A DNA stretch of 64,000 nucleotides from a virus, in the IMG/VR virus record IMGVR_UViG_3300033146_001382, positions 1-64,000 of that record, one strand, 5' to 3'. The position numbers and the translations under genes were made by a program. Below, piece after piece: positions 1 to 64,000 of the stretch. Below the pieces are notes generated by a model. It did not search any database and had not been told where the DNA came from. It saw nothing but the letters and a program-made list of their open reading frames with translations. How positions within the stretch are numbered: position 1 is the first letter of the stretch; the number at the start of each line of letters is the position of its first letter.

Positions 1-170
1 TGTGGGTGGCCACCACGAGGTTGGTGGTGACCATATAACTAGTAAGATTAATTTGAAAGTTAGAAGCCAACAAGGGTGAACACTGACTATATTCCTCTCT
101 AGGCGAGGGTCGCCCTCTGCATCAGGGACAGAGTGACCAAGTACACCATTAACAGGGTGTACGCCTGTTA
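1..170 (-). other. Structured leader; no confident gene
   Basis: No well-supported gene is seen here. On the leftward strand a frame opens with TTG (about 190) just after a GGAGGG inside the end of the neighbouring gene and stays open to the window edge, but its peptide resembles nothing I know and the start is weak. The stretch is rich in small inverted repeats: GTACACC/GGTGTAC at 141-162, GGCGA/TCGCC near 104-116, and the palindrome GGTGGCCACC near 6-15. Hairpin-rich spacers of this kind precede the other leftward genes, so this is probably the leader of a gene lying to the left of the window. Confidence 0.4.
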
Positions 171-653
171 CTAATAGTCGCAAAATCCCTCCATGTTTGC
201 AACCATTTCATAATAAGTTGGGCTGAGTAACCCAACTGTTTCCAACCTGCGGTTGGAGAATATTGTTTTCTCCTGTACCACAGGATAATCTGCCATATAC
301 GTTCCATGGCAGTACCACTTCAATTTACCCAGCATCTCTGCCATGCTGGGTAAAACCCCTATGTAGATGTCTACATCATAATAGACCCGAAGGTCTTTCA
401 TGAATTGGACACCTTTTCTCATTGATGCCGGACACCAATGAGAAACCCAAAGCGAATTGGACTCTTGGTCCAACTCACCCGAAAGTACACTCCCATTATT
501 ATGAACGAGAGTGTACTGATTGAAAATATGTGCTTCCATATTTTCGTACGGAAGCACATATTTGCTATGGTTTTTAGCCATAGCTGAGGAATACCAATGG
601 TATTCCTCTTTTGTAATTGAGTACTGAGTGTACTCTGTTATGGGATAATACAT
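171..653 (-). CDS. Hypothetical protein, 160 aa (possible GNAT-like fold)
   Basis: Leftward gene with a clear AAGGGGAT ribosome binding site seven bases before ATG. The function is not recognised. The C-terminal half (YIGVLPSMAEMLGKLKW followed by a region ending EKTIF) faintly recalls phage proteins annotated as acetyltransferase-like, where a V-P-S-M-x-E-M segment precedes a K-x-x-W strand; this is a weak impression only. It is preceded by a 27-bp hairpin-forming repeat (675-701) that also occurs upstream of the small cysteine protein at 1036. Base composition is less AT-rich than that of the rightward genes beyond 2.8 kb. Confidence 0.7.
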   Translation of the reverse strand: MYYPITEYTQYSITKEEYHWYSSAMAKNHSKYVLPYENMEAHIFNQYTLVHNNGSVLSGELDQESNSLWVSHWCPASMRKGVQFMKDLRVYYDVDIYIGVLPSMAEMLGKLKWYCHGTYMADYPVVQEKTIFSNRRLETVGLLSPTYYEMVANMEGFCDY

Positions 654-674
654 AATATCCCCTTGTTAAGAGTT

Positions 675-701
675 GCTACCAAGAACCCTGGTAGTTAGGT
701 A
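675..701 (-). repeat. 27-bp hairpin repeat, copy 1
   Basis: Read leftwards it contains CTACCAGGGTTCTTGGTAG, a 6-bp stem CTACCA/TGGTAG with a 7-base loop. A second copy at 1166-1192 differs at one base. This copy lies in the spacer just upstream of the ribosome binding site of the gene starting at 653, so it should sit in the 5' leader of that mRNA. Confidence 0.75.
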
Positions 702-707
702 TCTCTA

Positions 708-926
708 TTAATTTGTATGTAGCTTAATATGACACTCCCTACATACAATTAATAAGTTTTCTCTAGTCGTTTCCCCGCCTTGTGAGACGGGGATTTTATG
801 ATGTGGGTCTGCTGTCCTCATGTCTAAACTAGACCCACACTCTTTACAAGTGTAATTGGCCTGTTTCAAAGCCTTTTTCTTCATAGACTTTGGAAACCTA
901 TTACACTTGGCTCTATTTTTGGCCAT
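708..926 (-). CDS. Compact HNH endonuclease-like protein
   Basis: A 72-residue protein made almost entirely of an HNH fold. C27/C30 and C62/C65 form the two zinc knuckles, H42-H43 is the first HNH histidine pair in DPHHKIPVSQGG, N57 lies in the N-L-L-I segment, and H70 closes the motif. The family cuts DNA with a single metal ion; the basic N-terminus (residues 1-22) could bind nucleic acid. Start is supported by AGGGAGAG four bases before ATG. It could be a small host-takeover nuclease, a packaging-associated HNH or a degenerate homing nuclease; being so short and free-standing, the exact role is open. Confidence 0.85.
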   Translation of the reverse strand: MAKNRAKCNRFPKSMKKKALKQANYTCKECGSSLDMRTADPHHKIPVSQGGETTRENLLIVCRECHIKLHTN

Positions 927-1035
927 AAATCTCTCCCTATAAGAGGTAATTGCCTACCCATCACTTATTTCTCATGCGGGCTTTGGACCGCCAATGGCTA
1001 GTTTAGTAGAGGGGCCACCGAAGGGGCTCCCTAAG

Positions 1036-1203
1036 TTAAAAATCTATCTCATCCAAAAACGGTTCAGCTGTCTTTGGATACTCATACGTGCCAAAGCAAA
1101 TGGCAGGTATTGGGTTGCCGCATTCTAAACAAATGTTAGAAATAAGACATCTCCAATAGAAGATAGCTACCAAGAACCCTGGTAGTTGGGTACTACACCA
1201 CAT
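1036..1203 (-). CDS. Small cysteine-rich protein, start uncertain
   Basis: The C-terminal 35 residues look like a real protein: a zinc-knuckle-like C-L-E-C-G-N-P-I-P-A-I-C segment followed by an acidic tail ending DEIDF and TAA. The start is unclear. An ATG at 1203 gives 55 residues but lies inside a repeated leader element (1197-1264) whose other copy is not coding, and the frame then runs through the 27-bp hairpin repeat. The arrangement at the gene starting at 653 (hairpin, short spacer, ribosome binding site, start) suggests initiation after the hairpin, where TTGGAG lies seven bases before an in-frame ATT at 1143. That would make a 35-residue protein with an AUU start. Confidence 0.45.
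   Translation of the reverse strand: MWCSTQLPGFLVAIFYWRCLISNICLECGNPIPAICFGTYEYPKTAEPFLDEIDF
1166..1192 (-). repeat. 27-bp hairpin repeat, copy 2
   Basis: Near-identical to 675-701 (one mismatch) and able to form the same CTACCA/TGGTAG hairpin on the leftward strand. It lies immediately upstream of the likely ribosome binding site for the small cysteine protein, matching the position of copy 1 relative to its gene. Confidence 0.75.
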
Positions 1204-1264
1204 CAACCCTCAAACCTAGGTTTGAAGGCTCATGTGATGGCAGGTGTTCGAAGGCACACCTGCC
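1197..1264 (-). promoter_or_regulatory. Two-hairpin leader element, copy A
   Basis: Read leftwards: a 9-bp stem GGCAGGTGT/ACACCTGCC with an 8-base loop, then the single strand ATCACATGAGC, then a second stem of about 10 bp (CCTTCAAACC/GGTTTGAGGG, allowing G-T), then TTGATGTGGT. Copy B at 2130-2195 keeps the unpaired ATGAGCC and GAGGGTTGATGTGGT, but both stems differ by compensating changes. This supports a conserved RNA structure in the leader between leftward genes. No U-tract follows, so it is not a simple terminator. Confidence 0.6.
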
Positions 1265-1270
1265 GTAAGC

Positions 1271-1435
1271 CTATAGTCCAGGAATCCATGCCTGAACTAA
1301 TACCTTAGGAAACTCCCAAAACATAGTCCTGATGAATTCCCTGTGATGTGGAGACAGCAGGCAACATATAACCTGTATCTCCACAACAAGAGTGATCCCT
1401 AATATGATTAGGGAATTTCTAATCCATTTTTTCAT
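1271..1435 (-). CDS. Small membrane protein, 54 aa
   Basis: Leftward ORF beginning MKKWIRNSLIILGITLVV and ending IPGL before TAG. Residues 8-27 are hydrophobic and could form a membrane segment after a positively charged N-terminus, with two cysteines at its end. The start is well supported: AGGAGATCATT precedes ATG, and start and leader lie in a 59-bp sequence repeated exactly before the gene starting at 2065. Function unknown; its size and topology fit a small phage inner-membrane effector. Confidence 0.7.
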   Translation of the reverse strand: MKKWIRNSLIILGITLVVEIQVICCLLSPHHREFIRTMFWEFPKVLVQAWIPGL

Positions 1436-1490
1436 AATGATCTCCTATGTATCATTATAAGGTTATGGCACAGTACCACGCCCTGTGCCT
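1432..1490 (-). repeat. 59-bp leader repeat, copy 1
   Basis: Identical to 2062-2120. Read leftwards it has a hairpin GGCACAG/CTGTGCC with a 9-base loop, then a TATAAT-like stretch (CTTATAATGATACA), then the ribosome binding site AGGAG and the ATG of the gene at 1435. It therefore gives two different genes the same 5' leader and start. Confidence 0.85.
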
Positions 1491-1504
1491 TGGCGATTAC
1501 TTGC

Positions 1505-2065
1505 TTAATACTTTATGTGGGCTACGCCTTCCATAGAATCGTATCCCTTGTCAGTCAGGACCTTTTTCTGAAGACGATTAGCTTCATCCTCAGAGAGGCC
1601 ACCAGCACGGCACTGCTCGATAAGCTTCTTATAAGCAGCCTCACCACGCTTCCATACACTACTATCATCAGTGAAGTGATAGAACCAATCAAACTTGTCC
1701 ATAACAGCAATGATAGCTTCTAGTACAGCCTCGTCATTGTCGTCTCCCTGCTTAACCACTTGGACGGCAGCGAAGTAATGATTACTACCATCAGCATGAG
1801 GGTAACCAACTCCAAACTTATGGTTGTACTTGAGGCCAGAGGCTCTGAGTATAGCCTTGGTATTCTCATGTGCAGTCTGGCCGAAGTCCGATATGTATTT
1901 AGCCATTAGCCTAGCCATTTCCCTTAGGTTACCTGCTACTGCCAGTTTCTGCATCTTGTACTGAAGTACACACTGTTCGAGTGTTGCACCAGTAGGTAAG
2001 CCAGAGATGATTGCGGTGATAGCCAGGTTTGATGTAAATACTGCTACGATGTCTTTGAATGTCAT
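1505..2065 (-). CDS. Hypothetical protein, 186 aa
   Basis: Leftward gene with AGGAGATCATTATG at its start, inside the 59-bp repeat. The first 30 residues are hydrophobic and alanine/isoleucine-rich (MTFKDIVAVFTSNLAITAII), the middle has an A-D-G-S-N-H-Y-F-A-A-V-Q-V-V strand, and the C-terminal 50 residues are charged and probably helical (RGEAAYKKLIEQCRAGGLSE). I do not recognise the family. It lies in the less AT-rich leftward block and is probably an early or accessory protein. Confidence 0.75.
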   Translation of the reverse strand: MTFKDIVAVFTSNLAITAIISGLPTGATLEQCVLQYKMQKLAVAGNLREMARLMAKYISDFGQTAHENTKAILRASGLKYNHKFGVGYPHADGSNHYFAAVQVVKQGDDNDEAVLEAIIAVMDKFDWFYHFTDDSSVWKRGEAAYKKLIEQCRAGGLSEDEANRLQKKVLTDKGYDSMEGVAHIKY

Positions 2066-2120
2066 AATGATCTCCTATGTATCATTATAAGGTTATGGCA
2101 CAGTACCACGCCCTGTGCCT
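2062..2120 (-). repeat. 59-bp leader repeat, copy 2
   Basis: Exact second copy of 1432-1490, here supplying hairpin, TATAAT-like stretch, ribosome binding site and start codon to the gene starting at 2065. Exact conservation outside coding DNA suggests recent duplication or a shared regulatory job. Confidence 0.85.
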
Positions 2121-2129
2121 AGGCTTAAT

Positions 2130-2195
2130 ACCACATCAACCCTCAATCGTGAGATTAAGGGCTCATGAAGTAGCACAATACAAAGCCTTGTGCTA
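2130..2195 (-). promoter_or_regulatory. Two-hairpin leader element, copy B
   Basis: Read leftwards: stem TAGCACAA/TTGTGCTA (8 bp, 9-base loop), then CTTCATGAG, then stem CCCTTAATC/GATTGAGGG (9 bp including one G-T pair, loop TCAC), then TTGATGTGGT. The same layout with different stem sequences is found at 1197-1264. It overlaps the end of a 37-codon ORF and is followed by the 59-bp repeat and the gene starting at 2065. Confidence 0.6.
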
Positions 2196-2268
2196 GGGCA
2201 TTCAATTCTGTTAGCTCTTTTACGAGCATTCTGGCGGAATAGCTTGATTTGAACAAGTATGTTCCCAT
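2155..2268 (-). CDS. Small ORF, 37 aa, first of the leftward set
   Basis: Starts MGTYLFKSSYSARML with an excellent ribosome binding site (AAGGAG, five-base spacer) and ends MSP before TAA. It is the first leftward ORF after the divergent control region. Its last 13 codons lie inside the two-hairpin leader element, so it could be a leader peptide whose translation affects folding of that element, or an ordinary small phage protein. No family is recognised. Confidence 0.6.
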   Translation of the reverse strand: MGTYLFKSSYSARMLVKELTELNALAQGFVLCYFMSP

Positions 2269-2569
2269 AGCTTCTCCTTAATTAACCCAGCCCCGGGAGG
2301 GGGGAGGGGGATAAAAAATAAAAAATCATAACTAACCCAATGTCAGTATGATTCAGTTTAAAGATAAGTACATCTAGATGTATAGATTAAACACCCATGA
2401 AAAGAGGGGGCCCTATAACTAAATGAGTATGTGCGAATGGCACCTTATCATATATGGGTGCCTTCTCTGATAAATTTGGCTCTAATTAGGGTTCCGACCA
2501 TGATCATTTCATCGCGTGGTCCATGTCTCTTTATTTTTCAGCTAGTATTATATGTAGTGACCATTATAG
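2269..2569. other. Divergent intergenic region with polypurine tract
   Basis: Separates leftward and rightward genes and holds no convincing ORF. Features seen: a purine tract at 2295-2326 (GGGAGGGGGGAGGGGG then an A-rich part) 27 bases upstream of the leftward ORF start; an inverted repeat GGCACC/GGTGCC near 2439-2462 that recalls the leftward-leader hairpins; and a palindrome CATCTAGATG near 2371-2380. The leftward promoter must lie here, but no consensus -35/-10 pair stands out. Confidence 0.5.
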
Positions 2570-2714
2570 TAGTATTATCTTATCTAGTACTACCTAAACT
2601 AGTATTATCTAGTACTACCTAAACTAGTACTACCTAAACTAGTATTATCTAGTATTATCTTATCTAGTATTATCTAGTATTATCTTATCTAGTATTATCT
2701 TATCTAGTACTACC
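2570..2714. repeat. TAGTAYTAYC array, 11 units
   Basis: Eleven copies of a 10-bp unit (TAGTATTATC or TAGTACTACC), either abutting or separated by a 5-bp spacer (TTATC or TAAAC). Units plus seven spacers fill the stretch exactly. The array ends two bases before the -35 box of the promoter at 2717. Such a regular array beside a strong promoter suggests a binding site for a multimeric regulator or an origin-type iteron set. Related sequence recurs as a perfect 15-bp inverted repeat at 4902-4953. Confidence 0.85.
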
Positions 2715-2716
2715 TA

Positions 2717-2744
2717 TTGACAAATAATAAATAGTGTATATAAT
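2717..2744 (+). promoter_or_regulatory. Consensus sigma-70-type promoter
   Basis: TTGACA at 2717-2722 and TATAAT at 2739-2744, 16-bp spacer, both perfect matches to the housekeeping sigma consensus. It drives the first rightward gene at 2835 after an untranslated leader of about 85 bases and lies directly beside the repeat array. Confidence 0.85.
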
Positions 2745-2834
2745 ATATGTAAGAAAAAAGTAGAGGAGAGTGTGGTGGTTGTTATATAGTAGTGTTTATG
2801 TGGCGAAAAATAAACGAGTGTTATAAGGAAAATC

Positions 2835-3062
2835 ATGAAAGCTAAATTAACATTTAATTTACCAGAAGATAAAAGCAATTATCTAGTAACAGTAAATGCA
2901 ATGGAATTCGCTTTAACATGTTGGGATATGGACCAATTTCTGAGAAGTAAATTAAAGTATGGGCATACATATAAAAACATAGATGAAGCGTTAGAAGATT
3001 GTAGAGAAAAACTTGCTGAAGTGATGATTAATTATAATATTACTTTAAATATGATTGAATAA
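2835..3062 (+). CDS. Conserved small phage protein, 75 aa
   Basis: Begins MKAKLTFNLPED, the hallmark of a widespread uncharacterised phage family whose members continue with an L-x-D-x-x-x-x-L-R segment (here WDMDQFLRSKLKY) and a C-terminal helix ending in a hydrophobic strand. The start follows a TAAGGAAAA ribosome binding site. First gene downstream of the 2717 promoter, so probably expressed early. Molecular role unknown in the family. Confidence 0.75.
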   Translation: MKAKLTFNLPEDKSNYLVTVNAMEFALTCWDMDQFLRSKLKYGHTYKNIDEALEDCREKLAEVMINYNITLNMIE

Positions 3063-3089
3063 GGTAAAAGACATCTTCGGAGGTATATA

Positions 3090-3914
3090 ATGTGGAAAAT
3101 ATGTACTAAGTGTAAAAAACATAAAGCGTTGTGGGCATTTCATAAAGACTCTAGGCTGCTATTCAATAGTAGATCACAGTGTAAACAGTGTATTTCAGAA
3201 AAAAATAAAGGGCAGTGGCAAGACCCTAAGTACAGGGCCCAACAAACACAGTATCGAAAAAATAATAAAGAACATTACAGGGAGTGGATGAGTAATAATT
3301 ATAAAAGTAATAGAAAGTATTATAGAAAACGAAATAAACTAAATTATGAAAATAATAGAGAGTATTACCTAACTAGTAGTAAAAAACTAAGAACTGGAAA
3401 AGCTCTAGCAGATTCATACTATGTAAATAAACTTACTATAGAAGAATCTCCAAGACCTGCGAAAGACAAACTCCATATAGAAGTAAAATGTAGGTATTGT
3501 GGTAAATATTTTATTCCTACTTATCAACAACTAGCATCAAGGGTTAGAGCTTTAAATAGTATTGAATACGGTAGTGGTGAACATAATATATATTGTAGTA
3601 CATTATGTAAACACACATGCCCTTTGTTTAATTGGCATGAACACTATGGCAGTAGAACACCTACTATAGAAGTACCTAAAGATCTAAGGCAGATAGTATT
3701 TAAACGAGATAAATATATATGCAGAAAATGTGGTAAAAGACACGTGTCCTTACATTGTCATCATATAATACCTAAAGTATATGAACCACTACTAGCGGCA
3801 GACCCAGATAATTGTATTACACTATGTAAAGAGTGCCATAAAAAAGTACATCAGCAACCAGGATGTACTAGTGGTGATCTAAGAAAATTTAGCGTTAATA
3901 ATTGTGAGGCATAA
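3090..3914 (+). CDS. HNH endonuclease with extra zinc fingers
   Basis: 274 residues. An N-terminal zinc finger (C5, C8, C31, C34) is followed by a long basic stretch rich in Y, N, K and R (residues 50-105), a second cysteine cluster (C134, C137, C169, C173), and a C-terminal HNH nuclease domain with C211/C214, H224-H225, N241, C246/C249 and H254. The basic repeats probably wrap DNA. The layout resembles free-standing phage HNH homing endonucleases; its target may be a related phage genome. Ribosome binding site TTCGGAGG is clear. One base or so separates it from the next gene, so it is part of the early operon. Confidence 0.85.
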   Translation: MWKICTKCKKHKALWAFHKDSRLLFNSRSQCKQCISEKNKGQWQDPKYRAQQTQYRKNNKEHYREWMSNNYKSNRKYYRKRNKLNYENNREYYLTSSKKLRTGKALADSYYVNKLTIEESPRPAKDKLHIEVKCRYCGKYFIPTYQQLASRVRALNSIEYGSGEHNIYCSTLCKHTCPLFNWHEHYGSRTPTIEVPKDLRQIVFKRDKYICRKCGKRHVSLHCHHIIPKVYEPLLAADPDNCITLCKECHKKVHQQPGCTSGDLRKFSVNNCEA

Positions 3915-3916
3915 AA

Positions 3917-4195
3917 ATGAGTTATTCAAGATGGTCAACTAGTTATTGGTACACATATTGGAAAATACAGGATAAAAATACCGAGAATTATGATACAGCT
4001 ATATTTTGTATATGTAGTTTTGATGGTGATCTACTATTTACAGCAAAAGAACTTAGAAAAAATATAAGTGGTTGTATTAATACAATTTTAATGCAGGATA
4101 AACTTGCTAGTCATAAAGAAATCCAAGAATTAATTACTTATATAAATGAGTTTTTAAAAGATGTAGATAAAGAATACTTAACTAACCTATTATAA
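3917..4195 (+). CDS. Conserved hypothetical phage protein, 92 aa
   Basis: Starts MSYSRWSTSYWYTYW, a distinctive aromatic N-terminus shared by a recurrent family of small phage proteins; the rest is a helical segment (SGCINTILMQDKLAS) with acidic ends. Function of the family is unknown. It starts just after the HNH gene stop with the weak site GTGAGG, suggesting coupled translation. Confidence 0.7.
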   Translation: MSYSRWSTSYWYTYWKIQDKNTENYDTAIFCICSFDGDLLFTAKELRKNISGCINTILMQDKLASHKEIQELITYINEFLKDVDKEYLTNLL

Positions 4196-4230
4196 TGATA
4201 GTAGTAAAATACTAAAAAAGGAGAAATAAA

Positions 4231-4533
4231 ATGAAAAAGAAACTAATAACACTATTACTAGGATTATCTATACTAGTAGCTTCAACAGCTTTTGCAGTAA
4301 CAACTATGAAAGTTATGTTTATGTCTATTAGTCCATTTGGTGGAGCTTACGCAGCAAATTCAGTAGAAATGCCTACAATGGATAGACCTACCTTACAAGG
4401 AGCCTTAGGTTTTCCAACTAGATCTTATGGCTACTGTGATGTATGGACAGGGTTTGATCAAATATATGTAGCATATTACGATGTATATGGTAATACTACT
4501 ACAGCATTAATACTACCAGTAACATCATGGTAA
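4231..4533 (+). CDS. Small secreted protein with signal peptide
   Basis: MKKKLITLLLGLSILVASTAFA is a textbook signal peptide with a probable cleavage after A-F-A. The remaining 78 residues hold many Tyr, Thr and Met residues and end DVYGNTTTALILPVTSW. AAGGAGAAATAAA precedes ATG. A short exported phage protein next to a membrane protein (4527) could act on the cell envelope, for example in superinfection exclusion; nothing in the sequence proves this. Confidence 0.7.
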   Translation: MKKKLITLLLGLSILVASTAFAVTTMKVMFMSISPFGGAYAANSVEMPTMDRPTLQGALGFPTRSYGYCDVWTGFDQIYVAYYDVYGNTTTALILPVTSW

Positions 4534-4859
4534 TAATACCAAATTATGTGTCAGGGCATTTATTTGTAGGATTATTTTTCTTTATAATAATTTATGGTAT
4601 AGGTATAGTGTGGATTATATCAGAACGAACTACTAGTTATCATTGTAGTGATGATTATTCTAGCGTAAGTTCTAGACATAGAGCAACTACAACTAAGGAT
4701 ATGTGGATAGCAGTATTGTGGCCATTAACTGCCTTAATAGTAGTACCTTTAAGAATACTAGGACTTATAAATATATTAATGCACTATGTATTATTACTAC
4801 TAGGTATAAATTATAAAGATACCTATTTAAGTAAAAAAATAAATAAATTATGTAATTAA
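4527..4859 (+). CDS. Membrane protein, 110 aa
   Basis: Overlaps the end of the secreted-protein gene by seven bases, so translation is probably coupled. Hydrophobic segments lie at about residues 10-31 (VGLFFFIIIYGIGIVWII) and 62-96 (IAVLWPLTALIVVPLRIL and onward), separated by a Ser/Tyr/His-rich loop. Two or three membrane spans are likely. No family recognised; with its neighbour it forms an envelope-directed pair. Confidence 0.65.
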   Translation: MVIIPNYVSGHLFVGLFFFIIIYGIGIVWIISERTTSYHCSDDYSSVSSRHRATTTKDMWIAVLWPLTALIVVPLRILGLINILMHYVLLLLGINYKDTYLSKKINKLCN

Positions 4860-4901
4860 TAGCCTTACTGCGTAAGTGTGTTTTAAATTCTTATATCTAA
4901 A

Positions 4902-4953
4902 TTAGGTAGTACTAGTGTTAATTACTTATTAAATTGATACTAGTACTACCTAA
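4902..4953. repeat. Perfect 15-bp inverted repeat (TTAGGTAGTACTAGT)
   Basis: Arms 4902-4916 and 4939-4953 are exact reverse complements with a 22-base loop. The arm contains the TAGTACTACCTAA sequence found in the array at 2570-2714. It lies in the gene-free stretch 4860-5136, downstream of the first rightward operon, and may be a terminator stem, a second site for the factor that binds the array, or both. Beyond it the stretch contains a TATAAT-like hexamer near 4994 without a good -35. Confidence 0.7.
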
Positions 4954-5136
4954 TATCTCTGTTTATATCTTTTATTGTAACATTTTTTACCTTATAATTC
5001 TAACCATATCATGGTCATATATGGATGTCTACATTTTGACGTTTAAATACCGTCCTCATCCTCTTCGCCCGCAGATTTTTTAACTAACCTTTATATAAAT
5101 GAAGTGGTGTTTCTAATAAATTCTAGGGGAAATATT

Positions 5137-5433
5137 ATGGCAGAATATATAGAAGATTTATGTGAAGGAGCCAACACTTGCTCTGAATTAAGTTTGAATG
5201 ATTACACTGATTGGTACTTACCATCTAGAAATGAATTACGTATGGTGTATAATAATAAAGCAGCATTAGAGTCTGCAGGTACAGGTAGTTTTAATAACTA
5301 TTTTTATTGGAGTTCATCAGAAGCTAATACTAGCCAGGCTTACTGGGTACAATTACATACTGGAGATGAGGATTTGACTAACAGTAAAACCTCTTCTGCA
5401 TATATAAAGGCTATAAGACGCTTTAAAATATAA
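5137..5433 (+). CDS. DUF1566 / Lcl-type C-terminal domain protein
   Basis: 98 residues that match the DUF1566 pattern: DWYLPSRNELRMVYNN, then YWSSSE, then AYWVQLHTGDE and a final I-R-R-F. The fold is related to C-type lectins, and such domains often end surface-binding proteins. Only the domain core is present, without signal peptide or fibre shaft. The ATG at 5137 is preferred because AGGGG lies seven bases upstream; a GTG at 5104 would add 11 residues without a site. Confidence 0.75.
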   Translation: MAEYIEDLCEGANTCSELSLNDYTDWYLPSRNELRMVYNNKAALESAGTGSFNNYFYWSSSEANTSQAYWVQLHTGDEDLTNSKTSSAYIKAIRRFKI

Positions 5434-5481
5434 TTTTTTAACATATTCAATACTTATTATAAAATAAAGGAGATATAATTT

Positions 5482-5886
5482 ATGAACTATTTTAGTCCTA
5501 ATGATAATCCTGTAAATGACTCAGTGAGTGACACAGTAGATGGTGATTTTAATGGTAATCGTGAGTATACTACAGGCAAACAACATAAAAAAAGTGATTA
5601 TAAAAAACCAGTAGGTGGTTCTTCCAATATAGAAGAAAACCCTGTAGAAGAAGTATCAAGAGATATAGATGAAATGACTGACCCAACTATTAGAAAACGT
5701 GAGTTTTCTAGGAGAGAAGAAACCCAGGATCATGCAGATCATAATAAAGATAGGTTTCCAGAGTCTGATACTGATAATAGACCTAAAGAGGATACTTCTC
5801 CTATAAAAATACCTGACGATAAAGTTCACGGTGACAAATTGAAGTACCATTTTGGTGAAGGCCAGTATGAGAGTGAAATGAGTTAA
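5482..5886 (+). CDS. Hydrophilic, probably disordered protein, 134 aa
   Basis: Extremely polar sequence with Asp, Glu, Lys, Asn and Arg throughout, no hydrophobic core and no cysteine, so likely intrinsically disordered. AAAGGAGATATAATTT precedes ATG. No family recognised; could be a small virion or scaffold-like component or a binding protein that folds on its partner. Confidence 0.65.
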   Translation: MNYFSPNDNPVNDSVSDTVDGDFNGNREYTTGKQHKKSDYKKPVGGSSNIEENPVEEVSRDIDEMTDPTIRKREFSRREETQDHADHNKDRFPESDTDNRPKEDTSPIKIPDDKVHGDKLKYHFGEGQYESEMS

Positions 5887-5917
5887 AATAAATTATAAAG
5901 GGGATTTAAATAATACT

Positions 5918-6598
5918 ATGAGAGATGATAACCTATCAGAATTATTCAATATTTCTAGTCAGGGTTGGCTTAGAGGTAAAGCTTCTGAGGGATTTGTTAG
6001 GCCTACTTTAAAGCAGTTTTTTAGCCCAGCCTCCAGTAGTTTTGAGGAAATTTTAGCTGGGATACCAGCTACTATGCCGTTAACTGAAACAGCTGGTGGT
6101 ACCATGGCTATAAGTGCAAATGGGTTAACTATAACTAAAATAGGGGCTACTGGAGCTTTTACATATTGTTTTCAGGATTCGGCCATTACTAGAGGAAAAC
6201 ACTATTTTGAGGCAACATTTAGTAACCATTTAGGAGATGTAATTGTAGTAGATGACTTTGAAAGTACACGTACTACTAATGGTTCTACAGCTGGAGCGTA
6301 TAGGGCAGATTCTTGGGGAGTTTATAATAGTGGTGGTGGATTATATGAAAGAACTACTAGTGTAGGCTTTATTGGCAGTTTTATAAACGAAACTATAGGA
6401 GTAGGGTTAGATATGGATAATAAACAATTAAATTATTATAAAACTACTGGACTAGTAGGTACAATTTCTAATTTACCTGAGGCAGTGTATGTTGCTTTTG
6501 ATTTACATGCTAGTGGTTCTAGTATTGTTATAAATTTTGGCCAGAATGCATTTAATTTTACAGTACCTAATGGGTATAATTCTGGGTTACTTGTATAA
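5918..6598 (+). CDS. SPRY (B30.2-like) domain protein
   Basis: 226 residues. Residues 1-60 are a linker-like N-terminus. From about 65 on it follows the SPRY pattern: AITRGKHYFEATF, then a WGVYN turn, IGVGLDMDNKQLNYY (the typical V-G-x-x-x-D-x-x-x-x-x-x-x-Y core) and VYVAFDLHASGSSIVINFG near the end. SPRY domains bind proteins or glycans and appear in phages as adhesion or capsid-decoration modules. Stops just before the promoter at 6603. Confidence 0.75.
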   Translation: MRDDNLSELFNISSQGWLRGKASEGFVRPTLKQFFSPASSSFEEILAGIPATMPLTETAGGTMAISANGLTITKIGATGAFTYCFQDSAITRGKHYFEATFSNHLGDVIVVDDFESTRTTNGSTAGAYRADSWGVYNSGGGLYERTTSVGFIGSFINETIGVGLDMDNKQLNYYKTTGLVGTISNLPEAVYVAFDLHASGSSIVINFGQNAFNFTVPNGYNSGLLV

Positions 6599-6602
6599 AA
6601 AC

Positions 6603-6630
6603 TTGACAAATAATACTTATGTATTATAAT
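6603..6630 (+). promoter_or_regulatory. Consensus promoter TTGACA-16-TATAAT
   Basis: TTGACA 6603-6608 and TATAAT 6625-6630, spacer 16 bp, directly after the SPRY gene stop. It is nearly identical in spacing and spacer composition to the promoter at 2717 and should drive the small-gene cluster at 6677-7685. Confidence 0.85.
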
Positions 6631-6676
6631 TAATATAAGAAATATATTTACTTTTAAACAAAAAAAGGAATTACAC

Positions 6677-6931
6677 ATGACTAAAGAATTAGAAACTGAA
6701 CGTGCTGAGTATAACATGAAGTTGAATGATACATTAAGTTTTTCTACTGGATTAACTAAAATGATAATCATGCGTGTACCTGGTGGATGGATTTATACTA
6801 CTATACTAGAACCTGGAGCAAAGGATCATAAACCTATACCAATTGCTAGTAGTGTATTTGTGCCTATACATAAACCTAAAGCATCAGAATATGTGCCTAA
6901 TGATTTTAAAGTTGGTGAGGTAACTGAATGA
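6677..6931 (+). CDS. Conserved small phage protein, 84 aa
   Basis: First gene after the 6603 promoter, AAAGGAATTACAC before ATG. The central MIIMRVPGGWIYTT segment is a pattern I know from small phage proteins of unknown function. Probably a single compact beta domain with an acidic N-terminal extension. The stop overlaps the next start (ATGA), so the two are coupled. Confidence 0.65.
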   Translation: MTKELETERAEYNMKLNDTLSFSTGLTKMIIMRVPGGWIYTTILEPGAKDHKPIPIASSVFVPIHKPKASEYVPNDFKVGEVTE

Positions 6932-7002
6932 AAAAAGATAGTTTTCCAAATTTAGGGGATGACGTATTAAATTTAGCTTATTTCGAGGTACTTAATGACT
7001 GA
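6928..7002 (+). CDS. Mini-ORF of 24 aa coupled on both sides
   Basis: ATG overlaps the preceding stop (ATGA) and its own stop overlaps the next gene's start region. Sequence MKKDSFPNLGDDVLNLAYFEVLND. The tight double overlap suggests it is translated, perhaps only to carry ribosomes to the next gene; function unknown. Confidence 0.5.
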   Translation: MKKDSFPNLGDDVLNLAYFEVLND

Positions 7003-7186
7003 AATAATTAGACGTATAAAACAAGAATTGATGCGGAGAGAAGCAGGTTCTACTATTAGTTTAGAATTAAAGAATAATTCAGAAGCCGGAGTGAGTATAT
7101 TATGTGATTGTCTTTTAGCAAATGAGAATATAAAGGCTACATATATAAAACTAGATGGATCTATAAAGATATTTTGTCGTCTTTAA
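6995..7186 (+). CDS. Hypothetical protein, 63 aa
   Basis: Small alpha/beta-looking protein (ISLELKNNSEAGVSILCDCLLA then a C-terminal TYIKLDGSIKIFCRL strand pair). Coupled to the preceding mini-ORF; GAGG lies five bases before ATG. No family recognised. Confidence 0.6.
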   Translation: MTEIIRRIKQELMRREAGSTISLELKNNSEAGVSILCDCLLANENIKATYIKLDGSIKIFCRL

Positions 7187-7207
7187 TGATAAATAGGAGT
7201 TATAACT

Positions 7208-7399
7208 ATGAAATATGAAGTGCTAATAAACAAAGATGGCGACATAAGATGTGCTAGATGTAATAAAATAAGTGCTAGTTATATAAAAATAAATAATAAA
7301 GATGAATTAATAGATTATCTACGGCCAATAATCATATGTTCATCATGTTTAAGTGATTTTATAGATGAACTAGCCATTTCAGTGAGTAAAGATGATTAA
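7208..7399 (+). CDS. Small zinc-ribbon protein, 63 aa
   Basis: Two cysteine knuckles, CARC near residue 15 and CSSC near residue 48, fit a single zinc-binding ribbon flanked by a helix rich in Asp/Glu. TAGGAG precedes ATG. Overlaps the next gene by eight bases. Such small ribbons in phages often bind nucleic acid or RNA polymerase; no specific role is visible. Confidence 0.65.
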   Translation: MKYEVLINKDGDIRCARCNKISASYIKINNKDELIDYLRPIIICSSCLSDFIDELAISVSKDD

Positions 7400-7685
7400 G
7401 ATTATATTTTCATTACTACTTATACTTAATATTAATACACTAAGTATGGCTAATGAAGTATACACCTCTTCAATTATAACTAAAGAGATGTCTGAGAAGC
7501 TTAAAACATTTACTACTGAAGAGCTTAAACAGGAAATGATAGAGTTACGAGAACATATACATATTAAAAGTGAAGCTTGGTGTAAATATAGAAAAGAAAA
7601 AGATTATCGTGATTTAAGACGCTTCCAAAAAATACATAGCCGTATAAGAATGGAAGTATTGATGCGTAGAAGTAATACTCTATAA
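7392..7685 (+). CDS. Small exported helical protein
   Basis: MIKIIFSLLLILNINTLSMANE looks like a signal peptide cleaved near A-N-E. The mature 75 residues are highly charged and helical (EELKQEMIELREHIH and so on), with one cysteine. A periplasmic role is likely but unknown. Last gene before the terminator at 7715. Confidence 0.65.
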   Translation: MIKIIFSLLLILNINTLSMANEVYTSSIITKEMSEKLKTFTTEELKQEMIELREHIHIKSEAWCKYRKEKDYRDLRRFQKIHSRIRMEVLMRRSNTL

Positions 7686-7714
7686 CACTTTAAAATATAT
7701 ATATATAATAAACA

Positions 7715-7763
7715 AACCTCCTTATAATTAGATTGAACTATCTAAGTTATATGGGGGTTTTTT
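7715..7763 (+). terminator. Rho-independent terminator
   Basis: Outer stem AACCTCC/GGGGGTT (one T-G pair) with an inner TTAGAT/ATCTAA stem, followed by TTTTTT. It closes the 6603 operon. No consensus promoter is seen before the next gene at 7792, so read-through or a phage-modified promoter must serve it. Confidence 0.85.
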
Positions 7764-7791
7764 ATTAAATAATTGTATTATTGGAGGTAAC

Positions 7792-8646
7792 ATGACGTTA
7801 CAAGAATTTTTTTGGAGCTTTGGTTATTATGGTAATGACCCAACTACACCATTTTCAAGGGACTGGGTAGATTGTATAGGTATATCTGGACTTGCAAAGG
7901 TACAAAGAAGGATAAAACAACTATCTAAAGCTACTCAACTATATAAAGATATAATGATTAAATTTGGCTCTAACTCTCATGAATTAAGTGTTATTGCAGA
8001 TTGTACAAAACAATACACTATGGGTAGACATAATATTTCACCAGACACACTTATAATATTACTTAAAGCTATGGGCTTTAATACTTGGGAACAATTGGCA
8101 CATTGGATTACCGATGCTGACTATACATTATTTACTTTAAAAGGTGCATTTAATTGTATACGGCCTCCTTGTCCTAATCTCGGTGAGTTGGAGAAATTCT
8201 CTTTACACGATGTAAGAAGACGTATTAGAGATGCATGTCCTGGCATACATCCATTTAAACTCTATAATATGGATAATAAGTATAGATATGTACCTGAAAA
8301 TAAAATTCAGGAGATAATAAATGCCTGCCCTATTCATAGATTAGTTGGGCAACAAGAACGTTTAGATTGTGATGATTTTACAAGAGCTATGATGGGGTGG
8401 CTCTCGGAGAATGGGCAAGGTAATATAACTATTGGAAGAATGGTAGTTACACTTAGTAATTCACCAAATCCTACTATAGGTACTGGTGCCCAGCATGCTC
8501 TTTGTTTTGCTATAACTGTGGATCGTAAGATGTTCGTAATAGAACCACAAAAAACAGGTGAACACGCATGGTATAGATACACACCAGATAATAAATGTGC
8601 ATTTCAAGGATGGAAATACTTAACCCCAACATCTATGGAGATTTAG
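7792..8646 (+). CDS. MOA-C/papain-like cysteine-protease domain protein
   Basis: 284 residues. The C-terminal third has the pattern of the lectin-MOA-related, papain-like family found in phages: C193-D-D-F followed by a helix, H235 in the AQHALCFAI strand, and E251-P-Q. These fit a catalytic Cys-His pair with a polar third residue. Residues 1-150 are helical, with no signal peptide. The family is thought to be protease- or transglutaminase-like; substrates in phages are unknown. GGAGGTAAC precedes ATG. Confidence 0.7.
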   Translation: MTLQEFFWSFGYYGNDPTTPFSRDWVDCIGISGLAKVQRRIKQLSKATQLYKDIMIKFGSNSHELSVIADCTKQYTMGRHNISPDTLIILLKAMGFNTWEQLAHWITDADYTLFTLKGAFNCIRPPCPNLGELEKFSLHDVRRRIRDACPGIHPFKLYNMDNKYRYVPENKIQEIINACPIHRLVGQQERLDCDDFTRAMMGWLSENGQGNITIGRMVVTLSNSPNPTIGTGAQHALCFAITVDRKMFVIEPQKTGEHAWYRYTPDNKCAFQGWKYLTPTSMEI

Positions 8647-8715
8647 GACTTAAAATTAAAAGGAGCTAATTATATTCTAGAATTACAGTAAGTTATCAAA
8701 AAGGAAAATATTAAT

Positions 8716-11559
8716 ATGAAAACTATATTTAAAATAATTTTAATATTGGTTATACTCTCAACTTCTGTAATTAGCCATGGTGGTTCCAATAAAAAGAAAC
8801 TAATTGTAGGAGCGTTTAATTTCCCTCCTGCAATTTTTTTAAATAGTAACGGGGAGACAGAGGGATTTTTTGTTGACTTACTAAAAGAAATAGCTAAAGA
8901 AGAAGATTGGACACTTAGTTTTAAATTTACAACCTGGAGTAATGGGTTAGAGATGATGAAAAATGGTGATTTAGATATTTGGACTAGTACGGCATACACT
9001 GAAGTAAGAAACGCCTATATGGACTATAGTAACGAGCCTATACTAACAACCTGGGTAGAAATATTCTCCTCTACATCATCTAAAGTAAATAGTATATTTG
9101 ATCTAGAAAATAAAATAGTAGCTATAATGAAAAAAGATATTAATGGTATTATTTTTAAAGATTATATTAAAAAACTTAAAATAGACTGTAATATAAAATA
9201 CTACGAGGATTATTTTACAGTATTCCATGATTTAGAGACTGATTTAATTGATGTAGCAATTGCTAATAATATTGCTGGAGGATCTTATTTTACTAACCAT
9301 AAGGTACGTAGAACTAATATAGTATTAAGTCCATTTTTAATTTATTATACGGTACCAAAAAATAAGAATGCTTATGTAATAAAAGCTATAGACAAACATC
9401 TTAAAAAATGGAAATTAGATAGTAGTTCAATATATTATAAGTCGTTAGATTTTTGGTTACATAAAGAAGCTAATATTCAAAATGTAGTACCTAAGGCTAT
9501 TAAAATTATAGGAGTTATAGCAATAGTAGGATTTTTTATAATGGCTCTAATTATTTTAATATTTAAACATAAGGTTAATTCTAAATCTAGAGATGTACTA
9601 GAAGGTGAAGCTGATTATAAATCAACACTTGAAAATTTGTTAATAGGTATTATAGTGTATAAAAAACATTCTGGAATAATTATGTGTAATGAGGAAGCTG
9701 AAAAAATAATAGGATTAACATACTTACAAATAATAGAGAAGAATAGATCTGTACAAGATTGGGACTTTGTATCTGTTGATAAAACCAACTTAAAATTTGA
9801 AGACTATCCAATAAATAAAGTAATAGCCACCAACAATCCTTTAAAAGATACAGTATTAGGCATAAAAAATATTAATAAACATAGTATCACTTGGGTTTTA
9901 GTGAATGCTGTACCTATCTTTACTATGACTAATAAATTAAAAAAAATTATAGTTAATTTTATAGATATAACACATATTAAACAAACAGAAGAGCAATTAT
10001 TAAAAAATGATCAATTTTTACATACAACTAGTAAATTAGCTAAAGTAGGTGGCTGGGAATTAACTAAAGAAGGTGAAATGACTTGGTCAAAAGAACTATA
10101 CTACATACATGAAATACCTATGGGTGTACCTATTGATACTAAATTACTCATTCATAATTTATTTTTAGACCAAAAAGAGGTGATAGATGAAGCTTTTATT
10201 GAACTATTTAAAAATAAACAGAAGATATCCATCCAACTAAAATTAATAACTAAAGAAACAAAAACAGTTAAATGGCTTAGAGTAATAGCTATCCCTTTAT
10301 TAGACAAGAATGGGGAGGTAGAAAAAGTAATTGGGGCAACTCAAGATATCACTACTGTACATAACTTTGCTAAAGAAAAAGAGTTAATGACTAAGCAGTT
10401 ACAACAATCTCAAAAAATGGAGGCTATAGGTACACTCGCTGGTGGAATTGCACATGATTTTAATAATATACTGTCTGGTATATTTGGGTATACCCAGTTA
10501 GCCGAAATGAGTGTAGAAACCCCAGAAAAAGCCAGAAAACATTTAAAAATGGTTGTAGCTAGTGCTCAAAGAGCTGCAGAGTTAGTACAACAAATTTTAA
10601 CTTTTAGTAGAACACCAGATAAAGATCTAGCACCATTAAAAGTATATATAGTAATTAAAGAGGCTATGAAATTACTAAGAGCTTCAATACCTTCCTCAAT
10701 AAAGTTTACTGTAGACATCCAATCTAAAGGAAGTGTAAAGATGGACCCTACTAAAGTACACCAAATTATAATGAATCTAGTGACTAATGCATACCAAGCT
10801 ATCGGAGATGCTGAGCAGGGGGAAATAACTATAGTAGTAAGAGAAATATTTTTAAACAAAAAAGGAGTAATACCTAATGTAGGTCTTAAAAAAGGTGAGT
10901 ACTTAAAACTATCAGTAAGTGACACTGGTACAGGTATGACTAAAGAAGTACAAGAACGACTATTTGAACCATACTACACTACTAAAATAAAAGGGAAGGG
11001 TACAGGTTTGGGGCTGTCTATAGTGCATGGAATAGTTACCAATGCTGGAGGCCAAATTAATGTATATAGTGAATTAGGCATAGGTTCATCTTTTAATATT
11101 TATTTACCTCTCAGTGTAGAACTAACAGCCTATGAGAATAAAAAAGTAACTATCACTGATAAAGAGCTACTTAAAGGTACTGAAACCTTAATGATAGTAG
11201 ACGATGAGCCTATGGTAGTATCAGCTTTTCAAACTATATTAAATCAGTATGGCTATACTGTAGATATTTTCAAAAATGGAGCTCTAGGGTTAGAAGCATT
11301 CAAAAAATATCCAACCAGATATAATCTAATAGTTACAGACCAGACAATGCCAATTATGACTGGGGCAGAAATGTCAAAGCGTATTTTGGATATTAACTCT
11401 GATATGCCTATAGTTCTTTGTACAGGGCATACAGAACAAACTACAAAGGAGCAATGGAAGACTATAGGAATAAAAGGAATTCTAAATAAACCAGTACTAA
11501 CTAGTGATTTATTAATGTCTATTAGAACTATATTAAATAAAAAAGAGATAATTAAATGA
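8716..11559 (+). CDS. Hybrid sensor histidine kinase with periplasmic binding domain
   Basis: 947 residues with a complete signalling layout: signal peptide (1-20); bacterial solute-binding domain of family 3 (about 28-250, LIVGAFNFPPAIF); one membrane span (about 262-284); two PAS domains (about 300-420 and 432-548); DHp with phosphoacceptor H580 in GGIAHDFNNIL; ATPase with N687/N691, DTGTGM (736-741) and GTGLGLSIV (762-770); and a receiver with D829/D830, phosphoacceptor D875 and K925. All catalytic residues are present, so it should sense a periplasmic ligand and phosphorylate its own receiver. The stop overlaps the next phage gene (ATGA), which argues that it is a true phage gene. The DHp sequence resembles deltaproteobacterial kinases. 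Confidence 0.93.
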   Translation: MKTIFKIILILVILSTSVISHGGSNKKKLIVGAFNFPPAIFLNSNGETEGFFVDLLKEIAKEEDWTLSFKFTTWSNGLEMMKNGDLDIWTSTAYTEVRNAYMDYSNEPILTTWVEIFSSTSSKVNSIFDLENKIVAIMKKDINGIIFKDYIKKLKIDCNIKYYEDYFTVFHDLETDLIDVAIANNIAGGSYFTNHKVRRTNIVLSPFLIYYTVPKNKNAYVIKAIDKHLKKWKLDSSSIYYKSLDFWLHKEANIQNVVPKAIKIIGVIAIVGFFIMALIILIFKHKVNSKSRDVLEGEADYKSTLENLLIGIIVYKKHSGIIMCNEEAEKIIGLTYLQIIEKNRSVQDWDFVSVDKTNLKFEDYPINKVIATNNPLKDTVLGIKNINKHSITWVLVNAVPIFTMTNKLKKIIVNFIDITHIKQTEEQLLKNDQFLHTTSKLAKVGGWELTKEGEMTWSKELYYIHEIPMGVPIDTKLLIHNLFLDQKEVIDEAFIELFKNKQKISIQLKLITKETKTVKWLRVIAIPLLDKNGEVEKVIGATQDITTVHNFAKEKELMTKQLQQSQKMEAIGTLAGGIAHDFNNILSGIFGYTQLAEMSVETPEKARKHLKMVVASAQRAAELVQQILTFSRTPDKDLAPLKVYIVIKEAMKLLRASIPSSIKFTVDIQSKGSVKMDPTKVHQIIMNLVTNAYQAIGDAEQGEITIVVREIFLNKKGVIPNVGLKKGEYLKLSVSDTGTGMTKEVQERLFEPYYTTKIKGKGTGLGLSIVHGIVTNAGGQINVYSELGIGSSFNIYLPLSVELTAYENKKVTITDKELLKGTETLMIVDDEPMVVSAFQTILNQYGYTVDIFKNGALGLEAFKKYPTRYNLIVTDQTMPIMTGAEMSKRILDINSDMPIVLCTGHTEQTTKEQWKTIGIKGILNKPVLTSDLLMSIRTILNKKEIIK

Positions 11560-11984
11560 TCTATTTTAAATACTTATACTATATACTTAATCATAAGTGG
11601 GATGTAGGTATAGAGTGCATAAAACTTAAATTATATTGGCATGCTATAACTCATGATCTATCTAAATTTTATCCATCAGAGTTTAAAGCCTATGCTAAAC
11701 ATTTCTATGCTGGGCCTAATAGAAGCTTATTTGAAACAGCTTGGTGCTTACATCAACATAGAAACAAACATCATTGGGAATATTGGGTAAAAGCTGATGG
11801 ACACACTGTACCGATGCCAGAGCAGTATGTAAAACAAATGGTGGCAGACTGGAAAGGCATGGCTAGAAATAAAAAATTTGATCCGGCTGGTATTTTTTAC
11901 ATTAAAAATAAATATAAAATGAAGCTACATAAACAAACCAAAGCTTGCATATTAAAACTATTATATGAGGAAATTTATGACTAA
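11556..11984 (+). CDS. DUF5662 family protein
   Basis: 142 residues with the family's H-D-L-S-K-F motif near 32-37, a second histidine set in CLHQHRNKHHWEYW, then MPEQYVKQMVADW. The clustered His/Asp residues suggest a metal-dependent HD-like hydrolase fold, but no activity has been established that I know of. Start overlaps the kinase stop. Seen mainly in phages and bacteria as a stand-alone protein. Confidence 0.8.
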   Translation: MIYFKYLYYILNHKWDVGIECIKLKLYWHAITHDLSKFYPSEFKAYAKHFYAGPNRSLFETAWCLHQHRNKHHWEYWVKADGHTVPMPEQYVKQMVADWKGMARNKKFDPAGIFYIKNKYKMKLHKQTKACILKLLYEEIYD

Positions 11985-12441
11985 AAAAGAACAATTAATT
12001 ACGTGGTACCATACTATTGATTCTTTCAGTGATTTAGAAGACTATTATATTAAATTAATGAATTGTATTGATAATAAACTAGAGGACAACTATTGGACAA
12101 TTATACGTCTAAAAGATAATATACTTAATATACTATGGTATAGTCCTTGTAATTTTATAACTAATATAATTAAATATCGTAAGTTTTTATGGGAAGATAG
12201 ATGGTATGACTACTGGTTCTTATTAAATGCAATTCAAATAAAATTGGAACAAGATGCTAAGAACTATAGAAATAATGGCATTTGTACTTCAACTGATGAG
12301 GTGGCAAAAGAGATGGAAAATACTGTAGCACTTATTAAAAGGATAAATAATGATAATTATGATGATTTTAAACAATCTAAGGTAGATATTAAAAATTTAT
12401 TTGATTATATTGGAAATAATATTTTAAAATGGTGGGATTAA
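11977..12441 (+). CDS. Hypothetical protein, 154 aa
   Basis: Overlaps the DUF5662 gene by eight bases; ATG at 11977 is chosen because TGAGG lies six bases upstream (an ATG at 11965 would add MRKF). All-helical, aromatic-rich: WEDRWYDYWFLLNAIQIKLE is followed by a polar helix with conserved-looking V-A-K-E-M-E. I recall similar phage proteins with a W-D-x-x-Y-x-x-x-L-I-x-x-K-L pattern of unknown function. Confidence 0.65.
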   Translation: MTKKEQLITWYHTIDSFSDLEDYYIKLMNCIDNKLEDNYWTIIRLKDNILNILWYSPCNFITNIIKYRKFLWEDRWYDYWFLLNAIQIKLEQDAKNYRNNGICTSTDEVAKEMENTVALIKRINNDNYDDFKQSKVDIKNLFDYIGNNILKWWD

Positions 12442-12475
12442 TTTATACAATTAAGGAGATAAACTATATATATAA

Positions 12476-12874
12476 ATGACTATAACATTTGATATAAATA
12501 AAAAAACTAATATTGTTACACATAAGTGGACTGGTAGTATAACAGGTAATTATATAAGTGGCAGACTAAAGGAACTTACTCAATTACCTAGTTGGACTTT
12601 TGGTATGTCGCATATAATAGATATTAAAAAAGCTAACTTTGAATTTATGAGTTCTAATGAATTAATACAAGTACTATCACATATGGAATCTAATACTTTA
12701 AGAAACTCCAAGGGGGAAATTATAGGTAAAATAGTACTACTAACTGATAGAAATAAAAGTAGTTTAGCACATGAACTAAAATTATTTAATTTATTTAAAT
12801 CTAAAACTAATAGAAAAATTAATTTATTTTATGATAAAAATACTTTATGTAAATGGTTAAACAGTAAATATTAA
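12476..12874 (+). CDS. STAS / SpoIIAA-like domain protein
   Basis: 132 residues in the alternating strand-helix order of SpoIIAA-like/STAS folds: N-terminal strands ITFDINKKTNIVTHKWTG, central HIIDIKKANF, IGKIVLLTDR, and a C-terminal NLFYDKNTLCKWL that matches the V-F-x-x-x-x-x-A-x-x-W-L end of bacterial relatives. Such domains act as anti-anti-sigma or signalling adaptors; no phosphorylatable serine can be assigned with certainty. Its place between a hybrid kinase and a PAS/DHp plus PilZ pair suggests a signalling role. AAGGAGATAAAC is upstream of ATG. Confidence 0.55.
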   Translation: MTITFDINKKTNIVTHKWTGSITGNYISGRLKELTQLPSWTFGMSHIIDIKKANFEFMSSNELIQVLSHMESNTLRNSKGEIIGKIVLLTDRNKSSLAHELKLFNLFKSKTNRKINLFYDKNTLCKWLNSKY

Positions 12875-12885
12875 GAGGAATAAAA

Positions 12886-13140
12886 ATGAATAATGAATTA
12901 AAGATTTCTACAAAAGATGTTAAAGTTAAATTAACACTAGTTAATAGACAGTCTATAACAGGGACTTTAAATATAATAGGTTATGATCGATTATCTGATT
13001 TTATAGAGATTGATAAGGGAAAACATTTAAAATTGTATAATGCCACCACTGAAGGTAATACACTTAATTTTATTTTAGTTACTAAAGTACATGTACTTTA
13101 TTATGAACTAGACATAACTAAAAATACCTATTACATGTAA
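12886..13140 (+). CDS. Small beta-rich protein, DUF6812-like
   Basis: 84 residues. VKVKLTLVNRQSITGTLNI then YDRLSDFIEI recalls small Sm-like bacterial proteins with a conserved R-L-S-D motif that often sit near signalling genes in deltaproteobacteria; I am not certain of the family. AGAGGAATAAAA precedes ATG, 11 bases after the STAS-like gene, so they are co-transcribed. Confidence 0.55.
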   Translation: MNNELKISTKDVKVKLTLVNRQSITGTLNIIGYDRLSDFIEIDKGKHLKLYNATTEGNTLNFILVTKVHVLYYELDITKNTYYM

Positions 13141-13166
13141 TTTATAAGGAGGAATTGAATAAACAC

Positions 13167-13325
13167 ATGGAAGAAGTAATTAAAGACTATATTAAACGTA
13201 TGTTTACATTTATTTTACCCCCATGGGAACCTAAGTATGAAGGTGTTCTTATTTATGATATACAGCAACATAATTGGGTTGGTGGAGATAGTATAGGTTG
13301 GGTAGTAATAAAAAAGGAAACTTAA
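13167..13325 (+). CDS. Small protein, 52 aa, paralogue of next gene
   Basis: MEEVIKDYIKRMFTFILPPW followed by a Y-E-G-V-L-I-Y-D strand and N-W-V-G-G. The order V-I-x-Y-I-K-x-M-F, then P-x-W, then Y-E-G-x-x-x-Y-D, then W-x-x-G repeats in the next gene, so the two arose by tandem duplication. TAAGGAGGAATT lies upstream. Function unknown. Confidence 0.6.
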   Translation: MEEVIKDYIKRMFTFILPPWEPKYEGVLIYDIQQHNWVGGDSIGWVVIKKET

Positions 13326-13328
13326 TTT

Positions 13329-13532
13329 ATGGAAATAAATGTAATAAATTATATTAAAAATATGTTTGCTATGGAAACTACTCCAGTATGGAATGCAGGT
13401 TATGAAGGTACTATTTTTTATGATAAAAGTACTAGAAAATGGATTTCAGGTATTTATTCTAATTTAGCATTTAACATAATAAATGATGATTTAGATAATA
13501 CTTTTTATATAGACAATATGTATAAGATATAA
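13329..13532 (+). CDS. Small protein, 67 aa, paralogue of previous gene
   Basis: Shares the N-terminal amphipathic helix (NVINYIKNMF), the P-V-W turn, YEGTIFYD and W-I-S-G with the product at 13167, then adds an acidic C-terminal tail (NIINDDLDN). Starts three bases after the preceding stop. The product may act with the PAS/DHp protein encoded immediately downstream; nothing more specific can be said. Confidence 0.6.
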   Translation: MEINVINYIKNMFAMETTPVWNAGYEGTIFYDKSTRKWISGIYSNLAFNIINDDLDNTFYIDNMYKI

Positions 13533-13547
13533 AAAAAAGGATTCACT

Positions 13548-14201
13548 ATGCAAGTAAAAAATAAAACATTACAAAATTTACTATTAAATATAGTAGAGTA
13601 TAGTCATGATATTATATGGATTATAGACACTAATTTAATTGTAGTATACTTCAATAAAGCTATAGAAAAATACGGTTGGAAACGTGATAATTTAATAGGG
13701 AAAAATATATTAAATATAATGGATAAACAATCAAGTAATTTATTTAAAACTACCATAAATAATAAATTTACTACATGTAGTGAGAAAGCTGCAGTAGTCG
13801 AAACTAATAATTTTTTTAATGGTACTAAAAATATTTTTATTCTAGAGTCTACTTGTAAAGTATTACATAATAACTATGGTAAGATTATAGGACTATATGG
13901 TATCTCAAGAGATGTTACTTGTAATAAGCAATTGGAACAAATAACTTTAGAGAAAGAAAAGAAAAAAATGCTAGTTGAAGTATCCGGAGGTATTTGCCAC
14001 GAAGTAAGTCAACCTTTACAAGTCATGATGGGGTATATAGATCTACTGGATACTACAGAACTTAGTGTAGAAGGTAAAAAATATATAAACAACCTACATA
14101 CTAGTATGAATAGATTAAATACTTTAGTTAAAAAGATACAAAATATAAAAGAATATAAAACTAGGTCATATTTAACTACTAAAATAATTGACCTAGATTA
14201 G
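13548..14201 (+). CDS. PAS-DHp protein lacking a kinase ATPase domain
   Basis: 217 residues: a PAS domain (about 12-125, with HDIIWIIDTNLIVVYFN and the exit strand YGISRDVT) followed by a linker helix and a DHp/HisKA domain (about 137-205) with H151 in GGICHEVSQPLQVMMGY. The protein ends after the second DHp helix: there is no N-box, DxGxG or GxGLGL. The stop is clean and the next gene follows nine bases on, so this is not an obvious frameshift. It might accept phosphate from another kinase, dimerise with and block host kinases, or work as a phosphotransfer domain. Confidence 0.85.
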   Translation: MQVKNKTLQNLLLNIVEYSHDIIWIIDTNLIVVYFNKAIEKYGWKRDNLIGKNILNIMDKQSSNLFKTTINNKFTTCSEKAAVVETNNFFNGTKNIFILESTCKVLHNNYGKIIGLYGISRDVTCNKQLEQITLEKEKKKMLVEVSGGICHEVSQPLQVMMGYIDLLDTTELSVEGKKYINNLHTSMNRLNTLVKKIQNIKEYKTRSYLTTKIIDLD

Positions 14202-14210
14202 GAGTTATAG

Positions 14211-14459
14211 ATGAAAATAGAAAAACGAAAGTTTAAACGAGTTATATTTAAAAATTATGTAAATATTATAAATAATGGTAAAATACTGAAAGTTAAATCA
14301 ACTAATGTATCTAGACATGGTATGTTCTTAAATACCAACGTTTTTAATGTAGGGGATAAATTAGTTGCTATATTCTCAGTACTACTTAATATACCATTAA
14401 AAAAAGATATTATTGTAATTAGAAAAAATAATAATGGGATAGGTATCAAATTTATATAA
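14211..14459 (+). CDS. PilZ domain protein (probable c-di-GMP receptor)
   Basis: 82 residues, essentially one PilZ domain. The c-di-GMP signature is present: R6-x-x-x-R10 at the N-terminus (EKRKFKRVIF) and N32-x-S34-x-x-G37 (TNVSRHGMFL), followed by the barrel strands to KNNNGIGIKFI. Binding of c-di-GMP is the known role of intact PilZ motifs; the output is unknown as there is no effector domain. Starts nine bases after the PAS-DHp gene with AGGAGTTATAG upstream, so both come from one mRNA. A short TATAAC/GTTATA hairpin at 14455-14469 separates it from the converging leftward unit. Confidence 0.85.
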   Translation: MKIEKRKFKRVIFKNYVNIINNGKILKVKSTNVSRHGMFLNTNVFNVGDKLVAIFSVLLNIPLKKDIIVIRKNNNGIGIKFI

Positions 14460-14469
14460 CTTAGTTATA

Positions 14470-14655
14470 CTAACATTGTACTGTACATTTAGAACTAAAT
14501 AGTCTTTTAAAAAACATAATAAACCCTCTTTGTTGAGGAGGTGCAGTGTCCCACGGAGGATTCTCCCATTTTCCAGAGTTACAAATAAATACTGACTCAA
14601 TGGGTAAAGCAGTTGAGTTTGTTTTAGTTAGTGTTGGTTTTGTCCAATTTTTCAT
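14470..14655 (-). CDS. Small precursor-like peptide, 61 aa
   Basis: Leftward gene with AAGGAGATAAATT before ATG, downstream of the HPr-kinase-like gene. The N-terminus MKNWTKPTLTK resembles leader peptides of ribosomally made, modified peptides, many of which begin with K-x-W-x-K-P; the middle is Pro/Trp-rich (WENPPWDTAPPQQ) and the end has two cysteines (SSKCTVQC). In bacteria HprK-like kinases are found beside such precursors, for example phosphorylating lasso peptides. No other maturation enzyme is seen, so the pairing is a hypothesis. An overlapping ORF in another frame (14397-14600) has no ribosome binding site. Confidence 0.55.
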   Translation of the reverse strand: MKNWTKPTLTKTNSTALPIESVFICNSGKWENPPWDTAPPQQRGFIMFFKRLFSSKCTVQC

Positions 14656-14683
14656 AATTTATCTCCTTTATAATTTACATAAG

Positions 14684-15526
14684 TTAGTTTATTAAGTCAT
14701 TTTCTATATCATTTATTACATTGTAGGATAAATCAAAATATAAATTACTATACTTTATATCTTGTAATTTATATATTTTTTTTACATACTCTAGATCTAC
14801 ATTAAAATAGCTAACTATATTTTTATATAATTCTTCCACTTTATTTGGTGTTTCTATTATAGTTATATTAGTTGATTGATATAAAAAATAGAATTTATTT
14901 ATATATGCGGTTAAATTACTAGTTTTTTCATAAGATCCATGACACCAATGACCGAAAGCCTTATTACCTAATAAAATAGTACGGTCATCACATAATAACG
15001 ACCAGCCGCGTTGTTCTAATTTTTTAGACAAAGTAGATTTACCAGTACCTGAACTACCTAGTAAAGTTATAGCTTTATTATTTTTTATTAAACTATTACC
15101 ATGTAAAATTAAACCATTATTTTTAATTACATATGGATATAACATCACTTGATCAGAATAAAATACACATAAATTATTAATTAACTTTTTATTATAAATA
15201 CTTATTATATTTTTTGGAAGATATATCCGCCAATCAGTTAGCTCTTTATTAACAACAGCTTTTATATTATAAGGTTTATAAAAATATAATATATCTGTAT
15301 TACTTTCTTTTATAATCCAGGTAGAATTTTGAAATCTAGTTTTATATTTTTTAAAAAAATTAAATTTTAATTTAAATAGATTATGAGTTATTTTAATATC
15401 TATATCATTAGTATTATCTATATCTACTTTAAATTTATTAAATTGCTCATTTAAAACTAAACTACTTTTAATTGGCGTATTTAATTCTATTACACAGTTA
15501 CATGTTTTATAATAACTTTTATACAT
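14684..15526 (-). CDS. HPr kinase/phosphorylase-like ATPase
   Basis: 280 residues. The C-terminal half follows the HprK-like plan: LHGNSLI (141-147) before Walker A GSSGTGKST (157-165), then GWSLLCDD with D180-D181, then GHWCHGSYEKTS (192-203), the position where relatives read T-P-x-H-G-x. The N-terminal 110 residues are poorly conserved. HprK relatives phosphorylate serine on a protein or peptide partner. The gene runs against all neighbours, has its own promoter (15533-15560), and is followed by a small peptide gene. The -10 box ends seven bases before ATG and no ribosome binding site is visible, so the mRNA may be leaderless. Confidence 0.75.
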   Translation of the reverse strand: MYKSYYKTCNCVIELNTPIKSSLVLNEQFNKFKVDIDNTNDIDIKITHNLFKLKFNFFKKYKTRFQNSTWIIKESNTDILYFYKPYNIKAVVNKELTDWRIYLPKNIISIYNKKLINNLCVFYSDQVMLYPYVIKNNGLILHGNSLIKNNKAITLLGSSGTGKSTLSKKLEQRGWSLLCDDRTILLGNKAFGHWCHGSYEKTSNLTAYINKFYFLYQSTNITIIETPNKVEELYKNIVSYFNVDLEYVKKIYKLQDIKYSNLYFDLSYNVINDIENDLIN

Positions 15527-15532
15527 ATATAA

Positions 15533-15560
15533 ATAATAAGTATTATTATTATATTGTCAA
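15533..15560 (-). promoter_or_regulatory. Leftward promoter TTGACA-16-TATTAT
   Basis: On the minus strand TTGACA (15560-15555), a 16-bp spacer and TATTAT (15538-15533). The predicted transcription start falls at or next to the ATG at 15526. It shares the 16-bp spacing of the rightward promoters and makes the HprK-like/peptide pair an independent unit. Confidence 0.75.
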
Positions 15561-15620
15561 TAAACTAACTAGTAAATATATGAGATACTTATTTTTATTA
15601 TAAATAAAAGGAGGTAATTC

Positions 15621-15824
15621 ATGTCTAGATACTTAACACAATTATACGATATAGCATATAAATTGAGGAGTGTAGATCCCAGTACATTTAGTAGTATTTG
15701 TTTTGGTTACTTTAAAACTAAACCTGTAGGGTGTGTAACTGCTTCATTAGATTTAGGTTGTGGTGGCAAAAAGACTGATAAAGAAATAAGTATAGTACTA
15801 CCACCTAATATCGTAATTCAATAA
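15621..15824 (+). CDS. Hypothetical protein, 67 aa
   Basis: AAAGGAGGTAATTC precedes ATG. An N-terminal helix (MSRYLTQLYDIAYKLRSV) is followed by a cysteine/glycine-rich part (SICFGYFKTKPVGCV, LDLGCGGKK) and a hydrophobic end. It lies between the leftward unit and a terminator. No family recognised. Confidence 0.6.
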   Translation: MSRYLTQLYDIAYKLRSVDPSTFSSICFGYFKTKPVGCVTASLDLGCGGKKTDKEISIVLPPNIVIQ

Positions 15825-15842
15825 TAATTATATATAAATTTT

Positions 15843-15889
15843 GTGCTTAATTATAGGTATAATTATTTAACCTACTTATAATTAGGCAC
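15843..15889 (+). terminator. Hairpin terminator
   Basis: A 13-bp stem GTGCTTAATTATA/TATAATTAGGCAC (one T-G pair) extended by AGGT/ACCT across a bulge, followed by an A/T-rich tail with TTTTTT at about 15903. Ends the short transcript carrying the 67-aa gene. Confidence 0.65.
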
Positions 15890-15924
15890 TTAAAATTTAT
15901 TATTTTTTAGTTAAAGGAGAGGTA

Positions 15925-16695
15925 ATGGCTAGATTATCTAGAGTTTTTAGTAAAAAGCGGTGTAAAAACAATCAAACCAATAAATCCACATTAATGGATC
16001 GAATGACGTCTAGACAAAATAGTAGTATGATTAGTGATAATAATCTTTTAGGTGATTTATTTATTACTACTGATATGGATAATATAGTAGACTTAACTCA
16101 ATTACATAAACCAATTGTGAGTAGACTTAAAACTTCGACTAAAATAACTAATTTACAGAATAAAACTAGTATAGCATTTGATGGTAAAGACGCTAATTTA
16201 AATATACTTGATAATGGTAATTTTAATTTTAATATAGATGATTTTTCAATTGACTGGTGGGAATACCAATTACCAGAACCAGACGGTTGGGAATTAGAAG
16301 TAGCTACTACCCAGTATATTGTATATAAAAATTCTATTGATAAAAAAGCTCCTTTACAGATATCTAATAGCCCAGATAAAACTATTTCTATTTCTAGTGA
16401 TGGTAGCCATTGGGATATATCAGATAATAGATATATAGGTACTGTAGACTATAATAAATGGACTCATTGGGCCATAGTAAGAGCTAATAATAATTTTTAC
16501 ACTTTTAAAAATGGGGCAATAAAGAATATATGGTCATCCTCTAAAGCTATTAATTCTTCAGACGGTTATTTAACTTTTGGTAGTAATCCTAAAGGTAATA
16601 ATTTTTATGGTTATTTAGATAAAATACGTATTATAAAAGGCACTTCATTGTGGACAGATGAGTTTAAACCCACAAAAGAGGATTTATTTTATTAA
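15925..16695 (+). CDS. LamG-like (concanavalin fold) protein
   Basis: 256 residues. A basic N-terminus (MARLSRVFSKKRCK) is followed from about residue 85 by a laminin-G/concanavalin-like jelly roll: SIAFDGKDANLNI, FSIDWWEY, WTHWAIVRANNNFYTFKNG and LDKIRIIKGTSLWT are characteristic strands. Such domains bind carbohydrate and are common in phage surface or fibre proteins. No signal peptide. AAAGGAGAGGTA precedes ATG. Confidence 0.75.
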   Translation: MARLSRVFSKKRCKNNQTNKSTLMDRMTSRQNSSMISDNNLLGDLFITTDMDNIVDLTQLHKPIVSRLKTSTKITNLQNKTSIAFDGKDANLNILDNGNFNFNIDDFSIDWWEYQLPEPDGWELEVATTQYIVYKNSIDKKAPLQISNSPDKTISISSDGSHWDISDNRYIGTVDYNKWTHWAIVRANNNFYTFKNGAIKNIWSSSKAINSSDGYLTFGSNPKGNNFYGYLDKIRIIKGTSLWTDEFKPTKEDLFY

Positions 16696-16699
16696 TTTG

Positions 16700-16727
16700 T
16701 TGACAATTATGTAATAAGTATTATAGT
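16700..16727 (+). promoter_or_regulatory. Promoter TTGACA-16-TATAGT
   Basis: TTGACA 16700-16705 and TATAGT 16722-16727 with a 16-bp spacer, immediately after the LamG gene. It should drive the gene cluster that starts at 16758 and includes peptidyl-tRNA hydrolase and the deoxyribosyltransferase. Confidence 0.8.
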
Positions 16728-16757
16728 CTATATATAATATTTTAAGAAAGGAAAATC

Positions 16758-16943
16758 ATGAGAATTACTTATCAACAATTATTTACTAATATTAGATCTA
16801 GAATTAATATATTCACAAATCTACCTCATTATTATTCTAAATTATACAATAACTATAATAAACCATTAAATACAGAAGCTATACCTATAAAAATAGATAG
16901 AATAAGTACTAATATAGGTAGCACTATTAATATATATATTTAA
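16758..16943 (+). CDS. Hypothetical protein, 61 aa
   Basis: First ORF after the 16700 promoter, with AAAGGAAAATC before ATG. Polar, Ile/Asn/Tyr-rich, without cysteine or hydrophobic span; composition follows the AT-rich DNA. Could be a real small protein; no family recognised. Confidence 0.5.
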   Translation: MRITYQQLFTNIRSRINIFTNLPHYYSKLYNNYNKPLNTEAIPIKIDRISTNIGSTINIYI

Positions 16944-16957
16944 ATTAAGGAAAAAAA

Positions 16958-17296
16958 ATGAAAAATAAAAAAATGACTGACTTTATAATAGCTAATGAAG
17001 TATTAGATAATTTAAGTACGACCCTAAAAAACATGTTTGCTGACGATGTAACTTTTGGGTACGGAGAGGAATTTAAAAAATTAACTGAAAGAACTTATGA
17101 AGTTATGTGTCATATGGAAGCTGCAAATGAAGAGCTTGAAAAAGACCCAGGGATTTTACAAACTGCCCACAAATTTAGTATAACTACAGAATCTGTTATA
17201 GAAGATATATCTAAAATAATGATGTACTCTACTATAGCAAAACAAGGGTTGATAATAGAAACACTAACTTTGTTACTAGAGGGTAAAGATGAGTAA
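16958..17296 (+). CDS. Hypothetical helical protein, 112 aa
   Basis: Mostly helical and acidic (ANEVLDNLSTTLKNMF, EELEKDPGILQTAHKF, GLIIETLTLLLEGKDE). Overlaps the next gene by eight bases, so translation is coupled. No known domain seen. Confidence 0.65.
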   Translation: MKNKKMTDFIIANEVLDNLSTTLKNMFADDVTFGYGEEFKKLTERTYEVMCHMEAANEELEKDPGILQTAHKFSITTESVIEDISKIMMYSTIAKQGLIIETLTLLLEGKDE

Positions 17297-17723
17297 CCCT
17301 ATATGTTATGAGTGTTTAAAGTTAATGGTTAAAAAACATAGTATAATTTATATTAATAGACCAGGATTTGGAGAGTATAAGGTTCCAGGAGTATTGCATT
17401 TTTCATGTGAGAAATGCGGGACTAAGATAATTCCACCTATTGAGTCATTAAGAATTACCCAAAAAGGTATTAAATTACACTTATTAAAAGTACTTAAAGA
17501 ATTAAATACTGAGTCAGTATTAAATCTATGTCAGATATTAAAGTGTGAACTTAGTGAGTTAAATGAAGTACTAATACAATTAAATGATGAAAATATCATT
17601 TCATTGAGTGATACCGGTAGATTTCCTATGGTAAGTTTAAATACAATAGAACCTAAAATTAAAAAAGGATTTATCTCAAAATTAATTAATAGCTTATTTA
17701 AAGGTGAAGCTAGTGATATATAA
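17289..17723 (+). CDS. Zinc-finger plus winged-helix-like protein
   Basis: 144 residues. The N-terminus has a zinc site from CYEC (6-9) and CEKCG (about 40-44), reminiscent of MqsA-type ribbons; the middle (LLKVLKELNTESVLNLCQILKC and the following ELNEVLIQLNDENII) looks like a winged helix. A DNA- or RNA-binding regulator is plausible. Overlaps genes on both sides. Confidence 0.6.
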   Translation: MSNPICYECLKLMVKKHSIIYINRPGFGEYKVPGVLHFSCEKCGTKIIPPIESLRITQKGIKLHLLKVLKELNTESVLNLCQILKCELSELNEVLIQLNDENIISLSDTGRFPMVSLNTIEPKIKKGFISKLINSLFKGEASDI

Positions 17724-18294
17724 AAATTTTTGTATAATACCAGAAAATGCTATAGAAGAAGAATTTATAGAACATGAAATAAAATTTCTAATAGATGTGT
17801 CTATACATAAACAACATGAAATAAAAGACAAAGATACATATATTAAAATAGTTAAAAATAGATTTATAGATTGGTTAAATAAGGATTCAAAAATGAATGA
17901 AGTAAAACAAGTAATAGTAATACGTAAAGATTTAAAAATGCGTAAAGGTAAAGCTATAGCTCAAGGTGCTCACGCTGCTATGAAAGTAATACTAGACAAA
18001 ACTATAAAAACTGAAGATTCTACTAGTCAATATTTAAAATTAAACTTACTAAAAAATGACCCTATGTTTAAATGGCTTAATGGTAGTTTTACAAAAATAG
18101 TAGTAGGTGTAGATTCATTAGGGGAATTAGAAAAGATAGAGTCAAAAGCTATGGAACTAGGTATTATGTGTGCTAAAATAATAGATGAAGGTAGAACAGA
18201 ATTTAAGAATAAAAAAACTATTACAGCTTTAGCAGTAGGGCCTGAATGGTCGGAAAAATTAGACCCAATAACAAGCAATCTTAAGTTAATATAA
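17713..18294 (+). CDS. Peptidyl-tRNA hydrolase 2 (PTH2) family
   Basis: The C-terminal 130 residues match PTH2: VKQVIVIRKDLKMRKGKAIA then QGAHAAMKV, WLNGSFTKIVVGVDS, and a GRTEFKNKKTITALAVGPEW end. These include the basic K-M-R-K-G-K-x-x-A-Q-x-A-H core and the terminal T-x-L-A-x-G-P of the family. PTH2 releases peptides from peptidyl-tRNA and is typical of archaea and eukaryotes, less common in bacteria. The N-terminal 60 residues are an extra acidic segment. GTG at 17713 is preferred over 17704 because AAGGTGA lies five bases upstream. Confidence 0.88.
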   Translation: MIYKNFCIIPENAIEEEFIEHEIKFLIDVSIHKQHEIKDKDTYIKIVKNRFIDWLNKDSKMNEVKQVIVIRKDLKMRKGKAIAQGAHAAMKVILDKTIKTEDSTSQYLKLNLLKNDPMFKWLNGSFTKIVVGVDSLGELEKIESKAMELGIMCAKIIDEGRTEFKNKKTITALAVGPEWSEKLDPITSNLKLI

Positions 18295-18305
18295 GGAATA
18301 ATATT

Positions 18306-18545
18306 ATGCCATATATAAGTAAACAGAGAAAAGAAACTATAATAGAGCCAAAAAATAGCGGAGAATTAAATTATATGGTTACTAAATTACTAATAACATA
18401 TTTAAAAAATAATAAAATTAATTACCAAGTATGTAACGATATAGTAGGGGCTCTAGACAATGCTAAGGATGAATTTAGACGTAGAATACAACATCCTTAT
18501 GAAAATAATAAAATAAAAGAAAATGGTGATGTGTATGAGAAATGA
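18306..18545 (+). CDS. DUF6899-like phage protein, 79 aa
   Basis: Begins MPYISKQRKE, then GELNYMVTKLL, NYQVCNDIVGAL, and ends HPYENNKIKENGDVY. This order (M-P-Y-I, G-E-L-N-Y, N-x-x-x-G, P-Y-E-x-x-K, N-G-D-V-Y) is the signature of a small phage family annotated only as a DUF. Function unknown; often near nucleotide-metabolism genes. Confidence 0.75.
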   Translation: MPYISKQRKETIIEPKNSGELNYMVTKLLITYLKNNKINYQVCNDIVGALDNAKDEFRRRIQHPYENNKIKENGDVYEK

Positions 18546-18714
18546 TTTTTTAACAGATACAGAAGTAATGGAAGAACGCCTAGCAGTACTGAAAAGTTTA
18601 GACCATCCTAATGATTATTTTGAAGCCAGTAAAATAAGAGGAGAAATAAAATATATTGAAAACATGTTAAGTGCTGCAGCATTTTCCACATTTAATGACT
18701 ACCCTTTACTATAA
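18535..18714 (+). CDS. Hypothetical helical protein, 59 aa
   Basis: Starts at the third of three in-frame ATGs, five bases after GGTGA, and overlaps the previous gene by eleven bases. Acidic helices (EVMEERLAVLKSLDHP, IRGEIKYIENMLSAAA). No family recognised. Confidence 0.6.
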   Translation: MRNDFLTDTEVMEERLAVLKSLDHPNDYFEASKIRGEIKYIENMLSAAAFSTFNDYPLL

Positions 18715-18736
18715 TATAATTAAAAAGGAAGTAACT

Positions 18737-19222
18737 ATGAGAGACAAAATCTACATGATTGGCCAAATAAGTGTTAATGAGCCTGAAACTTACAATTGGC
18801 GACAACGAGTAAAACAAACTTTTATGGATAGTAGGCAATTTTATTTTATCGACCCTTGTAATAATGAGTTTAATAAATCTGTGCAAGCAGAATATGGTGA
18901 TGGCTCTGACCCAGACAGAACTAAGGTATACACTACTGAAGGTATTAATCTCTTAGTGCCAAAAGATAAAATGTATGTTATGAAGTCCACGGGGGCCATA
19001 GCTAACATGAATCACTATGATACAGAAAAACCTATGATAGGTACAATGTTTGAACTAGCTTGGTATCATGATAATAATCATAAAGCTGTTATTGGTATAT
19101 TTAAAGGTGATCGTACTAAAGATAAATACTGTAATCATCCATTTGTATCAAGTGTAGTAAATTGCTGGGTACAAGATGAAGAAGAAGCATGCCGCGTACT
19201 TGAAAAGTATTTTAGTATTTAA
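18737..19222 (+). CDS. Nucleoside 2-deoxyribosyltransferase-like protein
   Basis: 161 residues from ATG at 18737, preceded by AAGGAAGTAACT; a longer frame upstream lacks a site. KIYMIGQIS (the Y-x-x-G-x-I opening), YNWRQRVKQ, FIDPCNN, then GTMFELAWY with the glutamate that acts as nucleophile in this family, and GIFKGDR followed by HPFV near the end. Enzymes of this fold exchange or cleave the base of deoxynucleosides, feeding DNA precursor pools or making modified bases. Confidence 0.8.
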   Translation: MRDKIYMIGQISVNEPETYNWRQRVKQTFMDSRQFYFIDPCNNEFNKSVQAEYGDGSDPDRTKVYTTEGINLLVPKDKMYVMKSTGAIANMNHYDTEKPMIGTMFELAWYHDNNHKAVIGIFKGDRTKDKYCNHPFVSSVVNCWVQDEEEACRVLEKYFSI

Positions 19223-19233
19223 AAGGAGATAAT

Positions 19234-19419
19234 ATGGAAAAAGTTATAGAAGTAGAAAATAAACAGTCTGAGGGTGCAAAAATAAATCTAACTATTGACT
19301 TAGCACCAGAGGATTGTTATGTTATGTGTAAACAATTATTTGATAAATTAAAAATAAAAGAAAAAGATGAAATAGTTAATTCATATTTTGAAGCTAAAAA
19401 AGTACCAAGACAACTATAA
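19234..19419 (+). CDS. Hypothetical protein, 61 aa
   Basis: AAAGGAGATAAT precedes ATG, 11 bases after the deoxyribosyltransferase. Small acidic N-terminus, central KINLTIDLAPEDCYVMCKQL. No family recognised. Followed by the hairpin at 19428. Confidence 0.6.
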   Translation: MEKVIEVENKQSEGAKINLTIDLAPEDCYVMCKQLFDKLKIKEKDEIVNSYFEAKKVPRQL

Positions 19420-19427
19420 ATAGTAAG

Positions 19428-19466
19428 TTTAACTAACCTTCTAATTAGTATGGAAGGTTAGTTAAA
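19428..19466 (+). terminator. Perfect 14-bp hairpin, likely terminator
   Basis: TTTAACTAACCTTC and GAAGGTTAGTTAAA with an 11-base loop. The outer TTTA/TAAA part is weak and no long U run follows, so it may be a leaky terminator or an mRNA-protecting stem between the two gene clusters. Confidence 0.6.
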
Positions 19467-19538
19467 TTAGTATAGAAAGGAGGTAGGAAGAAACCAAACT
19501 GAATTTTTAAACTAAAACTTATTAAGGGAGACTACTGA

Positions 19539-20891
19539 ATGGTTGAGATTTTAGAATGGGATGGTAAATTGGAAGATAAAGTAGTTATAGACACTAATTT
19601 ACTTCTAGATGATTCAAAGATTTTATTTAAATTAACAAAAAAGTATAGACAAATTGTAATACCAATTACTGTACTACAAGAATTAGATAAACATAAGTTT
19701 AAACAAGGTACTTCTTATAGCGCTAGACAAGCAATAAGAGCACTTATAGATTTTAAATCAAAGTATAGAGATAGAATATTATTTGATATTTCTAGTATTG
19801 ATTTAAATAAGTTAGATACTAATGATCTAAAAATAATTAAATGTGCTAAAGATAGTAATTCAACGCTTGCAACTAAAGATATGTCTATGGACATAATAGC
19901 AGAAGCACTTGAAGTAAAGACTAAATTATATGATGTAGTATTAAATAATATTTTTAATCCTTATGTGTACATAGAACAGTATAAACTATTTAATGTTAAT
20001 ACTGAGGGCGTATTTGGATATGGTAGATATTTTGAAGGTGCAGACTACAATAAAGTATATAATTTATTTAATACTGCTAGTGATAGACCACTTATAAGAG
20101 ATTCATGGTTTTTTGTAATTATAAATACACCAACTAGTAACCCTACAGTCTATGCACATAATCCGATTAGAAAGTTATTTGTAAAAATAGACGATGAGCC
20201 TACATACAGAAGTATAAAAGGTAAAAAAGGAGAACATATTAAAGCTAGGGATATTTATCAAACATGCGCAATATATGCACTAAAAGAAGCACAACATGTG
20301 TTGATAACTGGTAAATGGGGCTCTGGTAAAACACTATTAGCTACAGCACAATCACTAGCTAATGAGGATAAAAAAGTATTTGTAACTAGAGCACCTATAG
20401 GCTTGAATTCTAAGTATGATATAGGATTTATTCCTGGTGATAGAGTTGAAAAAATGCAAGATTGGTTAGGTGGTTTTATGAGTGCCTTATATTTTCTTTA
20501 TGGCAATACTAAAGGCCAGGTAGGGGAAGGCAATAAAGGTTATGATTATGTCAAAGAAGTTCTTTTCAGAGAAAAATTAGAACCTATTGCAATTAACTCT
20601 ATACAAGGGCTTTCATTACTAGATCATGATACTTTAATAGTAGATGAAGTACAACTCATCACTGTGGACTATATTAGTATGATTTTGAGCCGTCCGTCAG
20701 AATCTGGTAGGTTAGTACTCTTAGGTGACTTAGGTCAAACATATGACGTAGTAAAGCCCTCAGAATCGGGTTTATTAAAACTATTAAGGATACTACCACA
20801 TAGGTCTATAGCATACGTAGATTTACAAAATTCGTATAGAAGTGATATTTTAGAAGTTGCAGAGCTTTTACAGGATAAAACAATAGGATAA
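19539..20891 (+). CDS. PIN-PhoH (PhoH2) protein
   Basis: 450 residues. N-terminal PIN ribonuclease domain with acidic residues D18 (VIDTN), E48 (VLQELDKH), D96 region and D114 (ATKDMSM); C-terminal PhoH ATPase with Walker A GKWGSGKT (258-265), the VTRAPIGL and GFIPGD segments, Walker B LIVDEVQ and an LLGDLGQ sensor. PhoH2 proteins couple RNA unwinding to RNA cleavage; PhoH is very common in phages but usually without the PIN domain. AAGGGAGACTACTGA precedes ATG. Starts a new cluster after the 19428 hairpin. Confidence 0.92.
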   Translation: MVEILEWDGKLEDKVVIDTNLLLDDSKILFKLTKKYRQIVIPITVLQELDKHKFKQGTSYSARQAIRALIDFKSKYRDRILFDISSIDLNKLDTNDLKIIKCAKDSNSTLATKDMSMDIIAEALEVKTKLYDVVLNNIFNPYVYIEQYKLFNVNTEGVFGYGRYFEGADYNKVYNLFNTASDRPLIRDSWFFVIINTPTSNPTVYAHNPIRKLFVKIDDEPTYRSIKGKKGEHIKARDIYQTCAIYALKEAQHVLITGKWGSGKTLLATAQSLANEDKKVFVTRAPIGLNSKYDIGFIPGDRVEKMQDWLGGFMSALYFLYGNTKGQVGEGNKGYDYVKEVLFREKLEPIAINSIQGLSLLDHDTLIVDEVQLITVDYISMILSRPSESGRLVLLGDLGQTYDVVKPSESGLLKLLRILPHRSIAYVDLQNSYRSDILEVAELLQDKTIG

Positions 20892-20907
20892 AAATAGGAT
20901 AAAAAAA

Positions 20908-21480
20908 ATGAACACAAAACCATTAGTTATAAACCTATTAGGTGGTCCAGGTAATTTAAAATCAGCCACGGCCGCTGGGATATTCTCGTTATTAAAATTA
21001 CATTATATAAATTGTGAATTGGTTACAGAGTTTCCTAAAGATTTGACATGGGAAGAAAATTGGAAAGTCTTAGCTATGCAAGGACTAGTATTCTCAGAAC
21101 AAAATAGACGATTAGCCAGAATAACTCACGATGTAGATGTTATTGTTACTGATACATCTTTATTATTTTCACTACTTTATAACAAAGATACTTTAACTAC
21201 TGAATTTAGTGAATATATAATGAGTGTGTATAATTCTTACAATAATTTAAATGTTAATTTAGTTAGAAATAAACATATCATGTATGAAGAGTTTGGTAGA
21301 AAAGAATCTAAAAACGAATCTATGCAGATAGATGTTAATATAAAGTCAATACTAAATAAATATAAACTAGACTATATAGAATTTAATACTGGAATAAATA
21401 CTATTAATGAAATAGTAGCACTAATTCTTAATAAATTTAGTAAAAAAATTAAATACACACTAAAGGAAGTGCAGACATAA
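20908..21480 (+). CDS. Phage AAA-type ATPase with altered Walker A
   Basis: 190 residues, member of a phage family with N-L-x-G-G-P-G-x-G-K-S-T followed by CELVTEFPKDLTWEE and VDVIVTDTSLLFSLLY. Relatives are annotated as ATPase or adenylylsulfate-kinase-like. Here the Walker A reads GGPGNLKSA: the glycine before the catalytic lysine is Leu and the Thr after K-S is Ala, so ATP binding may be weak or lost. AAAAATG with little ribosome binding site follows the PhoH stop by 17 bases. Confidence 0.8.
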   Translation: MNTKPLVINLLGGPGNLKSATAAGIFSLLKLHYINCELVTEFPKDLTWEENWKVLAMQGLVFSEQNRRLARITHDVDVIVTDTSLLFSLLYNKDTLTTEFSEYIMSVYNSYNNLNVNLVRNKHIMYEEFGRKESKNESMQIDVNIKSILNKYKLDYIEFNTGINTINEIVALILNKFSKKIKYTLKEVQT

Positions 21481-21654
21481 ATGGATAATGGATATAAATA
21501 TTTAATTGAGCAGGTGGATAAAAAATTTTTAAAGGAAAATAAAATATCTAAAGACGATATTGTATTGTTATTTGATGTAATAAATGCATTAGAGGACCAA
21601 GTAAAATTATACAAAACAATTATTAGAGAAGGTAGACATATTACAATAGAGTAG
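21481..21654 (+). CDS. Hypothetical protein, 57 aa
   Basis: ATG immediately follows the previous stop (TAAATG), so translation is coupled. Helical, starting MDNGYKYLIEQVDKKFL and containing VLLFDVINALEDQVKL. No family recognised. Ends before the hairpin at 21676. Confidence 0.6.
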   Translation: MDNGYKYLIEQVDKKFLKENKISKDDIVLLFDVINALEDQVKLYKTIIREGRHITIE

Positions 21655-21675
21655 CAAATGATTTTTAATAGTTAG

Positions 21676-21724
21676 TATAATAGTAGCCACCTTATCAGTA
21701 TATATTTGAGTGGCTATTATTATA
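21676..21724 (+). terminator. 15-bp hairpin terminator
   Basis: TATAATAGTAGCCAC and GTGGCTATTATTATA pair along 15 bp with one G-T pair and a 19-base loop, followed by TTTAATTG. Separates the PhoH cluster from the next small genes. Confidence 0.6.
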
Positions 21725-21743
21725 TTTAATTGTATCTAAGGAG

Positions 21744-21977
21744 GTGATTAAAATTAAACTAAAAAATTGGGGGTACTCAGAAAAAAAATTACTGAAAGAG
21801 AACTATGATAAACTAACCATTAAAGAGTTAGAACAGTTATTTCCAAAAAGATCTAGGGAGTCTATCAATAATAAAATAAAAAGACTTAAAAGATCAGGAG
21901 AACTAACAGAAGGAAAAGATAAAGATACCATCAAAAGATCATATGACCAACGAGGTATTGAAATAGATAAATTTTAG
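21744..21977 (+). CDS. Myb/homeodomain-like DNA-binding protein, possible AUU start
   Basis: NWGYSEKKLLKENYDKL, then LEQLFPKRSRESINNKIKRL: a SANT/Myb-like helix-turn-helix with W, Y and the P-x-R-S-x-x-x-I-x-x-K-x-x-x-L ending. A short basic tail follows. The start is odd: GTG at 21744 lies inside a perfect anti-Shine-Dalgarno match (AAGGAGGTGA), leaving no spacer. The only in-frame codon at a normal distance is ATT at 21753, five bases after the site. Either GTG works in place or this is an AUU start. Probably a small regulator. Confidence 0.7.
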   Translation: MIKIKLKNWGYSEKKLLKENYDKLTIKELEQLFPKRSRESINNKIKRLKRSGELTEGKDKDTIKRSYDQRGIEIDKF

Positions 21978-21990
21978 TAAAGGAGTTTAT

Positions 21991-22263
21991 ATGGAAAATA
22001 TTGTTAACCCTTTAGAAGCTATATATAAATCTAAATGTTTTACATGTAAGTACAGATTAAGTAGAGTAGTAGAACCAGTAACACAAGAAGATAGAGAATA
22101 TTATTTAGAATTTATGGACATAGACATAGGAGAAAATTACGATTTACATATAGAACAACATAAGTGTCTAATGACTGATGAGGATCTTGATGGTATAATA
22201 TTAAAATGTAATCAGTATAAAATGGTGCATGATTTTAAATTAATACGGGAGTATAAATTTTGA
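21991..22263 (+). CDS. Cysteine-containing hypothetical protein, 90 aa
   Basis: CFTCKYRLSRVV near the N-terminus plus later Cys residues (HKCLM, LKCNQY) could form a zinc site. Acidic middle. AAAGGAGTTTAT precedes ATG. Ends overlapping the next TTG start. Confidence 0.6.
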   Translation: MENIVNPLEAIYKSKCFTCKYRLSRVVEPVTQEDREYYLEFMDIDIGENYDLHIEQHKCLMTDEDLDGIILKCNQYKMVHDFKLIREYKF

Positions 22264-22457
22264 AGAAAAATAAAAGTAATAAAAAATTTCCTACCATGTT
22301 TCAATTTGTAGCTGAGCAGAATAGACTAGAACGTACTGGTGGTTTACCTTCAAACCATCCAAATGGAGGTATTGAGCCGTATGATGTACCTCTGACACCA
22401 AGAGAACGTGACTTCTTTAAAAGACGGCTAGAAGAAGCTTTAAAAGGACTAGAATAA
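22260..22457 (+). CDS. Hypothetical protein, 65 aa, TTG start
   Basis: Starts with TTG overlapping the previous stop, GGGAG eight bases upstream. Basic N-terminus (MKKNKSNKKFPTMFQF), then GGLPSNHPNGGIEPYDVPLTP and a C-terminal charged helix. A short linear protein with a Pro/Gly-rich centre; function unknown. Confidence 0.6.
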   Translation: MKKNKSNKKFPTMFQFVAEQNRLERTGGLPSNHPNGGIEPYDVPLTPRERDFFKRRLEEALKGLE

Positions 22458-22473
22458 GGACTAAAAAAGAATT

Positions 22474-23040
22474 ATGGATGTAAAAAATAATAGATTTCAC
22501 ATGGATTTTGACAGACATGTCATAGATTTAACTAAAAAGAACTCAGCAGAAAGAATAGCCTCCAATAAAATTTATAATTGTAGTGCTTATAACTTATTTA
22601 GAACACTAATAGTTAATGTAGTAAGAGGGGGATGGCAAGATCATAACGGTTACCCATTAAAAAGTAAATTCTTTGAAAAAGGTAAATTAGCTTGTAGTAT
22701 ATCTACAAGAAAATTAGCTAGAATGGTAGGCCAGAGCGACCAACTGATTCAAAAAAATATAAAACTACTTAAACAAGTGAAATGGTTGGAAACTTCTAAT
22801 CAGTATATGGCAAAAAAGCAAACTACTTTTGTACTAGGATATTGGATAGAGTATTCGGACACAAAAGGAAAAATTAAGTACAAAGAAACTTGGTATAAAG
22901 ACGAAGTTCTAGATAATGTACGGCTCCTTAATTATAGTAAAATTGAAAAATCAATAGAAGAAGAAGTAGCTATTTTTGAAGAAGAAACATTAGATTTTGA
23001 CGATATTTACTTTAATAATTGCTCAAATTATTTTAAATAG
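22474..23040 (+). CDS. Helix-turn-helix DNA-binding protein
   Basis: 188 residues. SISTRKLARMVGQSDQLIQK and the following I-K-L-L-K-Q-V-K-W-L-E-T look like a helix-turn-helix with wing, as in replication initiators or plasmid-type regulators. The region before it (VVRGGWQDHNGYPLKSKFF) is unusual and the C-terminus is acidic. Two identical 17-bp palindromes lie directly after the stop, just upstream of a TATAAT. This makes an operator/autoregulation or origin-binding role attractive but unproven. Confidence 0.6.
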   Translation: MDVKNNRFHMDFDRHVIDLTKKNSAERIASNKIYNCSAYNLFRTLIVNVVRGGWQDHNGYPLKSKFFEKGKLACSISTRKLARMVGQSDQLIQKNIKLLKQVKWLETSNQYMAKKQTTFVLGYWIEYSDTKGKIKYKETWYKDEVLDNVRLLNYSKIEKSIEEEVAIFEEETLDFDDIYFNNCSNYFK

Positions 23041-23084
23041 ACCGTAGTGAAATTCACTACAGTACCGTAGTGAAATTCACTACA
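23041..23084. promoter_or_regulatory. Tandem palindromic operators GTAGTGAAATTCACTAC
   Basis: The 17-bp palindrome occurs at 23044-23060 and 23067-23083, each within an identical 21-bp repeat, centres 23 bp apart (about two helical turns). A TATAAT follows at 23085-23090 without a recognisable -35, so the repeats occupy the -35 region. Typical of a regulator-controlled promoter. The remaining stretch to 23224 is A/T-rich with no gene. Confidence 0.75.
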
Positions 23085-23224
23085 TATAATATATAAGAAT
23101 AAAATACTAGATTAATTATTACTACTAGTGTTAATTAAATAAGTATTAATAATTTTTTTTAAAAAATTATATTTAAAATAAAACTTACGCAAAAAACTAA
23201 AACATAACTAGAAAAAGAAATACT

Positions 23225-23440
23225 ATGGAAACTTTAACGATACACACTGCTAAAAAAACTATGCACTTAAAAGATTCAAATGCTTGCGTCAGTTTTGTAA
23301 GTACAATTTGGAGAGATAAGCCAGTTTTAATTATGTTTAATAACCTAACTAATAAAATTATTGAAATATATTTTAATCCAGTATGTCAGGACGGTGATGA
23401 AGAGCTGCTAGAATCTTTAGTAATCTCATTTTTAATGTAA
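23225..23440 (+). CDS. Hypothetical protein, 71 aa
   Basis: METLTIHTAKKTMHLKDSNA then VSTIWRDKPVLIMFNN, IIEIYFNPVC and an acidic C-terminus: probably a small beta domain. Only a weak purine-rich site precedes the ATG. It may be expressed from the TATAAT at 23085. No family recognised. Confidence 0.55.
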   Translation: METLTIHTAKKTMHLKDSNACVSFVSTIWRDKPVLIMFNNLTNKIIEIYFNPVCQDGDEELLESLVISFLM

Positions 23441-23447
23441 TATTGCA

Positions 23448-23475
23448 TTGACAACTGAACTTTGATGCATATATT
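23448..23475 (+). promoter_or_regulatory. Promoter TTGACA-16-TATATT
   Basis: TTGACA 23448-23453 and TATATT 23470-23475, 16-bp spacer. Lies after the 71-aa gene and upstream of clpP, so it probably drives the ClpP/actin-like cluster. Confidence 0.75.
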
Positions 23476-23523
23476 ATATATAACGGACGAAGAAATATTT
23501 AATTAAAAAAAAAGGAATTACAC

Positions 23524-24105
23524 ATGGTACCATACGTTATTGAAACAGGCAAGAATGACCAAGAAAAAGTATATGATATTTATTCAAGACTTCTTAAAGA
23601 CAGAATTATATTTATTAGAGGGGAATTTAACCCAGAATTAGCAGATGCTGTAACTGCACAATTACTGTTTCTAGAATCAGCTGACCCTGAGAAAGATATT
23701 TTTATGTATATAAACAGTCCTGGTGGCCATATAGACGCTATGTATAGTATTTATGATACTATGAACTACATAAAACCAGATATATGCACACTAGCCTATG
23801 GACAGGCTTGTTCTGCAGGTTCTTTTATTTTAGCTGCTGGTACTAAAGGAAAAAGATTTGCTTTACCTAATTGTGATATTATGATTCATGAGTTATCAGG
23901 CGGAAGCCAGGGTAAGTTTCATGATATGGAGATAAGTTTTAATAGAAGTAAATCTCTGTATGAGAAAATGGCTAAGCATTATGTAGATTTTACAGGACAG
24001 AAATTAGTTAAAATAAAAAAAGATATGAAAAGAGATCACTATATTAGTTCAGAAGATGCAGTAAAATACGGACTTATAGATAAAGTCCAAACTACAAGAG
24101 GCTAG
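23524..24105 (+). CDS. clpP: ClpP-like serine protease
   Basis: 193 residues covering the whole ClpP core. Catalytic triad in place: S97 in GQACSAGSF, H122 in IMIHELSGG, D171 in MKRDHYIS, with the MYINSPGGHIDAMYSIYD strand and the YGLID ending. The N-terminal loop for Clp ATPase docking is short. Phage ClpP proteins may process head proteins or use host ClpX/ClpA; here it lies far from the prohead protease, beside a coiled-coil and an actin-like gene. AAAGGAATTACAC precedes ATG. Confidence 0.93.
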   Translation: MVPYVIETGKNDQEKVYDIYSRLLKDRIIFIRGEFNPELADAVTAQLLFLESADPEKDIFMYINSPGGHIDAMYSIYDTMNYIKPDICTLAYGQACSAGSFILAAGTKGKRFALPNCDIMIHELSGGSQGKFHDMEISFNRSKSLYEKMAKHYVDFTGQKLVKIKKDMKRDHYISSEDAVKYGLIDKVQTTRG

Positions 24106-24106
24106 T

Positions 24107-24712
24107 ATGATTACGTATAATAAAATATATGAAAAAAAAGATGGCAGGAAATTAGTTGCTACAGGTCCTAGGAATTTACAGAATAGACAGCAGTTACAGA
24201 GTACTGAAGTAGTTAGTACTAACTCTGGTATTGTAGAAGGATTAAAAGATGAGTTAAAACATATAGCTTCTACAATTGGTTATACTAAAGATCAGGCTAC
24301 AGAAATGCTTAACACTGCTATTGAAGAAGTATCAATAGACCTTGAAAAAAAATATATTTTTGAAATTGACACTTTGAAAAAATCAGTGTCAGATAGTATT
24401 AATACTATTAATGAGCTTAAAGCTATTAATTCAGCTTTGCAAGTTAGAATTGATAAAAAAGATGACGTAATACTAGAATTAACTTCTAAATTAAGTTCAC
24501 CTACTAGGGAAGTTGTCTATGAGAGCGATTCAAGTAGTACTAGTGATAGACCGTCTATTGATAATATAATAATAGACCCTACAGAAAGAGGTGCAGGTGC
24601 AAAAATGGAATCACACCTTACAGTTAAAGAAGTCAAGTCTATGAAGCCAAAACTTGCTTCAAATATAAATAAATTAAAAGAATTAATGGGTGGATTACCG
24701 AAAATAAAATAG
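24107..24712 (+). CDS. Coiled-coil protein, 201 aa
   Basis: Starts one base after clpP ends. Residues 45-125 contain long helices with heptad character (VSIDLEKKYIFEIDTLKK, TINELKAINSALQVRIDKK), followed by a Ser/Asp-rich linker and a basic end (LKELMGGLPKIK). No enzymatic motif. Position between ClpP and the actin-like protein suggests an adaptor or filament partner; that is inference. Confidence 0.65.
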   Translation: MITYNKIYEKKDGRKLVATGPRNLQNRQQLQSTEVVSTNSGIVEGLKDELKHIASTIGYTKDQATEMLNTAIEEVSIDLEKKYIFEIDTLKKSVSDSINTINELKAINSALQVRIDKKDDVILELTSKLSSPTREVVYESDSSSTSDRPSIDNIIIDPTERGAGAKMESHLTVKEVKSMKPKLASNINKLKELMGGLPKIK

Positions 24713-24721
24713 GAGCAAATT

Positions 24722-25888
24722 ATGACTGATAAAAATTTTAATAAAACTAGTGGGCCACAAGATAGAGTACCTAAGGTTAAGAATAAACATGAAAGTATGG
24801 ATGAATCTACAATTGAGAAGGAAAGACCAAAAATTGAAGACCCCATGCCTATTAAAGAAACTGTTGTAGAGTCAGAGCCTACAGTGGTAACACCAATACA
24901 TAAAGGGCTAGATATAGGAACTAATATGTTAGTAGCTAGCAGTATGGATGCTGATGGAGATACTTCATTTAAAATGCAACGTGATGCATTTTATAGGATA
25001 GAACCAAAGTCGGAAGTAAATAAAAATAGCATTAGAATGTCTCTAGATAAGCGACAAGCTAGTTACATTATTGATAATGATGAGTCATTCATAGTAGTAG
25101 GTGAAGATGCCCTAGAAATAGCCATAGAGAGGCATGATAAGGCGGAAAGACCTCTTCAGCGAGGAGTCATTTCCCCCCAAAATAAAAAATCACTTCCTAT
25201 ATTAAAACATATTGTTAAAGACTTGCTAGGTGAAGCAATTCCAGGCTCAAAGGTGGTATATTCTGTACCTGCTGCCCCAACCGATACTGATTTCGATATT
25301 GTATATCATACTGAAATAATGGGTATGTATTTAAAAGAGTTAGGTTACACATCTGCTCCTATAAATGAAGCCTTTGCTATTGCACTATCTGAATTGTTAG
25401 ATGAGGGGTTGACAGGTGTATGTTTATCTTATGGAGCTGGTATGACTAATGTAGCTGTAATTCATCAGGGTGACCCTTTAGTTGAGTTTAGTTTAACAAG
25501 GTCAGGAGATTACATAGATCAATCAGTAGGTAGAGCTTTAGATATATCACCGAGCCTGGTTCAGCAAGAGAAAGAAGCCGGTATAGATTTAAATTCACCT
25601 AATGGTGAGATAGTAGAGGCTATATCTGTATATTATAGTGCAGTAATTAAGTACACTCTAGAGAACATAGCATATGAATTGAGTAAGCGTAAAAAAGATC
25701 TACCTATTTTTAGAGAAGAAGTACCTTTAATAGTATCTGGTGGATTAACACTAGCTAATGGTTTTGTACCAAAGGTTCAGGATACTATAGTTAATTTAGA
25801 CTTCCCTTTAAAAATTGGTACAGTACGTAGAGCTGCAGAGCCTATGACTACAGTAGCACATGGTTGTCTTTTAGCAGCCCATCTTTAA
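24722..25888 (+). CDS. Actin/Hsp70-fold ATPase (ParM/MreB-like)
   Basis: 388 residues: a disordered, charged N-terminus (1-58) then an actin-fold ATPase with phosphate-1 loop KGLDIGTNML (61-70), phosphate-2 VCLSYGAGMTNVAV (233-246) and adenosine motif PLIVSGGLTLANG (335-347). Filament-forming members in plasmids and phages move or position DNA; others act as Hsp70-type chaperones. Sequence alone does not choose between these. GGAGCAAATT precedes ATG. Confidence 0.82.
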   Translation: MTDKNFNKTSGPQDRVPKVKNKHESMDESTIEKERPKIEDPMPIKETVVESEPTVVTPIHKGLDIGTNMLVASSMDADGDTSFKMQRDAFYRIEPKSEVNKNSIRMSLDKRQASYIIDNDESFIVVGEDALEIAIERHDKAERPLQRGVISPQNKKSLPILKHIVKDLLGEAIPGSKVVYSVPAAPTDTDFDIVYHTEIMGMYLKELGYTSAPINEAFAIALSELLDEGLTGVCLSYGAGMTNVAVIHQGDPLVEFSLTRSGDYIDQSVGRALDISPSLVQQEKEAGIDLNSPNGEIVEAISVYYSAVIKYTLENIAYELSKRKKDLPIFREEVPLIVSGGLTLANGFVPKVQDTIVNLDFPLKIGTVRRAAEPMTTVAHGCLLAAHL

Positions 25889-25949
25889 TTTCATTACTAT
25901 GTATATTTATTAATGTAACCTATTTACCTATAAGAGGGAAATTAAAAAA

Positions 25950-26354
25950 ATGCCATCATTTGGACGTAGATCTAAGAAAAACTTAAGTACAGCACATTTT
26001 GATTTACAATTACTATTTACTAGAGTTGTAAAATATTTTGATTGTAGTGTACTTTGTGGATTTAGGGATAAAGAATCCCAGAATGAAGCTTTTCATTCTG
26101 GACGATCTAAAGTATTATGGCCAAATAGTAAACATAATAGTAAACCTTCCTACGCTATAGATGTAGCCCCTTATTACACTGGGGAAGGGGTCCCATGGGA
26201 TAATAGAGAACGTTTTATTATTTTTGCTGGCTTTGTATTAGGGCTGGCAGCTAGTATGGATATAGAACTTAGATGGGGCGGAGATTGGGATTCGGATAGA
26301 AAGTTAAATGACCAAAGTTTTTTTGATGGTGTACATTTTGAACTTGTGCACTAG
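25950..26354 (+). CDS. M15-type peptidase, probable endolysin
   Basis: 134 residues. LCGFRDKESQNEAF, then SKHNSKPSYAIDVAPY with zinc ligands H62 and D71, RWGGDW, and FFDGVHFEL with H129. This is the L-alanyl-D-glutamate/D-Ala-D-Ala peptidase family used by T5 and many phages to cut peptidoglycan cross-links. No signal peptide or wall-binding domain, as is usual for Gram-negative hosts; no holin could be assigned nearby. GAGGGAAATTAAAAA precedes ATG. Confidence 0.9.
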   Translation: MPSFGRRSKKNLSTAHFDLQLLFTRVVKYFDCSVLCGFRDKESQNEAFHSGRSKVLWPNSKHNSKPSYAIDVAPYYTGEGVPWDNRERFIIFAGFVLGLAASMDIELRWGGDWDSDRKLNDQSFFDGVHFELVH

Positions 26355-26564
26355 ATTTTTTTGGTAATTTATATTATAAATTAATTTTACTTTTAAAGTT
26401 GAAACTTAAAAAGTAATAGTTGAGATCACACAGATTTGTACTTAGAGATAATTTATGCGGCCCTAAGTACTTTACTGAGTGTTGTAAGAAGTGATTCTAG
26501 AGCTTATTCTAGAATTACAGAATTATAGAAATTTATTTTAAAAGATTAGGAGGAAGTAAAGTCA
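26355..26564 (+). promoter_or_regulatory. Structured 5' leader of cold-shock gene
   Basis: 210 bases without ORF. Two clear stems: GTACTTAG/CTAAGTAC (26438-26445 and 26463-26470) and ATTCTAGA/TCTAGAAT (26494-26501 and 26508-26515), then AGGAGGAAG before the ATG at 26565. Long structured leaders are known for bacterial cspA genes, where they respond to temperature; a similar role here is inference. Confidence 0.55.
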
Positions 26565-26780
26565 ATGAGTCACAGAGTTGAAGGTATTGTAAAATGGTTT
26601 AATGATTCAAGAGGTTATGGGTTTGTGTATGAAAGTGAAGATTTACCTGAAGAATTTTTTGTACACTTTAGTGCTATCGAGATGGATGGTTTTAAGACCC
26701 TTACAGAAGGTCAAAAAGTATCATTTACTTTAGTACAGACAGATAAAGGTGTTCAAGCATCTTCTGTCCAATTACTTTAG
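26565..26780 (+). CDS. Cold-shock (CspA-type) nucleic-acid-binding protein
   Basis: 71 residues, full cold-shock domain: GIVKWFNDSRGYGFVY (RNP1 is the K-G-F/Y-G-F region) and FFVHFSAIEMDGFKTL (RNP2 is the V-F-V-H region), ending KGVQASSVQLL. The RNP1 segment reads S-R-G-Y-G-F-V. Binds single-stranded RNA/DNA as a chaperone or antiterminator. AGGAGGAAGTAAAGTCA before ATG. Preceded by a long structured leader. Confidence 0.93.
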   Translation: MSHRVEGIVKWFNDSRGYGFVYESEDLPEEFFVHFSAIEMDGFKTLTEGQKVSFTLVQTDKGVQASSVQLL

Positions 26781-26803
26781 TATAATAACTAGATAATAAT
26801 CAT

Positions 26804-26859
26804 CTACCTTAATAAAAAAATAACTTATTTATTTAATTATACATACATATTAAAGGTAG
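26804..26859 (+). terminator. Imperfect hairpin after cold-shock gene
   Basis: CTACCTT/AAGGTAG plus an inner AATA/TATT pair across a one-base bulge. Likely ends the cold-shock transcript, although no U run follows. The rest of the gene-free stretch 26781-27036 is A/T-rich; a 21-codon ORF at about 26958 encodes a hydrophobic peptide but lacks a ribosome binding site. Confidence 0.45.
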
Positions 26860-27036
26860 TATAGTTAGTGGTTATGGTAGTTTATAAGAAATTTTAAACG
26901 GTAAAAGAAAGATATTAGTATACTTATTATTATAAAAACTAAAATATGTTGTTCTAAGTATGGGCGCAAATAGAATAGTAGTATTAAACGTTATGGTAAT
27001 TGTACTTTTTATTTTCATTAATTAATATTTTGGTAG

Positions 27037-27432
27037 ATGATTATGTTTTTAAGACAACAACTAGATAAAAGAAACAATATAAAAAATAAAATAAATGAGT
27101 TGAGTGCGTGGGTACTTAAAGTGGTACCTTCAGACAAACTAGTATCATTACTATTAGTACAGTTTGATGAGTTACAGAATATAAATTTATTAATTAGTAA
27201 AGTAAACAATCAAACTGAAGTAAATATAGGTGGTACTACTATTAGTTTAGCTACTGCTATAGAAATACGTAGTACTATTAAATTGAAAATAGATTTAATA
27301 ACTAGTTTAATAACTACTAACACTAATTTAGATATAACTAGTTTATTGGATCAGCGAGATAACTTTCTAGCTGAATACAATAGTATAGATGGAGTAATTA
27401 GAGTCACAGATTGGAATATTAAATTAGATTAA
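27037..27432 (+). CDS. DIP1984-like helical protein
   Basis: 131 residues: MFLRQQLDKRNNIKNKINEL, then VQFDELQNINLLISKVNNQT and SLLDQRDNFLAEYNSI. The helical layout with a central E-L-Q-x-L-I-x-x-I-N-x-x-N resembles the DIP1984/septicolysin-like family of unknown function. Ribosome binding site is weak (TTTTGGTAG). Confidence 0.55.
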   Translation: MIMFLRQQLDKRNNIKNKINELSAWVLKVVPSDKLVSLLLVQFDELQNINLLISKVNNQTEVNIGGTTISLATAIEIRSTIKLKIDLITSLITTNTNLDITSLLDQRDNFLAEYNSIDGVIRVTDWNIKLD

Positions 27433-27443
27433 AGGGGATATTT

Positions 27444-27533
27444 ATGGATAAGGCTTATGATAAACAAGCACTACTAGGTTTGACAGATTGGGATATGTAT
27501 TGGACTGTAATTAGAATTCTAAAGAATAAATAA
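27444..27533 (+). CDS. Mini-ORF, 29 aa
   Basis: AAAGGGGATATTT precedes ATG. Sequence MDKAYDKQALLGLTDWDMYW then TVIRILKNK. Short but with a good site and tight spacing to the dNMP kinase gene; probably translated. Confidence 0.5.
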   Translation: MDKAYDKQALLGLTDWDMYWTVIRILKNK

Positions 27534-27545
27534 GGAATTAATACT

Positions 27546-28124
27546 ATGGCATTAATAGTAATTAGTGGTAAAGCAAGAGCTGGTAAAGACACATTTGGTA
27601 AGATTTTACAAGCTAAATTAAAAGATAATTATTTTATAATGGCGTTTGCTAATGAGTTAAAACGCAGACTTAAGAAGGATTTTGATTTATCTAATAGTCA
27701 GCTATATGGTGACTTAAAGGAAGTACCAGATAAAAGATATAGAAAACCTACAGATGAGGATAAGGTGATTTATTGGACACCAAGAGAAATAATGCAGTTT
27801 ATAGGTACTGATACTTTTAGGGCTATAGATGATAATTTTTGGGTTAATCAGTTATTTAAGTATGTTACTAGAAATAACTTAAAAAATGTAATTATAACTG
27901 ATGGTAGATTTCCTACTGAAATTGAGGCAGTTAAATCCAGGGGAGGAATTCATATCAGGGTAGATAGACCTGATGCACAAGAAATATGTGGCAGCTTACA
28001 TTCTTCTGAAACCTCATTAGATACGTATGATGATATAGATTTCATTGTGAATAATAATAGTACTATTACAGCTTTAGAGGTGATAGCTGAAGAAATTATA
28101 AAGGAGATAGAAAATGGAAAATAA
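27546..28124 (+). CDS. Deoxynucleoside monophosphate kinase-like protein
   Basis: 192 residues. P-loop GKARAGKDTF (about 8-17), a lid-like YWTPREIMQFIGTDTFR segment, and VIITDGRFPTEIEAVKSRGG leading to a final VDRP. This is the order in T4 gp1-type dNMP kinases, which raise dNMPs to dNDPs for phage DNA synthesis. TAAGGAATTAATACT precedes ATG. Overlaps the next gene by 11 bases. Confidence 0.85.
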   Translation: MALIVISGKARAGKDTFGKILQAKLKDNYFIMAFANELKRRLKKDFDLSNSQLYGDLKEVPDKRYRKPTDEDKVIYWTPREIMQFIGTDTFRAIDDNFWVNQLFKYVTRNNLKNVIITDGRFPTEIEAVKSRGGIHIRVDRPDAQEICGSLHSSETSLDTYDDIDFIVNNNSTITALEVIAEEIIKEIENGK

Positions 28125-28470
28125 TGAATTTAACGTAGGTATTGAAATTAAAACAATTAAGAACGCTAGTATTAGTAGGTATAGTGATGGGTATAATTAT
28201 GCTAGTATATCATCTAAAGTGGCTGATAATGAGTATATGAGTGTTCATTATGAATGGAAAGGTAATCAGATTCCTGAGTTTGCTCTAAATGTTATGGAGG
28301 TAATGAAATCTTTAGGTAAGGAAGAAGCATCAAAAAATAATGAGTATGCTGCTTCTTTGGAGAGAGCCGGTAATTTTTTTATTGCTCAGGCAGCAAAAAT
28401 GAAAGATGAGGAAGATCCTAAGAATAAAAAGAAGGATACTAAAAAAGATACTAAAAAAGAAAAATGCTAA
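28114..28470 (+). CDS. Hypothetical protein, 118 aa, Lys-rich tail
   Basis: Overlaps the kinase gene; AAGGAGATAGAA before ATG. An N-terminal beta part (FNVGIEIKTIKNASISRYSD) precedes an amphipathic helix and a strongly charged end (KNKKKDTKKDTKK) that could bind nucleic acid. No family recognised. Confidence 0.65.
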   Translation: MENNEFNVGIEIKTIKNASISRYSDGYNYASISSKVADNEYMSVHYEWKGNQIPEFALNVMEVMKSLGKEEASKNNEYAASLERAGNFFIAQAAKMKDEEDPKNKKKDTKKDTKKEKC

Positions 28471-28485
28471 TATAAGGGAGGTAAT

Positions 28486-28731
28486 ATGCCTATTAGTGAA
28501 AGTGAGTTTAGGGAGCCAAAATTTACTAGATACCAAGAGAGGTATCCTATGACTTACAATAAAAATGAGAGGTACACTGCTACTGTAGTTAATCCTAAAA
28601 TTTTACAAGCGAGAGTAAATAGTATTGATGGTAGTGGTTGGAAATTACCAGGGTACAATCCAAATCATAACTCAATATCAGTAGAGCGTGTGAATTTAAC
28701 TACAGAGTCACCTACATTCAGACCCTATTAG
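28486..28731 (+). CDS. Hypothetical protein, 81 aa
   Basis: GGGAGGTAAT precedes ATG. Polar with several Pro/Tyr/Arg (FTRYQERYPMTYNKNERY) and no clear domain. Could be a small structural or unfolded protein. Confidence 0.55.
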   Translation: MPISESEFREPKFTRYQERYPMTYNKNERYTATVVNPKILQARVNSIDGSGWKLPGYNPNHNSISVERVNLTTESPTFRPY

Positions 28732-28751
28732 AATTAAAGGAATTACGAATT

Positions 28752-29321
28752 ATGGATATAGAACAAAGATTAGATGTTTTTAAAGATGAATTATCCGCTA
28801 TCTCTGATGGTAGAATAAGGGAATTTACTAAATTGTGTTTAGCTCAAGGGCCAGATTACTTTTTTACAGATTGTCCTGCTAGTACTACTGGTAAATATCA
28901 CCCCTTAAATGAGATTAGTTGGGATGGTACTATTATACATACAAAAAAAGTTTTTAATATTGCATATACTTTAGCACGTGGATTGGGCATAGAGCACAAT
29001 AGAGACCCTATTTTATGTGCTTGTATTATACATGATTTAATAAAGAAAGGTCTAAAAGATTCACAATGGGCTCAGAAAAACCATCCTCAATTAGCTGCTA
29101 GTTTGGTAGATAGGATTCAAAAAGATACTCAATTATTAACACCAGAAGAGTTTGATATAGTTTATAATAGTATCTATTATCACTATGGTCCGTGGACTAC
29201 TAAAGCTGTAGCAAAACCTATGAATGAGTACTCATTAGAGGAATTATGTGTATATGTTAGTGACTATGTAGCGTCTAAAAGATTTGTAGAAGTGCAATAT
29301 AAGGATCTAGAACATGAGTAG
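28752..29321 (+). CDS. HD-domain phosphohydrolase
   Basis: 189 residues with metal-binding residues H63 (TIIHTKKV), H94-D95 (CIIHDLIKKG), H111 and D171 (VSDYVASK). TDCPASTTGKYHP near the N-terminus is shared by a phage subset of the family. HD enzymes hydrolyse nucleotides or phosphodiesters; dNTP pool control is a reasonable guess. Overlaps the next gene by eight bases. Confidence 0.82.
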   Translation: MDIEQRLDVFKDELSAISDGRIREFTKLCLAQGPDYFFTDCPASTTGKYHPLNEISWDGTIIHTKKVFNIAYTLARGLGIEHNRDPILCACIIHDLIKKGLKDSQWAQKNHPQLAASLVDRIQKDTQLLTPEEFDIVYNSIYYHYGPWTTKAVAKPMNEYSLEELCVYVSDYVASKRFVEVQYKDLEHE

Positions 29322-29712
29322 TACTAAATATTTAGATGAATTCTTACTAGATGACAGAGGTAAGATAACCAAAGACGTCATGGACACCATTAAAGATTAC
29401 TGCGGATTATTTGCATTTGTGATGTCTATATGTAATGATCAAATATTATCTGACCAAGCTAAAGCTGATTTGATTAGAAATATTGTAGAGTCGTCGTTAA
29501 AGTTCATGAGTAAGCGTTATCTTACTAATCTAAATTTATATAATAAACAAGTTACTGATAATTTAAAAACTGGTAAACTTTTTGAGGCTCTATCTGAAAT
29601 TCCAGCCAAAATGCAGGAAGACTATGAAATGGGTATTGAAGAAGCCCGCCATTTTATATATACTGAAGTACGAGATATTTTAAAAATTTTAAAGATTAAT
29701 TTAGAAATATAG
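29314..29712 (+). CDS. Hypothetical helical protein, 132 aa
   Basis: Coupled to the HD gene. Helical, with YCGLFAFVMSICNDQIL and repeated acidic helices; no motif. Lies just before the terminase region. Confidence 0.6.
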   Translation: MSSTKYLDEFLLDDRGKITKDVMDTIKDYCGLFAFVMSICNDQILSDQAKADLIRNIVESSLKFMSKRYLTNLNLYNKQVTDNLKTGKLFEALSEIPAKMQEDYEMGIEEARHFIYTEVRDILKILKINLEI

Positions 29713-29722
29713 GGAGGTATTT

Positions 29723-30034
29723 ATGTCAGCTGATAATCATTTTGGTAGTTTAGGTACAGGAGAATTACGCCCAGGTGCTACACCCAGGAGATGGGAACCT
29801 GATGGAGGTGTAACTAGTTTGAATAATAGAATTCATAAAGAAAGTAAATTCGCTGATACACATAAAAAATTACCATTTTCTTTCCGTAAGCCACTGAAAG
29901 CAAAAGGTAGTCGTAGTCTAATTCAGTGTGATAATTGTGGGGCTATAACTATTGGTACTACCATTACTGTGGGCATTATATGTAAAAAATGTAATAAATT
30001 TTCATCTACCTCGGAGGTTTTGTTTGAAGACTAG
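29723..30034 (+). CDS. Zinc-ribbon protein before terminase
   Basis: 103 residues. A disordered N-terminus (GTGELRPGATPRRWEPDGG) precedes a C-terminal zinc ribbon with CDNCGAITIG and CKKCNKF. AGGGAGGTATTT before ATG. Overlaps the following gene. Possible DNA- or terminase-binding accessory; not proven. Confidence 0.65.
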   Translation: MSADNHFGSLGTGELRPGATPRRWEPDGGVTSLNNRIHKESKFADTHKKLPFSFRKPLKAKGSRSLIQCDNCGAITIGTTITVGIICKKCNKFSSTSEVLFED

Positions 30035-30458
30035 TACATTTAGGCAAGGCCGAAAAGGTAGACCTATAGGTTTTAGATTAAGTGAAGCCAGCAAAAGAGC
30101 TATTAGCGAAGCTAAAAAGGGTCAAAAGCATAAAGAAACTACTAAAACTAAAATATCTAGATCGTTACAGAACTACTTTAGACGTAAGAACCCACTTTCA
30201 GAGGAGTTAATTAATACTTATTGTAGAGTATCAGATGACGCCATGTGTGAATGGATGTATAAGGTTACTGAAGAACTTGATAATAGTAGAGATATACTTA
30301 CTCAGAGGGCTATGTTTAATAAATTAAGGACTGAGATCTCTTATGGTCATAATATAGAAGAAATATTTAGTCATGCTATAACACCTGAGATTCTTTTAAT
30401 GGCTAAAGAAGCTATTGAATCAAAAATTATTCTAGAAGATGAAAAGGATATTAAATAA
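30024..30458 (+). CDS. NUMOD3-like motif protein, TTG start
   Basis: TTG at 30024 is chosen since GGAGG lies six to seven bases upstream and upstream codons overlap the previous gene. Begins MKTSTFRQGRKGRPIGFR, then SEASKRAISEAKKGQKHKET, a NUMOD3-like basic helix motif that in homing nucleases contacts DNA, but no nuclease domain follows. The C-terminal half is helical. Next to the small terminase, it could be a DNA-binding packaging factor or a remnant of a homing gene. Confidence 0.6.
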   Translation: MKTSTFRQGRKGRPIGFRLSEASKRAISEAKKGQKHKETTKTKISRSLQNYFRRKNPLSEELINTYCRVSDDAMCEWMYKVTEELDNSRDILTQRAMFNKLRTEISYGHNIEEIFSHAITPEILLMAKEAIESKIILEDEKDIK

Positions 30459-30986
30459 ATGGGCGGCCAAGGTAGTGGTAAACCAAAAAAACCAGTAATT
30501 AAAAAGTTAATAAAAGAGATAATTCCTACTAGTAAAATTTTCTCAGAAGATGAAGCTCAAATGTATGAAGATTTTATGGCAGCTTATTTAGCTGATTTTG
30601 ACGCTGATGAATTAATCTCTAGCGACATGGATGATATAATGAATTTAGCTCTTAATAAGGTATTATCGTTCAGACTGTTAAAAGAAAGTAAGGATGATAC
30701 TGATAGACAAATTGATATAGCAGCAACTCTTGAAAAATTAGATAAGCGTAATGAAAAAATAAAAGAAAGTTTATCTACAAGACGCCGTGATAGAATAAAC
30801 CCCAACGAATTAAAAGGATTTTCTATTGTTGATCTAGCTGTAGCGTTTGACCAAGAGGCTAAGGCAGCTCAAGCTAAGCGTATGGAAAAATTACGTAAAG
30901 AAGAGAGAGATATTTTAAAGAAAAGAGAATCATACGAAGGGAATAAGAATGACCTAGAAGAAACTAAACAGGATGACGAATATTAA
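30459..30986 (+). CDS. Putative terminase small subunit
   Basis: 175 residues starting MGGQGSGKPKKP, a typical opening of phage small-terminase proteins, then FSEDEAQMYEDFMAAYLADF and ISSDMDDIMNLALNKVL helices and a long charged coiled coil at the end. Its stop overlaps the large terminase ATG (TAATG). Small terminases recognise the packaging site and load the motor. Confidence 0.7.
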   Translation: MGGQGSGKPKKPVIKKLIKEIIPTSKIFSEDEAQMYEDFMAAYLADFDADELISSDMDDIMNLALNKVLSFRLLKESKDDTDRQIDIAATLEKLDKRNEKIKESLSTRRRDRINPNELKGFSIVDLAVAFDQEAKAAQAKRMEKLRKEERDILKKRESYEGNKNDLEETKQDDEY

Positions 30987-33900
30987 TGACTAAGAAGAGG
31001 CACAATTTAGATGATTTAATGGTGCAAGGTAAAGATCTAATTTCATTTTATAGGGCACATCCATGTATTGCTGCTTATGAACTACTTGGAGTTGATTTAG
31101 CCCCCATACAACGGCTTGTATTTAGGGATATGTGGTTTAAGAGTTATGTTATAGCAGTGTGCGGGCGTGGTTATGGAAAAAGTCAGTATACTGGATCACT
31201 CATACATACTAAATTGGATGGGTTAGTATATCTAAATGAGGTACTTCCACCTATTCCAGCCCATTTAAGTGATGGTGAAGAGGAAGTAATTGATTGGGTT
31301 GATGAGATTTATACATCTGAGGGGTTTAGAAATACTAAAAAATTATGCCTGGAAAAAGGTATTACTGGAAAAAAAATCATAACTCAAAACTATTATGAGA
31401 ACAAAGGAAGTACTCATCACCCATTGTTAGTGTTAAATTCTAAGTGTTGTTTTGAATATAAAAGTATGGATGAATTTATTCCAGGGGACAGGATATGTAT
31501 ACAAAGAGGACAAAACACTTTTGGTAATAATTTAATACCTTTAGATGAGGCTTACTTAATAGGTTTATTTATAGGTGGTAGTTTTATAGGTAGAAAAAAT
31601 TATATAAAGATTACCACCACAGATAATTACATTAAAGACTTTTGCATTAATTTCTGTATCAATAATAGTGTATCATATAGGGTTGACAAAGATAGATGTA
31701 CTGAGGATGGCTTTAGTATTTATTTTAAACAATTCGTATCATTTTTTGATAGACACAGTATTGATATGGAGACATCTTACACTAAATCAGTACCATACTC
31801 TGTGCGTACTTCTTCTAGAGCATCTCAAGTAGCATTTTTACAAGGGTACTTCGATACTAATAGTACTGTCTATAGAACTAATGGTAGTGTGTCATGTTAC
31901 TCTGTATCTAAGAAACTGCTAAAAGAAGTTCAAATGATGCTACTAAATTTTGGTATAATAGCTAGACTAAGAAAAAAGAAAACTAAGTCTAAATTTGGTA
32001 AAGTTTACTTATTGGATATGTGCTTAGATGACGCTTTAAAATTTAAAGAATTAATAGGGTTTAGATTAAAAAGAAAACAATTTATATTAAATAATTATTT
32101 TCATAAAAAAGAACTTAACGTAGATAAAACTACTATACCGTATGCATTACAATTGTGTTACTCCATAACACAATACTACCATAATAAATATATCACTTCT
32201 AAAAAACCCCCATTTAACATACGAATTACTAATAAAAAAGAGATAACTTACGATAGGTTAACTAGGTTTTTATCTCAATGTGAAGATATTGAACTTGCTG
32301 GATTTAGTCTTATAGAGGTAAGAGAGGACATTTATAAATTAAAAGAGATACTAAAATATAATTACTATTTTGATACTGTTATTTCAATAGATGACTGGAA
32401 AGGTGATTGTTACGATTTTGAAATGAATATGGAAACTGATGTTGAGCCAAATTATTTTTCTAATGGGTTTATAGCCCATAATACTTTTATGTTAGGTACT
32501 TTAGCAGCATTAAGTTGTTTACTATACCCAGGCTATAGAGTAGGTCTAATTGGCCCAGTCTTTAGACAATCAAAAATGATTTTTTCAGAAGTTGAAAAAT
32601 TGTATGATCAGTCACCCATTCTACGAGAAGCTACTGCTAAAAAACCTACTAGGGGGTCTGATACATGTTATTTAAAATTTAAATCTGTAGCAGGCAAGAC
32701 TCCATCATATATCGAAGGACTTCCTCTAGGAGATGGTAGTAAGATTCGTGGATCTAGATTTTATTTAATACTTATAGATGAGTTGGCACAAATACCAGAT
32801 CAAACACTTGATATGGTTGTACGTCCAATGGGGGCTACAGCCTTAGCACCAATGGAGAGAGTTAGACGTCTAGAAGAGCAAACAAGGCTAATAAAAGCAG
32901 GACTAGCTGTAGAAGAAGACTTCCAAGAAGAGAAAGTAAATAAGATGGTTATGACTTCTTCAGGTTACTATAAGTTTAACCATATGTGGCGAAGAATGAA
33001 GGATCATTGGAAAATGATGGTAGAGTATGAGGCTAAGGGTGAGGAATGCCCTTACTCTGTTTGGCAAGTCCCTTATTGGGATCTACCTGATGGGTTTTTA
33101 GATAAAGCTAATATTGCTGAAGCTAAACGTATAATGTCGTCACATGAGTACAGTATGGAGTATGAAGCCGCTATGGTGTCCGATTCAGAAGGTTTTTTTA
33201 AAGCTTCTTTATTAGAAGAATGTACTATAGACTCTGATTTTACTACTCTTCATAAAGGTGATCCAAATAAGAGTTATGTAATTGGTGTAGACCCTAATCA
33301 AGGGGGATCAGCTAGTTGTGGTGTTATAGTTACTGAAATGGGTAAACCTAACAAAATTGTAAGTGTGTTAGAATTGATGTCAAAGACTACTCAGGGATTG
33401 ACACAAGCAGTGCAATCTTTATGTGATCAGTATAAAGTAATAAGAATATTTATGGATAGAGGTGGTGGAGGTAAAGCCATCATGGATCTACTAGAAGAAG
33501 GTTATGGTAATGTTGAACCTATTATAGATAGAGGTAATCCTGATAATATTCATAAAGATGGTAGACATATTTTAGAAATGGTTAATTTTAATCCTTCTTG
33601 GATTTCTGATGCCAATTTTACTACTAAATCTATGTTTGAAGATAAGAGTTTAAGATTTCCAGAATTAACTGTGAGCGCCAACGATTTAATGGCAAGGACA
33701 TATGAGTCTATAACTACATTAAAATCTCAATTATTAAGTATAGTTGTAACACAAACTTCTACTGGCATCTTACATTTTGATACTCCCACTAAAAGTATGA
33801 ATAAGGATTTATATTCTGCTTTGATACTTGCAGCACATGGTATTAGAATGGTGGAAAGGGAACTAGAAGAAGGGGAAGAACCCATACTACATAATGATAG

Positions 33901-34033
33901 TGGTTTATTTAGAAGTCGTACTGGTAGTCAGGGGTTTAATTACTTAGGTTCGGCTGGTAATATGGGCCTAGGGGCACCACCTATAGGTAGATTTGGTTTG
34001 GGTTCTGCCGTGTTACATAGGAAGAAAAAGTAA
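30986..34033 (+). CDS. terL: Terminase large subunit interrupted by an intein
   Basis: 1015-residue precursor; 582 residues after removal of the intein (residues 67-499). Extein motifs: Walker A GRGYGKS|T, where the final Thr is supplied after the intein; Walker B LILIDELAQ; nuclease acids in VIGVDPNQGG, RIFMDRGGGG and HFDTPTKSMNKD. It powers DNA translocation into the prohead and cuts concatemers. Because the intein splits the P-loop itself, the ATPase should be inactive until splicing. Followed by a strong hairpin at 34079. Confidence 0.95.
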   Translation: MTKKRHNLDDLMVQGKDLISFYRAHPCIAAYELLGVDLAPIQRLVFRDMWFKSYVIAVCGRGYGKSQYTGSLIHTKLDGLVYLNEVLPPIPAHLSDGEEEVIDWVDEIYTSEGFRNTKKLCLEKGITGKKIITQNYYENKGSTHHPLLVLNSKCCFEYKSMDEFIPGDRICIQRGQNTFGNNLIPLDEAYLIGLFIGGSFIGRKNYIKITTTDNYIKDFCINFCINNSVSYRVDKDRCTEDGFSIYFKQFVSFFDRHSIDMETSYTKSVPYSVRTSSRASQVAFLQGYFDTNSTVYRTNGSVSCYSVSKKLLKEVQMMLLNFGIIARLRKKKTKSKFGKVYLLDMCLDDALKFKELIGFRLKRKQFILNNYFHKKELNVDKTTIPYALQLCYSITQYYHNKYITSKKPPFNIRITNKKEITYDRLTRFLSQCEDIELAGFSLIEVREDIYKLKEILKYNYYFDTVISIDDWKGDCYDFEMNMETDVEPNYFSNGFIAHNTFMLGTLAALSCLLYPGYRVGLIGPVFRQSKMIFSEVEKLYDQSPILREATAKKPTRGSDTCYLKFKSVAGKTPSYIEGLPLGDGSKIRGSRFYLILIDELAQIPDQTLDMVVRPMGATALAPMERVRRLEEQTRLIKAGLAVEEDFQEEKVNKMVMTSSGYYKFNHMWRRMKDHWKMMVEYEAKGEECPYSVWQVPYWDLPDGFLDKANIAEAKRIMSSHEYSMEYEAAMVSDSEGFFKASLLEECTIDSDFTTLHKGDPNKSYVIGVDPNQGGSASCGVIVTEMGKPNKIVSVLELMSKTTQGLTQAVQSLCDQYKVIRIFMDRGGGGKAIMDLLEEGYGNVEPIIDRGNPDNIHKDGRHILEMVNFNPSWISDANFTTKSMFEDKSLRFPELTVSANDLMARTYESITTLKSQLLSIVVTQTSTGILHFDTPTKSMNKDLYSALILAAHGIRMVERELEEGEEPILHNDSGLFRSRTGSQGFNYLGSAGNMGLGAPPIGRFGLGSAVLHRKKK
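31184..32482 (+). other. Intein with LAGLIDADG endonuclease in TerL Walker A
   Basis: 433 residues in frame. It begins with Gln directly after GRGYGKS (Q-Y-T-G-S-L-I-H-T), has a B-block-like GSTHHPLLVL, and ends FSNGFIAHN followed by Thr as the +1 nucleophile. Two LAGLIDADG helices are visible: YLIGLFIGGSF and VAFLQGYFDTNSTV, each followed by typical beta segments, so the homing nuclease is probably intact. Gln at position 1 instead of Cys or Ser means a non-standard first splicing step. Confidence 0.9.
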
Positions 34034-34078
34034 TAAACTAACCTCTTTATTAAATAGAGCAATTACAATAATTATAAT

Positions 34079-34150
34079 ATGGTAGGGTTACAGTAAGTAG
34101 TGATGAAAATTAAGTTAAAGTTTACAAACACTGTTCCCTACCATAATTTT
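34079..34150 (+). terminator. Hairpin after terminase gene
   Basis: ATGGTAGGG (34079-34087) pairs with CCCTACCAT (34136-34144), extended by ACAG/CTGT, around a roughly 38-base loop, then AATTTTAT. May end or attenuate the packaging transcript before the portal gene. Confidence 0.6.
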
Positions 34151-34171
34151 ATATAAAAGGAGAATTACACT

Positions 34172-34378
34172 ATGGCAGATGATAAAGTAAGAAATGATTT
34201 TACTGCACCTCCTTGGTGGCTAACACCAGCTTCTAATGATTATACTAAACATAGGACTGGAGCTATAAGTTATACTATGGATGATTTAATTGGTAGGAAT
34301 GATACTACTAAATATAAGCCTGTAACTAGTGATCCTGCTACTGATACATCAGGGGCTGGAGATTTGCTAACTTCTTAG
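34172..34378 (+). CDS. Hypothetical protein, 68 aa
   Basis: AAAGGAGAATTACACT before ATG. Short polar sequence (RNDFTAPPWWLTPASNDYTK) with Pro/Trp-rich N-terminus, no fold evident. Its place between terminase and portal suggests a minor head or assembly component. Confidence 0.6.
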   Translation: MADDKVRNDFTAPPWWLTPASNDYTKHRTGAISYTMDDLIGRNDTTKYKPVTSDPATDTSGAGDLLTS

Positions 34379-34387
34379 GATTAAAAA

Positions 34388-36394
34388 ATGACAAATGAAA
34401 TTATAGATACACATAAACTTACTGCAGAGCTTCAACAAAAATATCCTAATGCTGGTATTCAATCAGTCGATATAGATGAAACTACTGGTAAATCTACTTT
34501 TACTTTAATACCTAATAAACAGAATCTAGCTTTTATAGATAAACCTGGAATAGCTATAAAACCACATGTTCATTCTGAATCAGCTGCTACCATTAGCCGG
34601 GATTTTATGTCTAGGCAGACGTTGGATTTAGCTGTAAGCAAAAGCCCGTATGATGAAGATCCTAAAGCTCTTTTTAAAAAAGCGGATGAATTATACTATA
34701 CTGATCCATTACTAGGTTCAACTATTAATATTTTAGCCTCATTAGCTATGAAAGGGTTTGAAAATGATATTGATGATGCTAATATAAAACAATTTTTTGA
34801 TACCTGGACTTTTGATGTTAATTTTGATGAGCTTTTGGAATGGATATTTTTAGATTTTTTTAAAATAGGTCACGTTACAACATATAAAGTACTTGCTAAG
34901 TATGAGCCACGTGTATCGCACCTTTCCCCAGTTCCTGGTCAAAAAACAAAAGTTTCTAAATCACCTAAAGCGAAAGCAGAACAAGAAAGATTATTTAAAT
35001 TACATGCTAAATTTGAAAATATAAAAAAAGCTGAAGTAAAGGCTATTGTGGCACAAGCTAAAGCTAGTGGAGTATCACAAAAGGATTTAGCTAAATTTGA
35101 ACAAGCAGCCAAGAAAAATATATGGTCTAAAGGCCATTTACCGGTAGCTTACACTGTATTAAATCCACAATTAGTCACTATTGAAGGTAATTTATTATTT
35201 GATAATGTAGCAGTTAAATTGACTCCCCCACAAGAATTAGGTCAACTACTAAAGAAACCTTCTTCTAAATTAACTGAAGAGGAGAAAGCACTTATTAAAG
35301 CTTTACCTAAAGAGATAAAGGCAGCTGCAGAAAAGGGTGGAGATTTCCAACTAGACTCTAGGCTAGTTAATACTGTAACCTATAGAAAACAACCTTATGA
35401 GAGATATGCTAGACCGAGAGCTACTAGAGTATTTGATACTATTAATTATAAACAACAATTAAAGAATGCAGATATCAGTACATTGGATGGTATTTCTAAT
35501 TATATACTGAAAATAACTATAGGTAATGATGAGTTCCCAGTCACAAAACAGGCTGAGTTAGAGACTGTAGCTAAATTATTTGATACTCCATCTAAATCAT
35601 TTGATGTAGTGTGGAACCATACTTTAGATATTCAAAAAATTGTTTCACCTGAGATAGAGTCTATTTTAGGGCAAGATAAGTATAAGCAAGTCAATGAAGA
35701 TATGACTGGTGGTTTAGCTATTTCTAGGGCTATAGTAGATGGTGCTGGGGATACTAACACAGCAGAAATAGGGCTTCTTACTAAAGGTATAATGGAGGAA
35801 ATTAATTATGCTCGCCGCCAAGTAGAAAAATGGATATATAAAGAGTATAGACAAATAAGTGAGGCTATGGGTTTTGATAGGTTCCCAAAGGTTAGATGGG
35901 ACGATTCAGTATTACGTGATGAAGTATTATATATGAGTACTTTAAGTTCATTAGTGGATAGAAGGATGCTTAGTTATAATACTGCTCTAGAGGCACTAGG
36001 GTTTGATTATGAGACAGAGCTTAAAAATATGCAAACTGAGCTACCGTTGGTAGAAGATGGTATTTTTGGTATATTAGGAAGTCCATTTCAGCAGGCAGCT
36101 ACAGGTCCAGGTATCCAACCTAAACAAAAATCACCTACTGGTACCCCTAGTAAGGGTAGACCTGCAGGGGAAACTAAAACAAAGAAAACTAAGAATACTG
36201 ATCCAAGTAAGCAGCCAGGAAAAAAACCAACTAAACCTAAAAAAACAGCATCATTAGTGGCTAACAGTGAGGAACTTAGAAATATGTCTAAAGAAGCTTG
36301 GAAGTATTTTTTAAGTGGAGCTAGAAGTGAACTTTCAGATCGTGATTATGTTAGTTTTTTGGACACTGTGAGTAAGATAAGGTTTGGTAGTTAG
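34388..36394 (+). CDS. Portal protein (predicted)
   Basis: 668 residues at the expected place between terminase and protease. DPLLGSTINILASLAMKGFE recalls the early helix of portals; the core runs to VRWDDSVLRDEVLYMSTLSS and SYNTALEALGFDYE, a C-terminal crown-like region. Two lysine/alanine-rich inserts (about 185-240 and 560-610) are probably surface or disordered segments. The portal forms the 12-fold DNA gate and docks the terminase. Assignment rests on position and overall pattern. Confidence 0.75.
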   Translation: MTNEIIDTHKLTAELQQKYPNAGIQSVDIDETTGKSTFTLIPNKQNLAFIDKPGIAIKPHVHSESAATISRDFMSRQTLDLAVSKSPYDEDPKALFKKADELYYTDPLLGSTINILASLAMKGFENDIDDANIKQFFDTWTFDVNFDELLEWIFLDFFKIGHVTTYKVLAKYEPRVSHLSPVPGQKTKVSKSPKAKAEQERLFKLHAKFENIKKAEVKAIVAQAKASGVSQKDLAKFEQAAKKNIWSKGHLPVAYTVLNPQLVTIEGNLLFDNVAVKLTPPQELGQLLKKPSSKLTEEEKALIKALPKEIKAAAEKGGDFQLDSRLVNTVTYRKQPYERYARPRATRVFDTINYKQQLKNADISTLDGISNYILKITIGNDEFPVTKQAELETVAKLFDTPSKSFDVVWNHTLDIQKIVSPEIESILGQDKYKQVNEDMTGGLAISRAIVDGAGDTNTAEIGLLTKGIMEEINYARRQVEKWIYKEYRQISEAMGFDRFPKVRWDDSVLRDEVLYMSTLSSLVDRRMLSYNTALEALGFDYETELKNMQTELPLVEDGIFGILGSPFQQAATGPGIQPKQKSPTGTPSKGRPAGETKTKKTKNTDPSKQPGKKPTKPKKTASLVANSEELRNMSKEAWKYFLSGARSELSDRDYVSFLDTVSKIRFGS

Positions 36395-36421
36395 TCAGTA
36401 CAAAAATTATGGAGGGGACTA

Positions 36422-37549
36422 ATGGAAAAATATAAATTTTATTTAACTGCTAATATAAATATGGCAGAAGAAACAGAGGATTTAAAAAAAGAGGCAGCAT
36501 CAGTAATAAATTTACCTCAGGGTGCGGATAAACAACCAGACTTGAGTTATTTTTCAGCTATATTGGTTTCTACAGGGACTAATTTAAATAACGCTTGTTT
36601 TTTAGGTAGTGAGTTAGTTGCTGCAAAAGACACTATAGTTAGTAAAGCAATGGATATAGAACATGAAGAGCAAGATATAATTGGTCACATTTATTCTAGT
36701 GCTTTTACTGATGATTCTGGTGAATTTTTGAATACTATAGAGCTATCTTCTACTGAAACAGCTACTTTAGATACAAAAGATATGCATATACAGATAGGAT
36801 CTGTTGTGTATAAAAATAGGTTTGCTGATATTGCAAAAGAAATAGCAAATAATGAATGGTCTGTAAGTATGGAATGCTATTATAAGGATTTTGATATTAA
36901 GGTTGGTGACATGATTATCCCTAAGGAGGCAGCAGCAACATTAGGAATAGAAATAGCAGATGAGGCTATTTATGGTAATCATGCGAAGGTCTTTAGTAAA
37001 GGAATAGAGGTAGCAGAAGGTACAGTAGCCAGAGTATTAAGAGGAATATGTTTTTCAGGTTGTGGGATAGTTAAAAACCCTGCTAATCCTTCTTCAGTGG
37101 TTTTAGAAACTGCTAAAGATATTAGTACGGATGATTATTTAGTGTTTAATTTAGATTTACTAAATACTACTAGTAATGCTCCAGAAGAACCACAAACTAT
37201 TGAAAGTATTAATGTAACCTCTAAAGAGATAGAAGATAAACATCAACAAAAAGAAGTTTCTGATTTAGATTATAACGACACGGTAGGTATATGTGTTAGT
37301 TACAAAAAACGATTGGAAGATAAAGATGGTACGTTAGTACATGAGAAATGGTGTACTGAATTCTCGCAGATTTGTGCTTCTACATTTTTAGGAGATGCCT
37401 CTGACCAAGGTTGTCTTAGAAATAAGGTGCTTCAAACTGCAGCTTCATACGTTGAACATCTTTTTAAAAGTAAACGAACTGAGGATATTACAGTAACTTC
37501 ATTGGCTCGTTTACAGTCTGCTATAAATAAAGCAGATAAAGTAATTTAA
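36422..37549 (+). CDS. Prohead protease-like protein
   Basis: 375 residues after GGAGGGGACT. SYFSAILVSTGTNLNNACFL, then KAMDIEHEEQDIIGHIYSSAF, SVSMECYYKDF and GICFSGCGIVKNPANP follow the plan of phage capsid-maturation proteases or scaffold-protease fusions, with a likely His in the E-H-E-E segment. The C-terminal 130 residues are a separate helical part with cysteines. Expected to trim scaffold and capsid proteins. Confidence 0.65.
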   Translation: MEKYKFYLTANINMAEETEDLKKEAASVINLPQGADKQPDLSYFSAILVSTGTNLNNACFLGSELVAAKDTIVSKAMDIEHEEQDIIGHIYSSAFTDDSGEFLNTIELSSTETATLDTKDMHIQIGSVVYKNRFADIAKEIANNEWSVSMECYYKDFDIKVGDMIIPKEAAATLGIEIADEAIYGNHAKVFSKGIEVAEGTVARVLRGICFSGCGIVKNPANPSSVVLETAKDISTDDYLVFNLDLLNTTSNAPEEPQTIESINVTSKEIEDKHQQKEVSDLDYNDTVGICVSYKKRLEDKDGTLVHEKWCTEFSQICASTFLGDASDQGCLRNKVLQTAASYVEHLFKSKRTEDITVTSLARLQSAINKADKVI

Positions 37550-37573
37550 CTATTAGTATAAGGAGGAGTTAAT

Positions 37574-37999
37574 ATGCCACAATTAGGACAGGCTCAAACA
37601 GGTTCACTTAGAAGCACACCTAAGCAACTGAAAATGACAGCTTCAGATAAAGCTGCAGCAGTGTATAAAAATATGGGTAACAACCATAACGTACCATTTA
37701 TTTGGTCAGCTTCTGCAACTGTTTCAGGTACTGCAACAGAAGTAGAATTGGCTAACGGTCTTAAATTCTATGATATGGATTTAGCAAGTTATGCTGTTGT
37801 AACAGCAACACCTACTTCAGACCCAGGCGACACGTACTGGGTAGAACATAACACTAGCACTAATACTATTAAATTAGTAGTAGGAAGTGCTGTAGCTAGT
37901 GATGTAGAGTTCAATGTTATGTTTATGTTAGGCGCACCTATTGATGTAAGTACATTGAGTACTAGAGGTTTAGGCGCACCAGCGCAGAGTTATCCGTAA
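37574..37999 (+). CDS. Probable head decoration/structural protein, 141 aa
   Basis: AAGGAGGAGTTAAT before ATG. Ala/Thr/Ser-rich beta protein (WSASATVSGTATEVELANGL, FMLGAPIDVSTLSTRGLGAP), composition unlike the charged early proteins. Lies between protease and scaffold. Most likely a capsid surface protein. Confidence 0.55.
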   Translation: MPQLGQAQTGSLRSTPKQLKMTASDKAAAVYKNMGNNHNVPFIWSASATVSGTATEVELANGLKFYDMDLASYAVVTATPTSDPGDTYWVEHNTSTNTIKLVVGSAVASDVEFNVMFMLGAPIDVSTLSTRGLGAPAQSYP

Positions 38000-38102
38000 T
38001 TAATAAGTTAATAACAAATGGTTTTATTGAATTACCCAGGTTGGTAACCTAAAGTAACAAAAAATAACATGATTTTAATTATATAAGGAGGAAAACCTTA
38101 CT

Positions 38103-38825
38103 ATGGACGAAGCATTGAAGAAAGATATTGAAAATATGGTAAAGACCATCTTTTCTGATAAAGAAGAAGCTAGTCAGATGCAAAAAACTCAAGACGCTTT
38201 AAATGAGTCAGCAGAGACTATTGAGGCTTTAACTAATACTTTAGAAGAGACTAATACAGAGCTGGCTAATGTCAAAGATTTGGCAAAAGAGGATGCAGCT
38301 ACTAAGGATTCTAAAATTTCCGAACTTACTACTGAACTAGAGGCAGTTCAAACTAAGTTGGGTACAGCAGAGGCAGATTTACTTGTTTCTGAGGAGTCTT
38401 TAATTAACATTAAAAAAGACCGTTTGGCAGAAGCTAGAATGGTAGAATTACAAGAAGCTAAGGTAGCAATGGAGAATAATTTGGAAGTTCAGACTGCGAA
38501 AGTAAGAGAATTTTCAGATGAAGAGTTTGCTACATATAAAGAAGATAGAATTGAGCTTAGAGATTCAGTTAAGAAAGAACTAGAAGCTGCAGCTACTGCT
38601 GCCGCTGCTGAAAATAGTAATACAGGTGAAGAAAATACTCAAGAGAACACTGAAACAGCCTCTACTGAAGAGGGTAACAACACACCACCTGTAGAAGTAG
38701 CTCCTGGCCAAGCTATGGCTGCTGCTATGAATTTTGAAAATAATCCATCAGATGACATGGTGAGTAAGTATGAGGCAATGGGTAAAGCCATGGCCGCTAG
38801 TTTAGCACCTAAGTCCGATAATTAA
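38103..38825 (+). CDS. Scaffolding protein (predicted)
   Basis: 240 residues, almost wholly helical coiled coil (residues 20-175: ETIEALTNTLEETNTELANV, ISELTTELEAVQTKLGTAEA), then a low-complexity Ala/Glu/Asn/Thr linker and a short C-terminal helix ending MAASLAPKSDN. This is the usual look of a phage scaffold, placed one gene upstream of the capsid protein. AAGGAGGAAAACC precedes ATG. Confidence 0.75.
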   Translation: MDEALKKDIENMVKTIFSDKEEASQMQKTQDALNESAETIEALTNTLEETNTELANVKDLAKEDAATKDSKISELTTELEAVQTKLGTAEADLLVSEESLINIKKDRLAEARMVELQEAKVAMENNLEVQTAKVREFSDEEFATYKEDRIELRDSVKKELEAAATAAAAENSNTGEENTQENTETASTEEGNNTPPVEVAPGQAMAAAMNFENNPSDDMVSKYEAMGKAMAASLAPKSDN

Positions 38826-38843
38826 TAAGGAGGAAGAAAAGGT

Positions 38844-39473
38844 ATGTTTATTCCTAGACATTCAGTTGTAGAAAATCAATTTTGTAGTTATACCGAGTCT
38901 AATACATTCGGCGGAGCAGGTACAGGTGATGTAGTAGCATATGCAGGTTCAGTAGTTTATCTAGATCCAGCAGCTGCTAATGAAGAGCCAATGGTAAAAG
39001 CCATGGCTGGTGTTGTAACTCAAGCTCCTTTTGGTTTTATGATGCAAAAAGTTAAAGTAGGGTATCATAATGTACATCCTACTGGGTTTGTTATGCCAGG
39101 TGATTTAGGCTCTAGTGATGCAATAGCACAGCCATTATATAATACTGCTGGCGCTATAGTAGGTCATAAGTCTGTACCAGTAGGTATAGCTCATCTTGGT
39201 ATATTTGATACTGTTCATTATATATGTGAAGCTGCCGGTGGTACAGCTAGTGCAAAAATGGCTCCAGGGCAATCTTTGTATGCAGCGTCTTATCAAGCTA
39301 GAGTTACAAATTCTAGTAATAATACTCCAGCAGATGATGCTACGGGTGATACAGGTGAGAGAGCTTCTAATACAGTTGTTGCTAGAGTTGTTAAAGGGGC
39401 TAGTTTGGCTAAATGCCAAGCAAATATGGATAATGTAACACTCTATCCGATTAGAATGAAATTACTTGTTTGA
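38844..39473 (+). CDS. Head structural/decoration protein, 209 aa
   Basis: Directly upstream of the capsid gene, AAGGAGGAAGAAAAGGT before ATG. Gly/Ala/Val-rich beta sequence (GGAGTGDVVAYAGSVVYLDP, VPVGIAHLGIFDTVHYICEA). Likely an abundant virion protein such as a decoration or minor head protein. Confidence 0.6.
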   Translation: MFIPRHSVVENQFCSYTESNTFGGAGTGDVVAYAGSVVYLDPAAANEEPMVKAMAGVVTQAPFGFMMQKVKVGYHNVHPTGFVMPGDLGSSDAIAQPLYNTAGAIVGHKSVPVGIAHLGIFDTVHYICEAAGGTASAKMAPGQSLYAASYQARVTNSSNNTPADDATGDTGERASNTVVARVVKGASLAKCQANMDNVTLYPIRMKLLV

Positions 39474-39481
39474 TAAAAAAG

Positions 39482-39512
39482 TTGGATTAATGTATTTTTA
39501 TAATACATCCAA
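39482..39512 (+). promoter_or_regulatory. Intergenic hairpin before capsid gene
   Basis: ATGTATT/AATACAT stem with a 5-base loop, closed by TTGG/CCAA, in the leader of the capsid gene. May be a partial terminator or an mRNA-processing/stabilising stem that raises capsid gene expression. Confidence 0.5.
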
Positions 39513-39540
39513 AATTACTAAATATTAGGAGGAAGTATAA

Positions 39541-40608
39541 ATGGAAAGACAAGAAATGATGGAATTGTTCAAAGCTACTTCAGAGATAAATACCCCTGAA
39601 GGGATGGCTGCATACCGTGCGTTTGCTGCTGCTTTGACTACACCAATATTACAGAAAATTGAGTTAGACTCTATAATGAGGAATCTCTTTACTGTGGAAA
39701 GACTAGGTCCAGGAGCTCAGGCTGTTTATCCAGTGGCGGAAGATTTTGAGATCCCAGTTTGGGTACTACCCGGATTAGGATATGTAGCACAGAACTTTAT
39801 TGAAGGTATCGGTGAAGAGGTATACGTTCCTACGTTTACTATTGACGCTGCTGCTGATTGGAAAATAACGTATGCGCGTGATTCCAGAATAGATATTGCT
39901 TCTAGAGCTGCAAATCGTGCCGCAAAAGATCTAGCGAATTATGAGGAAGAGTGTGGATGGCGTGTAATTATGCCAGCTGCTACTTCTGCTTTCTCAGGTA
40001 AGGGGCTATTAGGCTCTAGACCAGCACCAATTTATGAAATAAATCCTGCTGCACAAGGTGCAGGATATTTATCTAAAGAGTTGATTAATAAAATGATAGT
40101 CGGATTTAAACGATTAGGTAGAACACTTACTGATTTGTATGTATCTCCAGAAGATGCTGCAGATATCAGAGAGTGGACTGATACTGATATAGATCCTATT
40201 ACTCGTAGAGAGATCTTTCAGGCTTCCGGTATGGGAAGTCTTTGGAATGTATCACTTCATGAAATTCAACATTTGGGTGCTACAGGTATGTTTAATATTA
40301 ATGGCGACGGTTCAGCTTATGGAAAATTCACAGCACCGGGTAATGTTTATAATGGGTATACACTAGACAACCCCAATATTACTGCAGCTGATGGCACCGT
40401 AGGCACTTTAGGTGAAACACAAATTCTTGGTTTTGACCTGAGTATGAATGATTCTCTAGTTATGCCAATACGTAAAGAGTATGAAGCACATGATGATCCT
40501 ACATTACTTCGTGTGCAGAAACAAGGATTTTTTGGATGGGCAGAGTTGGGTTTTGCGTGTCTAGATAGTAGAATGCTTGGTATGGGTATTATAGATAGAA
40601 GTTTATAA
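39541..40608 (+). CDS. Major capsid protein (HK97 fold, predicted)
   Basis: 355 residues with TTAGGAGGAAGTATAA before ATG. An N-terminal helix, then IELDSIMRNLFTVERLGPGA, PVWVLPGLGYVAQNFIEGIG, FTIDAAADWKITYARDSRID, a long helix RAAKDLANYEEE, and LTDLYVSPEDAADIREWTDT resemble large-phage HK97-type capsid proteins (spine helix and P-domain). Strong ribosome binding site and a terminator just downstream fit a highly expressed gene. Confidence 0.85.
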   Translation: MERQEMMELFKATSEINTPEGMAAYRAFAAALTTPILQKIELDSIMRNLFTVERLGPGAQAVYPVAEDFEIPVWVLPGLGYVAQNFIEGIGEEVYVPTFTIDAAADWKITYARDSRIDIASRAANRAAKDLANYEEECGWRVIMPAATSAFSGKGLLGSRPAPIYEINPAAQGAGYLSKELINKMIVGFKRLGRTLTDLYVSPEDAADIREWTDTDIDPITRREIFQASGMGSLWNVSLHEIQHLGATGMFNINGDGSAYGKFTAPGNVYNGYTLDNPNITAADGTVGTLGETQILGFDLSMNDSLVMPIRKEYEAHDDPTLLRVQKQGFFGWAELGFACLDSRMLGMGIIDRSL

Positions 40609-40624
40609 TTTTTAGTGATAACAG

Positions 40625-40658
40625 TACCTTATATAGTTTTAATTAATTATATAAGGTA
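40625..40658 (+). terminator. Terminator after capsid gene
   Basis: TACCTTATATA and TATATAAGGTA pair perfectly over 11 bp with a 12-base loop, followed by TTGTTATATAAG. The next 200 bases hold no gene; they contain a distant 11-bp inverted repeat AAGTTAAACAA/TTGTTTAACTT (40745-40755 and 40836-40846). Confidence 0.7.
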
Positions 40659-40861
40659 TTGTTATATAAGTAATACCTGTATTTTATTAATGTAAATATT
40701 TTTTCTAACTATTCATAGTATAATAGGGACAGAATTAGTATATCAAGTTAAACAATTCAGATGGGGGCCATAATATTATTTTTATTTCAACATCTTATAG
40801 TCAAAAATATTAATGGTTACATCCATAAAATATATTTGTTTAACTTAAGTAATTAACTAAC

Positions 40862-40878
40862 CATCTAATAGTTAGATG
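40862..40878 (+). promoter_or_regulatory. Hairpin covering a start codon
   Basis: CATCTAA TAG TTAGATG: a 7-bp stem with a 3-base loop whose 3' arm contains the ATG of the gene at 40876. No ribosome binding site is visible, so translation may be low or controlled. Confidence 0.5.
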
Positions 40879-41181
40879 AGAATACTATTGATAATATTTG
40901 CTGCAATAATTTTTACTGAGGCCATTACTGAACTAGTAGTTAAATCAGAGCTATTTGAACCTTTAAGGAGATCTTTATTTGAGTCTAAGTATAAAGTTTT
41001 AAGATTCATACATAGTATTCTGGATTGTGGGTATTGTTTTTCAGTATGGGCAGCAACTATATCATCAGTATTATTATTTGCTCTAGATAATAAGATAATA
41101 AATTTTTTTATAATGTGTATCATTGTACATCGTTTGTCTAATTTACTCCATTTTATAATTGATAGAGTAAGAGGGCAATAA
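40876..41181 (+). CDS. DUF1360 membrane protein
   Basis: 101 residues. SELFEPLRRSLFESKYKVLR, LDCGYCFSVWAATISSVLL and HRLSNLLHFIIDRV are the family's three signatures. Two or three membrane spans. DUF1360 proteins are common in phages and Bacillus, usually of unknown role. The start lies in a hairpin and lacks a ribosome binding site, unlike nearly every other gene here. Confidence 0.8.
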   Translation: MRILLIIFAAIIFTEAITELVVKSELFEPLRRSLFESKYKVLRFIHSILDCGYCFSVWAATISSVLLFALDNKIINFFIMCIIVHRLSNLLHFIIDRVRGQ

Positions 41182-41235
41182 TTTTAAAGATTTAAAAGGA
41201 CAAGGTAAAATCAAACAGAAAAGGAGAATTTTAGT

Positions 41236-41721
41236 ATGGAAGGTTTCGTAAAAAATAAATCGTCAGAGTGGGCATATGCAATGAAACGTTCAATTAGACC
41301 TGGAGGTGAAATACCATTAAAGGAACTATATGAACAGTATGGAAAAAAATATGATATGTTACCAGATGAGACGTTTGTTAATTGGTTGAAAGACATTAAA
41401 TTACAAGGTTCAGATAGATGGGATATAGTATTTGATTTTAAAGACACTGAGGTAAAAACAAGTACTTCTAGTACTGCTACACCCAATAAAAGTCTTAGTA
41501 ATCCATCTAATACTGATTTTACCTCCTCAGTAGCTGTTAAACAGCTACAAGTAGAGGATATTGTTAATTTAACAGTTAGAAAGGCTAGGGGCATTCTACC
41601 TAGAGTAATGGATCTAAATTTGTTAAAATATTCTTTAACAGAAGCACGACAGCTATCAGATAAGGATAGTTTATGTAGGTTATTACAAAAGAGAGTAAAA
41701 GAATTACAGATTTCTAGATAA
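41236..41721 (+). CDS. Hypothetical protein, 161 aa
   Basis: AAAAGGAGAATTTTAGT before ATG. An N-terminal domain (SEWAYAMKRSIRPGGEIPLK, NWLKDIKL) is joined by a Ser/Thr-rich linker to a helical C-terminus (LNLLKYSLTEARQLSDKDSL). Two-domain look fits a regulator or minor virion protein; no family recognised. Confidence 0.6.
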   Translation: MEGFVKNKSSEWAYAMKRSIRPGGEIPLKELYEQYGKKYDMLPDETFVNWLKDIKLQGSDRWDIVFDFKDTEVKTSTSSTATPNKSLSNPSNTDFTSSVAVKQLQVEDIVNLTVRKARGILPRVMDLNLLKYSLTEARQLSDKDSLCRLLQKRVKELQISR

Positions 41722-41753
41722 CTATAATTAAAATAATAGGCGGGGTAGTATAA

Positions 41754-42080
41754 ATGATTGTTTTAAGAAAAATCAACTCAAGTTTAGTTGAAAAAACTAT
41801 ACAGCCCGGGCAGACGGAAGAATTTTTTACTCTTGATTTGGATAAGTATGACGCATTTGATTGGAATGTAAAAATTCTAAGTGATGGCAATAGCGGTATT
41901 ACTAAAATTTCAAGCTTATACAATGATAATGTTATGGAATCTACAGCGTATGCTTTTTTAGGGAAAAGGTTTAAGGCAACTACTATAATTACGGTAGTAT
42001 ATGGTACTCATTGCCAATTTAGTATTACTAATAATGAGATAGAATTAATTAAGTGTAGTGTTAAATTAAAAACTTTTTAA
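41754..42080 (+). CDS. Hypothetical beta protein, 108 aa
   Basis: GGCGGGGTAGTATAA before ATG. Alternating hydrophobic pattern (EEFFTLDLDKYDAFDWNVKI, FKATTIITVVYGTHCQFSIT) typical of small beta-sandwich virion proteins. Starts the fibre region. Confidence 0.55.
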   Translation: MIVLRKINSSLVEKTIQPGQTEEFFTLDLDKYDAFDWNVKILSDGNSGITKISSLYNDNVMESTAYAFLGKRFKATTIITVVYGTHCQFSITNNEIELIKCSVKLKTF

Positions 42081-42094
42081 GGAGGAATTAAATT

Positions 42095-44218
42095 ATGGCA
42101 CTTTTTGGTATAAAAGAAGGTCTAAAGATCTTCGGAAGTGAGTCAGACACTAGTCTACTTAATGGTACTAGTGACCCTTCTGCTGCTGCTGGTATTCCTG
42201 CGCCTCAAGGGTCCTTATACCTCAGGGCAGATGGAGTTAGTTATAAAAAAACTGGAGCGTTAGATACAGATTGGCAACCATATAGTGAAATTGAAGGTGG
42301 TGGACTTCTTTGGTCTACAATTAGTGGTGCTACCGTATTGGAGTCTAGTAAAGGTTATATATTAGATGCTGATTCTACTGCGTTTACAGTTACTATGCCA
42401 GCCGCCCCAGAAGAAGGCGATTCAATAGGTTTTGCTGGTTTAAGTGATATAGAAACAAATAATGTTACTGTTGATCTAAACGGTCTAAATATGAATGGGT
42501 CAGGTGATGACCTTGTAATAGATTTAAATTATTGTTATTTTGAGATGTTGTACACCGGTGATGCTACTACTGGTTGGGTATTATCTAATACAGATGAGTC
42601 TGGTAATGTAGATAATATTAGAACTTTTATTGGTAATAATGATAATGTTGATCCAGCAGTAACCGAGTTTACTGAAGAAAATTATATTGTAGCTGGTGAT
42701 TCTTTAGAAACTTCTATAGATAAACTTGATATGGCATTAGCTGATGCTGATACTTCTTCTTCAGGTATTAATACAGATCTTACTACATTATCAGGTAGAG
42801 TAGATGTTAATGAAGTTAACATAGCATCTAATGATATTGATATAGCTAATAATGTTACTAATATAGCTACTAATGCTTCTGGTATAGCAGTGAACGCTGC
42901 GGATATTAGTGACTTAGAGGCCTATACTGGGTCAGCAGGTGCTTCAGCCCCTGATTATAATCAAGAAAACTATATTACAGATGGCGATTCGTTAGAAGAA
43001 GCTATCAGTAAGTTAGATGCAGCTTTACAGACTGTAGATAATATAGCAGCTACCGGTGTTAACTGGCGTCAATCTATTATGGGTGCCACTGGCGATATTA
43101 TTACTACAGGCGTAGCAGATTATGCTGGTACAGATCATTTCTCTGATGATGATGTCCCATTCTGGACACATGATATGTGGGCAGATGGCGATCAAATGTT
43201 GTCATTGAATGCTTCTACTTCTGGTATAATTTATACTTGGAATGATGGAGCAGACCAATGGGTGCAAACAGACGCCTTAGGTGCTAATGACGCAGTATCC
43301 GTAAGATATGATTTTCCAGATGCCCCAGGGGGTCAGGAAGATGGTGCTTCTTATATGATGAAGTCAGATCTTACAGAATGTATTAAGATTGCTGATTTTG
43401 ATATGGAGACAGCAGCTACTATAGGATTATCTTCTGGATACACTGCAACATCAGGTACTATCTCTTCTACCGATAGTGTAGAGAGTGCGCTTGAGAAATT
43501 AGACGCTAGATCGTCTGATGCCGGTGGAGATTTAACAGCTTTAGAAGCTAGAGTAACTACTAATGAAACTAATATTTCATCTAATGATACCGATATAGCT
43601 ACTAATGCATCAGGAATAGGTGTAAATGGTGCAGATATTGATGATCTTGAAGCAGCTGTAGGCTCGTCTACTGGCTTAGCAGGTATGGATTATACCTCAA
43701 CTAGTTATGTTACTGAGGATACTTCTGCAGTAGCTGCAATTTCAGCTTTAGATGCAGCACTTACTTTAACAGACGCTACGGTTTCTGGATTAGGTGTTAC
43801 TGCTAATAATAATTACACTTATATAACTAATGTGGATACAGCACACGATAAGCTAGCTGCTGCAGTTCTTACAGAGGCTACTACTGCTGTAAGTGCCTCT
43901 TCTAGTGACACAGTGTTAGATACTGTACCTCAGGCAGGTAATTTAGGAGCTAAATGGTTCGTAATAGCTTATGATGGTAGTGGTAATAGATATGCAGCAG
44001 AAATTTATGCTATGCATGACGGCACCACCTCAGCAGATTTGACTGAGTATGCTATTCTTACTATAGGTACTAGGCTTAAAGTGGATTTTGATGTAGCTGC
44101 TAATGGTACTTCTATGAGTTTGACTGTGGATAATGGAGATACTTCTTCTGTAACCGTTAAGACTCAAAGAATAACTGTACAGACCGCTTCTGTAGATACT
44201 ACTGCAATAATTAGTTAA
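42095..44218 (+). CDS. Tail fibre protein, 707 aa
   Basis: AAGGAGGAATTAAATT before ATG. Residues 1-65 form an attachment-like module (GSLYLRADGVSYKKTGALDT) shared with the product at 48582. The shaft contains repeated coiled-coil turns of the type NVTNIATNASGIAVNAADIS and TNETNISSNDTDIATNASGI, with EENYIVAGDSLETSIDKLD-type blocks between. A beta C-terminus ends TQRITVQTASVDTTAIIS. Trimeric fibres with such repeats bind host receptors. Followed by a strong terminator. Confidence 0.8.
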   Translation: MALFGIKEGLKIFGSESDTSLLNGTSDPSAAAGIPAPQGSLYLRADGVSYKKTGALDTDWQPYSEIEGGGLLWSTISGATVLESSKGYILDADSTAFTVTMPAAPEEGDSIGFAGLSDIETNNVTVDLNGLNMNGSGDDLVIDLNYCYFEMLYTGDATTGWVLSNTDESGNVDNIRTFIGNNDNVDPAVTEFTEENYIVAGDSLETSIDKLDMALADADTSSSGINTDLTTLSGRVDVNEVNIASNDIDIANNVTNIATNASGIAVNAADISDLEAYTGSAGASAPDYNQENYITDGDSLEEAISKLDAALQTVDNIAATGVNWRQSIMGATGDIITTGVADYAGTDHFSDDDVPFWTHDMWADGDQMLSLNASTSGIIYTWNDGADQWVQTDALGANDAVSVRYDFPDAPGGQEDGASYMMKSDLTECIKIADFDMETAATIGLSSGYTATSGTISSTDSVESALEKLDARSSDAGGDLTALEARVTTNETNISSNDTDIATNASGIGVNGADIDDLEAAVGSSTGLAGMDYTSTSYVTEDTSAVAAISALDAALTLTDATVSGLGVTANNNYTYITNVDTAHDKLAAAVLTEATTAVSASSSDTVLDTVPQAGNLGAKWFVIAYDGSGNRYAAEIYAMHDGTTSADLTEYAILTIGTRLKVDFDVAANGTSMSLTVDNGDTSSVTVKTQRITVQTASVDTTAIIS

Positions 44219-44272
44219 TATAGTTGTATGATAAAATAATATACATAACTATAATTAGTTAAACTATTAAGA

Positions 44273-44307
44273 GGGAGGTCTATTTAATTATAGGCTTCCC
44301 TTTTTTT
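44273..44307 (+). terminator. Rho-independent terminator
   Basis: GGGAGGTCTAT and ATAGGCTTCCC pair over 11 bp (two G-T pairs), loop TTAATT, then TTTTTTT. The clearest intrinsic terminator in the window; ends the head/first-fibre transcript. Confidence 0.9.
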
Positions 44308-44364
44308 ATATTTAAAATTAGATTAAAAATTAAATTATAATATGTTAAATAAGGAGAAATAAAA

Positions 44365-44694
44365 ATGCCTACACTTTCTAGTTTATATCGACATGCAGAT
44401 GTACGGTGGGAAACTCTAGATTTAATTAATATATCAGATGGAGAAACTTTTTATATGGGGGCTAATATACAAGTAGTAGTAGGATCTAATTGCACTGTTG
44501 TACTTAACCCTGGTCCAGTAGTTGGTGCAGAAATATCTATAATGGTAGGAGCAGATTGGGAAGATGTGTCTTCAACTATTTCGGGGGCAGGTAATAATAT
44601 TATGTCATCTCCTGAAAACTTAGTATTGGATATTAATAATCCATTAAAATTGATTTATCAAAATGATATTCGTGGTTGGGTTTTTGGAGCTTAA
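44365..44694 (+). CDS. Small beta-structured virion-like protein, 109 aa
   Basis: AAGGAGAAATAAAA before ATG. Pattern VVGSNCTVVLNPGPVVGAEI, then IMVGADWEDV, IMSSPENLVLDINNPLKLIY. The next gene shows the same order (GNCTINLPEIPIIGTKISLA, IGADWEVNN, LDINKPISLLYK), so the two are tandem duplicates. Probably short fibre or adaptor tips. Confidence 0.65.
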   Translation: MPTLSSLYRHADVRWETLDLINISDGETFYMGANIQVVVGSNCTVVLNPGPVVGAEISIMVGADWEDVSSTISGAGNNIMSSPENLVLDINNPLKLIYQNDIRGWVFGA

Positions 44695-44705
44695 GGAGGA
44701 AATAT

Positions 44706-45023
44706 ATGATAAGACAATTCGATAGAGATTGGTATTTAACTCCATGGGTAACTGTGGAGGATAACTCTACTTTTAATATAACAGAATTTTTAAATAAATT
44801 AATAGTAGGAGGTAATTGTACTATTAATTTACCTGAAATTCCTATTATAGGTACAAAAATATCCTTAGCTATTGGGGCTGATTGGGAAGTCAATAATACA
44901 ACCATATTCTCGCATGGTTCATGTATTATGGGAGTTGTTAGGGATATTACTTTAGATATTAATAAACCTATTAGTTTATTATATAAAGACTTAGATAGTG
45001 GATTTATATTTAGTAAATTTTAA
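44706..45023 (+). CDS. Paralogue of preceding protein, 105 aa
   Basis: ATG at 44706 follows AAGGAGGAAATAT; an upstream ATG in frame overlaps the previous gene and lacks a site. Shares G-x-N-C-T, G-A-D-W-E and L-D-I-N-x-P motifs with the product at 44365, but has diverged elsewhere. Suggests recent duplication and receptor-directed diversification. Confidence 0.65.
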   Translation: MIRQFDRDWYLTPWVTVEDNSTFNITEFLNKLIVGGNCTINLPEIPIIGTKISLAIGADWEVNNTTIFSHGSCIMGVVRDITLDINKPISLLYKDLDSGFIFSKF

Positions 45024-45036
45024 AAGGGAGCATAAT

Positions 45037-46875
45037 ATGACAAAATGGAGTGATTTTTCTAAAGTATTTTCCGATAAAGTTGTGTTTGACAACTCGGAGT
45101 CTACATTGCAATCAGACGATGTAGAAACTGTAATAGTAGAACTAGATGATAAAGTTAATGGATTAGATCAAGCATTAACTGCTATCTCAGGAACGGTAGA
45201 AGAGATAGAATCTAGTGATGGTTCAAATGTGACTAAAGTTGTTAATCAAGATCAATTTAATAATCTATTCGAGCTATTCGATGCTAGATCTGAGTGCGCA
45301 CAATACGGTGTTTATAAAGTTAAGTCTGAATTCACTGATATTCTTATTGCACCAGGGAGTTATAGTGTAGAATCATTTTTAACATCCAAAGGTAATAGTA
45401 GTAATTATTGCTGCTTTATACTTCATGATAATGTGAAAACTTTTATGTGTGATATGCAGGATAAGAACTCAAAAGTAGAGATAGATTTTTATAGTAAAAG
45501 GCCCTTAGGTAATTTAGGAGCCTTAGCTATTAGACAATATGGTGCACATGTTAGAGGTATCAAGTTAACTAGGTACGAGACACAAAATGTAGTTGAGATA
45601 GGTAGTTCAGGATTTCAGTTATTAGGTGACGCAATACAATTAGAAGATTGTGAAGTGGAGAATTTTTATCGTTCAGGCGGTAGTGGTGAAAATGTGTATA
45701 GTTTTACAGGGGCTTTAACTATAGATAATCCTGATCAAAGTGGCGGTTATTACTCAGGAGAACCTATTTGGAGTCCTTGGACGTACGGTACTGATAATGG
45801 TAATATAGATACTGCGTTATGTAAACTTATCCGTTGTTCTGTATTAAATTATAATAAGGGTTTCTATCAAGTAGGTAATTTAGTAGATTGTGTAGCTAAA
45901 GAAGGGTGGGGTATAACTATTTCACCGTCAGCCTTATGTAGTAGTGTGAATAATATAGATGGGCTTCATTTGACTTCTTATACTCATTCATTAGATACAC
46001 CTTTATTTAATTATTGTAGTAATGTTAGTAATGTTACTGTAACTTTTAGAACTAATTATGCTACATGGAAAGGGGTGTTTAGTAGATGTAATAATATTAG
46101 TAATATACTTTTAGATGAGTATCATAGTGAACAAATACATTTAATGAGAGACATCCTTAAAAATTGTAATTACGTGAGAGGATTTAAGATAAACCTAGGT
46201 GATGGTGGTACTTTTAGTGGAGATAGTGTACCTTCTATTTCTAATTGCTCATATCTTCAGGAGTTAGATTTTACTTTTGGTAAAGTACATGATGACGCTA
46301 ATGAAAATGTGGCATTATTTTATGATTGTAGTAATATAAGTGAGTTTAAATTTAACTTTACCCACGCTGCTGCTAGGACTAGAATGTTTATATTTGATGA
46401 AAGTAAATTCATTAGTTCTGGTATAATTAGTAGTAGTGATCATGATAGGATGCTTACATGTTTTCATAACTCTTCTTATATTAGTTTAATACAATTAAAC
46501 TTACAAGAAGAACATTACGTAGCAGTAGGTTCTAACTATTTAAGTGATATTAAAGCTACTATGCTTAGTAGCAGTACAATTCAAAATACTAATAGTTTTT
46601 TTACTTGTAAGAATTTAACTAATTGTAGTGTTCAGTTTCCAGCCTCTTCTACACTTACTACAGGGTTTAGAGGTTGTATAATGCTTAGTACTTGTTCAGT
46701 AAATGAAGCAGTATACGGTTTTCATGGTTGTGAAAATATAGTAGCATGTAGAGTTGATAATTGTACAGCTGGTTTTACTAATTGCAAATATCTAGCAGCT
46801 TGCTCTGATTTAGATAATACTAGTTCATCAGGTAATATTAGTGTAGATTCAGATTCATGTTCTGGAATAAGTTAA
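45037..46875 (+). CDS. Fibre/adhesin with repetitive solenoid, 612 aa
   Basis: ATG at 45037 follows AAAGGGAGCATAAT. The N-terminus (TKWSDFSKVFSDKVVFDNSE) and LQSDDVETVIVELDDKVNGL form a short coiled stalk. From about residue 300 the sequence repeats a roughly 25-35-residue unit with an N/D/K-C-x-N/Y-I/L-x-x core (YCSNVSNVTV, RCNNISNILL, NCNYVRGFKI, NCSYLQELDF, DCSNISEFKF, TCKNLTNCSV), which suggests a right-handed beta-solenoid of cysteine-lined rungs. Likely a receptor-binding or polysaccharide-active tail protein. Confidence 0.7.
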   Translation: MTKWSDFSKVFSDKVVFDNSESTLQSDDVETVIVELDDKVNGLDQALTAISGTVEEIESSDGSNVTKVVNQDQFNNLFELFDARSECAQYGVYKVKSEFTDILIAPGSYSVESFLTSKGNSSNYCCFILHDNVKTFMCDMQDKNSKVEIDFYSKRPLGNLGALAIRQYGAHVRGIKLTRYETQNVVEIGSSGFQLLGDAIQLEDCEVENFYRSGGSGENVYSFTGALTIDNPDQSGGYYSGEPIWSPWTYGTDNGNIDTALCKLIRCSVLNYNKGFYQVGNLVDCVAKEGWGITISPSALCSSVNNIDGLHLTSYTHSLDTPLFNYCSNVSNVTVTFRTNYATWKGVFSRCNNISNILLDEYHSEQIHLMRDILKNCNYVRGFKINLGDGGTFSGDSVPSISNCSYLQELDFTFGKVHDDANENVALFYDCSNISEFKFNFTHAAARTRMFIFDESKFISSGIISSSDHDRMLTCFHNSSYISLIQLNLQEEHYVAVGSNYLSDIKATMLSSSTIQNTNSFFTCKNLTNCSVQFPASSTLTTGFRGCIMLSTCSVNEAVYGFHGCENIVACRVDNCTAGFTNCKYLAACSDLDNTSSSGNISVDSDSCSGIS

Positions 46876-47633
46876 TGCACAATTTTGTAATAATAACTTT
46901 GGATTCTTTACGGTATGATGTGGCTATGTTAGCCAATACTCCTACATTAAATAGTTTAATGCACAAGTATCAGGTAGCAACTGATACTTGGCATAAAACT
47001 TTTGCTCATGCTACTTATACTTTACCTGCTCATGTGTCTATGTTTTCTGGTGGAAAATTTCCGTGTAATGAGGGGGATGTAGCTCCATTTAGTAGGTTGA
47101 ATAATCTTTTTGGGTATACATTTACTAAATCAAATAGTTTATTCAAGTTAACTGAAGATAATGAGTGTATTACGTGTTATTTTAAAGATAGAGACTACAG
47201 AACTATAGGCTTAGGTTCTGTTGGGTGGTTTGATGATTTATTAAGCTCTTCAAAAGATTTTTGGGGTAAGTATTTTAATGAATTTTACTATCAATCGAAT
47301 TTCTCAGTAAAAAATTCTGAAAGTTTTAGAAATCAGATAAATTTTACACGTGATTTACTAAAAAATAATACCAGTGATTTATTTTATTTTGTTAATGTAG
47401 GATCTACTCATGCACCTTATAGAGATGGTGGTACTAGTATAGATGCACAAAAGAAAGCATTAGAGTATATAGATGATAACATAGCAGAGCTTATTAGTTT
47501 ATTCGGTAGTGGTACTGATATCTTTATCTGTGGAGACCATGGTGAGTGTTTTGGGGAAGATGGTCTATGGGGACATAGTTTTTATCACCATAAGGTAATG
47601 GAAGTACCCGCGTGCTACTTGGAGATACCATGA
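46875..47633 (+). CDS. Sulfatase/alkaline-phosphatase superfamily enzyme
   Basis: 252 residues; ATG overlaps the previous stop (TAATG). VIITLDSLRYDV with metal D10, ATYTLPAHVSMFSGG with T49 where sulfatases have the Cys/Ser of C-x-P-S-R, NVGSTHAPY, and GDHGECFGEDGLWGHS with D221-H222 and H234. T49 instead of Cys/Ser means no formylglycine sulfatase; a phosphodiesterase, phosphomonoesterase or glycerol-phosphate transferase of the LtaS-like type is more likely. No signal peptide. Embedded between fibre genes, it could modify a surface polymer. Confidence 0.82.
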   Translation: MHNFVIITLDSLRYDVAMLANTPTLNSLMHKYQVATDTWHKTFAHATYTLPAHVSMFSGGKFPCNEGDVAPFSRLNNLFGYTFTKSNSLFKLTEDNECITCYFKDRDYRTIGLGSVGWFDDLLSSSKDFWGKYFNEFYYQSNFSVKNSESFRNQINFTRDLLKNNTSDLFYFVNVGSTHAPYRDGGTSIDAQKKALEYIDDNIAELISLFGSGTDIFICGDHGECFGEDGLWGHSFYHHKVMEVPACYLEIP

Positions 47634-48355
47634 AGAAATTTAGTATATCTGGAAGATTTAACGCATTAGAACAAATGGATTTAATTAACTCTATACAGAC
47701 TAGATTTGAAAAATTTAAAGCACTTGGGACTATAGAATCTATTTTTGGTTGTTACATTAGTTATTCTAAGTTATATGGTGGTAGACATAATGCAAATATA
47801 TTAGATACTGATTGTATAGAGTTAATTTATAGTATAGGAGCACATGTGTCTATAACCATGTCAAATTTATTCTTTGATGGTAAATTAGATAAAAATAGTG
47901 AAAAAATACTAGATTTATTGCATACTGATGGTAACTCCATCGTAGTGGCTAATGATGAGTTGGCTAAAACGATAAGAAAATATTATCCTAAATATCTATT
48001 AAGGGCGTCTGCTACTAAACTAATTACTACTATTGAAGAAATTGATCATTTGTTAGAGTTGTATAATTTGGTAGTGTTGATGCCTAATTATAGTACAGAT
48101 ATAGTTTTTTTAGAAAAAATAAAATTTAAGGATCGTATTGTGTTGTTTGCTAATGCTAATTGTGCCTATACATGTAAGAATCATCCTTGTTATGTTAGTA
48201 TTTCTAGACAAAATAGGGGGGAGTCTAATGACGATTATCCCACATGTCCGATGAAGGATAGATCTATACGTAGAAATATAAAAACTACTTATTTTGACAT
48301 GAGCGATCCTATTTTTAATGAGTTTAATAATTTTAAATTAGTGAATTGCAAGTAA
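47630..48355 (+). CDS. U32-peptidase-like TIM-barrel protein
   Basis: 241 residues; ATG overlaps the previous stop (ATGA), TTGGAG five bases upstream. GCYISYSKLYGGRHNANILD, AHVSITMSNLFFDG, VLMPNYSTDI and LFANANCAYTCKNHPCYVSI followed by a later CPMKD: the N-x-x-C-x-x-x-C-x-x-x-x-C cysteine pattern near the end resembles U32-type proteins, whose cysteines can bind an iron-sulfur cluster. Its partner is the superfamily hydrolase immediately upstream; the pair moves together. Activity unknown. Confidence 0.6.
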   Translation: MKKFSISGRFNALEQMDLINSIQTRFEKFKALGTIESIFGCYISYSKLYGGRHNANILDTDCIELIYSIGAHVSITMSNLFFDGKLDKNSEKILDLLHTDGNSIVVANDELAKTIRKYYPKYLLRASATKLITTIEEIDHLLELYNLVVLMPNYSTDIVFLEKIKFKDRIVLFANANCAYTCKNHPCYVSISRQNRGESNDDYPTCPMKDRSIRRNIKTTYFDMSDPIFNEFNNFKLVNCK

Positions 48356-48412
48356 ATAAAATGAATTAAGTAACCATATTATTAATAGAGCTAAGTTAAA
48401 AAAGGAGTACAT

Positions 48413-48562
48413 ATGTTTAAGTTTATTTTAAGGTTAGTGCTTTGTACTATAACACTACATAAAAAAGGGGCCAAGATACAGTCTCACAGGGAATATAATA
48501 TATACACATGCGCTAGGTGTGGTAATCTTTTCGCGGTAAAGAAGGATAAATATAAAATATAG
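48413..48562 (+). CDS. Small zinc-knuckle protein, 49 aa
   Basis: AAAAGGAGTACAT before ATG. MFKFILRLVLCTITLHKKGA then a C-terminal TCARCGNLFAVKK zinc knuckle. Short hydrophobic N-terminus may be membrane-associated. No family recognised. Confidence 0.55.
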   Translation: MFKFILRLVLCTITLHKKGAKIQSHREYNIYTCARCGNLFAVKKDKYKI

Positions 48563-48581
48563 TTTTAAAAGGATGAAATAA

Positions 48582-49100
48582 ATGACTAAGTATTTAAATG
48601 CCAAAAATGGTATAGAGATACTACATTCTGATGGGCTTACTCAGATTATTACAGGAAGTAGCGACCCTAGTTTAGATGGTGCTGAAGCTAATGTAGGCTC
48701 TTTATTTCTACGTAATGACTTGGGCGGGGGTATTTATAATAAAATAGGTACTCAAGATACTGATTGGGAACTACAAGTATCTTCTCCTAATACTTCTAGT
48801 AGTGGTATAACTCCTGAACAACATATAGCTCTTCATAATGGTGATAAATTTATAGAGTATATTAGAACTGGGGCTAGAGTATCAAATATAAATGAATGGT
48901 TAGATGAAACTAAAACTTATTGCATAAGTTCTACATATTTAGCTAGGGATGCTGGCAGAGTAAATCATTTTACTAAACATATTTATGATTATGCTTCTGG
49001 CTCTTATATAGTAGCTACAGTATCTGGAGTAGTTAATAGAGTAGATGGTAAAGTTATTTCAATAAAGTACTCTAGAGATAATACTATAGGGGGGTATTAA
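48582..49100 (+). CDS. Fibre N-terminal-like protein, 172 aa
   Basis: The first 65 residues match the N-terminal module of the fibre at 42095: NAKNGIEILHSDG, ITGSSDPSLDGAEAN, GSLFLRNDLGGGIYNKIGTQ, DTDW. The rest is a beta tip (ISSTYLARDAGRVNHFTKHI). Probably attaches to the same virion site. Confidence 0.65.
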   Translation: MTKYLNAKNGIEILHSDGLTQIITGSSDPSLDGAEANVGSLFLRNDLGGGIYNKIGTQDTDWELQVSSPNTSSSGITPEQHIALHNGDKFIEYIRTGARVSNINEWLDETKTYCISSTYLARDAGRVNHFTKHIYDYASGSYIVATVSGVVNRVDGKVISIKYSRDNTIGGY

Positions 49101-49101
49101 T

Positions 49102-49527
49102 ATGGAATATGTAGTAATAGAAGGGGAAGTAGTATTAATTGATTCCAAAGGGGATATTTTATCTACTATCAGTGGGGCTAATGGTAGTAAATTAGAAGTA
49201 GCTACTGCATTAGATAATACAATTAGTGGAAGTGCTATAAAAGTAAGGGAGCAGAACTTAGATCCTGAAGGCTATATAAAGAATTCATCTCATAATATGG
49301 CACATCAAGAGGGTCATTGGGCACCTTTAAATTTAGATTCTTTAGGTAGATTGAGGGTAGTTACGGAAGTTGAAAACCTACCACACACGTTAAGTGGTAC
49401 GCAACATACAGGTATTTTAAGTGATGCTCAAATACCATTTAGTATAGTTCGAGATGATGATTTAGCTACAGTTTCTGGAGTATTAAGACAAGATATAGAT
49501 AATATTGATGGTGGAAATTTCATTTAA
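49102..49527 (+). CDS. Fibre-associated protein, 141 aa
   Basis: Starts one base after the previous gene with GGGGGGTATTAAT upstream. Contains LDSLGRLRVVTEV and SGTQHTGILSDAQIPFSIVR, the latter a common collar/fibre-connector motif. Acidic, beta-rich. Structural role likely. Confidence 0.6.
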   Translation: MEYVVIEGEVVLIDSKGDILSTISGANGSKLEVATALDNTISGSAIKVREQNLDPEGYIKNSSHNMAHQEGHWAPLNLDSLGRLRVVTEVENLPHTLSGTQHTGILSDAQIPFSIVRDDDLATVSGVLRQDIDNIDGGNFI

Positions 49528-49536
49528 GGAGAAATT

Positions 49537-50586
49537 ATGACAACACAAATTAGAATAAGAAGAGGGACAAAAACACAGTTAGCTACATTAATGGCAGGGG
49601 CTACCCCATTAGCTAGTGGGGAACTTGGGTTTACGACTGATACTAAGGAAGTATTTGTATCTGATGGTAGTGCTACTCATTTAATAGGTAGGGTGTTAGT
49701 AGGACTACTAACAGCAAGACCTGCAGCAGGTCAGTCAGGTTCTATGTATCATGCTACGGATGATTCATCTACTTGGGTGGACAATGGCACTTCATGGGTA
49801 GATGTGTCTGGAGGGTTGTCTACTTTAGATGATTTAGCTGACGGCACGACGTATGGTAAAGTATTAAATACATATTTAGATAGTAATAGACCTGATGGTT
49901 TATGGGATGGTGCTGTAAAACTTACAGGTAGTGTACTTAGAACACATTTAAATACTATAGCACAACATAGAGAAATTAATGATGCAGGAGGGTCAAGTAC
50001 CGATTTATGGTCTGCAGATAAGATAACTACTGCTATAGATAATGCATTAACTGGTTTAGATTTTCAAGCTGATGTTATAGCTATACAGGGTGATGCGTCA
50101 TTAGATCCTACAGGTTCGCCTGTAGTAGGTGCTAGATATATAATTAACAATAGTTCATCTTTACACGCTAATTTTGGCACTATTACGGGTGTAGCGGACG
50201 GTGACATAGTAGAATATAATGGATCTATTTTCATAGTAAGTTATGATGTTTCCGTATCTGGGGAAGGAGCATTAGTATGGGATAGAGATACTGATACTTA
50301 TCAAAAGTGGGATGGGACTACTTGGGCTGAGTTTGGCGGATTATCTGGTATTACTGCTGGAAGTGGACTAACTAAGGCTGGAAATACTTTAAATGTAGGA
50401 CAAGGTAACGGTATAAATGTACTGGCAGATGCTATCACGGTAAAACCTGATGTAACTACTGGGGCCACAGTTGCCCCTGTAGCTGTAACTAGTGCCGGTG
50501 TAGGCGTTATACTTGATAATGACTCATTAGCACATGTAGGTGGCGCTGTAGAAGTAAAAAAAGTAGACGGTGGAACATTTGTATAA
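49537..50586 (+). CDS. Tail fibre with Mtd-like N-terminal domain, 349 aa
   Basis: Begins MTTQIRIRRGTKTQLATLMA then ASGELGFTTDTKEVFVSDGS, the classic N-terminal domain of tropism-determinant/fibre proteins. The body continues with beta blocks (SSTWVDNGTSWVDVSGGLST) and a Gly-rich end (GITAGSGLTKAGNTLNVGQG). AAGGAGAAATT before ATG. Structural adhesin. Confidence 0.75.
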   Translation: MTTQIRIRRGTKTQLATLMAGATPLASGELGFTTDTKEVFVSDGSATHLIGRVLVGLLTARPAAGQSGSMYHATDDSSTWVDNGTSWVDVSGGLSTLDDLADGTTYGKVLNTYLDSNRPDGLWDGAVKLTGSVLRTHLNTIAQHREINDAGGSSTDLWSADKITTAIDNALTGLDFQADVIAIQGDASLDPTGSPVVGARYIINNSSSLHANFGTITGVADGDIVEYNGSIFIVSYDVSVSGEGALVWDRDTDTYQKWDGTTWAEFGGLSGITAGSGLTKAGNTLNVGQGNGINVLADAITVKPDVTTGATVAPVAVTSAGVGVILDNDSLAHVGGAVEVKKVDGGTFV

Positions 50587-50596
50587 GGAGTAATAT

Positions 50597-51901
50597 ATGA
50601 CTTCTGAAATTAAAATAAAAAGGGGTACAAAGTCCCAATTACCAACTTTAGAGCTAGCTGAGCCTGGGTTTGTAACTGATTCCAAGGAATTATACATAGG
50701 GGATGGTACTGGGAATATAAAAATTGGCGGGAATTCTACCTTCTTAGAACATGTGGATTCCCCGGCTACTTACACTAGCTATGCTAATAATGTGGTGGCA
50801 GTAAATAATGCTGAGTCTGGACTAGAATTTAAAAGTATAGATTTAACTCCTAGTACTTTGGCATTGATGGTGTATAATACCAATGCACAAACTGACGTTG
50901 ATACAGCAGAAAGTTTACAGTTGGAAGGTATAATAAGGTTGGATAGTGGTTTTAGTATGGGTGGTACTAATAGTACCGAAATAACTATTAGTGGTGCAGG
51001 TTGGTACGAATTTCAGTATTCTGTCGCATGGGATAGTGATTATAGTAATAGATCTACTATGCGTGTATATGTAGAACGTGCAGGTCTGTATGGCTGGGAA
51101 GCAATTAGTCAATCTTATTCTTATGAGTACTTACGACATAGTACTTATGGTAGAATGAGTAATAATACAGCATCTTTCTTTCTAAATTCATCTGAAGGAG
51201 AAAAATTTAGAGTTCGTATGGATGGCGCTACTACTGGTTCATTCCCATCAACTAGTGTTGATTCAGATACAATAAATAATCAGTGTTGGGTTACTATAAA
51301 ATCATTAGATTTTATGGGTATAAAGGGTAAAGATGGTAAAGATGGTAGTGACGGTGATGATGGGGTAGATGGTTCACCGGGCCCTCCTGGCTCTGGTTCT
51401 TCCACTAATGTTTACCATGAGGGTTCTACTATTTCTGGATCTCCATTTAGTACTATTAATTTTAATGGGTTGAATGTAGCTCCTAGTGTAACTAGCGGTA
51501 CTGTAGATGTAACACATACTCCTTCTATTTTTGGTACCTGGTATGGTTGGGAAACTTCTGAGTCTCAGAGTACGACTACAAGTACCTCTTGGCAACTAAA
51601 ATTAAGATATTCTTTAAGTGATATACCAGCTGGGTACTATAGAATAGGGTACCAGTGGGAGTGGCGAAGAAATCATGTAGGAACTGATTTTAAATCAAGA
51701 GTACAAATAGATGATACTAGTACGGTAGCTAATATGAATTATGAATCTAAAGATGTCCATTCGTGGCATTTAGATCAAGGATTTTACATAGCTAATTTAA
51801 CTGCAGGTAATCACTACATAGATATAGATTATTGTGGTGAATCAAGTTCATACACTAACTATATTAGGGCAGTTAGAATAGAATGTTATAGAGTGTCATA
51901 A
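50597..51901 (+). CDS. Tail fibre with collagen-like segment, 434 aa
   Basis: Same N-terminal fold (SEIKIKRGTKSQLPTLE, GFVTDSKELYIGDG) as the preceding fibre. Residues around 242-266 are collagen-like Gly-x-y repeats (GKDGKDGSDGDDGVDGSPGP), then a C-terminal domain with WYGWETSESQS and YIDIDYCGESSSYTNYIRAV. TAAGGAGTAATAT before ATG. Collagen triple helices form thin trimeric shafts; the last domain is the likely receptor contact. Confidence 0.8.
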   Translation: MTSEIKIKRGTKSQLPTLELAEPGFVTDSKELYIGDGTGNIKIGGNSTFLEHVDSPATYTSYANNVVAVNNAESGLEFKSIDLTPSTLALMVYNTNAQTDVDTAESLQLEGIIRLDSGFSMGGTNSTEITISGAGWYEFQYSVAWDSDYSNRSTMRVYVERAGLYGWEAISQSYSYEYLRHSTYGRMSNNTASFFLNSSEGEKFRVRMDGATTGSFPSTSVDSDTINNQCWVTIKSLDFMGIKGKDGKDGSDGDDGVDGSPGPPGSGSSTNVYHEGSTISGSPFSTINFNGLNVAPSVTSGTVDVTHTPSIFGTWYGWETSESQSTTTSTSWQLKLRYSLSDIPAGYYRIGYQWEWRRNHVGTDFKSRVQIDDTSTVANMNYESKDVHSWHLDQGFYIANLTAGNHYIDIDYCGESSSYTNYIRAVRIECYRVS

Positions 51902-51914
51902 ATAGGAGAATACT

Positions 51915-52940
51915 ATGGAATACATTTATATACTAGAACAATTTATGAATAATAAGGCAGATTTTAGTAAGTTAACACGAGAGATAGGTGATGCCGATAT
52001 TATAACTGCGTTGGATTTTATATCCGGAGAAAATAATGAGGTAACTATACATTTTAAAGCTGAGTTATCATCAGGTGATTTTGCTACTCTTAGTGGTATA
52101 GTGGCCTCACATGACGGCGTAGATGATAATATTGACTACCAACCAGTTAAAATAATAGGCTCTGATGATGCTATCCATTTAAATACATGTTTAAATGATG
52201 AGTATAGGGATAGATCTGGTAAATTAAGAATTCATCAGACTTCCAGGAAGATAGGTACTGTAATTGTATGGACTGGAGAAGGAGATGATCACACTGATCC
52301 CTCATGTGTTGGTGGTGGAGAACCATTTTCTTTTAATTATACTATGGGGCAATCAGATCCTTTAATTAAGTATATAGATTTTAATATGATAGAGAATGAG
52401 ACATGGTTACATGAAGGTTATATAACTTGGAGTAATTGTAGTTTAGATACATTAGATTTACTATTGGTGACTAGAGCTACCCCCTTTATTACAGCTAGTG
52501 GTACTAATTTTAATTTGTATAATGGGTATTTAATTGTACCAGCAGTACCTGGTACTGGTACAATTGATATAACTACTGATTTATCAGAGCATACAGCAGG
52601 GCTGGTGTACACCCCAAAGAACGATGTAGGAGTACGTCCAACTGCTTTTTGGGATGCTACCTGGGATAGTTCCATTCAGAAATTTGTAGACATAGTACCT
52701 AATCCTACAGGCACTGGCAAATACAATCTATTTGCAGCAGAAATACCAATAGCACATTTTATACGGAAGATGCCTTTATTAGACTCTGGCTTCATAGCGC
52801 TCAACTCATCTGATACAGATCAGTTAGGTCACGGAATGAGGTTAAAAATGATAGCTGACACTAATACTACTAGTAGTGTAGGTGATCATGATTGGTCTAT
52901 TGCCTGTACAATGTGTTTACATAGAGCTAGAACTGTATAA
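51915..52940 (+). CDS. Tail/baseplate structural protein, 341 aa
   Basis: TAGGAGAATACT before ATG. N-terminal YILEQFMNNKADFSKLTREI and GENNEVTIHFKAELSSGDFA, later beta blocks (ATPFITASGTNFNLYNGYLI, PIAHFIRKMPLLDSGFIALN). No enzymatic motif. Virion component by context. Confidence 0.6.
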   Translation: MEYIYILEQFMNNKADFSKLTREIGDADIITALDFISGENNEVTIHFKAELSSGDFATLSGIVASHDGVDDNIDYQPVKIIGSDDAIHLNTCLNDEYRDRSGKLRIHQTSRKIGTVIVWTGEGDDHTDPSCVGGGEPFSFNYTMGQSDPLIKYIDFNMIENETWLHEGYITWSNCSLDTLDLLLVTRATPFITASGTNFNLYNGYLIVPAVPGTGTIDITTDLSEHTAGLVYTPKNDVGVRPTAFWDATWDSSIQKFVDIVPNPTGTGKYNLFAAEIPIAHFIRKMPLLDSGFIALNSSDTDQLGHGMRLKMIADTNTTSSVGDHDWSIACTMCLHRARTV

Positions 52941-52960
52941 ATTTATTTAGGAGGATAGTA

Positions 52961-53539
52961 ATGAAACATACAAAAAGTTTTACTAGAAAGTTTAAAGAAA
53001 TACTAATAGATTTTTTAGGTAATATTAGATTTTACCCTGGTGGATTAGTACTATTTGGAGATTCTAAATATAAATTAAAGGGGCCAGATTGGAGGGCTAT
53101 TTTAGATATTATAAAACCAGGAGATGTGATAGGAAGTGCACATAATCATTACGTTAGTTCATGGTTCATAAAAGGTGATTTTGGTCATGTAGGTCTATAT
53201 GTTGGCAATAATAAGATTATTCATGTAAGAACTGATGGTATAGTAGAAGAAGACATACTTACATTTTTAAGGGCCGACAATGCTTTTGTAGTTAGACCTA
53301 CTAATGTAGAATTAGTTCCCCCTGCTATTACTAAAGCATATACACAACTAGCAAAAAATATAGAATATGATTATGATTTTAATAAACAAGATACAGAACA
53401 GTTTTATTGCTCTGAGTTTACTGATTTTTGTTATGGATACCTTTTACGTGAAGGTGTATCAAAAGATAAAAATTATATTTTTCCTGATGACTATTTAGTG
53501 CCCTCCGCACTATTTGACATTATATGGAAAAAACAGTAA
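52961..53539 (+). CDS. YiiX/NlpC-P60-like cysteine peptidase
   Basis: 192 residues. KPGDVIGSAHNHYVSS, then DFGHVGLYVGNNKIIHV with H76, a GIVEEDILTFL strand, and FYCSEFTDFCYGY with C150: the His-before-Cys order of permuted papain folds. Such enzymes cut amide bonds in cell-wall peptides or lipids; a virion lysin is a reasonable guess. TTAGGAGGATAGTA before ATG. No signal peptide. Confidence 0.78.
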   Translation: MKHTKSFTRKFKEILIDFLGNIRFYPGGLVLFGDSKYKLKGPDWRAILDIIKPGDVIGSAHNHYVSSWFIKGDFGHVGLYVGNNKIIHVRTDGIVEEDILTFLRADNAFVVRPTNVELVPPAITKAYTQLAKNIEYDYDFNKQDTEQFYCSEFTDFCYGYLLREGVSKDKNYIFPDDYLVPSALFDIIWKKQ

Positions 53540-53551
53540 AGTAGGTATTAT

Positions 53552-54088
53552 ATGATAGAAGCTAATAAAAATGAGTTGTTTCCTATCACAGTTTCACTTT
53601 ATGATGAAACTACTTCTGAATTAGTACCTAATCAGTTAGTTACTTATGACATACGTACTATGGATGATATGGTATTAGCACCACCAATTAGTGGTAGTTT
53701 AAGTGAATCTACAGTAGAAGGTGGTATATATAAAACTCAACTTAGTTTACCTTACTCAGGTACTTATATATGTTATGCTTCTTGCTCTGGATTTTTGGCT
53801 GGTACTGAAGATATAGTAATAAATAATGAAAATATCTATGAAATTACAAAATCAAATAGACCCCATAATTTATCAGTAATAGATGTTCCTAGAGTTACAG
53901 TTTCTGGTGCTGCAACACCTTCTCAGATTTTGCGTAGAGTACCATTTGGTAGAACTGATTATATCACAACAATTATAAAAAATGATAGTGCGCTTGATTG
54001 GAGTAATCCAGTGAGTTCTGGGGTATCGTATGCTCATTACAAGTCTACTAGTGATGAATTACCATACATGATGGCTGGAGAGTTCTAG
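53552..54088 (+). CDS. Ig-like tail protein, 178 aa
   Basis: KNELFPITVSLYDETTSELV and YKTQLSLPYSGTYICYASCS give the look of an immunoglobulin-like sandwich; the C-terminus (RRVPFGRTDYITTIIKNDSA) differs. Next gene follows at once. Structural context. Confidence 0.55.
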   Translation: MIEANKNELFPITVSLYDETTSELVPNQLVTYDIRTMDDMVLAPPISGSLSESTVEGGIYKTQLSLPYSGTYICYASCSGFLAGTEDIVINNENIYEITKSNRPHNLSVIDVPRVTVSGAATPSQILRRVPFGRTDYITTIIKNDSALDWSNPVSSGVSYAHYKSTSDELPYMMAGEF

Positions 54089-54535
54089 ATGGTAGATATT
54101 AGGCCAATGGCAGCCAGAGGATTTGATATGTGGAGCCCTCAAATAATAACAACTACTGTTTCAGGCGGTGGTATGTTTGGTAAAGGCTCTATAGAACTAG
54201 AAACAGGTTGGCAGTTAGTAGCTATTCCTATTGAGCATGGTTACTGGAGTTCGGCTACTCATATGCATATACATGATGGTGTTACTAAAGCTAAGTTTAA
54301 AAACTATGTATTAGATCAAATATCCGATTTATATGGGGAGGATATAGTAGAAGTAGCCAATACTTATACTGGAGATCAGCAAGCATTTTTTAGTTTTGTA
54401 GTAGGGTCAACCCCTGCCTCATCACCACATAATTTTAATTTAGTGTATAGTGATAATATTAGTATGGAGATTGCTGGATTTTGGATCAATATTATAGGCA
54501 ATACAGGTCCATATGTGATAAGCTGGGGGGAGTAA
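54089..54535 (+). CDS. Hypothetical tail protein, 148 aa
   Basis: Starts one base after the previous stop; GGAGAG upstream. SIELETGWQLVAIPIEHGYW, VANTYTGDQQAFFSFVVGST and IAGFWINIIGNTGPYVISWG give a pattern seen in phage tail-associated surface proteins. Function unknown. Confidence 0.55.
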   Translation: MVDIRPMAARGFDMWSPQIITTTVSGGGMFGKGSIELETGWQLVAIPIEHGYWSSATHMHIHDGVTKAKFKNYVLDQISDLYGEDIVEVANTYTGDQQAFFSFVVGSTPASSPHNFNLVYSDNISMEIAGFWINIIGNTGPYVISWGE

Positions 54536-54569
54536 TGACTTTTGGTATAATATACAAGGAGGCTAGTCT

Positions 54570-57197
54570 ATGAGTCTAAATATCACTTTTGATGGTTATG
54601 CCTATGATAAAGATTCAAGTATAGGTAATGCTGACATATATTATCAAGCTTATTTCTATAATAATGGTACTTCTTCCAGCACATCAAAATGGAATGATGT
54701 AAGATTAATAGAAAACTCTGGTTATTGGAACTTCAATCTAGGTGATAGTGATTTCTTAGGCCAAACTGGTGTAGTACTGTCAGGTTCAAAACTAGTAGTT
54801 GTTTTTTGGAAAGGTGCCGCAGATAGAACAGCTGATTGTGGTGTACTAACTGAGTGGGGGGCCTTTGAATTAAATATAACGTCAGCATCATTTTATACTA
54901 GTGATATTCAAACTAAAACCAATATAATTCCCAACCTAATATGGTATGACAATATCCCAACTCATGGGTATGTAAATACTAATTATAGTGTAATTAATAA
55001 TAGTACAGATATACACTTATGGAATTTTGATGGGATATTATCTACTGGAAGTGTTACTATGTATCATTGGTACACACGGTATAATCAAGTTATTAATAAT
55101 GTAAATAGAATTGAAACTACTGATTATACTTGGGGAGATGGTGAGTCATCATTAGGGGTAGCAGGTACTATAAATGGAGGACATTCTTATGATGCTGCCG
55201 GTACATATACTATTGATATAGAAGTACATGATTATTGTGGTGGTAGTTCTTCTGATTCTACTGAGGTAGATATATACTGGCATGCACCTAGTCCTAATAT
55301 ATCTAGATGTACTAATTTAGGAGCTACACAAGGTAATACTATATATCCACCAGATACTAAAGTATTTTTTAAATATGTTGGTACTGATATAGACAACACT
55401 ATAACATCTATAGAGTGGACCATCCATGATAGTGGGGTATATGGAAATACTGATACTATAATTACTACTAGTAAAGATTCTATCATAGCTCATAGTGAGG
55501 GGGATGGTACTGCATGGGATGGGCATTTAGCTACTTCTGGAGCTTTTACAAATCCAGGCACTCATGTAGTTGAATTGAAAGTGTATTGGTATGATGGGTA
55601 TGAGACTAAAGTAGTTTCTTACAGCGAAAATTTTAATCAATTAACCTTCAATGGACCCCCTGTAGCAAATTTAGTATGTAATGAGGCACAAAGTAATCAT
55701 GTAGCTATTCCTAGTACAGTAGTAACATTTGCATATACAGGTACTAATCCAGATGGTAGGTTAACTGGTATAGATTGGACTATTGATGATGGTACTACAG
55801 ATACTATTATAAATAATTCTCCTTATGATACAGTTATTAATCACACAGAAGGATTAGGAGGAAGTTGGTATGGTAATTTAAGTACTATAGGCGCATTTTC
55901 TAACCCTGGTAATCATCTCATAAGTATTAAAGTACATTGGAATGATGGTTGGGAAAATTTGGAAGTAAACTATAGTGAAAATATTACACAAGGTGTTTTT
56001 TCTGGTCCAATACTTAGTTTGGATCAGGTACCATCTAAAGCTACAGTGGCTAGTGGTGTAACATTCGTAAATACATCTACTAATACTGATAGGGTAGGAT
56101 TAGACTTATTTGATAATGAGGAATACAAATGGGTATGGGCTGATGGTTTTTTAGTTGAGTCTGAACTTGATAAGCCGTATAGTTATCAGTTTACAAAAGT
56201 ACCTACTTCAGTAGAGTGTATTGTGTATTTATATGCGGATTGGTCTGATGGTTGGGATAGTAAAACATCTTGGATAGACGTACCTGTAGTCTTTGATACT
56301 TCAGTTACTATTACTCCAGAGGACTGTTATTATAGTATTAGTATAATTGGAACTTCTTCTGATGGTTCGGCTACTAGCTATAATTGGACAGTTTCTTCTG
56401 GAGTATCAGAGGAAGGCCCATGGGATATAGTTTGGGAAAGTCCTACAGGATTAGAACAACAACAAAAAACGCTATGTTTTTCTGCTACTGGTTGGTACAA
56501 AGTAACAGGGTATGTACATGGTACTGGCAGTACTTCTAGTGCATATGATACTTTATTAATTACCGAAACATGCCCAGATTCTGCAGCAGTATATAATATT
56601 TGGAATGGTACTGGAATTTTAGATATAGGTACAGATTGGTTAAGGCTTGGAGCAGGGGAAGAAACAACGGTTTCTAAATATAGAGGTACTAATGGATTAG
56701 ATGTAGTATATAGTGGACATACTAATATAGTGGAGTTTGTTAGAACTACTGATTCAAATATTAACGACTATGATTTTTTGTCTTTTTGGATAAACACCAG
56801 AGAGTATCATAAAAGAAGTGATATTTTTATTAGATTATTTTCTTCTAACTTTACATATGGTTCAGAGTTACATTTAAGCCACTATGTGGATTTGTCTGAC
56901 ACAGATCATTGGACAAGAGCAATGATACCTATATCTAGATTTAATTTAAAAGCTCAGTTTGCAGAATTAGGTTGGCCTACTTTAATAAATATGTTACACT
57001 TTAGAACTAAAGGTCATATAAGTTTTTGGTTAGATAATGTAGCACTAAGTATGGGCGCATTAATAACTGTACCAGTATGTGCACCTATAATGGAAACTAC
57101 AGATTTAGGTGGATTAACTATGAATACAACAAATGTTGGGGAAGTTCCAATGATAGCAGCTAATATTAGGTCCTTTCCAAAGCCTATAAATATATAA
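54570..57197 (+). CDS. PKD-repeat surface protein, 875 aa
   Basis: AAGGAGGCTAGTCT before ATG. Several PKD/Ig-like domains: DYTWGDGESS with GGHSYDAAGTYTIDIEVHDY near 190-230, then two homologous blocks with GTDIDNTITSIEWTIHDSGV and GTNPDGRLTGIDWTIDDGTT, each ending NPGTHVVELKV or NPGNHLISIKV, and a further EYKWVWADGF domain. The end has a jelly-roll-like FVRTTDSNINDYDFLSFWIN region. Binds sugars or proteins; a large tail adhesin. Confidence 0.75.
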   Translation: MSLNITFDGYAYDKDSSIGNADIYYQAYFYNNGTSSSTSKWNDVRLIENSGYWNFNLGDSDFLGQTGVVLSGSKLVVVFWKGAADRTADCGVLTEWGAFELNITSASFYTSDIQTKTNIIPNLIWYDNIPTHGYVNTNYSVINNSTDIHLWNFDGILSTGSVTMYHWYTRYNQVINNVNRIETTDYTWGDGESSLGVAGTINGGHSYDAAGTYTIDIEVHDYCGGSSSDSTEVDIYWHAPSPNISRCTNLGATQGNTIYPPDTKVFFKYVGTDIDNTITSIEWTIHDSGVYGNTDTIITTSKDSIIAHSEGDGTAWDGHLATSGAFTNPGTHVVELKVYWYDGYETKVVSYSENFNQLTFNGPPVANLVCNEAQSNHVAIPSTVVTFAYTGTNPDGRLTGIDWTIDDGTTDTIINNSPYDTVINHTEGLGGSWYGNLSTIGAFSNPGNHLISIKVHWNDGWENLEVNYSENITQGVFSGPILSLDQVPSKATVASGVTFVNTSTNTDRVGLDLFDNEEYKWVWADGFLVESELDKPYSYQFTKVPTSVECIVYLYADWSDGWDSKTSWIDVPVVFDTSVTITPEDCYYSISIIGTSSDGSATSYNWTVSSGVSEEGPWDIVWESPTGLEQQQKTLCFSATGWYKVTGYVHGTGSTSSAYDTLLITETCPDSAAVYNIWNGTGILDIGTDWLRLGAGEETTVSKYRGTNGLDVVYSGHTNIVEFVRTTDSNINDYDFLSFWINTREYHKRSDIFIRLFSSNFTYGSELHLSHYVDLSDTDHWTRAMIPISRFNLKAQFAELGWPTLINMLHFRTKGHISFWLDNVALSMGALITVPVCAPIMETTDLGGLTMNTTNVGEVPMIAANIRSFPKPINI

Positions 57198-57213
57198 TAT
57201 TAAGGAGAGTAAT

Positions 57214-58218
57214 ATGATTGGGTTATCTTTTACAATTGACAATATATCTACCGTACTTACTGCGTATAATTATATTCAAATAGCGAAGTATACCGGTACA
57301 GAATCAGACCAACCACCTAGTCCGGCAGATGATGTGGCTAATTGGACTTCAATGTCTGGGTCGTTAGAATTTCCTATACCTGTAGCATTAGAGGCTAATA
57401 AATCATTCTACCAAGCTTATGATAATGATGGTCAGTATAATGATTGGTATAGTTCTAGATATGTGTATATAACTACTGAGAGTGGTACTAGTGTAATAGA
57501 TGCAGCTAATGGATGGTCCTCTCCAATACTTGGAGAAACAGGTGATTTATACTATGACCCTGAATTCCCAAAAGAAGTAAATTATGGTACTGCTGATCAG
57601 CGAATAATAGACAGAATAAGGCTTTATATAGGTGATCCATTATCCCTCAGACGAGAGTATGGTGAAGAAGCCATGGCATCTATACATCCTGATGGTAAAA
57701 CATATGAAATGGATGAATTAGGTTGGCCAGTGTTTGTTACTATGGGAGGTAAAGCTTTTGTGGACACCTTAAATCCCTCAGTAAATGGATACAGGTTATT
57801 AAAATTTCAGGAATACATTGATGAGATGTGCGCTACTTGTTCAGGTATAACTAATTTATGTGGTGTTGATATTGTGAAGGAGATAGATCATGGTGTGGAT
57901 ATCTGGTATTATACTTTCAGACATTCAGATAGGCAGATAATGGAAGCATACGAGTCTTGCCCAATACCACCACAATTAGATGAGCATACAGCTACTCCCT
58001 CAGTGTATATGATACAGACATCTATCGATTTATTACGACAAGAATTATTAGAAGATGCTACTGAAGATGGAGCTAAAGTAAGGGATGAGGGGTCATCATA
58101 TGACCCAGAACCAGGCCTAAAAATTAGACGAGAATTGTTAGCAGATTTAAAGAAAAGGTTAGATGAGATGATTAAGGTGCTAATGATGCAAGGTATTTCT
58201 GGTGTACTTATCGATTAA
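57214..58218 (+). CDS. Head-tail connector/adaptor-like protein, 334 aa
   Basis: TAAGGAGAGTAAT before ATG. N-terminal beta domain (SLEFPIPVALEANKSFYQAY), then DQRIIDRIRLYIGDPLSLRR, a pattern of phage adaptors near the portal, and a helical C-terminus (LKIRRELLADLKKRLDEMIK). Head-completion role inferred from this segment and from the connector genes that follow. Confidence 0.55.
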   Translation: MIGLSFTIDNISTVLTAYNYIQIAKYTGTESDQPPSPADDVANWTSMSGSLEFPIPVALEANKSFYQAYDNDGQYNDWYSSRYVYITTESGTSVIDAANGWSSPILGETGDLYYDPEFPKEVNYGTADQRIIDRIRLYIGDPLSLRREYGEEAMASIHPDGKTYEMDELGWPVFVTMGGKAFVDTLNPSVNGYRLLKFQEYIDEMCATCSGITNLCGVDIVKEIDHGVDIWYYTFRHSDRQIMEAYESCPIPPQLDEHTATPSVYMIQTSIDLLRQELLEDATEDGAKVRDEGSSYDPEPGLKIRRELLADLKKRLDEMIKVLMMQGISGVLID

Positions 58219-58230
58219 TAGGAGATTAAA

Positions 58231-58821
58231 ATGGCATATAGTGGTGTAAGTTCAAAAACAAAACGTAGATATAGAAAAGCTATGAAAAAGGTTGTTAAGA
58301 CTCTAAGTAGAAAAATAGCTGTATATAAACAACCATTAAAAGCTGAGTGTCCAAATTGTTACTATGATAAACTTACAGATAGTTCTACTGGTAAATGTAA
58401 ATGGACTCCGTTAGAAGCTAGAAGTAAACAAATGGCAATAGGACTAAGTAACGAACTACAATATAAGTTTTTTAAGGTAGGCAGGTGTCCTGTATGTAAA
58501 GGTAAGGGCTATCTAGAAACACCTAGAAAAGTTTGGGTGGATTGTTTAGTAATATGGAATCCTAATAATAGAAACAGTGTATCTTACACTCCAGCTGGCA
58601 CAGAAGGATCTACTATAGTTGAATTAAAATCAGACACCAGTAATTTTGAACTATTTAAAAATTGTGATAAATTGGTAATTGACGGTATTACTTGTAGATT
58701 ATCCAAACCTCCAATACTACGAGGACTAGGCAATCAAACAGTATTAATAATTACAGCATTTACTACTGATAAAGCTAGTATCAATAGTGATGAGATATTA
58801 AAGAATTATCTAGGTGACTAA
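58231..58821 (+). CDS. Zinc-binding neck/connector-like protein, 196 aa
   Basis: Basic N-terminus (SKTKRRYRKAMKKVVKTLSR), then two cysteine knuckles CPNCYYD and CPVCKGKGY about 48 residues apart, then a beta domain (SNFELFKNCDKLVIDGITCR). The DnaJ-like C-P-V-C-K-G-K-G motif occurs in some phage connector proteins. Its stop overlaps the next ATG. Confidence 0.6.
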   Translation: MAYSGVSSKTKRRYRKAMKKVVKTLSRKIAVYKQPLKAECPNCYYDKLTDSSTGKCKWTPLEARSKQMAIGLSNELQYKFFKVGRCPVCKGKGYLETPRKVWVDCLVIWNPNNRNSVSYTPAGTEGSTIVELKSDTSNFELFKNCDKLVIDGITCRLSKPPILRGLGNQTVLIITAFTTDKASINSDEILKNYLGD

Positions 58822-59441
58822 TGGATAGACGTATTAAAGATTCTTATAGATATACTATAGTTAAACTAGAGCAAATGTTTGAAGATAAAATACCTGAGCT
58901 TATAGAGGTAATTATGGAAGGATATGATAGTTTATCTGTTAAAGTAAGTGATTCCAATAGTAAAACTAATCCTGAGTTATTTAGGGATCAGTTTAAAGAA
59001 AAATTAGATAATTTTACATATGTATATAAAACTTTAACACAAACTAAACTAGTTGTACCTGATATGTACAATTTTAATTTTGTGGGTATACCTATAGTAG
59101 AACAAATACTGGAAGGTACAGCAGGAACATTTGTAGAAATATTACATGAGGATCTGGTTAAACTTACTGGTAAATCTACCATTAATGAGGAGCCGGTAGA
59201 TTCCTCTATAACTAAACAAAAAAGAGTTTATCTAATTAGGTATGATGATAAGGTAAGACAGGCAGAAAAAGGGGTATTAAAGAAAAAATTAATAAGGTTT
59301 CCTTTTTCTAATACACCAGCCCTAGATGCTACAGTATTTGGAGTAGCAGAAGAGTATGTTGTTGATAATATTGATAAATGGATAGATTCAACATTAAAAA
59401 CAAGTACAAAAGAGATATCACAAAAATGCGGGAAGGGGTAA
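58821..59441 (+). CDS. Probable neck protein, 206 aa
   Basis: Overlaps the previous gene by one base. Helical N-terminus (YTIVKLEQMFEDKIPELIEV), a central beta part, and a C-terminal VDNIDKWIDSTLKTSTKE helix. Size, position and shape fit a head-closure or HK97 gp10-like protein, but no diagnostic motif is seen. Confidence 0.5.
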   Translation: MDRRIKDSYRYTIVKLEQMFEDKIPELIEVIMEGYDSLSVKVSDSNSKTNPELFRDQFKEKLDNFTYVYKTLTQTKLVVPDMYNFNFVGIPIVEQILEGTAGTFVEILHEDLVKLTGKSTINEEPVDSSITKQKRVYLIRYDDKVRQAEKGVLKKKLIRFPFSNTPALDATVFGVAEEYVVDNIDKWIDSTLKTSTKEISQKCGKG

Positions 59442-59442
59442 C

Positions 59443-60414
59443 ATGAAAAATTTACGTAAAGAAGATTTGAGTTTATATAGATACATTAAAGATACAGTGT
59501 TACGAGATTTTATAGAAAAAGAGGAGATGGTACCATTAGAACTCCTTACTGAGTTGTCTTGTCAAGGTAGTTATGTCTACCAAGCTAAATCTGTAGCAAT
59601 ACCATCTCCTATTGATAGAGGTAGAGGTTGGGTTTTCTTTGATTGTCCCAATTATGACTCTGATGGTTATTGTGAATATACTACTGAGAGTTGTATACCT
59701 GAATTTGTATCAGTAGATGGTACCGACTATGGTGGTACTTTGTCTGGTACTGAGTTGCCTGGTAATAATTGTATTGGTACCCCAGAACAATCCAATAGAG
59801 TAGTACTCTATGATGAAAATTTTTCTACTATATCAGGTACTAATTATTTAATAGACTACACAGATGGTAGAATTATAATGACTACTAATGATATTATTCC
59901 TAAGTATGTTGATTACTATTGGAATTATATAAGTGTAGTAGATGAATGGGCTTCTATTGAAGCTGCAGAGCCACCAGTTGTGGTAATAGATACTAATGGT
60001 ACTGATAAAGAGCCATACCAGTTAGGTGGTGGTAAAAAAGTGAAACGAAAGGTAGAAATACATGTGTTTGCAAGTAACACTTCAGAACGTAATGATATAA
60101 TAGAAACAATACATGATGGACTATATAATAAATCTTCACCGGTGTATAATTTTGCTACTGGGGATGTACTAGATTATGATGGAACTTTTTATGGCCGCAA
60201 ATATACCTCCAATAAACTAACCTCACTATTTAATAGAACGTCTTTAAATGATTTAGGTCAGCTTCATGGAGGAATGACTTTTAATAAAGTTTCTTCTAGA
60301 CATGTCAATTTACCGTTGTTAATGTCTAGGGATCGTGGAGAGGTAATGCTAAGTGATTTAAATGCTTACAGATCTAGAATAAGTTTTGAAATAGAAACTT
60401 ATACAAGGATATAA
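59443..60414 (+). CDS. Probable tail terminator/completion protein, 323 aa
   Basis: Starts one base after the previous stop, GGGAAGGGG upstream. KDTVLRDFIEKEEMVPLELL, a cysteine-bearing insert (FFDCPNYDSDGYCEYTTESC), then KVKRKVEIHVFASNTSERND and IHDGLYNKSSPVYNF, a segment typical of tail-terminator-like proteins. Directly upstream of the tail tube gene. Confidence 0.55.
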   Translation: MKNLRKEDLSLYRYIKDTVLRDFIEKEEMVPLELLTELSCQGSYVYQAKSVAIPSPIDRGRGWVFFDCPNYDSDGYCEYTTESCIPEFVSVDGTDYGGTLSGTELPGNNCIGTPEQSNRVVLYDENFSTISGTNYLIDYTDGRIIMTTNDIIPKYVDYYWNYISVVDEWASIEAAEPPVVVIDTNGTDKEPYQLGGGKKVKRKVEIHVFASNTSERNDIIETIHDGLYNKSSPVYNFATGDVLDYDGTFYGRKYTSNKLTSLFNRTSLNDLGQLHGGMTFNKVSSRHVNLPLLMSRDRGEVMLSDLNAYRSRISFEIETYTRI

Positions 60415-60519
60415 GGATAGGCTTATTGCTAGTGCTACAGCCTCGTTAATCTAGTAATAAGAAGACGTTTTAACTACCAACCTGAGTGCTGTTTTAAAAA
60501 AATAACAGGAGGAAAGACT

Positions 60520-62112
60520 ATGGCACGTAATAGAATAATTTATGCTTCCCAGAGTGTATGGGTAGATGGAGAGGTACTTTATAGAGTACAATCATTGGGG
60601 ACAACAACGTCATTTACGAGCGAGGATATATTTGAGCTCGGCCACCTCGATATAATTGACGTGGTAGATGATGTCCCAGCAGTAACAGTTACATTGAATA
60701 CTAATGATTTTGGGGATGTGAAAACATTCGCTAAATTAGCACAAGTGGCACCAGCAAAAATTGCTATGGATGCTACTGCTACTGTAAATAATGCCAATTT
60801 GGTCGCTGGCGCTACTTATTTACATGGAGTAGCTTTAGCCGATTTTGCAGTAACATGTGGTAATCTTACAGGGGTAACTCTGTGGGCACCAGTACAGGAT
60901 GAGTGCTCAATAGGTACTTTAGCTAATAACATAGATCAAACTTTATTTCTTGATGAAGTATATATTAATAGTTTGGAATATAGTTATACTACTGGAGCTA
61001 ATGCTACAGAGAATTATGGTGCAGAAACTGATAATAAAATGTGGTTATTGAATGATGGTAGATTTGTTAATTTTGAATCTACAATCTCAGGGTCACTTGG
61101 AGAGTTGGATGCTACTATGATTAGTGATGGTTATGTAGATCTTACTTTGGATGCTTCTGCTGAAATTGCAGAACTTTCAACTGGTCTAGGTTTCCTAAGG
61201 AAGGACGCTAATGGTGTTTCAGCGGTAACACATTATGCCACCTCTGGTGGTTCAGCTGAGAATGTAGCAATAGTTGTAGGTACTTTAGCAGCTCTAGATA
61301 CTTATGTATATCATAACACAGGTACAGAGCATCGTATTTATTTTCCTACAGGTACTAATGCTCCAGTAGCTGGGGATGTTATTCAAGCAGTATATTCTGC
61401 TGATGCCTATGCTGCAGCTATGAATGATTATTTTATTCCTCTAACAGAGGAGACTACTAGACCAGACGCAGTAGGTGCATTAAGACAGGGTCAAGTAGAG
61501 GTATATATAGTTGATCCAGACTCTAGTGCTACTGACTTTGATAATGCTTGGAGATTAACTGGTGCTACTATTTCTACTGATCTTACTCGTGAGCCACTTA
61601 CTGAGCTAGGACATTTAGGTCCTTATGATAGACCACTTACACTTCCAATTCCAATTACTATTAGTATTGATACTACTGCCGGTGATTTGGAGAACTGGGC
61701 TAAGTTTGCTGGGAAATTAACTGACTATGATGCGGAGACTATGCTATCAGTAGATCTTACAGATCTTATGACTAAAGATAACTTAACTCTCGTAGTTAAA
61801 GTTTTCGAACAGACTGATGAAGAAGCTGGTGGAGCTACTGGTGCTGGGCGTAAAGTACTGGCAGGTAGTAGTATGGTAGGTGATGAGTATTTCTCAGATG
61901 GTGCTATGGCAGTTTATACACCAGGTCAGCGTGAATATGCACTTAAGACTATAGTTGTTAAAAACCTTAAGATCACTGATGAGGGTATGACTCTCGATGT
62001 TGGATCTAATGCAACACAGACATTTGGTTTTAAATCCAATAATGACCTGTATGCAGTTAAAGGTGATGTGTCTTACGCTACTGTTCAAGCTAATATTATG
62101 CGTAATGCTTAA
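60520..62112 (+). CDS. Tail tube protein, internally duplicated, 530 aa
   Basis: AACAGGAGGAAAGACT before ATG. VQSLGTTTSFTSEDIFELGH with a following VPAVTVTLNTNDFG (about 24-65) reappears as WRLTGATISTDLTREPLTEL then PIPITISIDTTAGD (about 348-395): two tube-type domains in one chain, as in T5 pb6 where fusion makes trimeric rings. No sheath gene is seen, so a siphovirus tail is likely. Abundant-protein signs: strong site and a stable hairpin after the stop. Confidence 0.75.
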   Translation: MARNRIIYASQSVWVDGEVLYRVQSLGTTTSFTSEDIFELGHLDIIDVVDDVPAVTVTLNTNDFGDVKTFAKLAQVAPAKIAMDATATVNNANLVAGATYLHGVALADFAVTCGNLTGVTLWAPVQDECSIGTLANNIDQTLFLDEVYINSLEYSYTTGANATENYGAETDNKMWLLNDGRFVNFESTISGSLGELDATMISDGYVDLTLDASAEIAELSTGLGFLRKDANGVSAVTHYATSGGSAENVAIVVGTLAALDTYVYHNTGTEHRIYFPTGTNAPVAGDVIQAVYSADAYAAAMNDYFIPLTEETTRPDAVGALRQGQVEVYIVDPDSSATDFDNAWRLTGATISTDLTREPLTELGHLGPYDRPLTLPIPITISIDTTAGDLENWAKFAGKLTDYDAETMLSVDLTDLMTKDNLTLVVKVFEQTDEEAGGATGAGRKVLAGSSMVGDEYFSDGAMAVYTPGQREYALKTIVVKNLKITDEGMTLDVGSNATQTFGFKSNNDLYAVKGDVSYATVQANIMRNA

Positions 62113-62130
62113 TTATAAAAAATGAAGTAT

Positions 62131-62156
62131 TAAGGGAGGGGGAAACCCCTCCCTTA
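62131..62156 (+). promoter_or_regulatory. 11-bp hairpin with GAAA tetraloop
   Basis: TAAGGGAGGGG GAAA CCCCTCCCTTA is perfect, GC-rich against an AT-rich background, and has a stable GNRA loop. No U run follows (GGACCAG), so it is more likely an mRNA 3'-end stabiliser or processing site for the tail tube message than a terminator. Confidence 0.7.
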
Positions 62157-62189
62157 GGACCAGAATATAATTAAAGGAAGGTAAAGGCT

Positions 62190-62444
62190 ATGGAAGAAAG
62201 GTTTAAAAATAATAGTCGTAAAAAATTAGTACAGGCTATGAAAAAAGAAGTTACTAAGATGATGGAAAAGACTTTGGATTTTGCAGATGTAGCATGTCCA
62301 AAAGACAATTTTAAACAATTACGTTCAAAAATACTACGCGCAGGTAATGACTGTATGCGTAATCTTACTAAGGAATTTGATGGTTACATCATTGAGTATG
62401 ATAAACTTAATGAAGAAATAATCGAATTTAGAAATAAAGGATAA
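62190..62444 (+). CDS. Hypothetical helical protein, 84 aa
   Basis: AAGGAAGGTAAAGGCT before ATG. Charged helices (KKLVQAMKKEVTKMMEKTLD, IIEYDKLNEEIIEFRNKG). Position after the tail tube gene suggests a tail-assembly factor, without motif support. Confidence 0.55.
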   Translation: MEERFKNNSRKKLVQAMKKEVTKMMEKTLDFADVACPKDNFKQLRSKILRAGNDCMRNLTKEFDGYIIEYDKLNEEIIEFRNKG

Positions 62445-62456
62445 GGAGAAATTAAA

Positions 62457-63200
62457 ATGGTAGAAGAAATTAAAGGGTTAGAAGATGAGTTTGATGCGCG
62501 AAGAAGTTTTTCAACAGTGGAAGAAGAGATTGATTATTTTATAGGTACACCTAGTGCAGAGGATATACGTGGTGCGGATTGGCAGTATAGTAAAGTTTTT
62601 ACTAAGTGTCTAAATGAAGGTATACCAACTAGTGCTGAATTGACTGATATATTGAAACGTCGTGGAATAATTGGTGAAGATTTCGATAAACGTGCACAAG
62701 AACTATCTATTACATTAAATGAACTTATAAACCGACTAAATGAATCCGATGGTAATACTACTAAAGCTGAGTTAGCTTTGGAAGTTTCTAAGGCTAGAGA
62801 AGCCTTATTCCAATGGAATCAAAGATTAAGTGGACCAATGAGTAATACTTGTGAACAAATTGCTGATGATGCACGTTTGGAGTACTTAACAGCAAGTATT
62901 CTACAGCATAAAGATAAGTCTAAAGTATGGAATGACTATGATGAGTTTCTAAGTTCAACTGATCAGAGCCTTACTTTAAAAGCCAGATATGAAGTTATGT
63001 TATTTTTGCAAGGGTATGACTCTAATTTTCTAGAGAACACCCCAGAAGCTGTTGCTATGAAAGAGGTGGAAACTAATATAATTCAAGAAGCTGCAATAGC
63101 AGTAGAAAAGGAACAGGCAGCAAAGGCTTTAGAAGAAAAAAAGAGTGTAAAATCTAAAGTTAAATCTAAATCTAAATCAAAACCTAATAATAAAAAGTAA
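62457..63200 (+). CDS. Possible tail assembly chaperone, 247 aa
   Basis: TAAGGAGAAATTAAA before ATG. Helical and acidic with EEEIDYFIGTPSAEDIRGAD near the start and a Lys/Ser-rich tail ending SKSKPNNKK. Lies between tail tube and the next chaperone-like gene, where tail chaperones are normally encoded. No programmed frameshift into the next gene was found: other frames stop at once. Confidence 0.5.
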   Translation: MVEEIKGLEDEFDARRSFSTVEEEIDYFIGTPSAEDIRGADWQYSKVFTKCLNEGIPTSAELTDILKRRGIIGEDFDKRAQELSITLNELINRLNESDGNTTKAELALEVSKAREALFQWNQRLSGPMSNTCEQIADDARLEYLTASILQHKDKSKVWNDYDEFLSSTDQSLTLKARYEVMLFLQGYDSNFLENTPEAVAMKEVETNIIQEAAIAVEKEQAAKALEEKKSVKSKVKSKSKSKPNNKK

Positions 63201-63216
63201 AAAGGTTTAATTATTT

Positions 63217-64000
63217 ATGTTATTAGAGGACTCTGAGGTTGAAAATCTAATTACTTGTATCTCTTCTGGGGTACATCTTAAAATTATTGATAATAAGTTA
63301 ATAGTATTTAAATTTCCTACGAATATAATTAAATTAGAGGCCGATGTCCGTTATGAAGATGAATATAAAAAAGCAATTGATAGTGGTTTACTAGATAGGT
63401 CCTCATTAGAAGAACTAATTAAAAAGCGAAATTTATTTACTAATGAGGATCAAAAGAAGTTAGATAGTTTAAAATCTAAGCTAGAAGCACAAAGAGTACT
63501 ACTAGCTAAGACTACCGTTGTAAAAGCAAATCAATCTAGAATTAAAGGTATAATTAATAAATTAACTTCGGATATAGCAGAAATAACTTTACAAAAGACT
63601 TCCAAGTTGATGATGTCAGCAGAAGTAAGGGCCAATGAAGAGAGGTCATTATTTTTATGCTGGAGATGCACTTTTATTAATGATAAATTAGTATGGGAAA
63701 CTTTTGAAGATTTTAAGCACTCTACTGATTTAGTATTTAGAGAGAATGTTTTAACTTATTTTTTAGATGTGAACGCCGGTTTACCGGCGGATAAATTAAG
63801 ATTCATAGCTCGCCATAATTTATGGCGAATTAGGTATGTAAATAGCCAGAAATTATCTGAAGCTTTATTTGGTGTACCTTCTGTAGAGTATACTACAGAT
63901 ATGCTAAGTTTAGCTTATTGGTCTAATTACTATGATAATATATACCAAATGATGGCTGAAGATAAACCAAGTGATTTAATCATAGAAGATGATGAGTCAT
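63217..64000 (+). CDS. Partial gene at window edge, tail-assembly-like
   Basis: ATG at 63217, open to the last base (261 codons). No strong ribosome binding site (AAAAAGG lies 12-14 bases upstream). Starts MLLEDSEVENLITCISSGVH; mid-part is a coiled coil (NLFTNEDQKKLDSLKSKLEA), followed by CWRCTFINDKLVWETFEDFK and FGVPSVEYTTDMLSLAYWSN. Likely a second chaperone or baseplate/tape-measure partner; the C-terminus is missing. Confidence 0.65.
   Translation, partial: MLLEDSEVENLITCISSGVHLKIIDNKLIVFKFPTNIIKLEADVRYEDEYKKAIDSGLLDRSSLEELIKKRNLFTNEDQKKLDSLKSKLEAQRVLLAKTTVVKANQSRIKGIINKLTSDIAEITLQKTSKLMMSAEVRANEERSLFLCWRCTFINDKLVWETFEDFKHSTDLVFRENVLTYFLDVNAGLPADKLRFIARHNLWRIRYVNSQKLSEALFGVPSVEYTTDMLSLAYWSNYYDNIYQMMAEDKPSDLIIEDDES

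Follow-up and report, generated by a model that had tools for sequence, protein, structure and literature searches.

Phages with histidine kinases, hybrids among them, were known before, and so a phage kinase alone is not new. AgrC of the Clostridium difficile phage phiCDHM1 is a quorum-sensing kinase encoded with AgrB and AgrD; in the available part of that report no receiver is described on it and no cognate response regulator adjoins it or is found elsewhere in the phage (PMC3901668). Uncultivated pelagiphages carry histidine kinases in curli (T8SS) clusters, a cargo related to surface behaviour, and the accessible portion of that article describes no response regulator, PilZ or DHp-only partner for them (PMC9599517). 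The excerpted text of a jumbo-phage survey states that its divergent receiver domain was never found with two-component kinases (PMC7824862). Our own searches add a PAS-HisKA-HATPase-REC protein in LR756501, an uncultured phage of 735 kb (L180), two hybrid kinases in a 416-kb IMG/VR record (G002; L050 and L051) and non-hybrid histidine kinases in MW495066 and MW462191. The algal virus EsV-1 is also reported, in a title cited by PMC6163359, to have a putative hybrid histidine kinase. An earlier note on the DNA studied here had called sensor kinases of this size very rare in phages, which LR756501, the pelagiphage curli clusters and phiCDHM1 AgrC show to be an overstatement. In the literature examined, phage histidine kinases stand alone, or beside quorum-sensing or curli genes.

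The window (64,000 nucleotides, bases 1-64,000 of an IMG/VR record of 189,441 bases, G000) encodes at 8716-11559 an intact transmembrane hybrid histidine kinase of the HisKA class, predicted from its residues to be active. It differs from AgrC in being a hybrid, in its solute-binding (SBP) sensor and in having a DHp protein without a CA domain encoded nearby; unlike in the pelagiphages, no curli genes were seen. The LR756501 and G002 kinases have the same PAS-HisKA-HATPase-REC arrangement and also belong to large phage or viral records, but they show no SBP sensor in their Pfam matches, are ~24-32% identical in the core and fall in different clades. What is new is the company of the kinase, conserved in two phages: a CA-less PAS-HisKA protein followed by a PilZ protein with canonical motifs, plus a STAS-fold protein. 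No account of a phosphorelay in which a phage uses a CA-less DHp protein was recognised in searches of the open-licence PubMed Central literature. Our reading, with a probability of about 0.5, is that the phage installs a working sensor, and that the ATPase-less PAS-HisKA protein would carry its signal on to a receiver of the phage or of the host.

The kinase and its periplasmic sensor

The earlier note had described a complete hybrid kinase, and every residue that it named was found in its place. The residue check gives H580, N691, DTGTGM at 736 and GTGLGLS from 762 for the DHp and CA boxes, and for the receiver the acidic pair D829/D830, D875, T903 and K925. The claimed overlap of the stop with the next gene was likewise borne out (ATGA at 11556-11559). 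By hydropathy only, the N-terminus is hydrophobic and a single additional membrane segment lies around residues 256-288. The note was silent on the two PAS regions, and on the signalling genes 2-3 kb downstream (Table 1).

The PDB relatives of the SBP_bac_3 domain are amino-acid-binding proteins, plus 3h7m (entry name 'Sensor protein'). The phage kinase shares with such sensor kinases the periplasmic family-3 solute-binding sensor, but differs from them at the usual ligand-contacting aspartate: the PDB alignment and residue check show R98 kept and, in both phages, Asn184 at the aspartate position. R98 aligns with the SBP-family arginine that grips the ligand carboxylate, and Asn184 sits where the family aspartate normally grips the ligand amino group. 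Since the arginine is kept and the aspartate replaced, a carboxylate or an unusual amino compound, and not a standard amino acid, is a reasonable guess at the ligand and no more.

Table 1. Coordinates of the kinase, its domains and the accompanying genes
Feature	Position	Strand	Evidence or residues
Hybrid histidine kinase, 947 aa, ATG start	8716..11559	+	ORF call, Pfam, 73%-identical homologue P0004 in L010
SBP_bac_3 periplasmic sensor domain, residues 35-235	8818..9420	+	Pfam over cut-off; PDB relatives incl. 3h7m
Predicted transmembrane segment, residues ~256-288	9481..9579	+	Hydropathy
PAS domain (PAS_9, PF13426), residues 311-419	9646..9972	+	Pfam over cut-off
Second, weaker PAS region (PAS_3, PF08447), residues 485-541	10168..10338	+	Pfam, below cut-off
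DHp (HisKA, residues 572-632) with H580	10429..10611	+	Pfam over cut-off
HATPase_c catalytic ATP-binding domain, residues 677-800	10744..11115	+	Pfam over cut-off
Receiver (Response_reg, residues 826-936)	11191..11523	+	Pfam 6e-21, over cut-off
DUF5662 gene, start overlapping kinase stop	11556..11984	+	PF18907 3.9e-29; 71% identical in L010
Conserved gene, function unassigned	11965..12441	+	57% identical in L010
Predicted STAS/SpoIIAA-fold protein	12476..12874	+	Structure model and Foldseek; 58% identical in L010
DUF6812-like small protein	12886..13140	+	Weak, below cut-off
PAS-HisKA protein, no HATPase_c, 217 aa, phospho-acceptor candidate H151	13548..14201	+	Pfam; homologue P0005, 57%
PilZ protein	14211..14459	+	PF07238 1.8e-07; homologue P0006; 9 bases past PAS-HisKA stop
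Stand-alone receiver (REC)	contig 184468-184851, outside window		D10, D11, D54, T84, K106
715-aa protein, repeated PAS domains, no kinase	contig 180146-182293, outside window		

Conservation, distribution and origin

The record encodes portal and major head proteins (PHROGs), a large terminase into which a LAGLIDADG-bearing intein is inserted, and an ORF of 7756 aa that, judged by its size, would be the tape measure. A full-length relative of the kinase, 73% identical (694/947 aligned residues), is present in a contig from a different metagenome, IMGVR_UViG_3300022188_000007 (144,485 bp; locus L010, record G001). Both contigs share the order kinase, DUF5662, the gene at 11965, STAS, PAS-HisKA and PilZ, and the upstream side is also conserved in L010 (6677-7399, including the flank 6713-7372). 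These shared flanks, together with the terminase, portal and major head protein, uphold the claim that the kinase is truly phage-encoded. A junction artefact, which the earlier note had named as its refuting case, is itself refuted; the gene is not a chimera because this second contig, of other origin, carries it with conserved genes on both sides. A prophage was rejected on a search confined to the tyrosine integrase family, found in 0 of the 4 records searched; a defence system was rejected too, as PADLOC returned just weak receiver-type matches.

The kinase pair is under purifying selection. By the Nei-Gojobori method on this one pair, dN/dS between the window and L010 was 0.113 for the kinase, the synonymous sites of which are near saturation (pS 0.65); PAS-HisKA gave 0.197 and PilZ 0.243. 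For separate parts of the kinase, pN/pS was 0.10 in the DHp, 0.165 in the REC and 0.232 in the SBP domain; the membrane and signal parts are the least constrained, and the DHp, the most constrained, is also the part best conserved between the phages (81/90 residues, 551-640). At the catalytic and receiver positions checked, the two kinases differ only at residue 922 (I922/V922). Given the low dN/dS and the residues kept, the proteins have stayed functional since the divergence of the two phages; a decayed kinase is rejected by the value of 0.113.

The phage family is widespread, since the head protein has 191 confirmed relatives in IMG/VR, the best 80 of which were kept, at 80-98% identity; in INPHARED it has a single relative, the Bacillus phage G head protein, 22% identical (2 of 50,697 records, one phage twice). 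Within the family the kinase module appears to be accessory and not core, being present in 2 contigs only. P0001 was matched in 1 of 43 records of head-protein relatives (G001; records of at least 18 kb, from the best 80 kept), and a search of 18 records for HisKA gave two matches each in G000 and G001, both of which hold the kinase and the PAS-HisKA protein. The other 16 had no HisKA, among them two records larger than that of the window (228 and 238 kb); since most of the relatives' records are fragments, such absence is weak evidence. Viral scans with alignments of PAS-HisKA, the kinase and STAS matched only the same second contig. In INPHARED the kinase was matched in 56 of 50,697 records, with none covering 80% of it; some of the matches listed are, in our judgement, clearly bacterial DNA or else short contigs that lack annotation.

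The phylogeny proposed as a check in the earlier note places the kinase core among bacterial hybrid kinases, on a separate long phage branch. The tree has 62 rows (60 loci and the two phages), 23 of the 83 loci given having been dropped for a match of less than ~210 residues. In this tree, which has several long branches, the two phage kinases form a phage-only clade (support 100/100, stem 1.06 changes per site) nested in hybrid kinases of Thermodesulfobacteriota (Desulfobacterota); the inner branch joining them to L157 is weak (83/19). These bacterial HisKA kinases have the same domain order, sensor-PAS-HisKA-HATPase-REC, and the phage version differs in being phage-encoded and in its separate clade on a long stem. 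Bacterial core identity reached 47% (L158), L149 matched residues 33-943 at 32%, and the best plasmid match was in Desulforapulum autotrophicum, at 37%; no near-identical copy was present among 395 genomes of Thermodesulfobacteriota. A recent capture was rejected by the long stem and the phage-like composition: kinase GC3, at 0.191, agrees with that of 54 long contig ORFs (0.203 +/- 0.026), and five donor-type bacterial loci have 49-56% GC. The acquisition would therefore be old, and probably from a Thermodesulfobacteriota host; we infer the donor phylum from a comparison that is deep for one phylum only, namely the 395 genomes from the phylum of an uncultured Desulfuromonadales, the other phyla contributing 35 loci from one pattern scan.

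The accompanying genes

The PAS-HisKA protein gave HisKA matches of 1.2e-08 and 3.3e-06. H151, conserved in both phages, lies within GICHEVSQPL with E152 and Q155 as neighbours, and the stop comes 66 residues after it; HATPase was absent from the protein and from all three frames behind the gene. When 198 Thermodesulfobacteriota genomes were scanned with a profile built from both phage copies, 62 gave a match. Among 30 bacterial relatives fetched, 8 are also CA-less, ending within 18 residues of the match, while 21 run on for 145-460 residues past it, the full-kinase type, and one (L197) was unusable. The CA-less relatives and the phage protein share a tail (Tyr ... Lys/Arg-x-Tyr ... IIDI), and the acceptor histidine is kept in the 8 printed, which are not all independent since L216 and L219 are near-identical. 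The recurrence of the same CA-less ending in 8 of 30 relatives marks a genuine class, as opposed to a damaged kinase, and the phage protein belongs to it, an apparently unnamed class of Thermodesulfobacteriota; with no ATPase in the frames behind and this recurrent ending, a frameshifted kinase is rejected.

ChpT and Spo0B, which retain a CA-like (degenerate) second domain, have the relay histidine on a DHp, the role proposed here for the phage protein; the latter differs in being without the CA-like second domain and in its added PAS domain. The resemblance of ChpT to histidine kinases is described in the available text of PMC3433190. No PF01627 (HPt) match was obtained for the PAS-HisKA protein, and the motif H-x-[LIVMF]-[KR]-G is in no small ORF of the contig (its 1 match is inside an 847-aa ORF), which leaves the PAS-HisKA protein as the phage's own relay candidate. 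Its structure model has a pLDDT of 32.

The PilZ protein has the motifs RxxxR and NxSxxG (consensus (D/N)xSxxG) in both phages and is a predicted canonical-motif c-di-GMP receptor. GGDEF was found in 0 of the 4 records searched, and so c-di-GMP would come from the host. In flanks of 1-1.5 kb, no gene with a PilZ or REC motif lay near any of the 8 CA-less bacterial relatives, so that the pairing of PAS-HisKA with PilZ may be peculiar to the phage. The product of 12476-12874 is predicted to have a STAS fold: the best of five models has a pLDDT of 66 (the other four 36-40), and each of the 10 structures that Foldseek matched in the PDB at E<=0.001 is a STAS or anti-sigma-antagonist domain. A SpoIIAA-type phospho-serine switch was rejected for it, as Ser-Ser 59-60 is not conserved in L010 (two-row alignment, by eye).

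Outside the window, the 715-aa protein with repeated PAS domains had 0 matches in the viral scan, and none in G001 or G002. Receivers 43-44% identical to the stand-alone REC lie directly behind the terminase gene at L184-L188 (G004, G005, G006, G443, G444). There is no HisKA in G006, G443 and G444 and no P0001 match in G004 and G005, and the sole REC found in G001 (144 kb, incomplete) is that of the kinase itself. That pattern speaks against the stand-alone receiver as a partner reserved for the kinase, and this receiver probably answers to host kinases too. An aromatic three places before the lysine is absent both from the kinase receiver (I922 in the window phage, V922 in the second phage) and from the stand-alone REC (V103). 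The part of PMC9981736 available describes CckA-type intermediate receivers as variable at this site, whereas terminal receivers of the CtrA type always have Tyr there; by analogy, the missing aromatic in both phage receivers would fit relay use, if weakly.

The proposed signal route and its alternatives

That phosphate must pass on to another protein, as the earlier note held, is a fair inference, and the protein at 13548-14201 is a candidate acceptor; handover to H151 is proposed because the kinase has no output domain after its receiver. In our reading, the kinase would be expressed in the host as a membrane sensor, where SBP_bac_3 would bind a small ligand, perhaps a carboxylate, with the PAS regions as a second input. 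The CA domain would then phosphorylate H580 (autophosphorylation), and the phosphate would move to D875 within the same protein and from there to H151 of the CA-less PAS-HisKA protein or to a counterpart in the host; the PAS-HisKA protein would give phosphate to, or remove it from, a host or phage receiver. Finally, a PilZ output may be linked to host c-di-GMP behaviour (surface, motility, adhesion) in infection, as suggested by the position of the PilZ gene directly behind that of PAS-HisKA.

It is less likely that an active kinase serves only histidine-phosphotransfer proteins or response regulators of the host, with PAS-HisKA and PilZ as separate cargo regulators. Thermodesulfobacteriota genomes have tens to hundreds of kinase candidates, and the kinase and PAS-HisKA genes are not adjacent; the gap is ~2 kb, and a third gene in that region is variable (1033 aa in L010 but only a stub of 67 aa in the window). 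A precedent is phiCDHM1 AgrC, a kinase whose phage, from the accessible part of its report, encodes no response regulator (PMC3901668). However, each of the 18 records searched for HisKA has either both the kinase and PAS-HisKA (2 records) or neither (16 records), and both are under purifying selection. A multistep phosphorelay of the phage's own, in which an SBP-hybrid kinase, a PAS-HisKA phosphotransferase and a single-domain receiver would end in a PilZ c-di-GMP output, is unlikely in that full form.

It is improbable that the PAS-HisKA protein is instead a phosphatase or decoy that takes phosphate off the kinase receiver or a regulator of the host. H151-E152 and Q155 are present and the CA domain is absent, a DHp without CA being unable to autophosphorylate, and isolated DHp domains can dephosphorylate regulators (EnvZ); against this, the acceptor histidine is kept in both phages and in the 8 CA-less bacterial relatives, and no sequence feature separates a phosphatase from a phosphotransferase. 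That the kinase is passive cargo, recently captured from a host and useless to the phage, would agree with its accessory distribution (1/43 relatives' records) and host-type core, but is very improbable in view of the dN/dS of 0.113 at pS 0.65, a GC3 close to that of the contig where the five bacterial loci have 49-56% GC, and the phage-only clade on its stem of 1.06. An assembly chimera or bacterial contamination, which the metagenomic source of the record and the GC of 0.42-0.45 in the contig's first 2 kb might suggest, is the least probable of all, given the independent 144-kb contig and the phage composition of the window kinase.

The route through the ATPase-less PAS-HisKA protein is thus the reading we prefer, and some phages seem to place an environmental sensor of their own in the infected bacterium. 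The CA-less PAS-HisKA class, in bacteria too, is a candidate for phosphotransfer or phosphatase activity that a domain search would label a histidine-kinase fragment. The conserved module of kinase, acceptor and PilZ makes environmental sensing and response by a phage testable with four purified proteins. If the phosphorelay of the phage's own with its PilZ output were true, the phage would read the exterior of its host and retune how the host surface behaves or how the infection proceeds.

Gene content around the hybrid kinase in two phages

A gene for a peptide of 61-63 aa and the adjoining HprK-related kinase gene, which gives weak TIGR04352/Hpr_kinase_C matches, are kept as a pair both in the window and at L010, the locus of the second phage that encodes the related hybrid histidine kinase. 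The position of the pair relative to the hybrid kinase differs between the two phages. The two genes look like a modified-peptide (RiPP-like) pair.

Around the kinase module, a gene for a caspase-domain protein (Peptidase_C14, 5.1e-35) directly follows PilZ in the second phage and is absent from the corresponding place in the window. A 67-aa stub in the window occupies the place of a 1033-aa adhesin-like protein with F5/8 type C matches at L010; this larger protein shows partial likeness to an ORF at contig 138168-140021.

A further viral record, IMGVR_UViG_3300031088_000008 (416,714 bp; L050, L051, L048), carries at least two PAS-hybrid kinases and a stand-alone receiver.

Coordinates of features in the two phages
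Feature	Window or contig	L010
Peptide gene	window 14470-14655 (-)	2830-3021 (-)
HprK-related kinase gene	window 14684-15526 (-)	3018-3866 (-)
67-aa stub	window 13329-13532	
Adhesin-like protein		12871-15972
Caspase-domain protein		16939-17802
PTH2 (peptidyl-tRNA hydrolase), phage copy	window 17704-18294	
ClpP, phage copy	window 23524-24105	
Volactin-family actin-like protein (PF25216, 1.7e-60)	window 24722-25888	
Cold-shock protein, phage copy	window 26565-26780	
Large terminase gene, split by intein with LAGLIDADG domain	window 30986-34033	
7756-aa ORF	contig 64290-87560	

The remainder of the contig

At the left end of the contig (window 1-2400) there are genes on the minus strand, and GC content in the first 2 kb is 0.42-0.45, against 0.33 contig-wide.

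At about 150,500-164,000 of the contig, a run of genes judged by eye to resemble glycosyltransferases, an aminotransferase and methyltransferases forms a putative phage-borne sugar or surface-glycan cluster. The single 7756-aa ORF, which starts past the window end, is of tape-measure size; if it is indeed the tape measure, the tail would be extremely long.

Follow-up and report, generated by a model that had tools for sequence, protein, structure and literature searches.

An HprK-like kinase gene and a precursor-like peptide gene form a conserved two-gene cassette in two related phages

The window analysed here comprises bases 1-64000 of the 189,441-bp IMG/VR virus record IMGVR_UViG_3300033146_001382, which encodes a terminase, a portal and further structural genes. 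Its minus strand carries a leftward unit of two genes, the first of which is an ORF of 280 aa (14684..15526, -) encoding a putative HprK-like peptide kinase. After a gap of 28 bp, this is followed by an ORF for a precursor-like peptide of 61 aa starting with MKNWTKP (14470..14655, -). The peptide ORF is preceded by the strong Shine-Dalgarno sequence AAAGGAGATAAATT and stops 10 bp from the stop of a convergent PilZ gene. The original prediction, made from the letters of the window, described a two-gene unit running against its neighbours. Both ORFs lie exactly where it had placed them, and the remaining convincing genes from about 3 to 40 kb are all directed rightward. Genes related to signalling are also present in the window, including a 947-aa hybrid histidine kinase-like protein (8716-11559), a protein with PAS and HisKA domains in which no ATPase domain was detected (13548-14201), and the PilZ protein (14211-14459).

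The proposed promoter of the unit, the near-consensus TTGACA-16-TATTAT (15533..15560, -), is present, with its -10 element ending 6 bp 5' of the kinase ATG. It ranked joint top among 35 promoter-like sites in an AT-rich stretch of 3.5 kb for which chance alone predicts 31, and the match by itself is therefore weak evidence. In a related phage, described below, the kinase gene is preceded by TTGACA-16-TATATT-7-ATG. The upstream regions of both kinase genes have TATTGACAA in common, with the -10 element 16 bp downstream and ending 6-7 bp before the ATG. Since this equal layout occurs within otherwise diverged sequence, the promoter in the window is credible. With a -10 element ending merely 6 bp from the ATG, transcription from it would yield a kinase mRNA with little or no leader.

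In hmmscan the 280-aa ORF matched HprK_rel_A (3.9e-9), ScmC (1.2e-7) and HprK_rel_B (3.9e-6), and more weakly Hpr_kinase_C and PEPCK. All of these matches were confined to the P-loop region and stayed under every curated family cut-off (17.6/33.3 bits for PF07475, 36/200 for TIGR04352 and 31/125 for TIGR04249). The 'K..RG.GI' signature region of HprK was not recognised in the kinase, and the HprK matches end near the second Asp. The lasso-peptide kinase BsfK has the conserved residues H148, G163, G166, G168, K169, S170, D186 and D187 (PMC10368454). The window kinase possesses this H-G-G-G-K-S-D-D catalytic motif as H142, the Walker A residues G157-x2-G160-x-G162-K163-S164, and D180-D181, at a constant offset of 6. 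The eight residues are invariant in four kinases, namely those of the window and the related phage (L038) and the distant bacterial proteins L033 and L034. Two AlphaFold models reached a mean pLDDT of 41 and 48, with 70-80 in the P-loop core of the second; confidence is low outside this core, and the N-terminal 130 aa were not confidently modelled. The first model (A8) was too weak for use alone. With both models, the top 26 Foldseek matches in the PDB were all HprK/P (best E 1.4e-4, second model), followed by PEP carboxykinase. Thus, although the protein falls below all curated cut-offs, the fold comparison, which applies to the catalytic core only, and the HprK spacing of the P-loop and second-Asp pair agree in supporting the predicted HprK-like identity. 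PADLOC made no defence assignment for the kinase.

Single-sequence searches with the kinase and the peptide retrieved nothing from INPHARED phages, PLSDB plasmids, IMG/VR or GTDB genomes; matches to Arthrobacter, Cellulophaga and Burkholderia phages were at chance level and were dropped. A first P-loop pattern applied to IMG/VR returned polynucleotide-kinase-like ATPases and two real HprKs, none of them a relative. It also returned the contig L024, in which an HprK-like gene is joined to phage genes, likewise no relative. The distant bacterial kinases L033-L035 match around the P-loop only. Alignments A1-A5 include randomised kinase copies, added to focus the scan on a single motif, and do not serve as evidence. 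On the viral contigs L036 and L037 (7862-10807), an HprK-like ORF directly follows a tail-protein gene; in L037 this ORF (981 aa) also includes a fused glycosyltransferase-like region.

Two related contigs were found via PhoH, the closer being IMGVR_UViG_3300022188_000007 with 90% PhoH identity, and its HprK-like gene was located by motif pattern. This gene occupies contig positions 10389-11237 (-), between homologues of the window genes 4527-4859 and 6677-6931, and its product shares 50% identity with the window kinase along its entire length. Its stop overlaps by 4 bp (ATGA) the start of a 63-aa peptide, MKKTWIKP...RPIETVFICNSGDWKPKPPWE..., that matches the window peptide with E 5e-9. Kinase and peptide genes are thus arranged in identical strand order in both phages, at two different sites. 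At each site both genes or neither were found, and neither phage record holds a second copy of the pair. This recurrence bears out the proposal that kinase and peptide belong together, on the evidence of two examples from one lineage. Kinase relatives without the small ORF, or with a broken one, had been named as evidence against the original prediction. The outcome was in its favour: the ORF is unbroken in the sole phage relative, and a peptide whose leader is related is encoded on the kinase strand at 30 of the 38 bacterial loci.

The site that in the window holds the pair and an ORF of 67 aa (14460..15862) is variable. In the related phage, these three genes are absent from it, and it is occupied instead by a caspase-like gene (Peptidase_C14, 5e-35; L009:4269-5132, +) and a 78-aa ORF. 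The site lies between the PilZ gene and a Laminin_G-like gene, its flanking DNA is 70-78% identical, and its edges are sharp. Because the site holds a caspase-like gene in the related phage, the pair looks like a movable two-gene cargo; its two positions would stem from movement of the cassette or from separate acquisition by the two phages. The stop of the related-phage peptide gene is overlapped by an ORF of 169 aa whose start resembles a signal peptide (L038:1823-2332, -). The window has no such ORF; in the related phage the unit may therefore comprise three genes in one operon. Beside this unit lies a gene with a PEP-CTERM-like C-terminus (L038:3516-4175, +), a hint that the host may sort proteins by exosortase. 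Elsewhere in the same phage, a GIY-YIG/NUMOD3 homing-endonuclease-like ORF (L009:7188-8539) splits the homologue of the window's 196-aa gene (17704-18294).

The window peptide begins with the leader motif W4-T-K-P7, continues with the conserved PIESVFICNSGKW...PPW (residues 18-35) and ends in a variable C-terminal tail, ...KCTVQC. Common to both phage peptides are W.KP and PIE[ST]VFICNSG.W..PPW. The suggested RiPP-style leader is thereby borne out as a WxxP leader, with W.KP in both phages. Over the 18 codons of the PIE..PPW block, 5 are identical, 9 synonymous and 4 replacement (dN 0.13, dS saturated), which indicates that the ORF is coding; other reading frames over this block are not conserved. 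For the entire peptide dN is 0.77, implying that the tail is free to vary. The only invariant Ser/Thr between the two peptides is Ser27 (Ser28 in the relative), situated in ICNSG.W and encoded at 14575..14577 (-) in the window. The only other conserved hydroxyl position is Ser21/Thr22, and the C-terminal residues are C and V, leaving no C-terminal Ser/Thr.

A profile built from the two phage kinases (A6) matched 41 of 396 genomes of Acidobacteriota, the phylum of a Terriglobia MAG. In one class, 25 of 142 genomes matched at E<=1e-10 (best 6.4e-23, positions 3-274/281), and in another phylum 1 of 400 genomes did so at E<=1e-9. We took 38 bacterial kinase loci (L068-L087, L100-L117) from Acidobacteriota genomes and one genome of another phylum. 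A same-strand peptide of 52-69 aa with a [WY]xxPxL leader was present at 30 of them. These peptides share an EE[A/S/T]VL..CK-type element (EExVLxxCK), 2-4 further Cys and a Cys-rich tail, and end in Ser in 29 cases and in Thr in one. The peptide expression matched 32 ORFs on the strand of the kinase at the 38 loci, of which two were chance ORFs; the opposite strand gave no match, and shuffled proteins gave 1.75. As this expression ignored the last residue, the C-terminal Ser constitutes independent support for one peptide family.

By a crude CxxxCxxC expression, a separate radical-SAM-like ORF was nearby in 30 of the 38 loci, and 12 of the kinases were themselves fused to one, giving proteins of 650-720 aa. 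Pfam confirmed the fusion in the three tested. PqqD-like and signal-peptidase-like genes were present in those loci that were tested. No NCBIfam model matched the one bacterial precursor tested. A literature search outside subscription journals returned no description of this radical-SAM/HprK family with [WY]xxPxL...EExVLxxCK...Ser/Thr-COOH precursors. The loci appear to represent a RiPP family with kinship to the SynChlorMet and HPr-rel-A cassettes. The position of the phage kinases beside L078 in a tree was unreliable owing to long branches.

Phage and bacterial peptides are alike in the W.KP start and in PIE[ST]VF, which resembles EE[AS]VL. Moreover, the leader Trp is followed at a distance of 21 residues by a Cys in both phage peptides and in the W-type bacterial peptides. 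A profile of the 30 bacterial peptides placed the related-phage peptide first of 3366 ORFs with E 0.048 and the window peptide seventh with E 4.9, and an hhalign profile-profile comparison gave 11.5%; provable homology was not upheld statistically by these values. The likenesses are suggestive of phage peptides belonging to the bacterial family. In its conserved middle the phage peptide is unlike the bacterial ones, and most of the bacterial Cys are absent. Lacking these and a C-terminal Ser/Thr, the phage peptides would have a different acceptor from that of the bacterial ones.

Precursors of this kind are phosphorylated by PadeK, ThcoK, PsmK, BsfK and LppK (PMC9266682, PMC10368454, PMC13381572); an internal Ser can be the acceptor for BsfK and LppK (PMC10368454, PMC13381572), and BsfK is strongly accelerated by RREs (PMC10368454). 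The phage pair resembles the lasso-peptide tailoring kinases PadeK, ThcoK, SyanK, PsmK and BsfK in the HprK-type P-loop, the H-G-G-G-K-S-D-D residues at equal spacing, the adjoining substrate gene and the [WY]xxP leader. In contrast to these, it is phage-borne and comes without a detected RRE, other pathway genes alongside or a C-terminal Ser; the C-terminal Ser of paeninodin-type precursors is found in neither phage peptide. Neither phage record, both possibly incomplete, yielded a PqqD/RRE (lasso B1) gene, a detectable radical SAM gene or a Peptidase_S26 match. Judged by this gene complement, the pair is not a lasso-peptide system. Since these parts were found in neither record, the product would be a simple phosphopeptide or one finished by the host.

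The LPP system (LppK/LppA; PMC13381572) likewise combines an HprK-like kinase with a [YW]xxP leader. Its acceptor is an internal Ser (S3) and no macrocycle is required (PMC13381572), an internal Ser being proposed as the acceptor in the phage too. However, LPP clusters require LppB (RRE), the LppS peptidase, LppN and LppD (PMC13381572), whereas the phage has two genes only. By inspection, the LPP motif YxxPxVLxHQxIxFETxxS is absent from the phage peptide, with only [W]xxP in common. The best-matching models for the kinase, TIGR04249 (ScmC) and TIGR04352 (HprK_rel_A), both far below their curated cut-offs, belong to the SynChlorMet (Scm)/HPr-rel-A systems. Cassettes of similar make-up, with radical SAM and PqqD proteins, house the bacterial relatives, and neither protein was found in the phages. 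The closest full-length kinase relatives are at the Acidobacteriota loci (L068, L071-L076, L079-L084, L086, L087, L101, L103, L105-L117), where EE[AST]VL..CK resembles PIE[ST]VFICN and both the [WY]xxP-type leader and the Cys 21 residues after Trp recur; their radical SAM enzymes, Cys-rich tails and C-terminal Ser/Thr are all absent from the phage pair. Neither phage-encoded HprK/RiPP pairs nor the SynChlorMet cassette were the subject of any paper retrieved by the literature search, again outside subscription journals.

From these comparisons we infer a kinase activity, the peptide as its substrate, a phosphorylation site and a benefit to the phage. We consider it likely that the pair is a two-gene cargo cassette making a phosphorylated peptide, in which the kinase phosphorylates the leader peptide encoded downstream; the relation of kinase and substrate is probable. 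Both proteins would be expressed together from their own promoter, and the WxKP leader may act as recognition element for the kinase. The kinase would bind ATP and move phosphate to a Ser/Thr of the peptide, as lasso-peptide and LPP kinases do. The acceptor is probably the invariant Ser27, the likeliest candidate within PIE[ST]VFICNSG.W. The benefit to the phage would most plausibly come from an effect on the physiology of the host or on one of its peptide pathways that has this leader; a signal or toxin against other cells is another candidate role, and lysogeny control, exclusion or anti-host action, as originally suggested, are hypothetical ones. More tentatively, the pair may represent a self-sufficient two-gene phosphopeptide factory, working without RRE, cyclase, radical SAM enzyme or peptidase, that is used during infection and pared down from the undescribed bacterial RiPP family with HprK-like/radical-SAM fusion enzymes and C-terminal-Ser precursors.

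Alternatively, the host's own RiPP pathway might be reprogrammed, with the kinase acting mainly on a host precursor or the peptide competing for a host RRE, radical SAM enzyme or peptidase. In favour of this decoy or hijack reading, the remaining pathway genes are seen in the bacterial relatives and missing from the phage pair, and the WxKP leader has been retained although the tail has not. Yet the phage peptide has a conserved middle of its own, distinct from that in the bacterial peptides, and a host pathway of this kind is presumed; we regard this reading as unlikely.

We give little credence to a toxin-antitoxin-like or regulatory pair, in which the peptide would inhibit, or be a regulatory subunit of, a kinase with another substrate. 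The kinase is encoded upstream, the W.KP start is leader-like, the bacterial relatives adjoin precursor-like peptides with a conserved modifiable terminus, and PADLOC did not match the kinase, even though a two-gene cargo with its own promoter, and with overlapping genes in the related phage, would suit such a pair. Very little credence, in turn, goes to a kinase for a small molecule or HPr beside an unrelated small gene. P-loop kinases are versatile and this one lies below all family cut-offs, but the recurrence of the pair at a different site, the unrecognised 'K..RG.GI' region and the HprK matches stopping near the second Asp argue against this reading.

To our knowledge, HprK-like kinases that phosphorylate peptides have been described solely in a few lasso and LPP clusters of bacteria. 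Altogether, the phage pair is a real, conserved kinase-peptide cassette, a minimal phage-borne form of known chemistry. The search for its relatives also exposed a bacterial radical-SAM/HprK family for which we found no description. A phage keeping only kinase and precursor would reveal which parts of such a pathway suffice, and would point to their use in infection.
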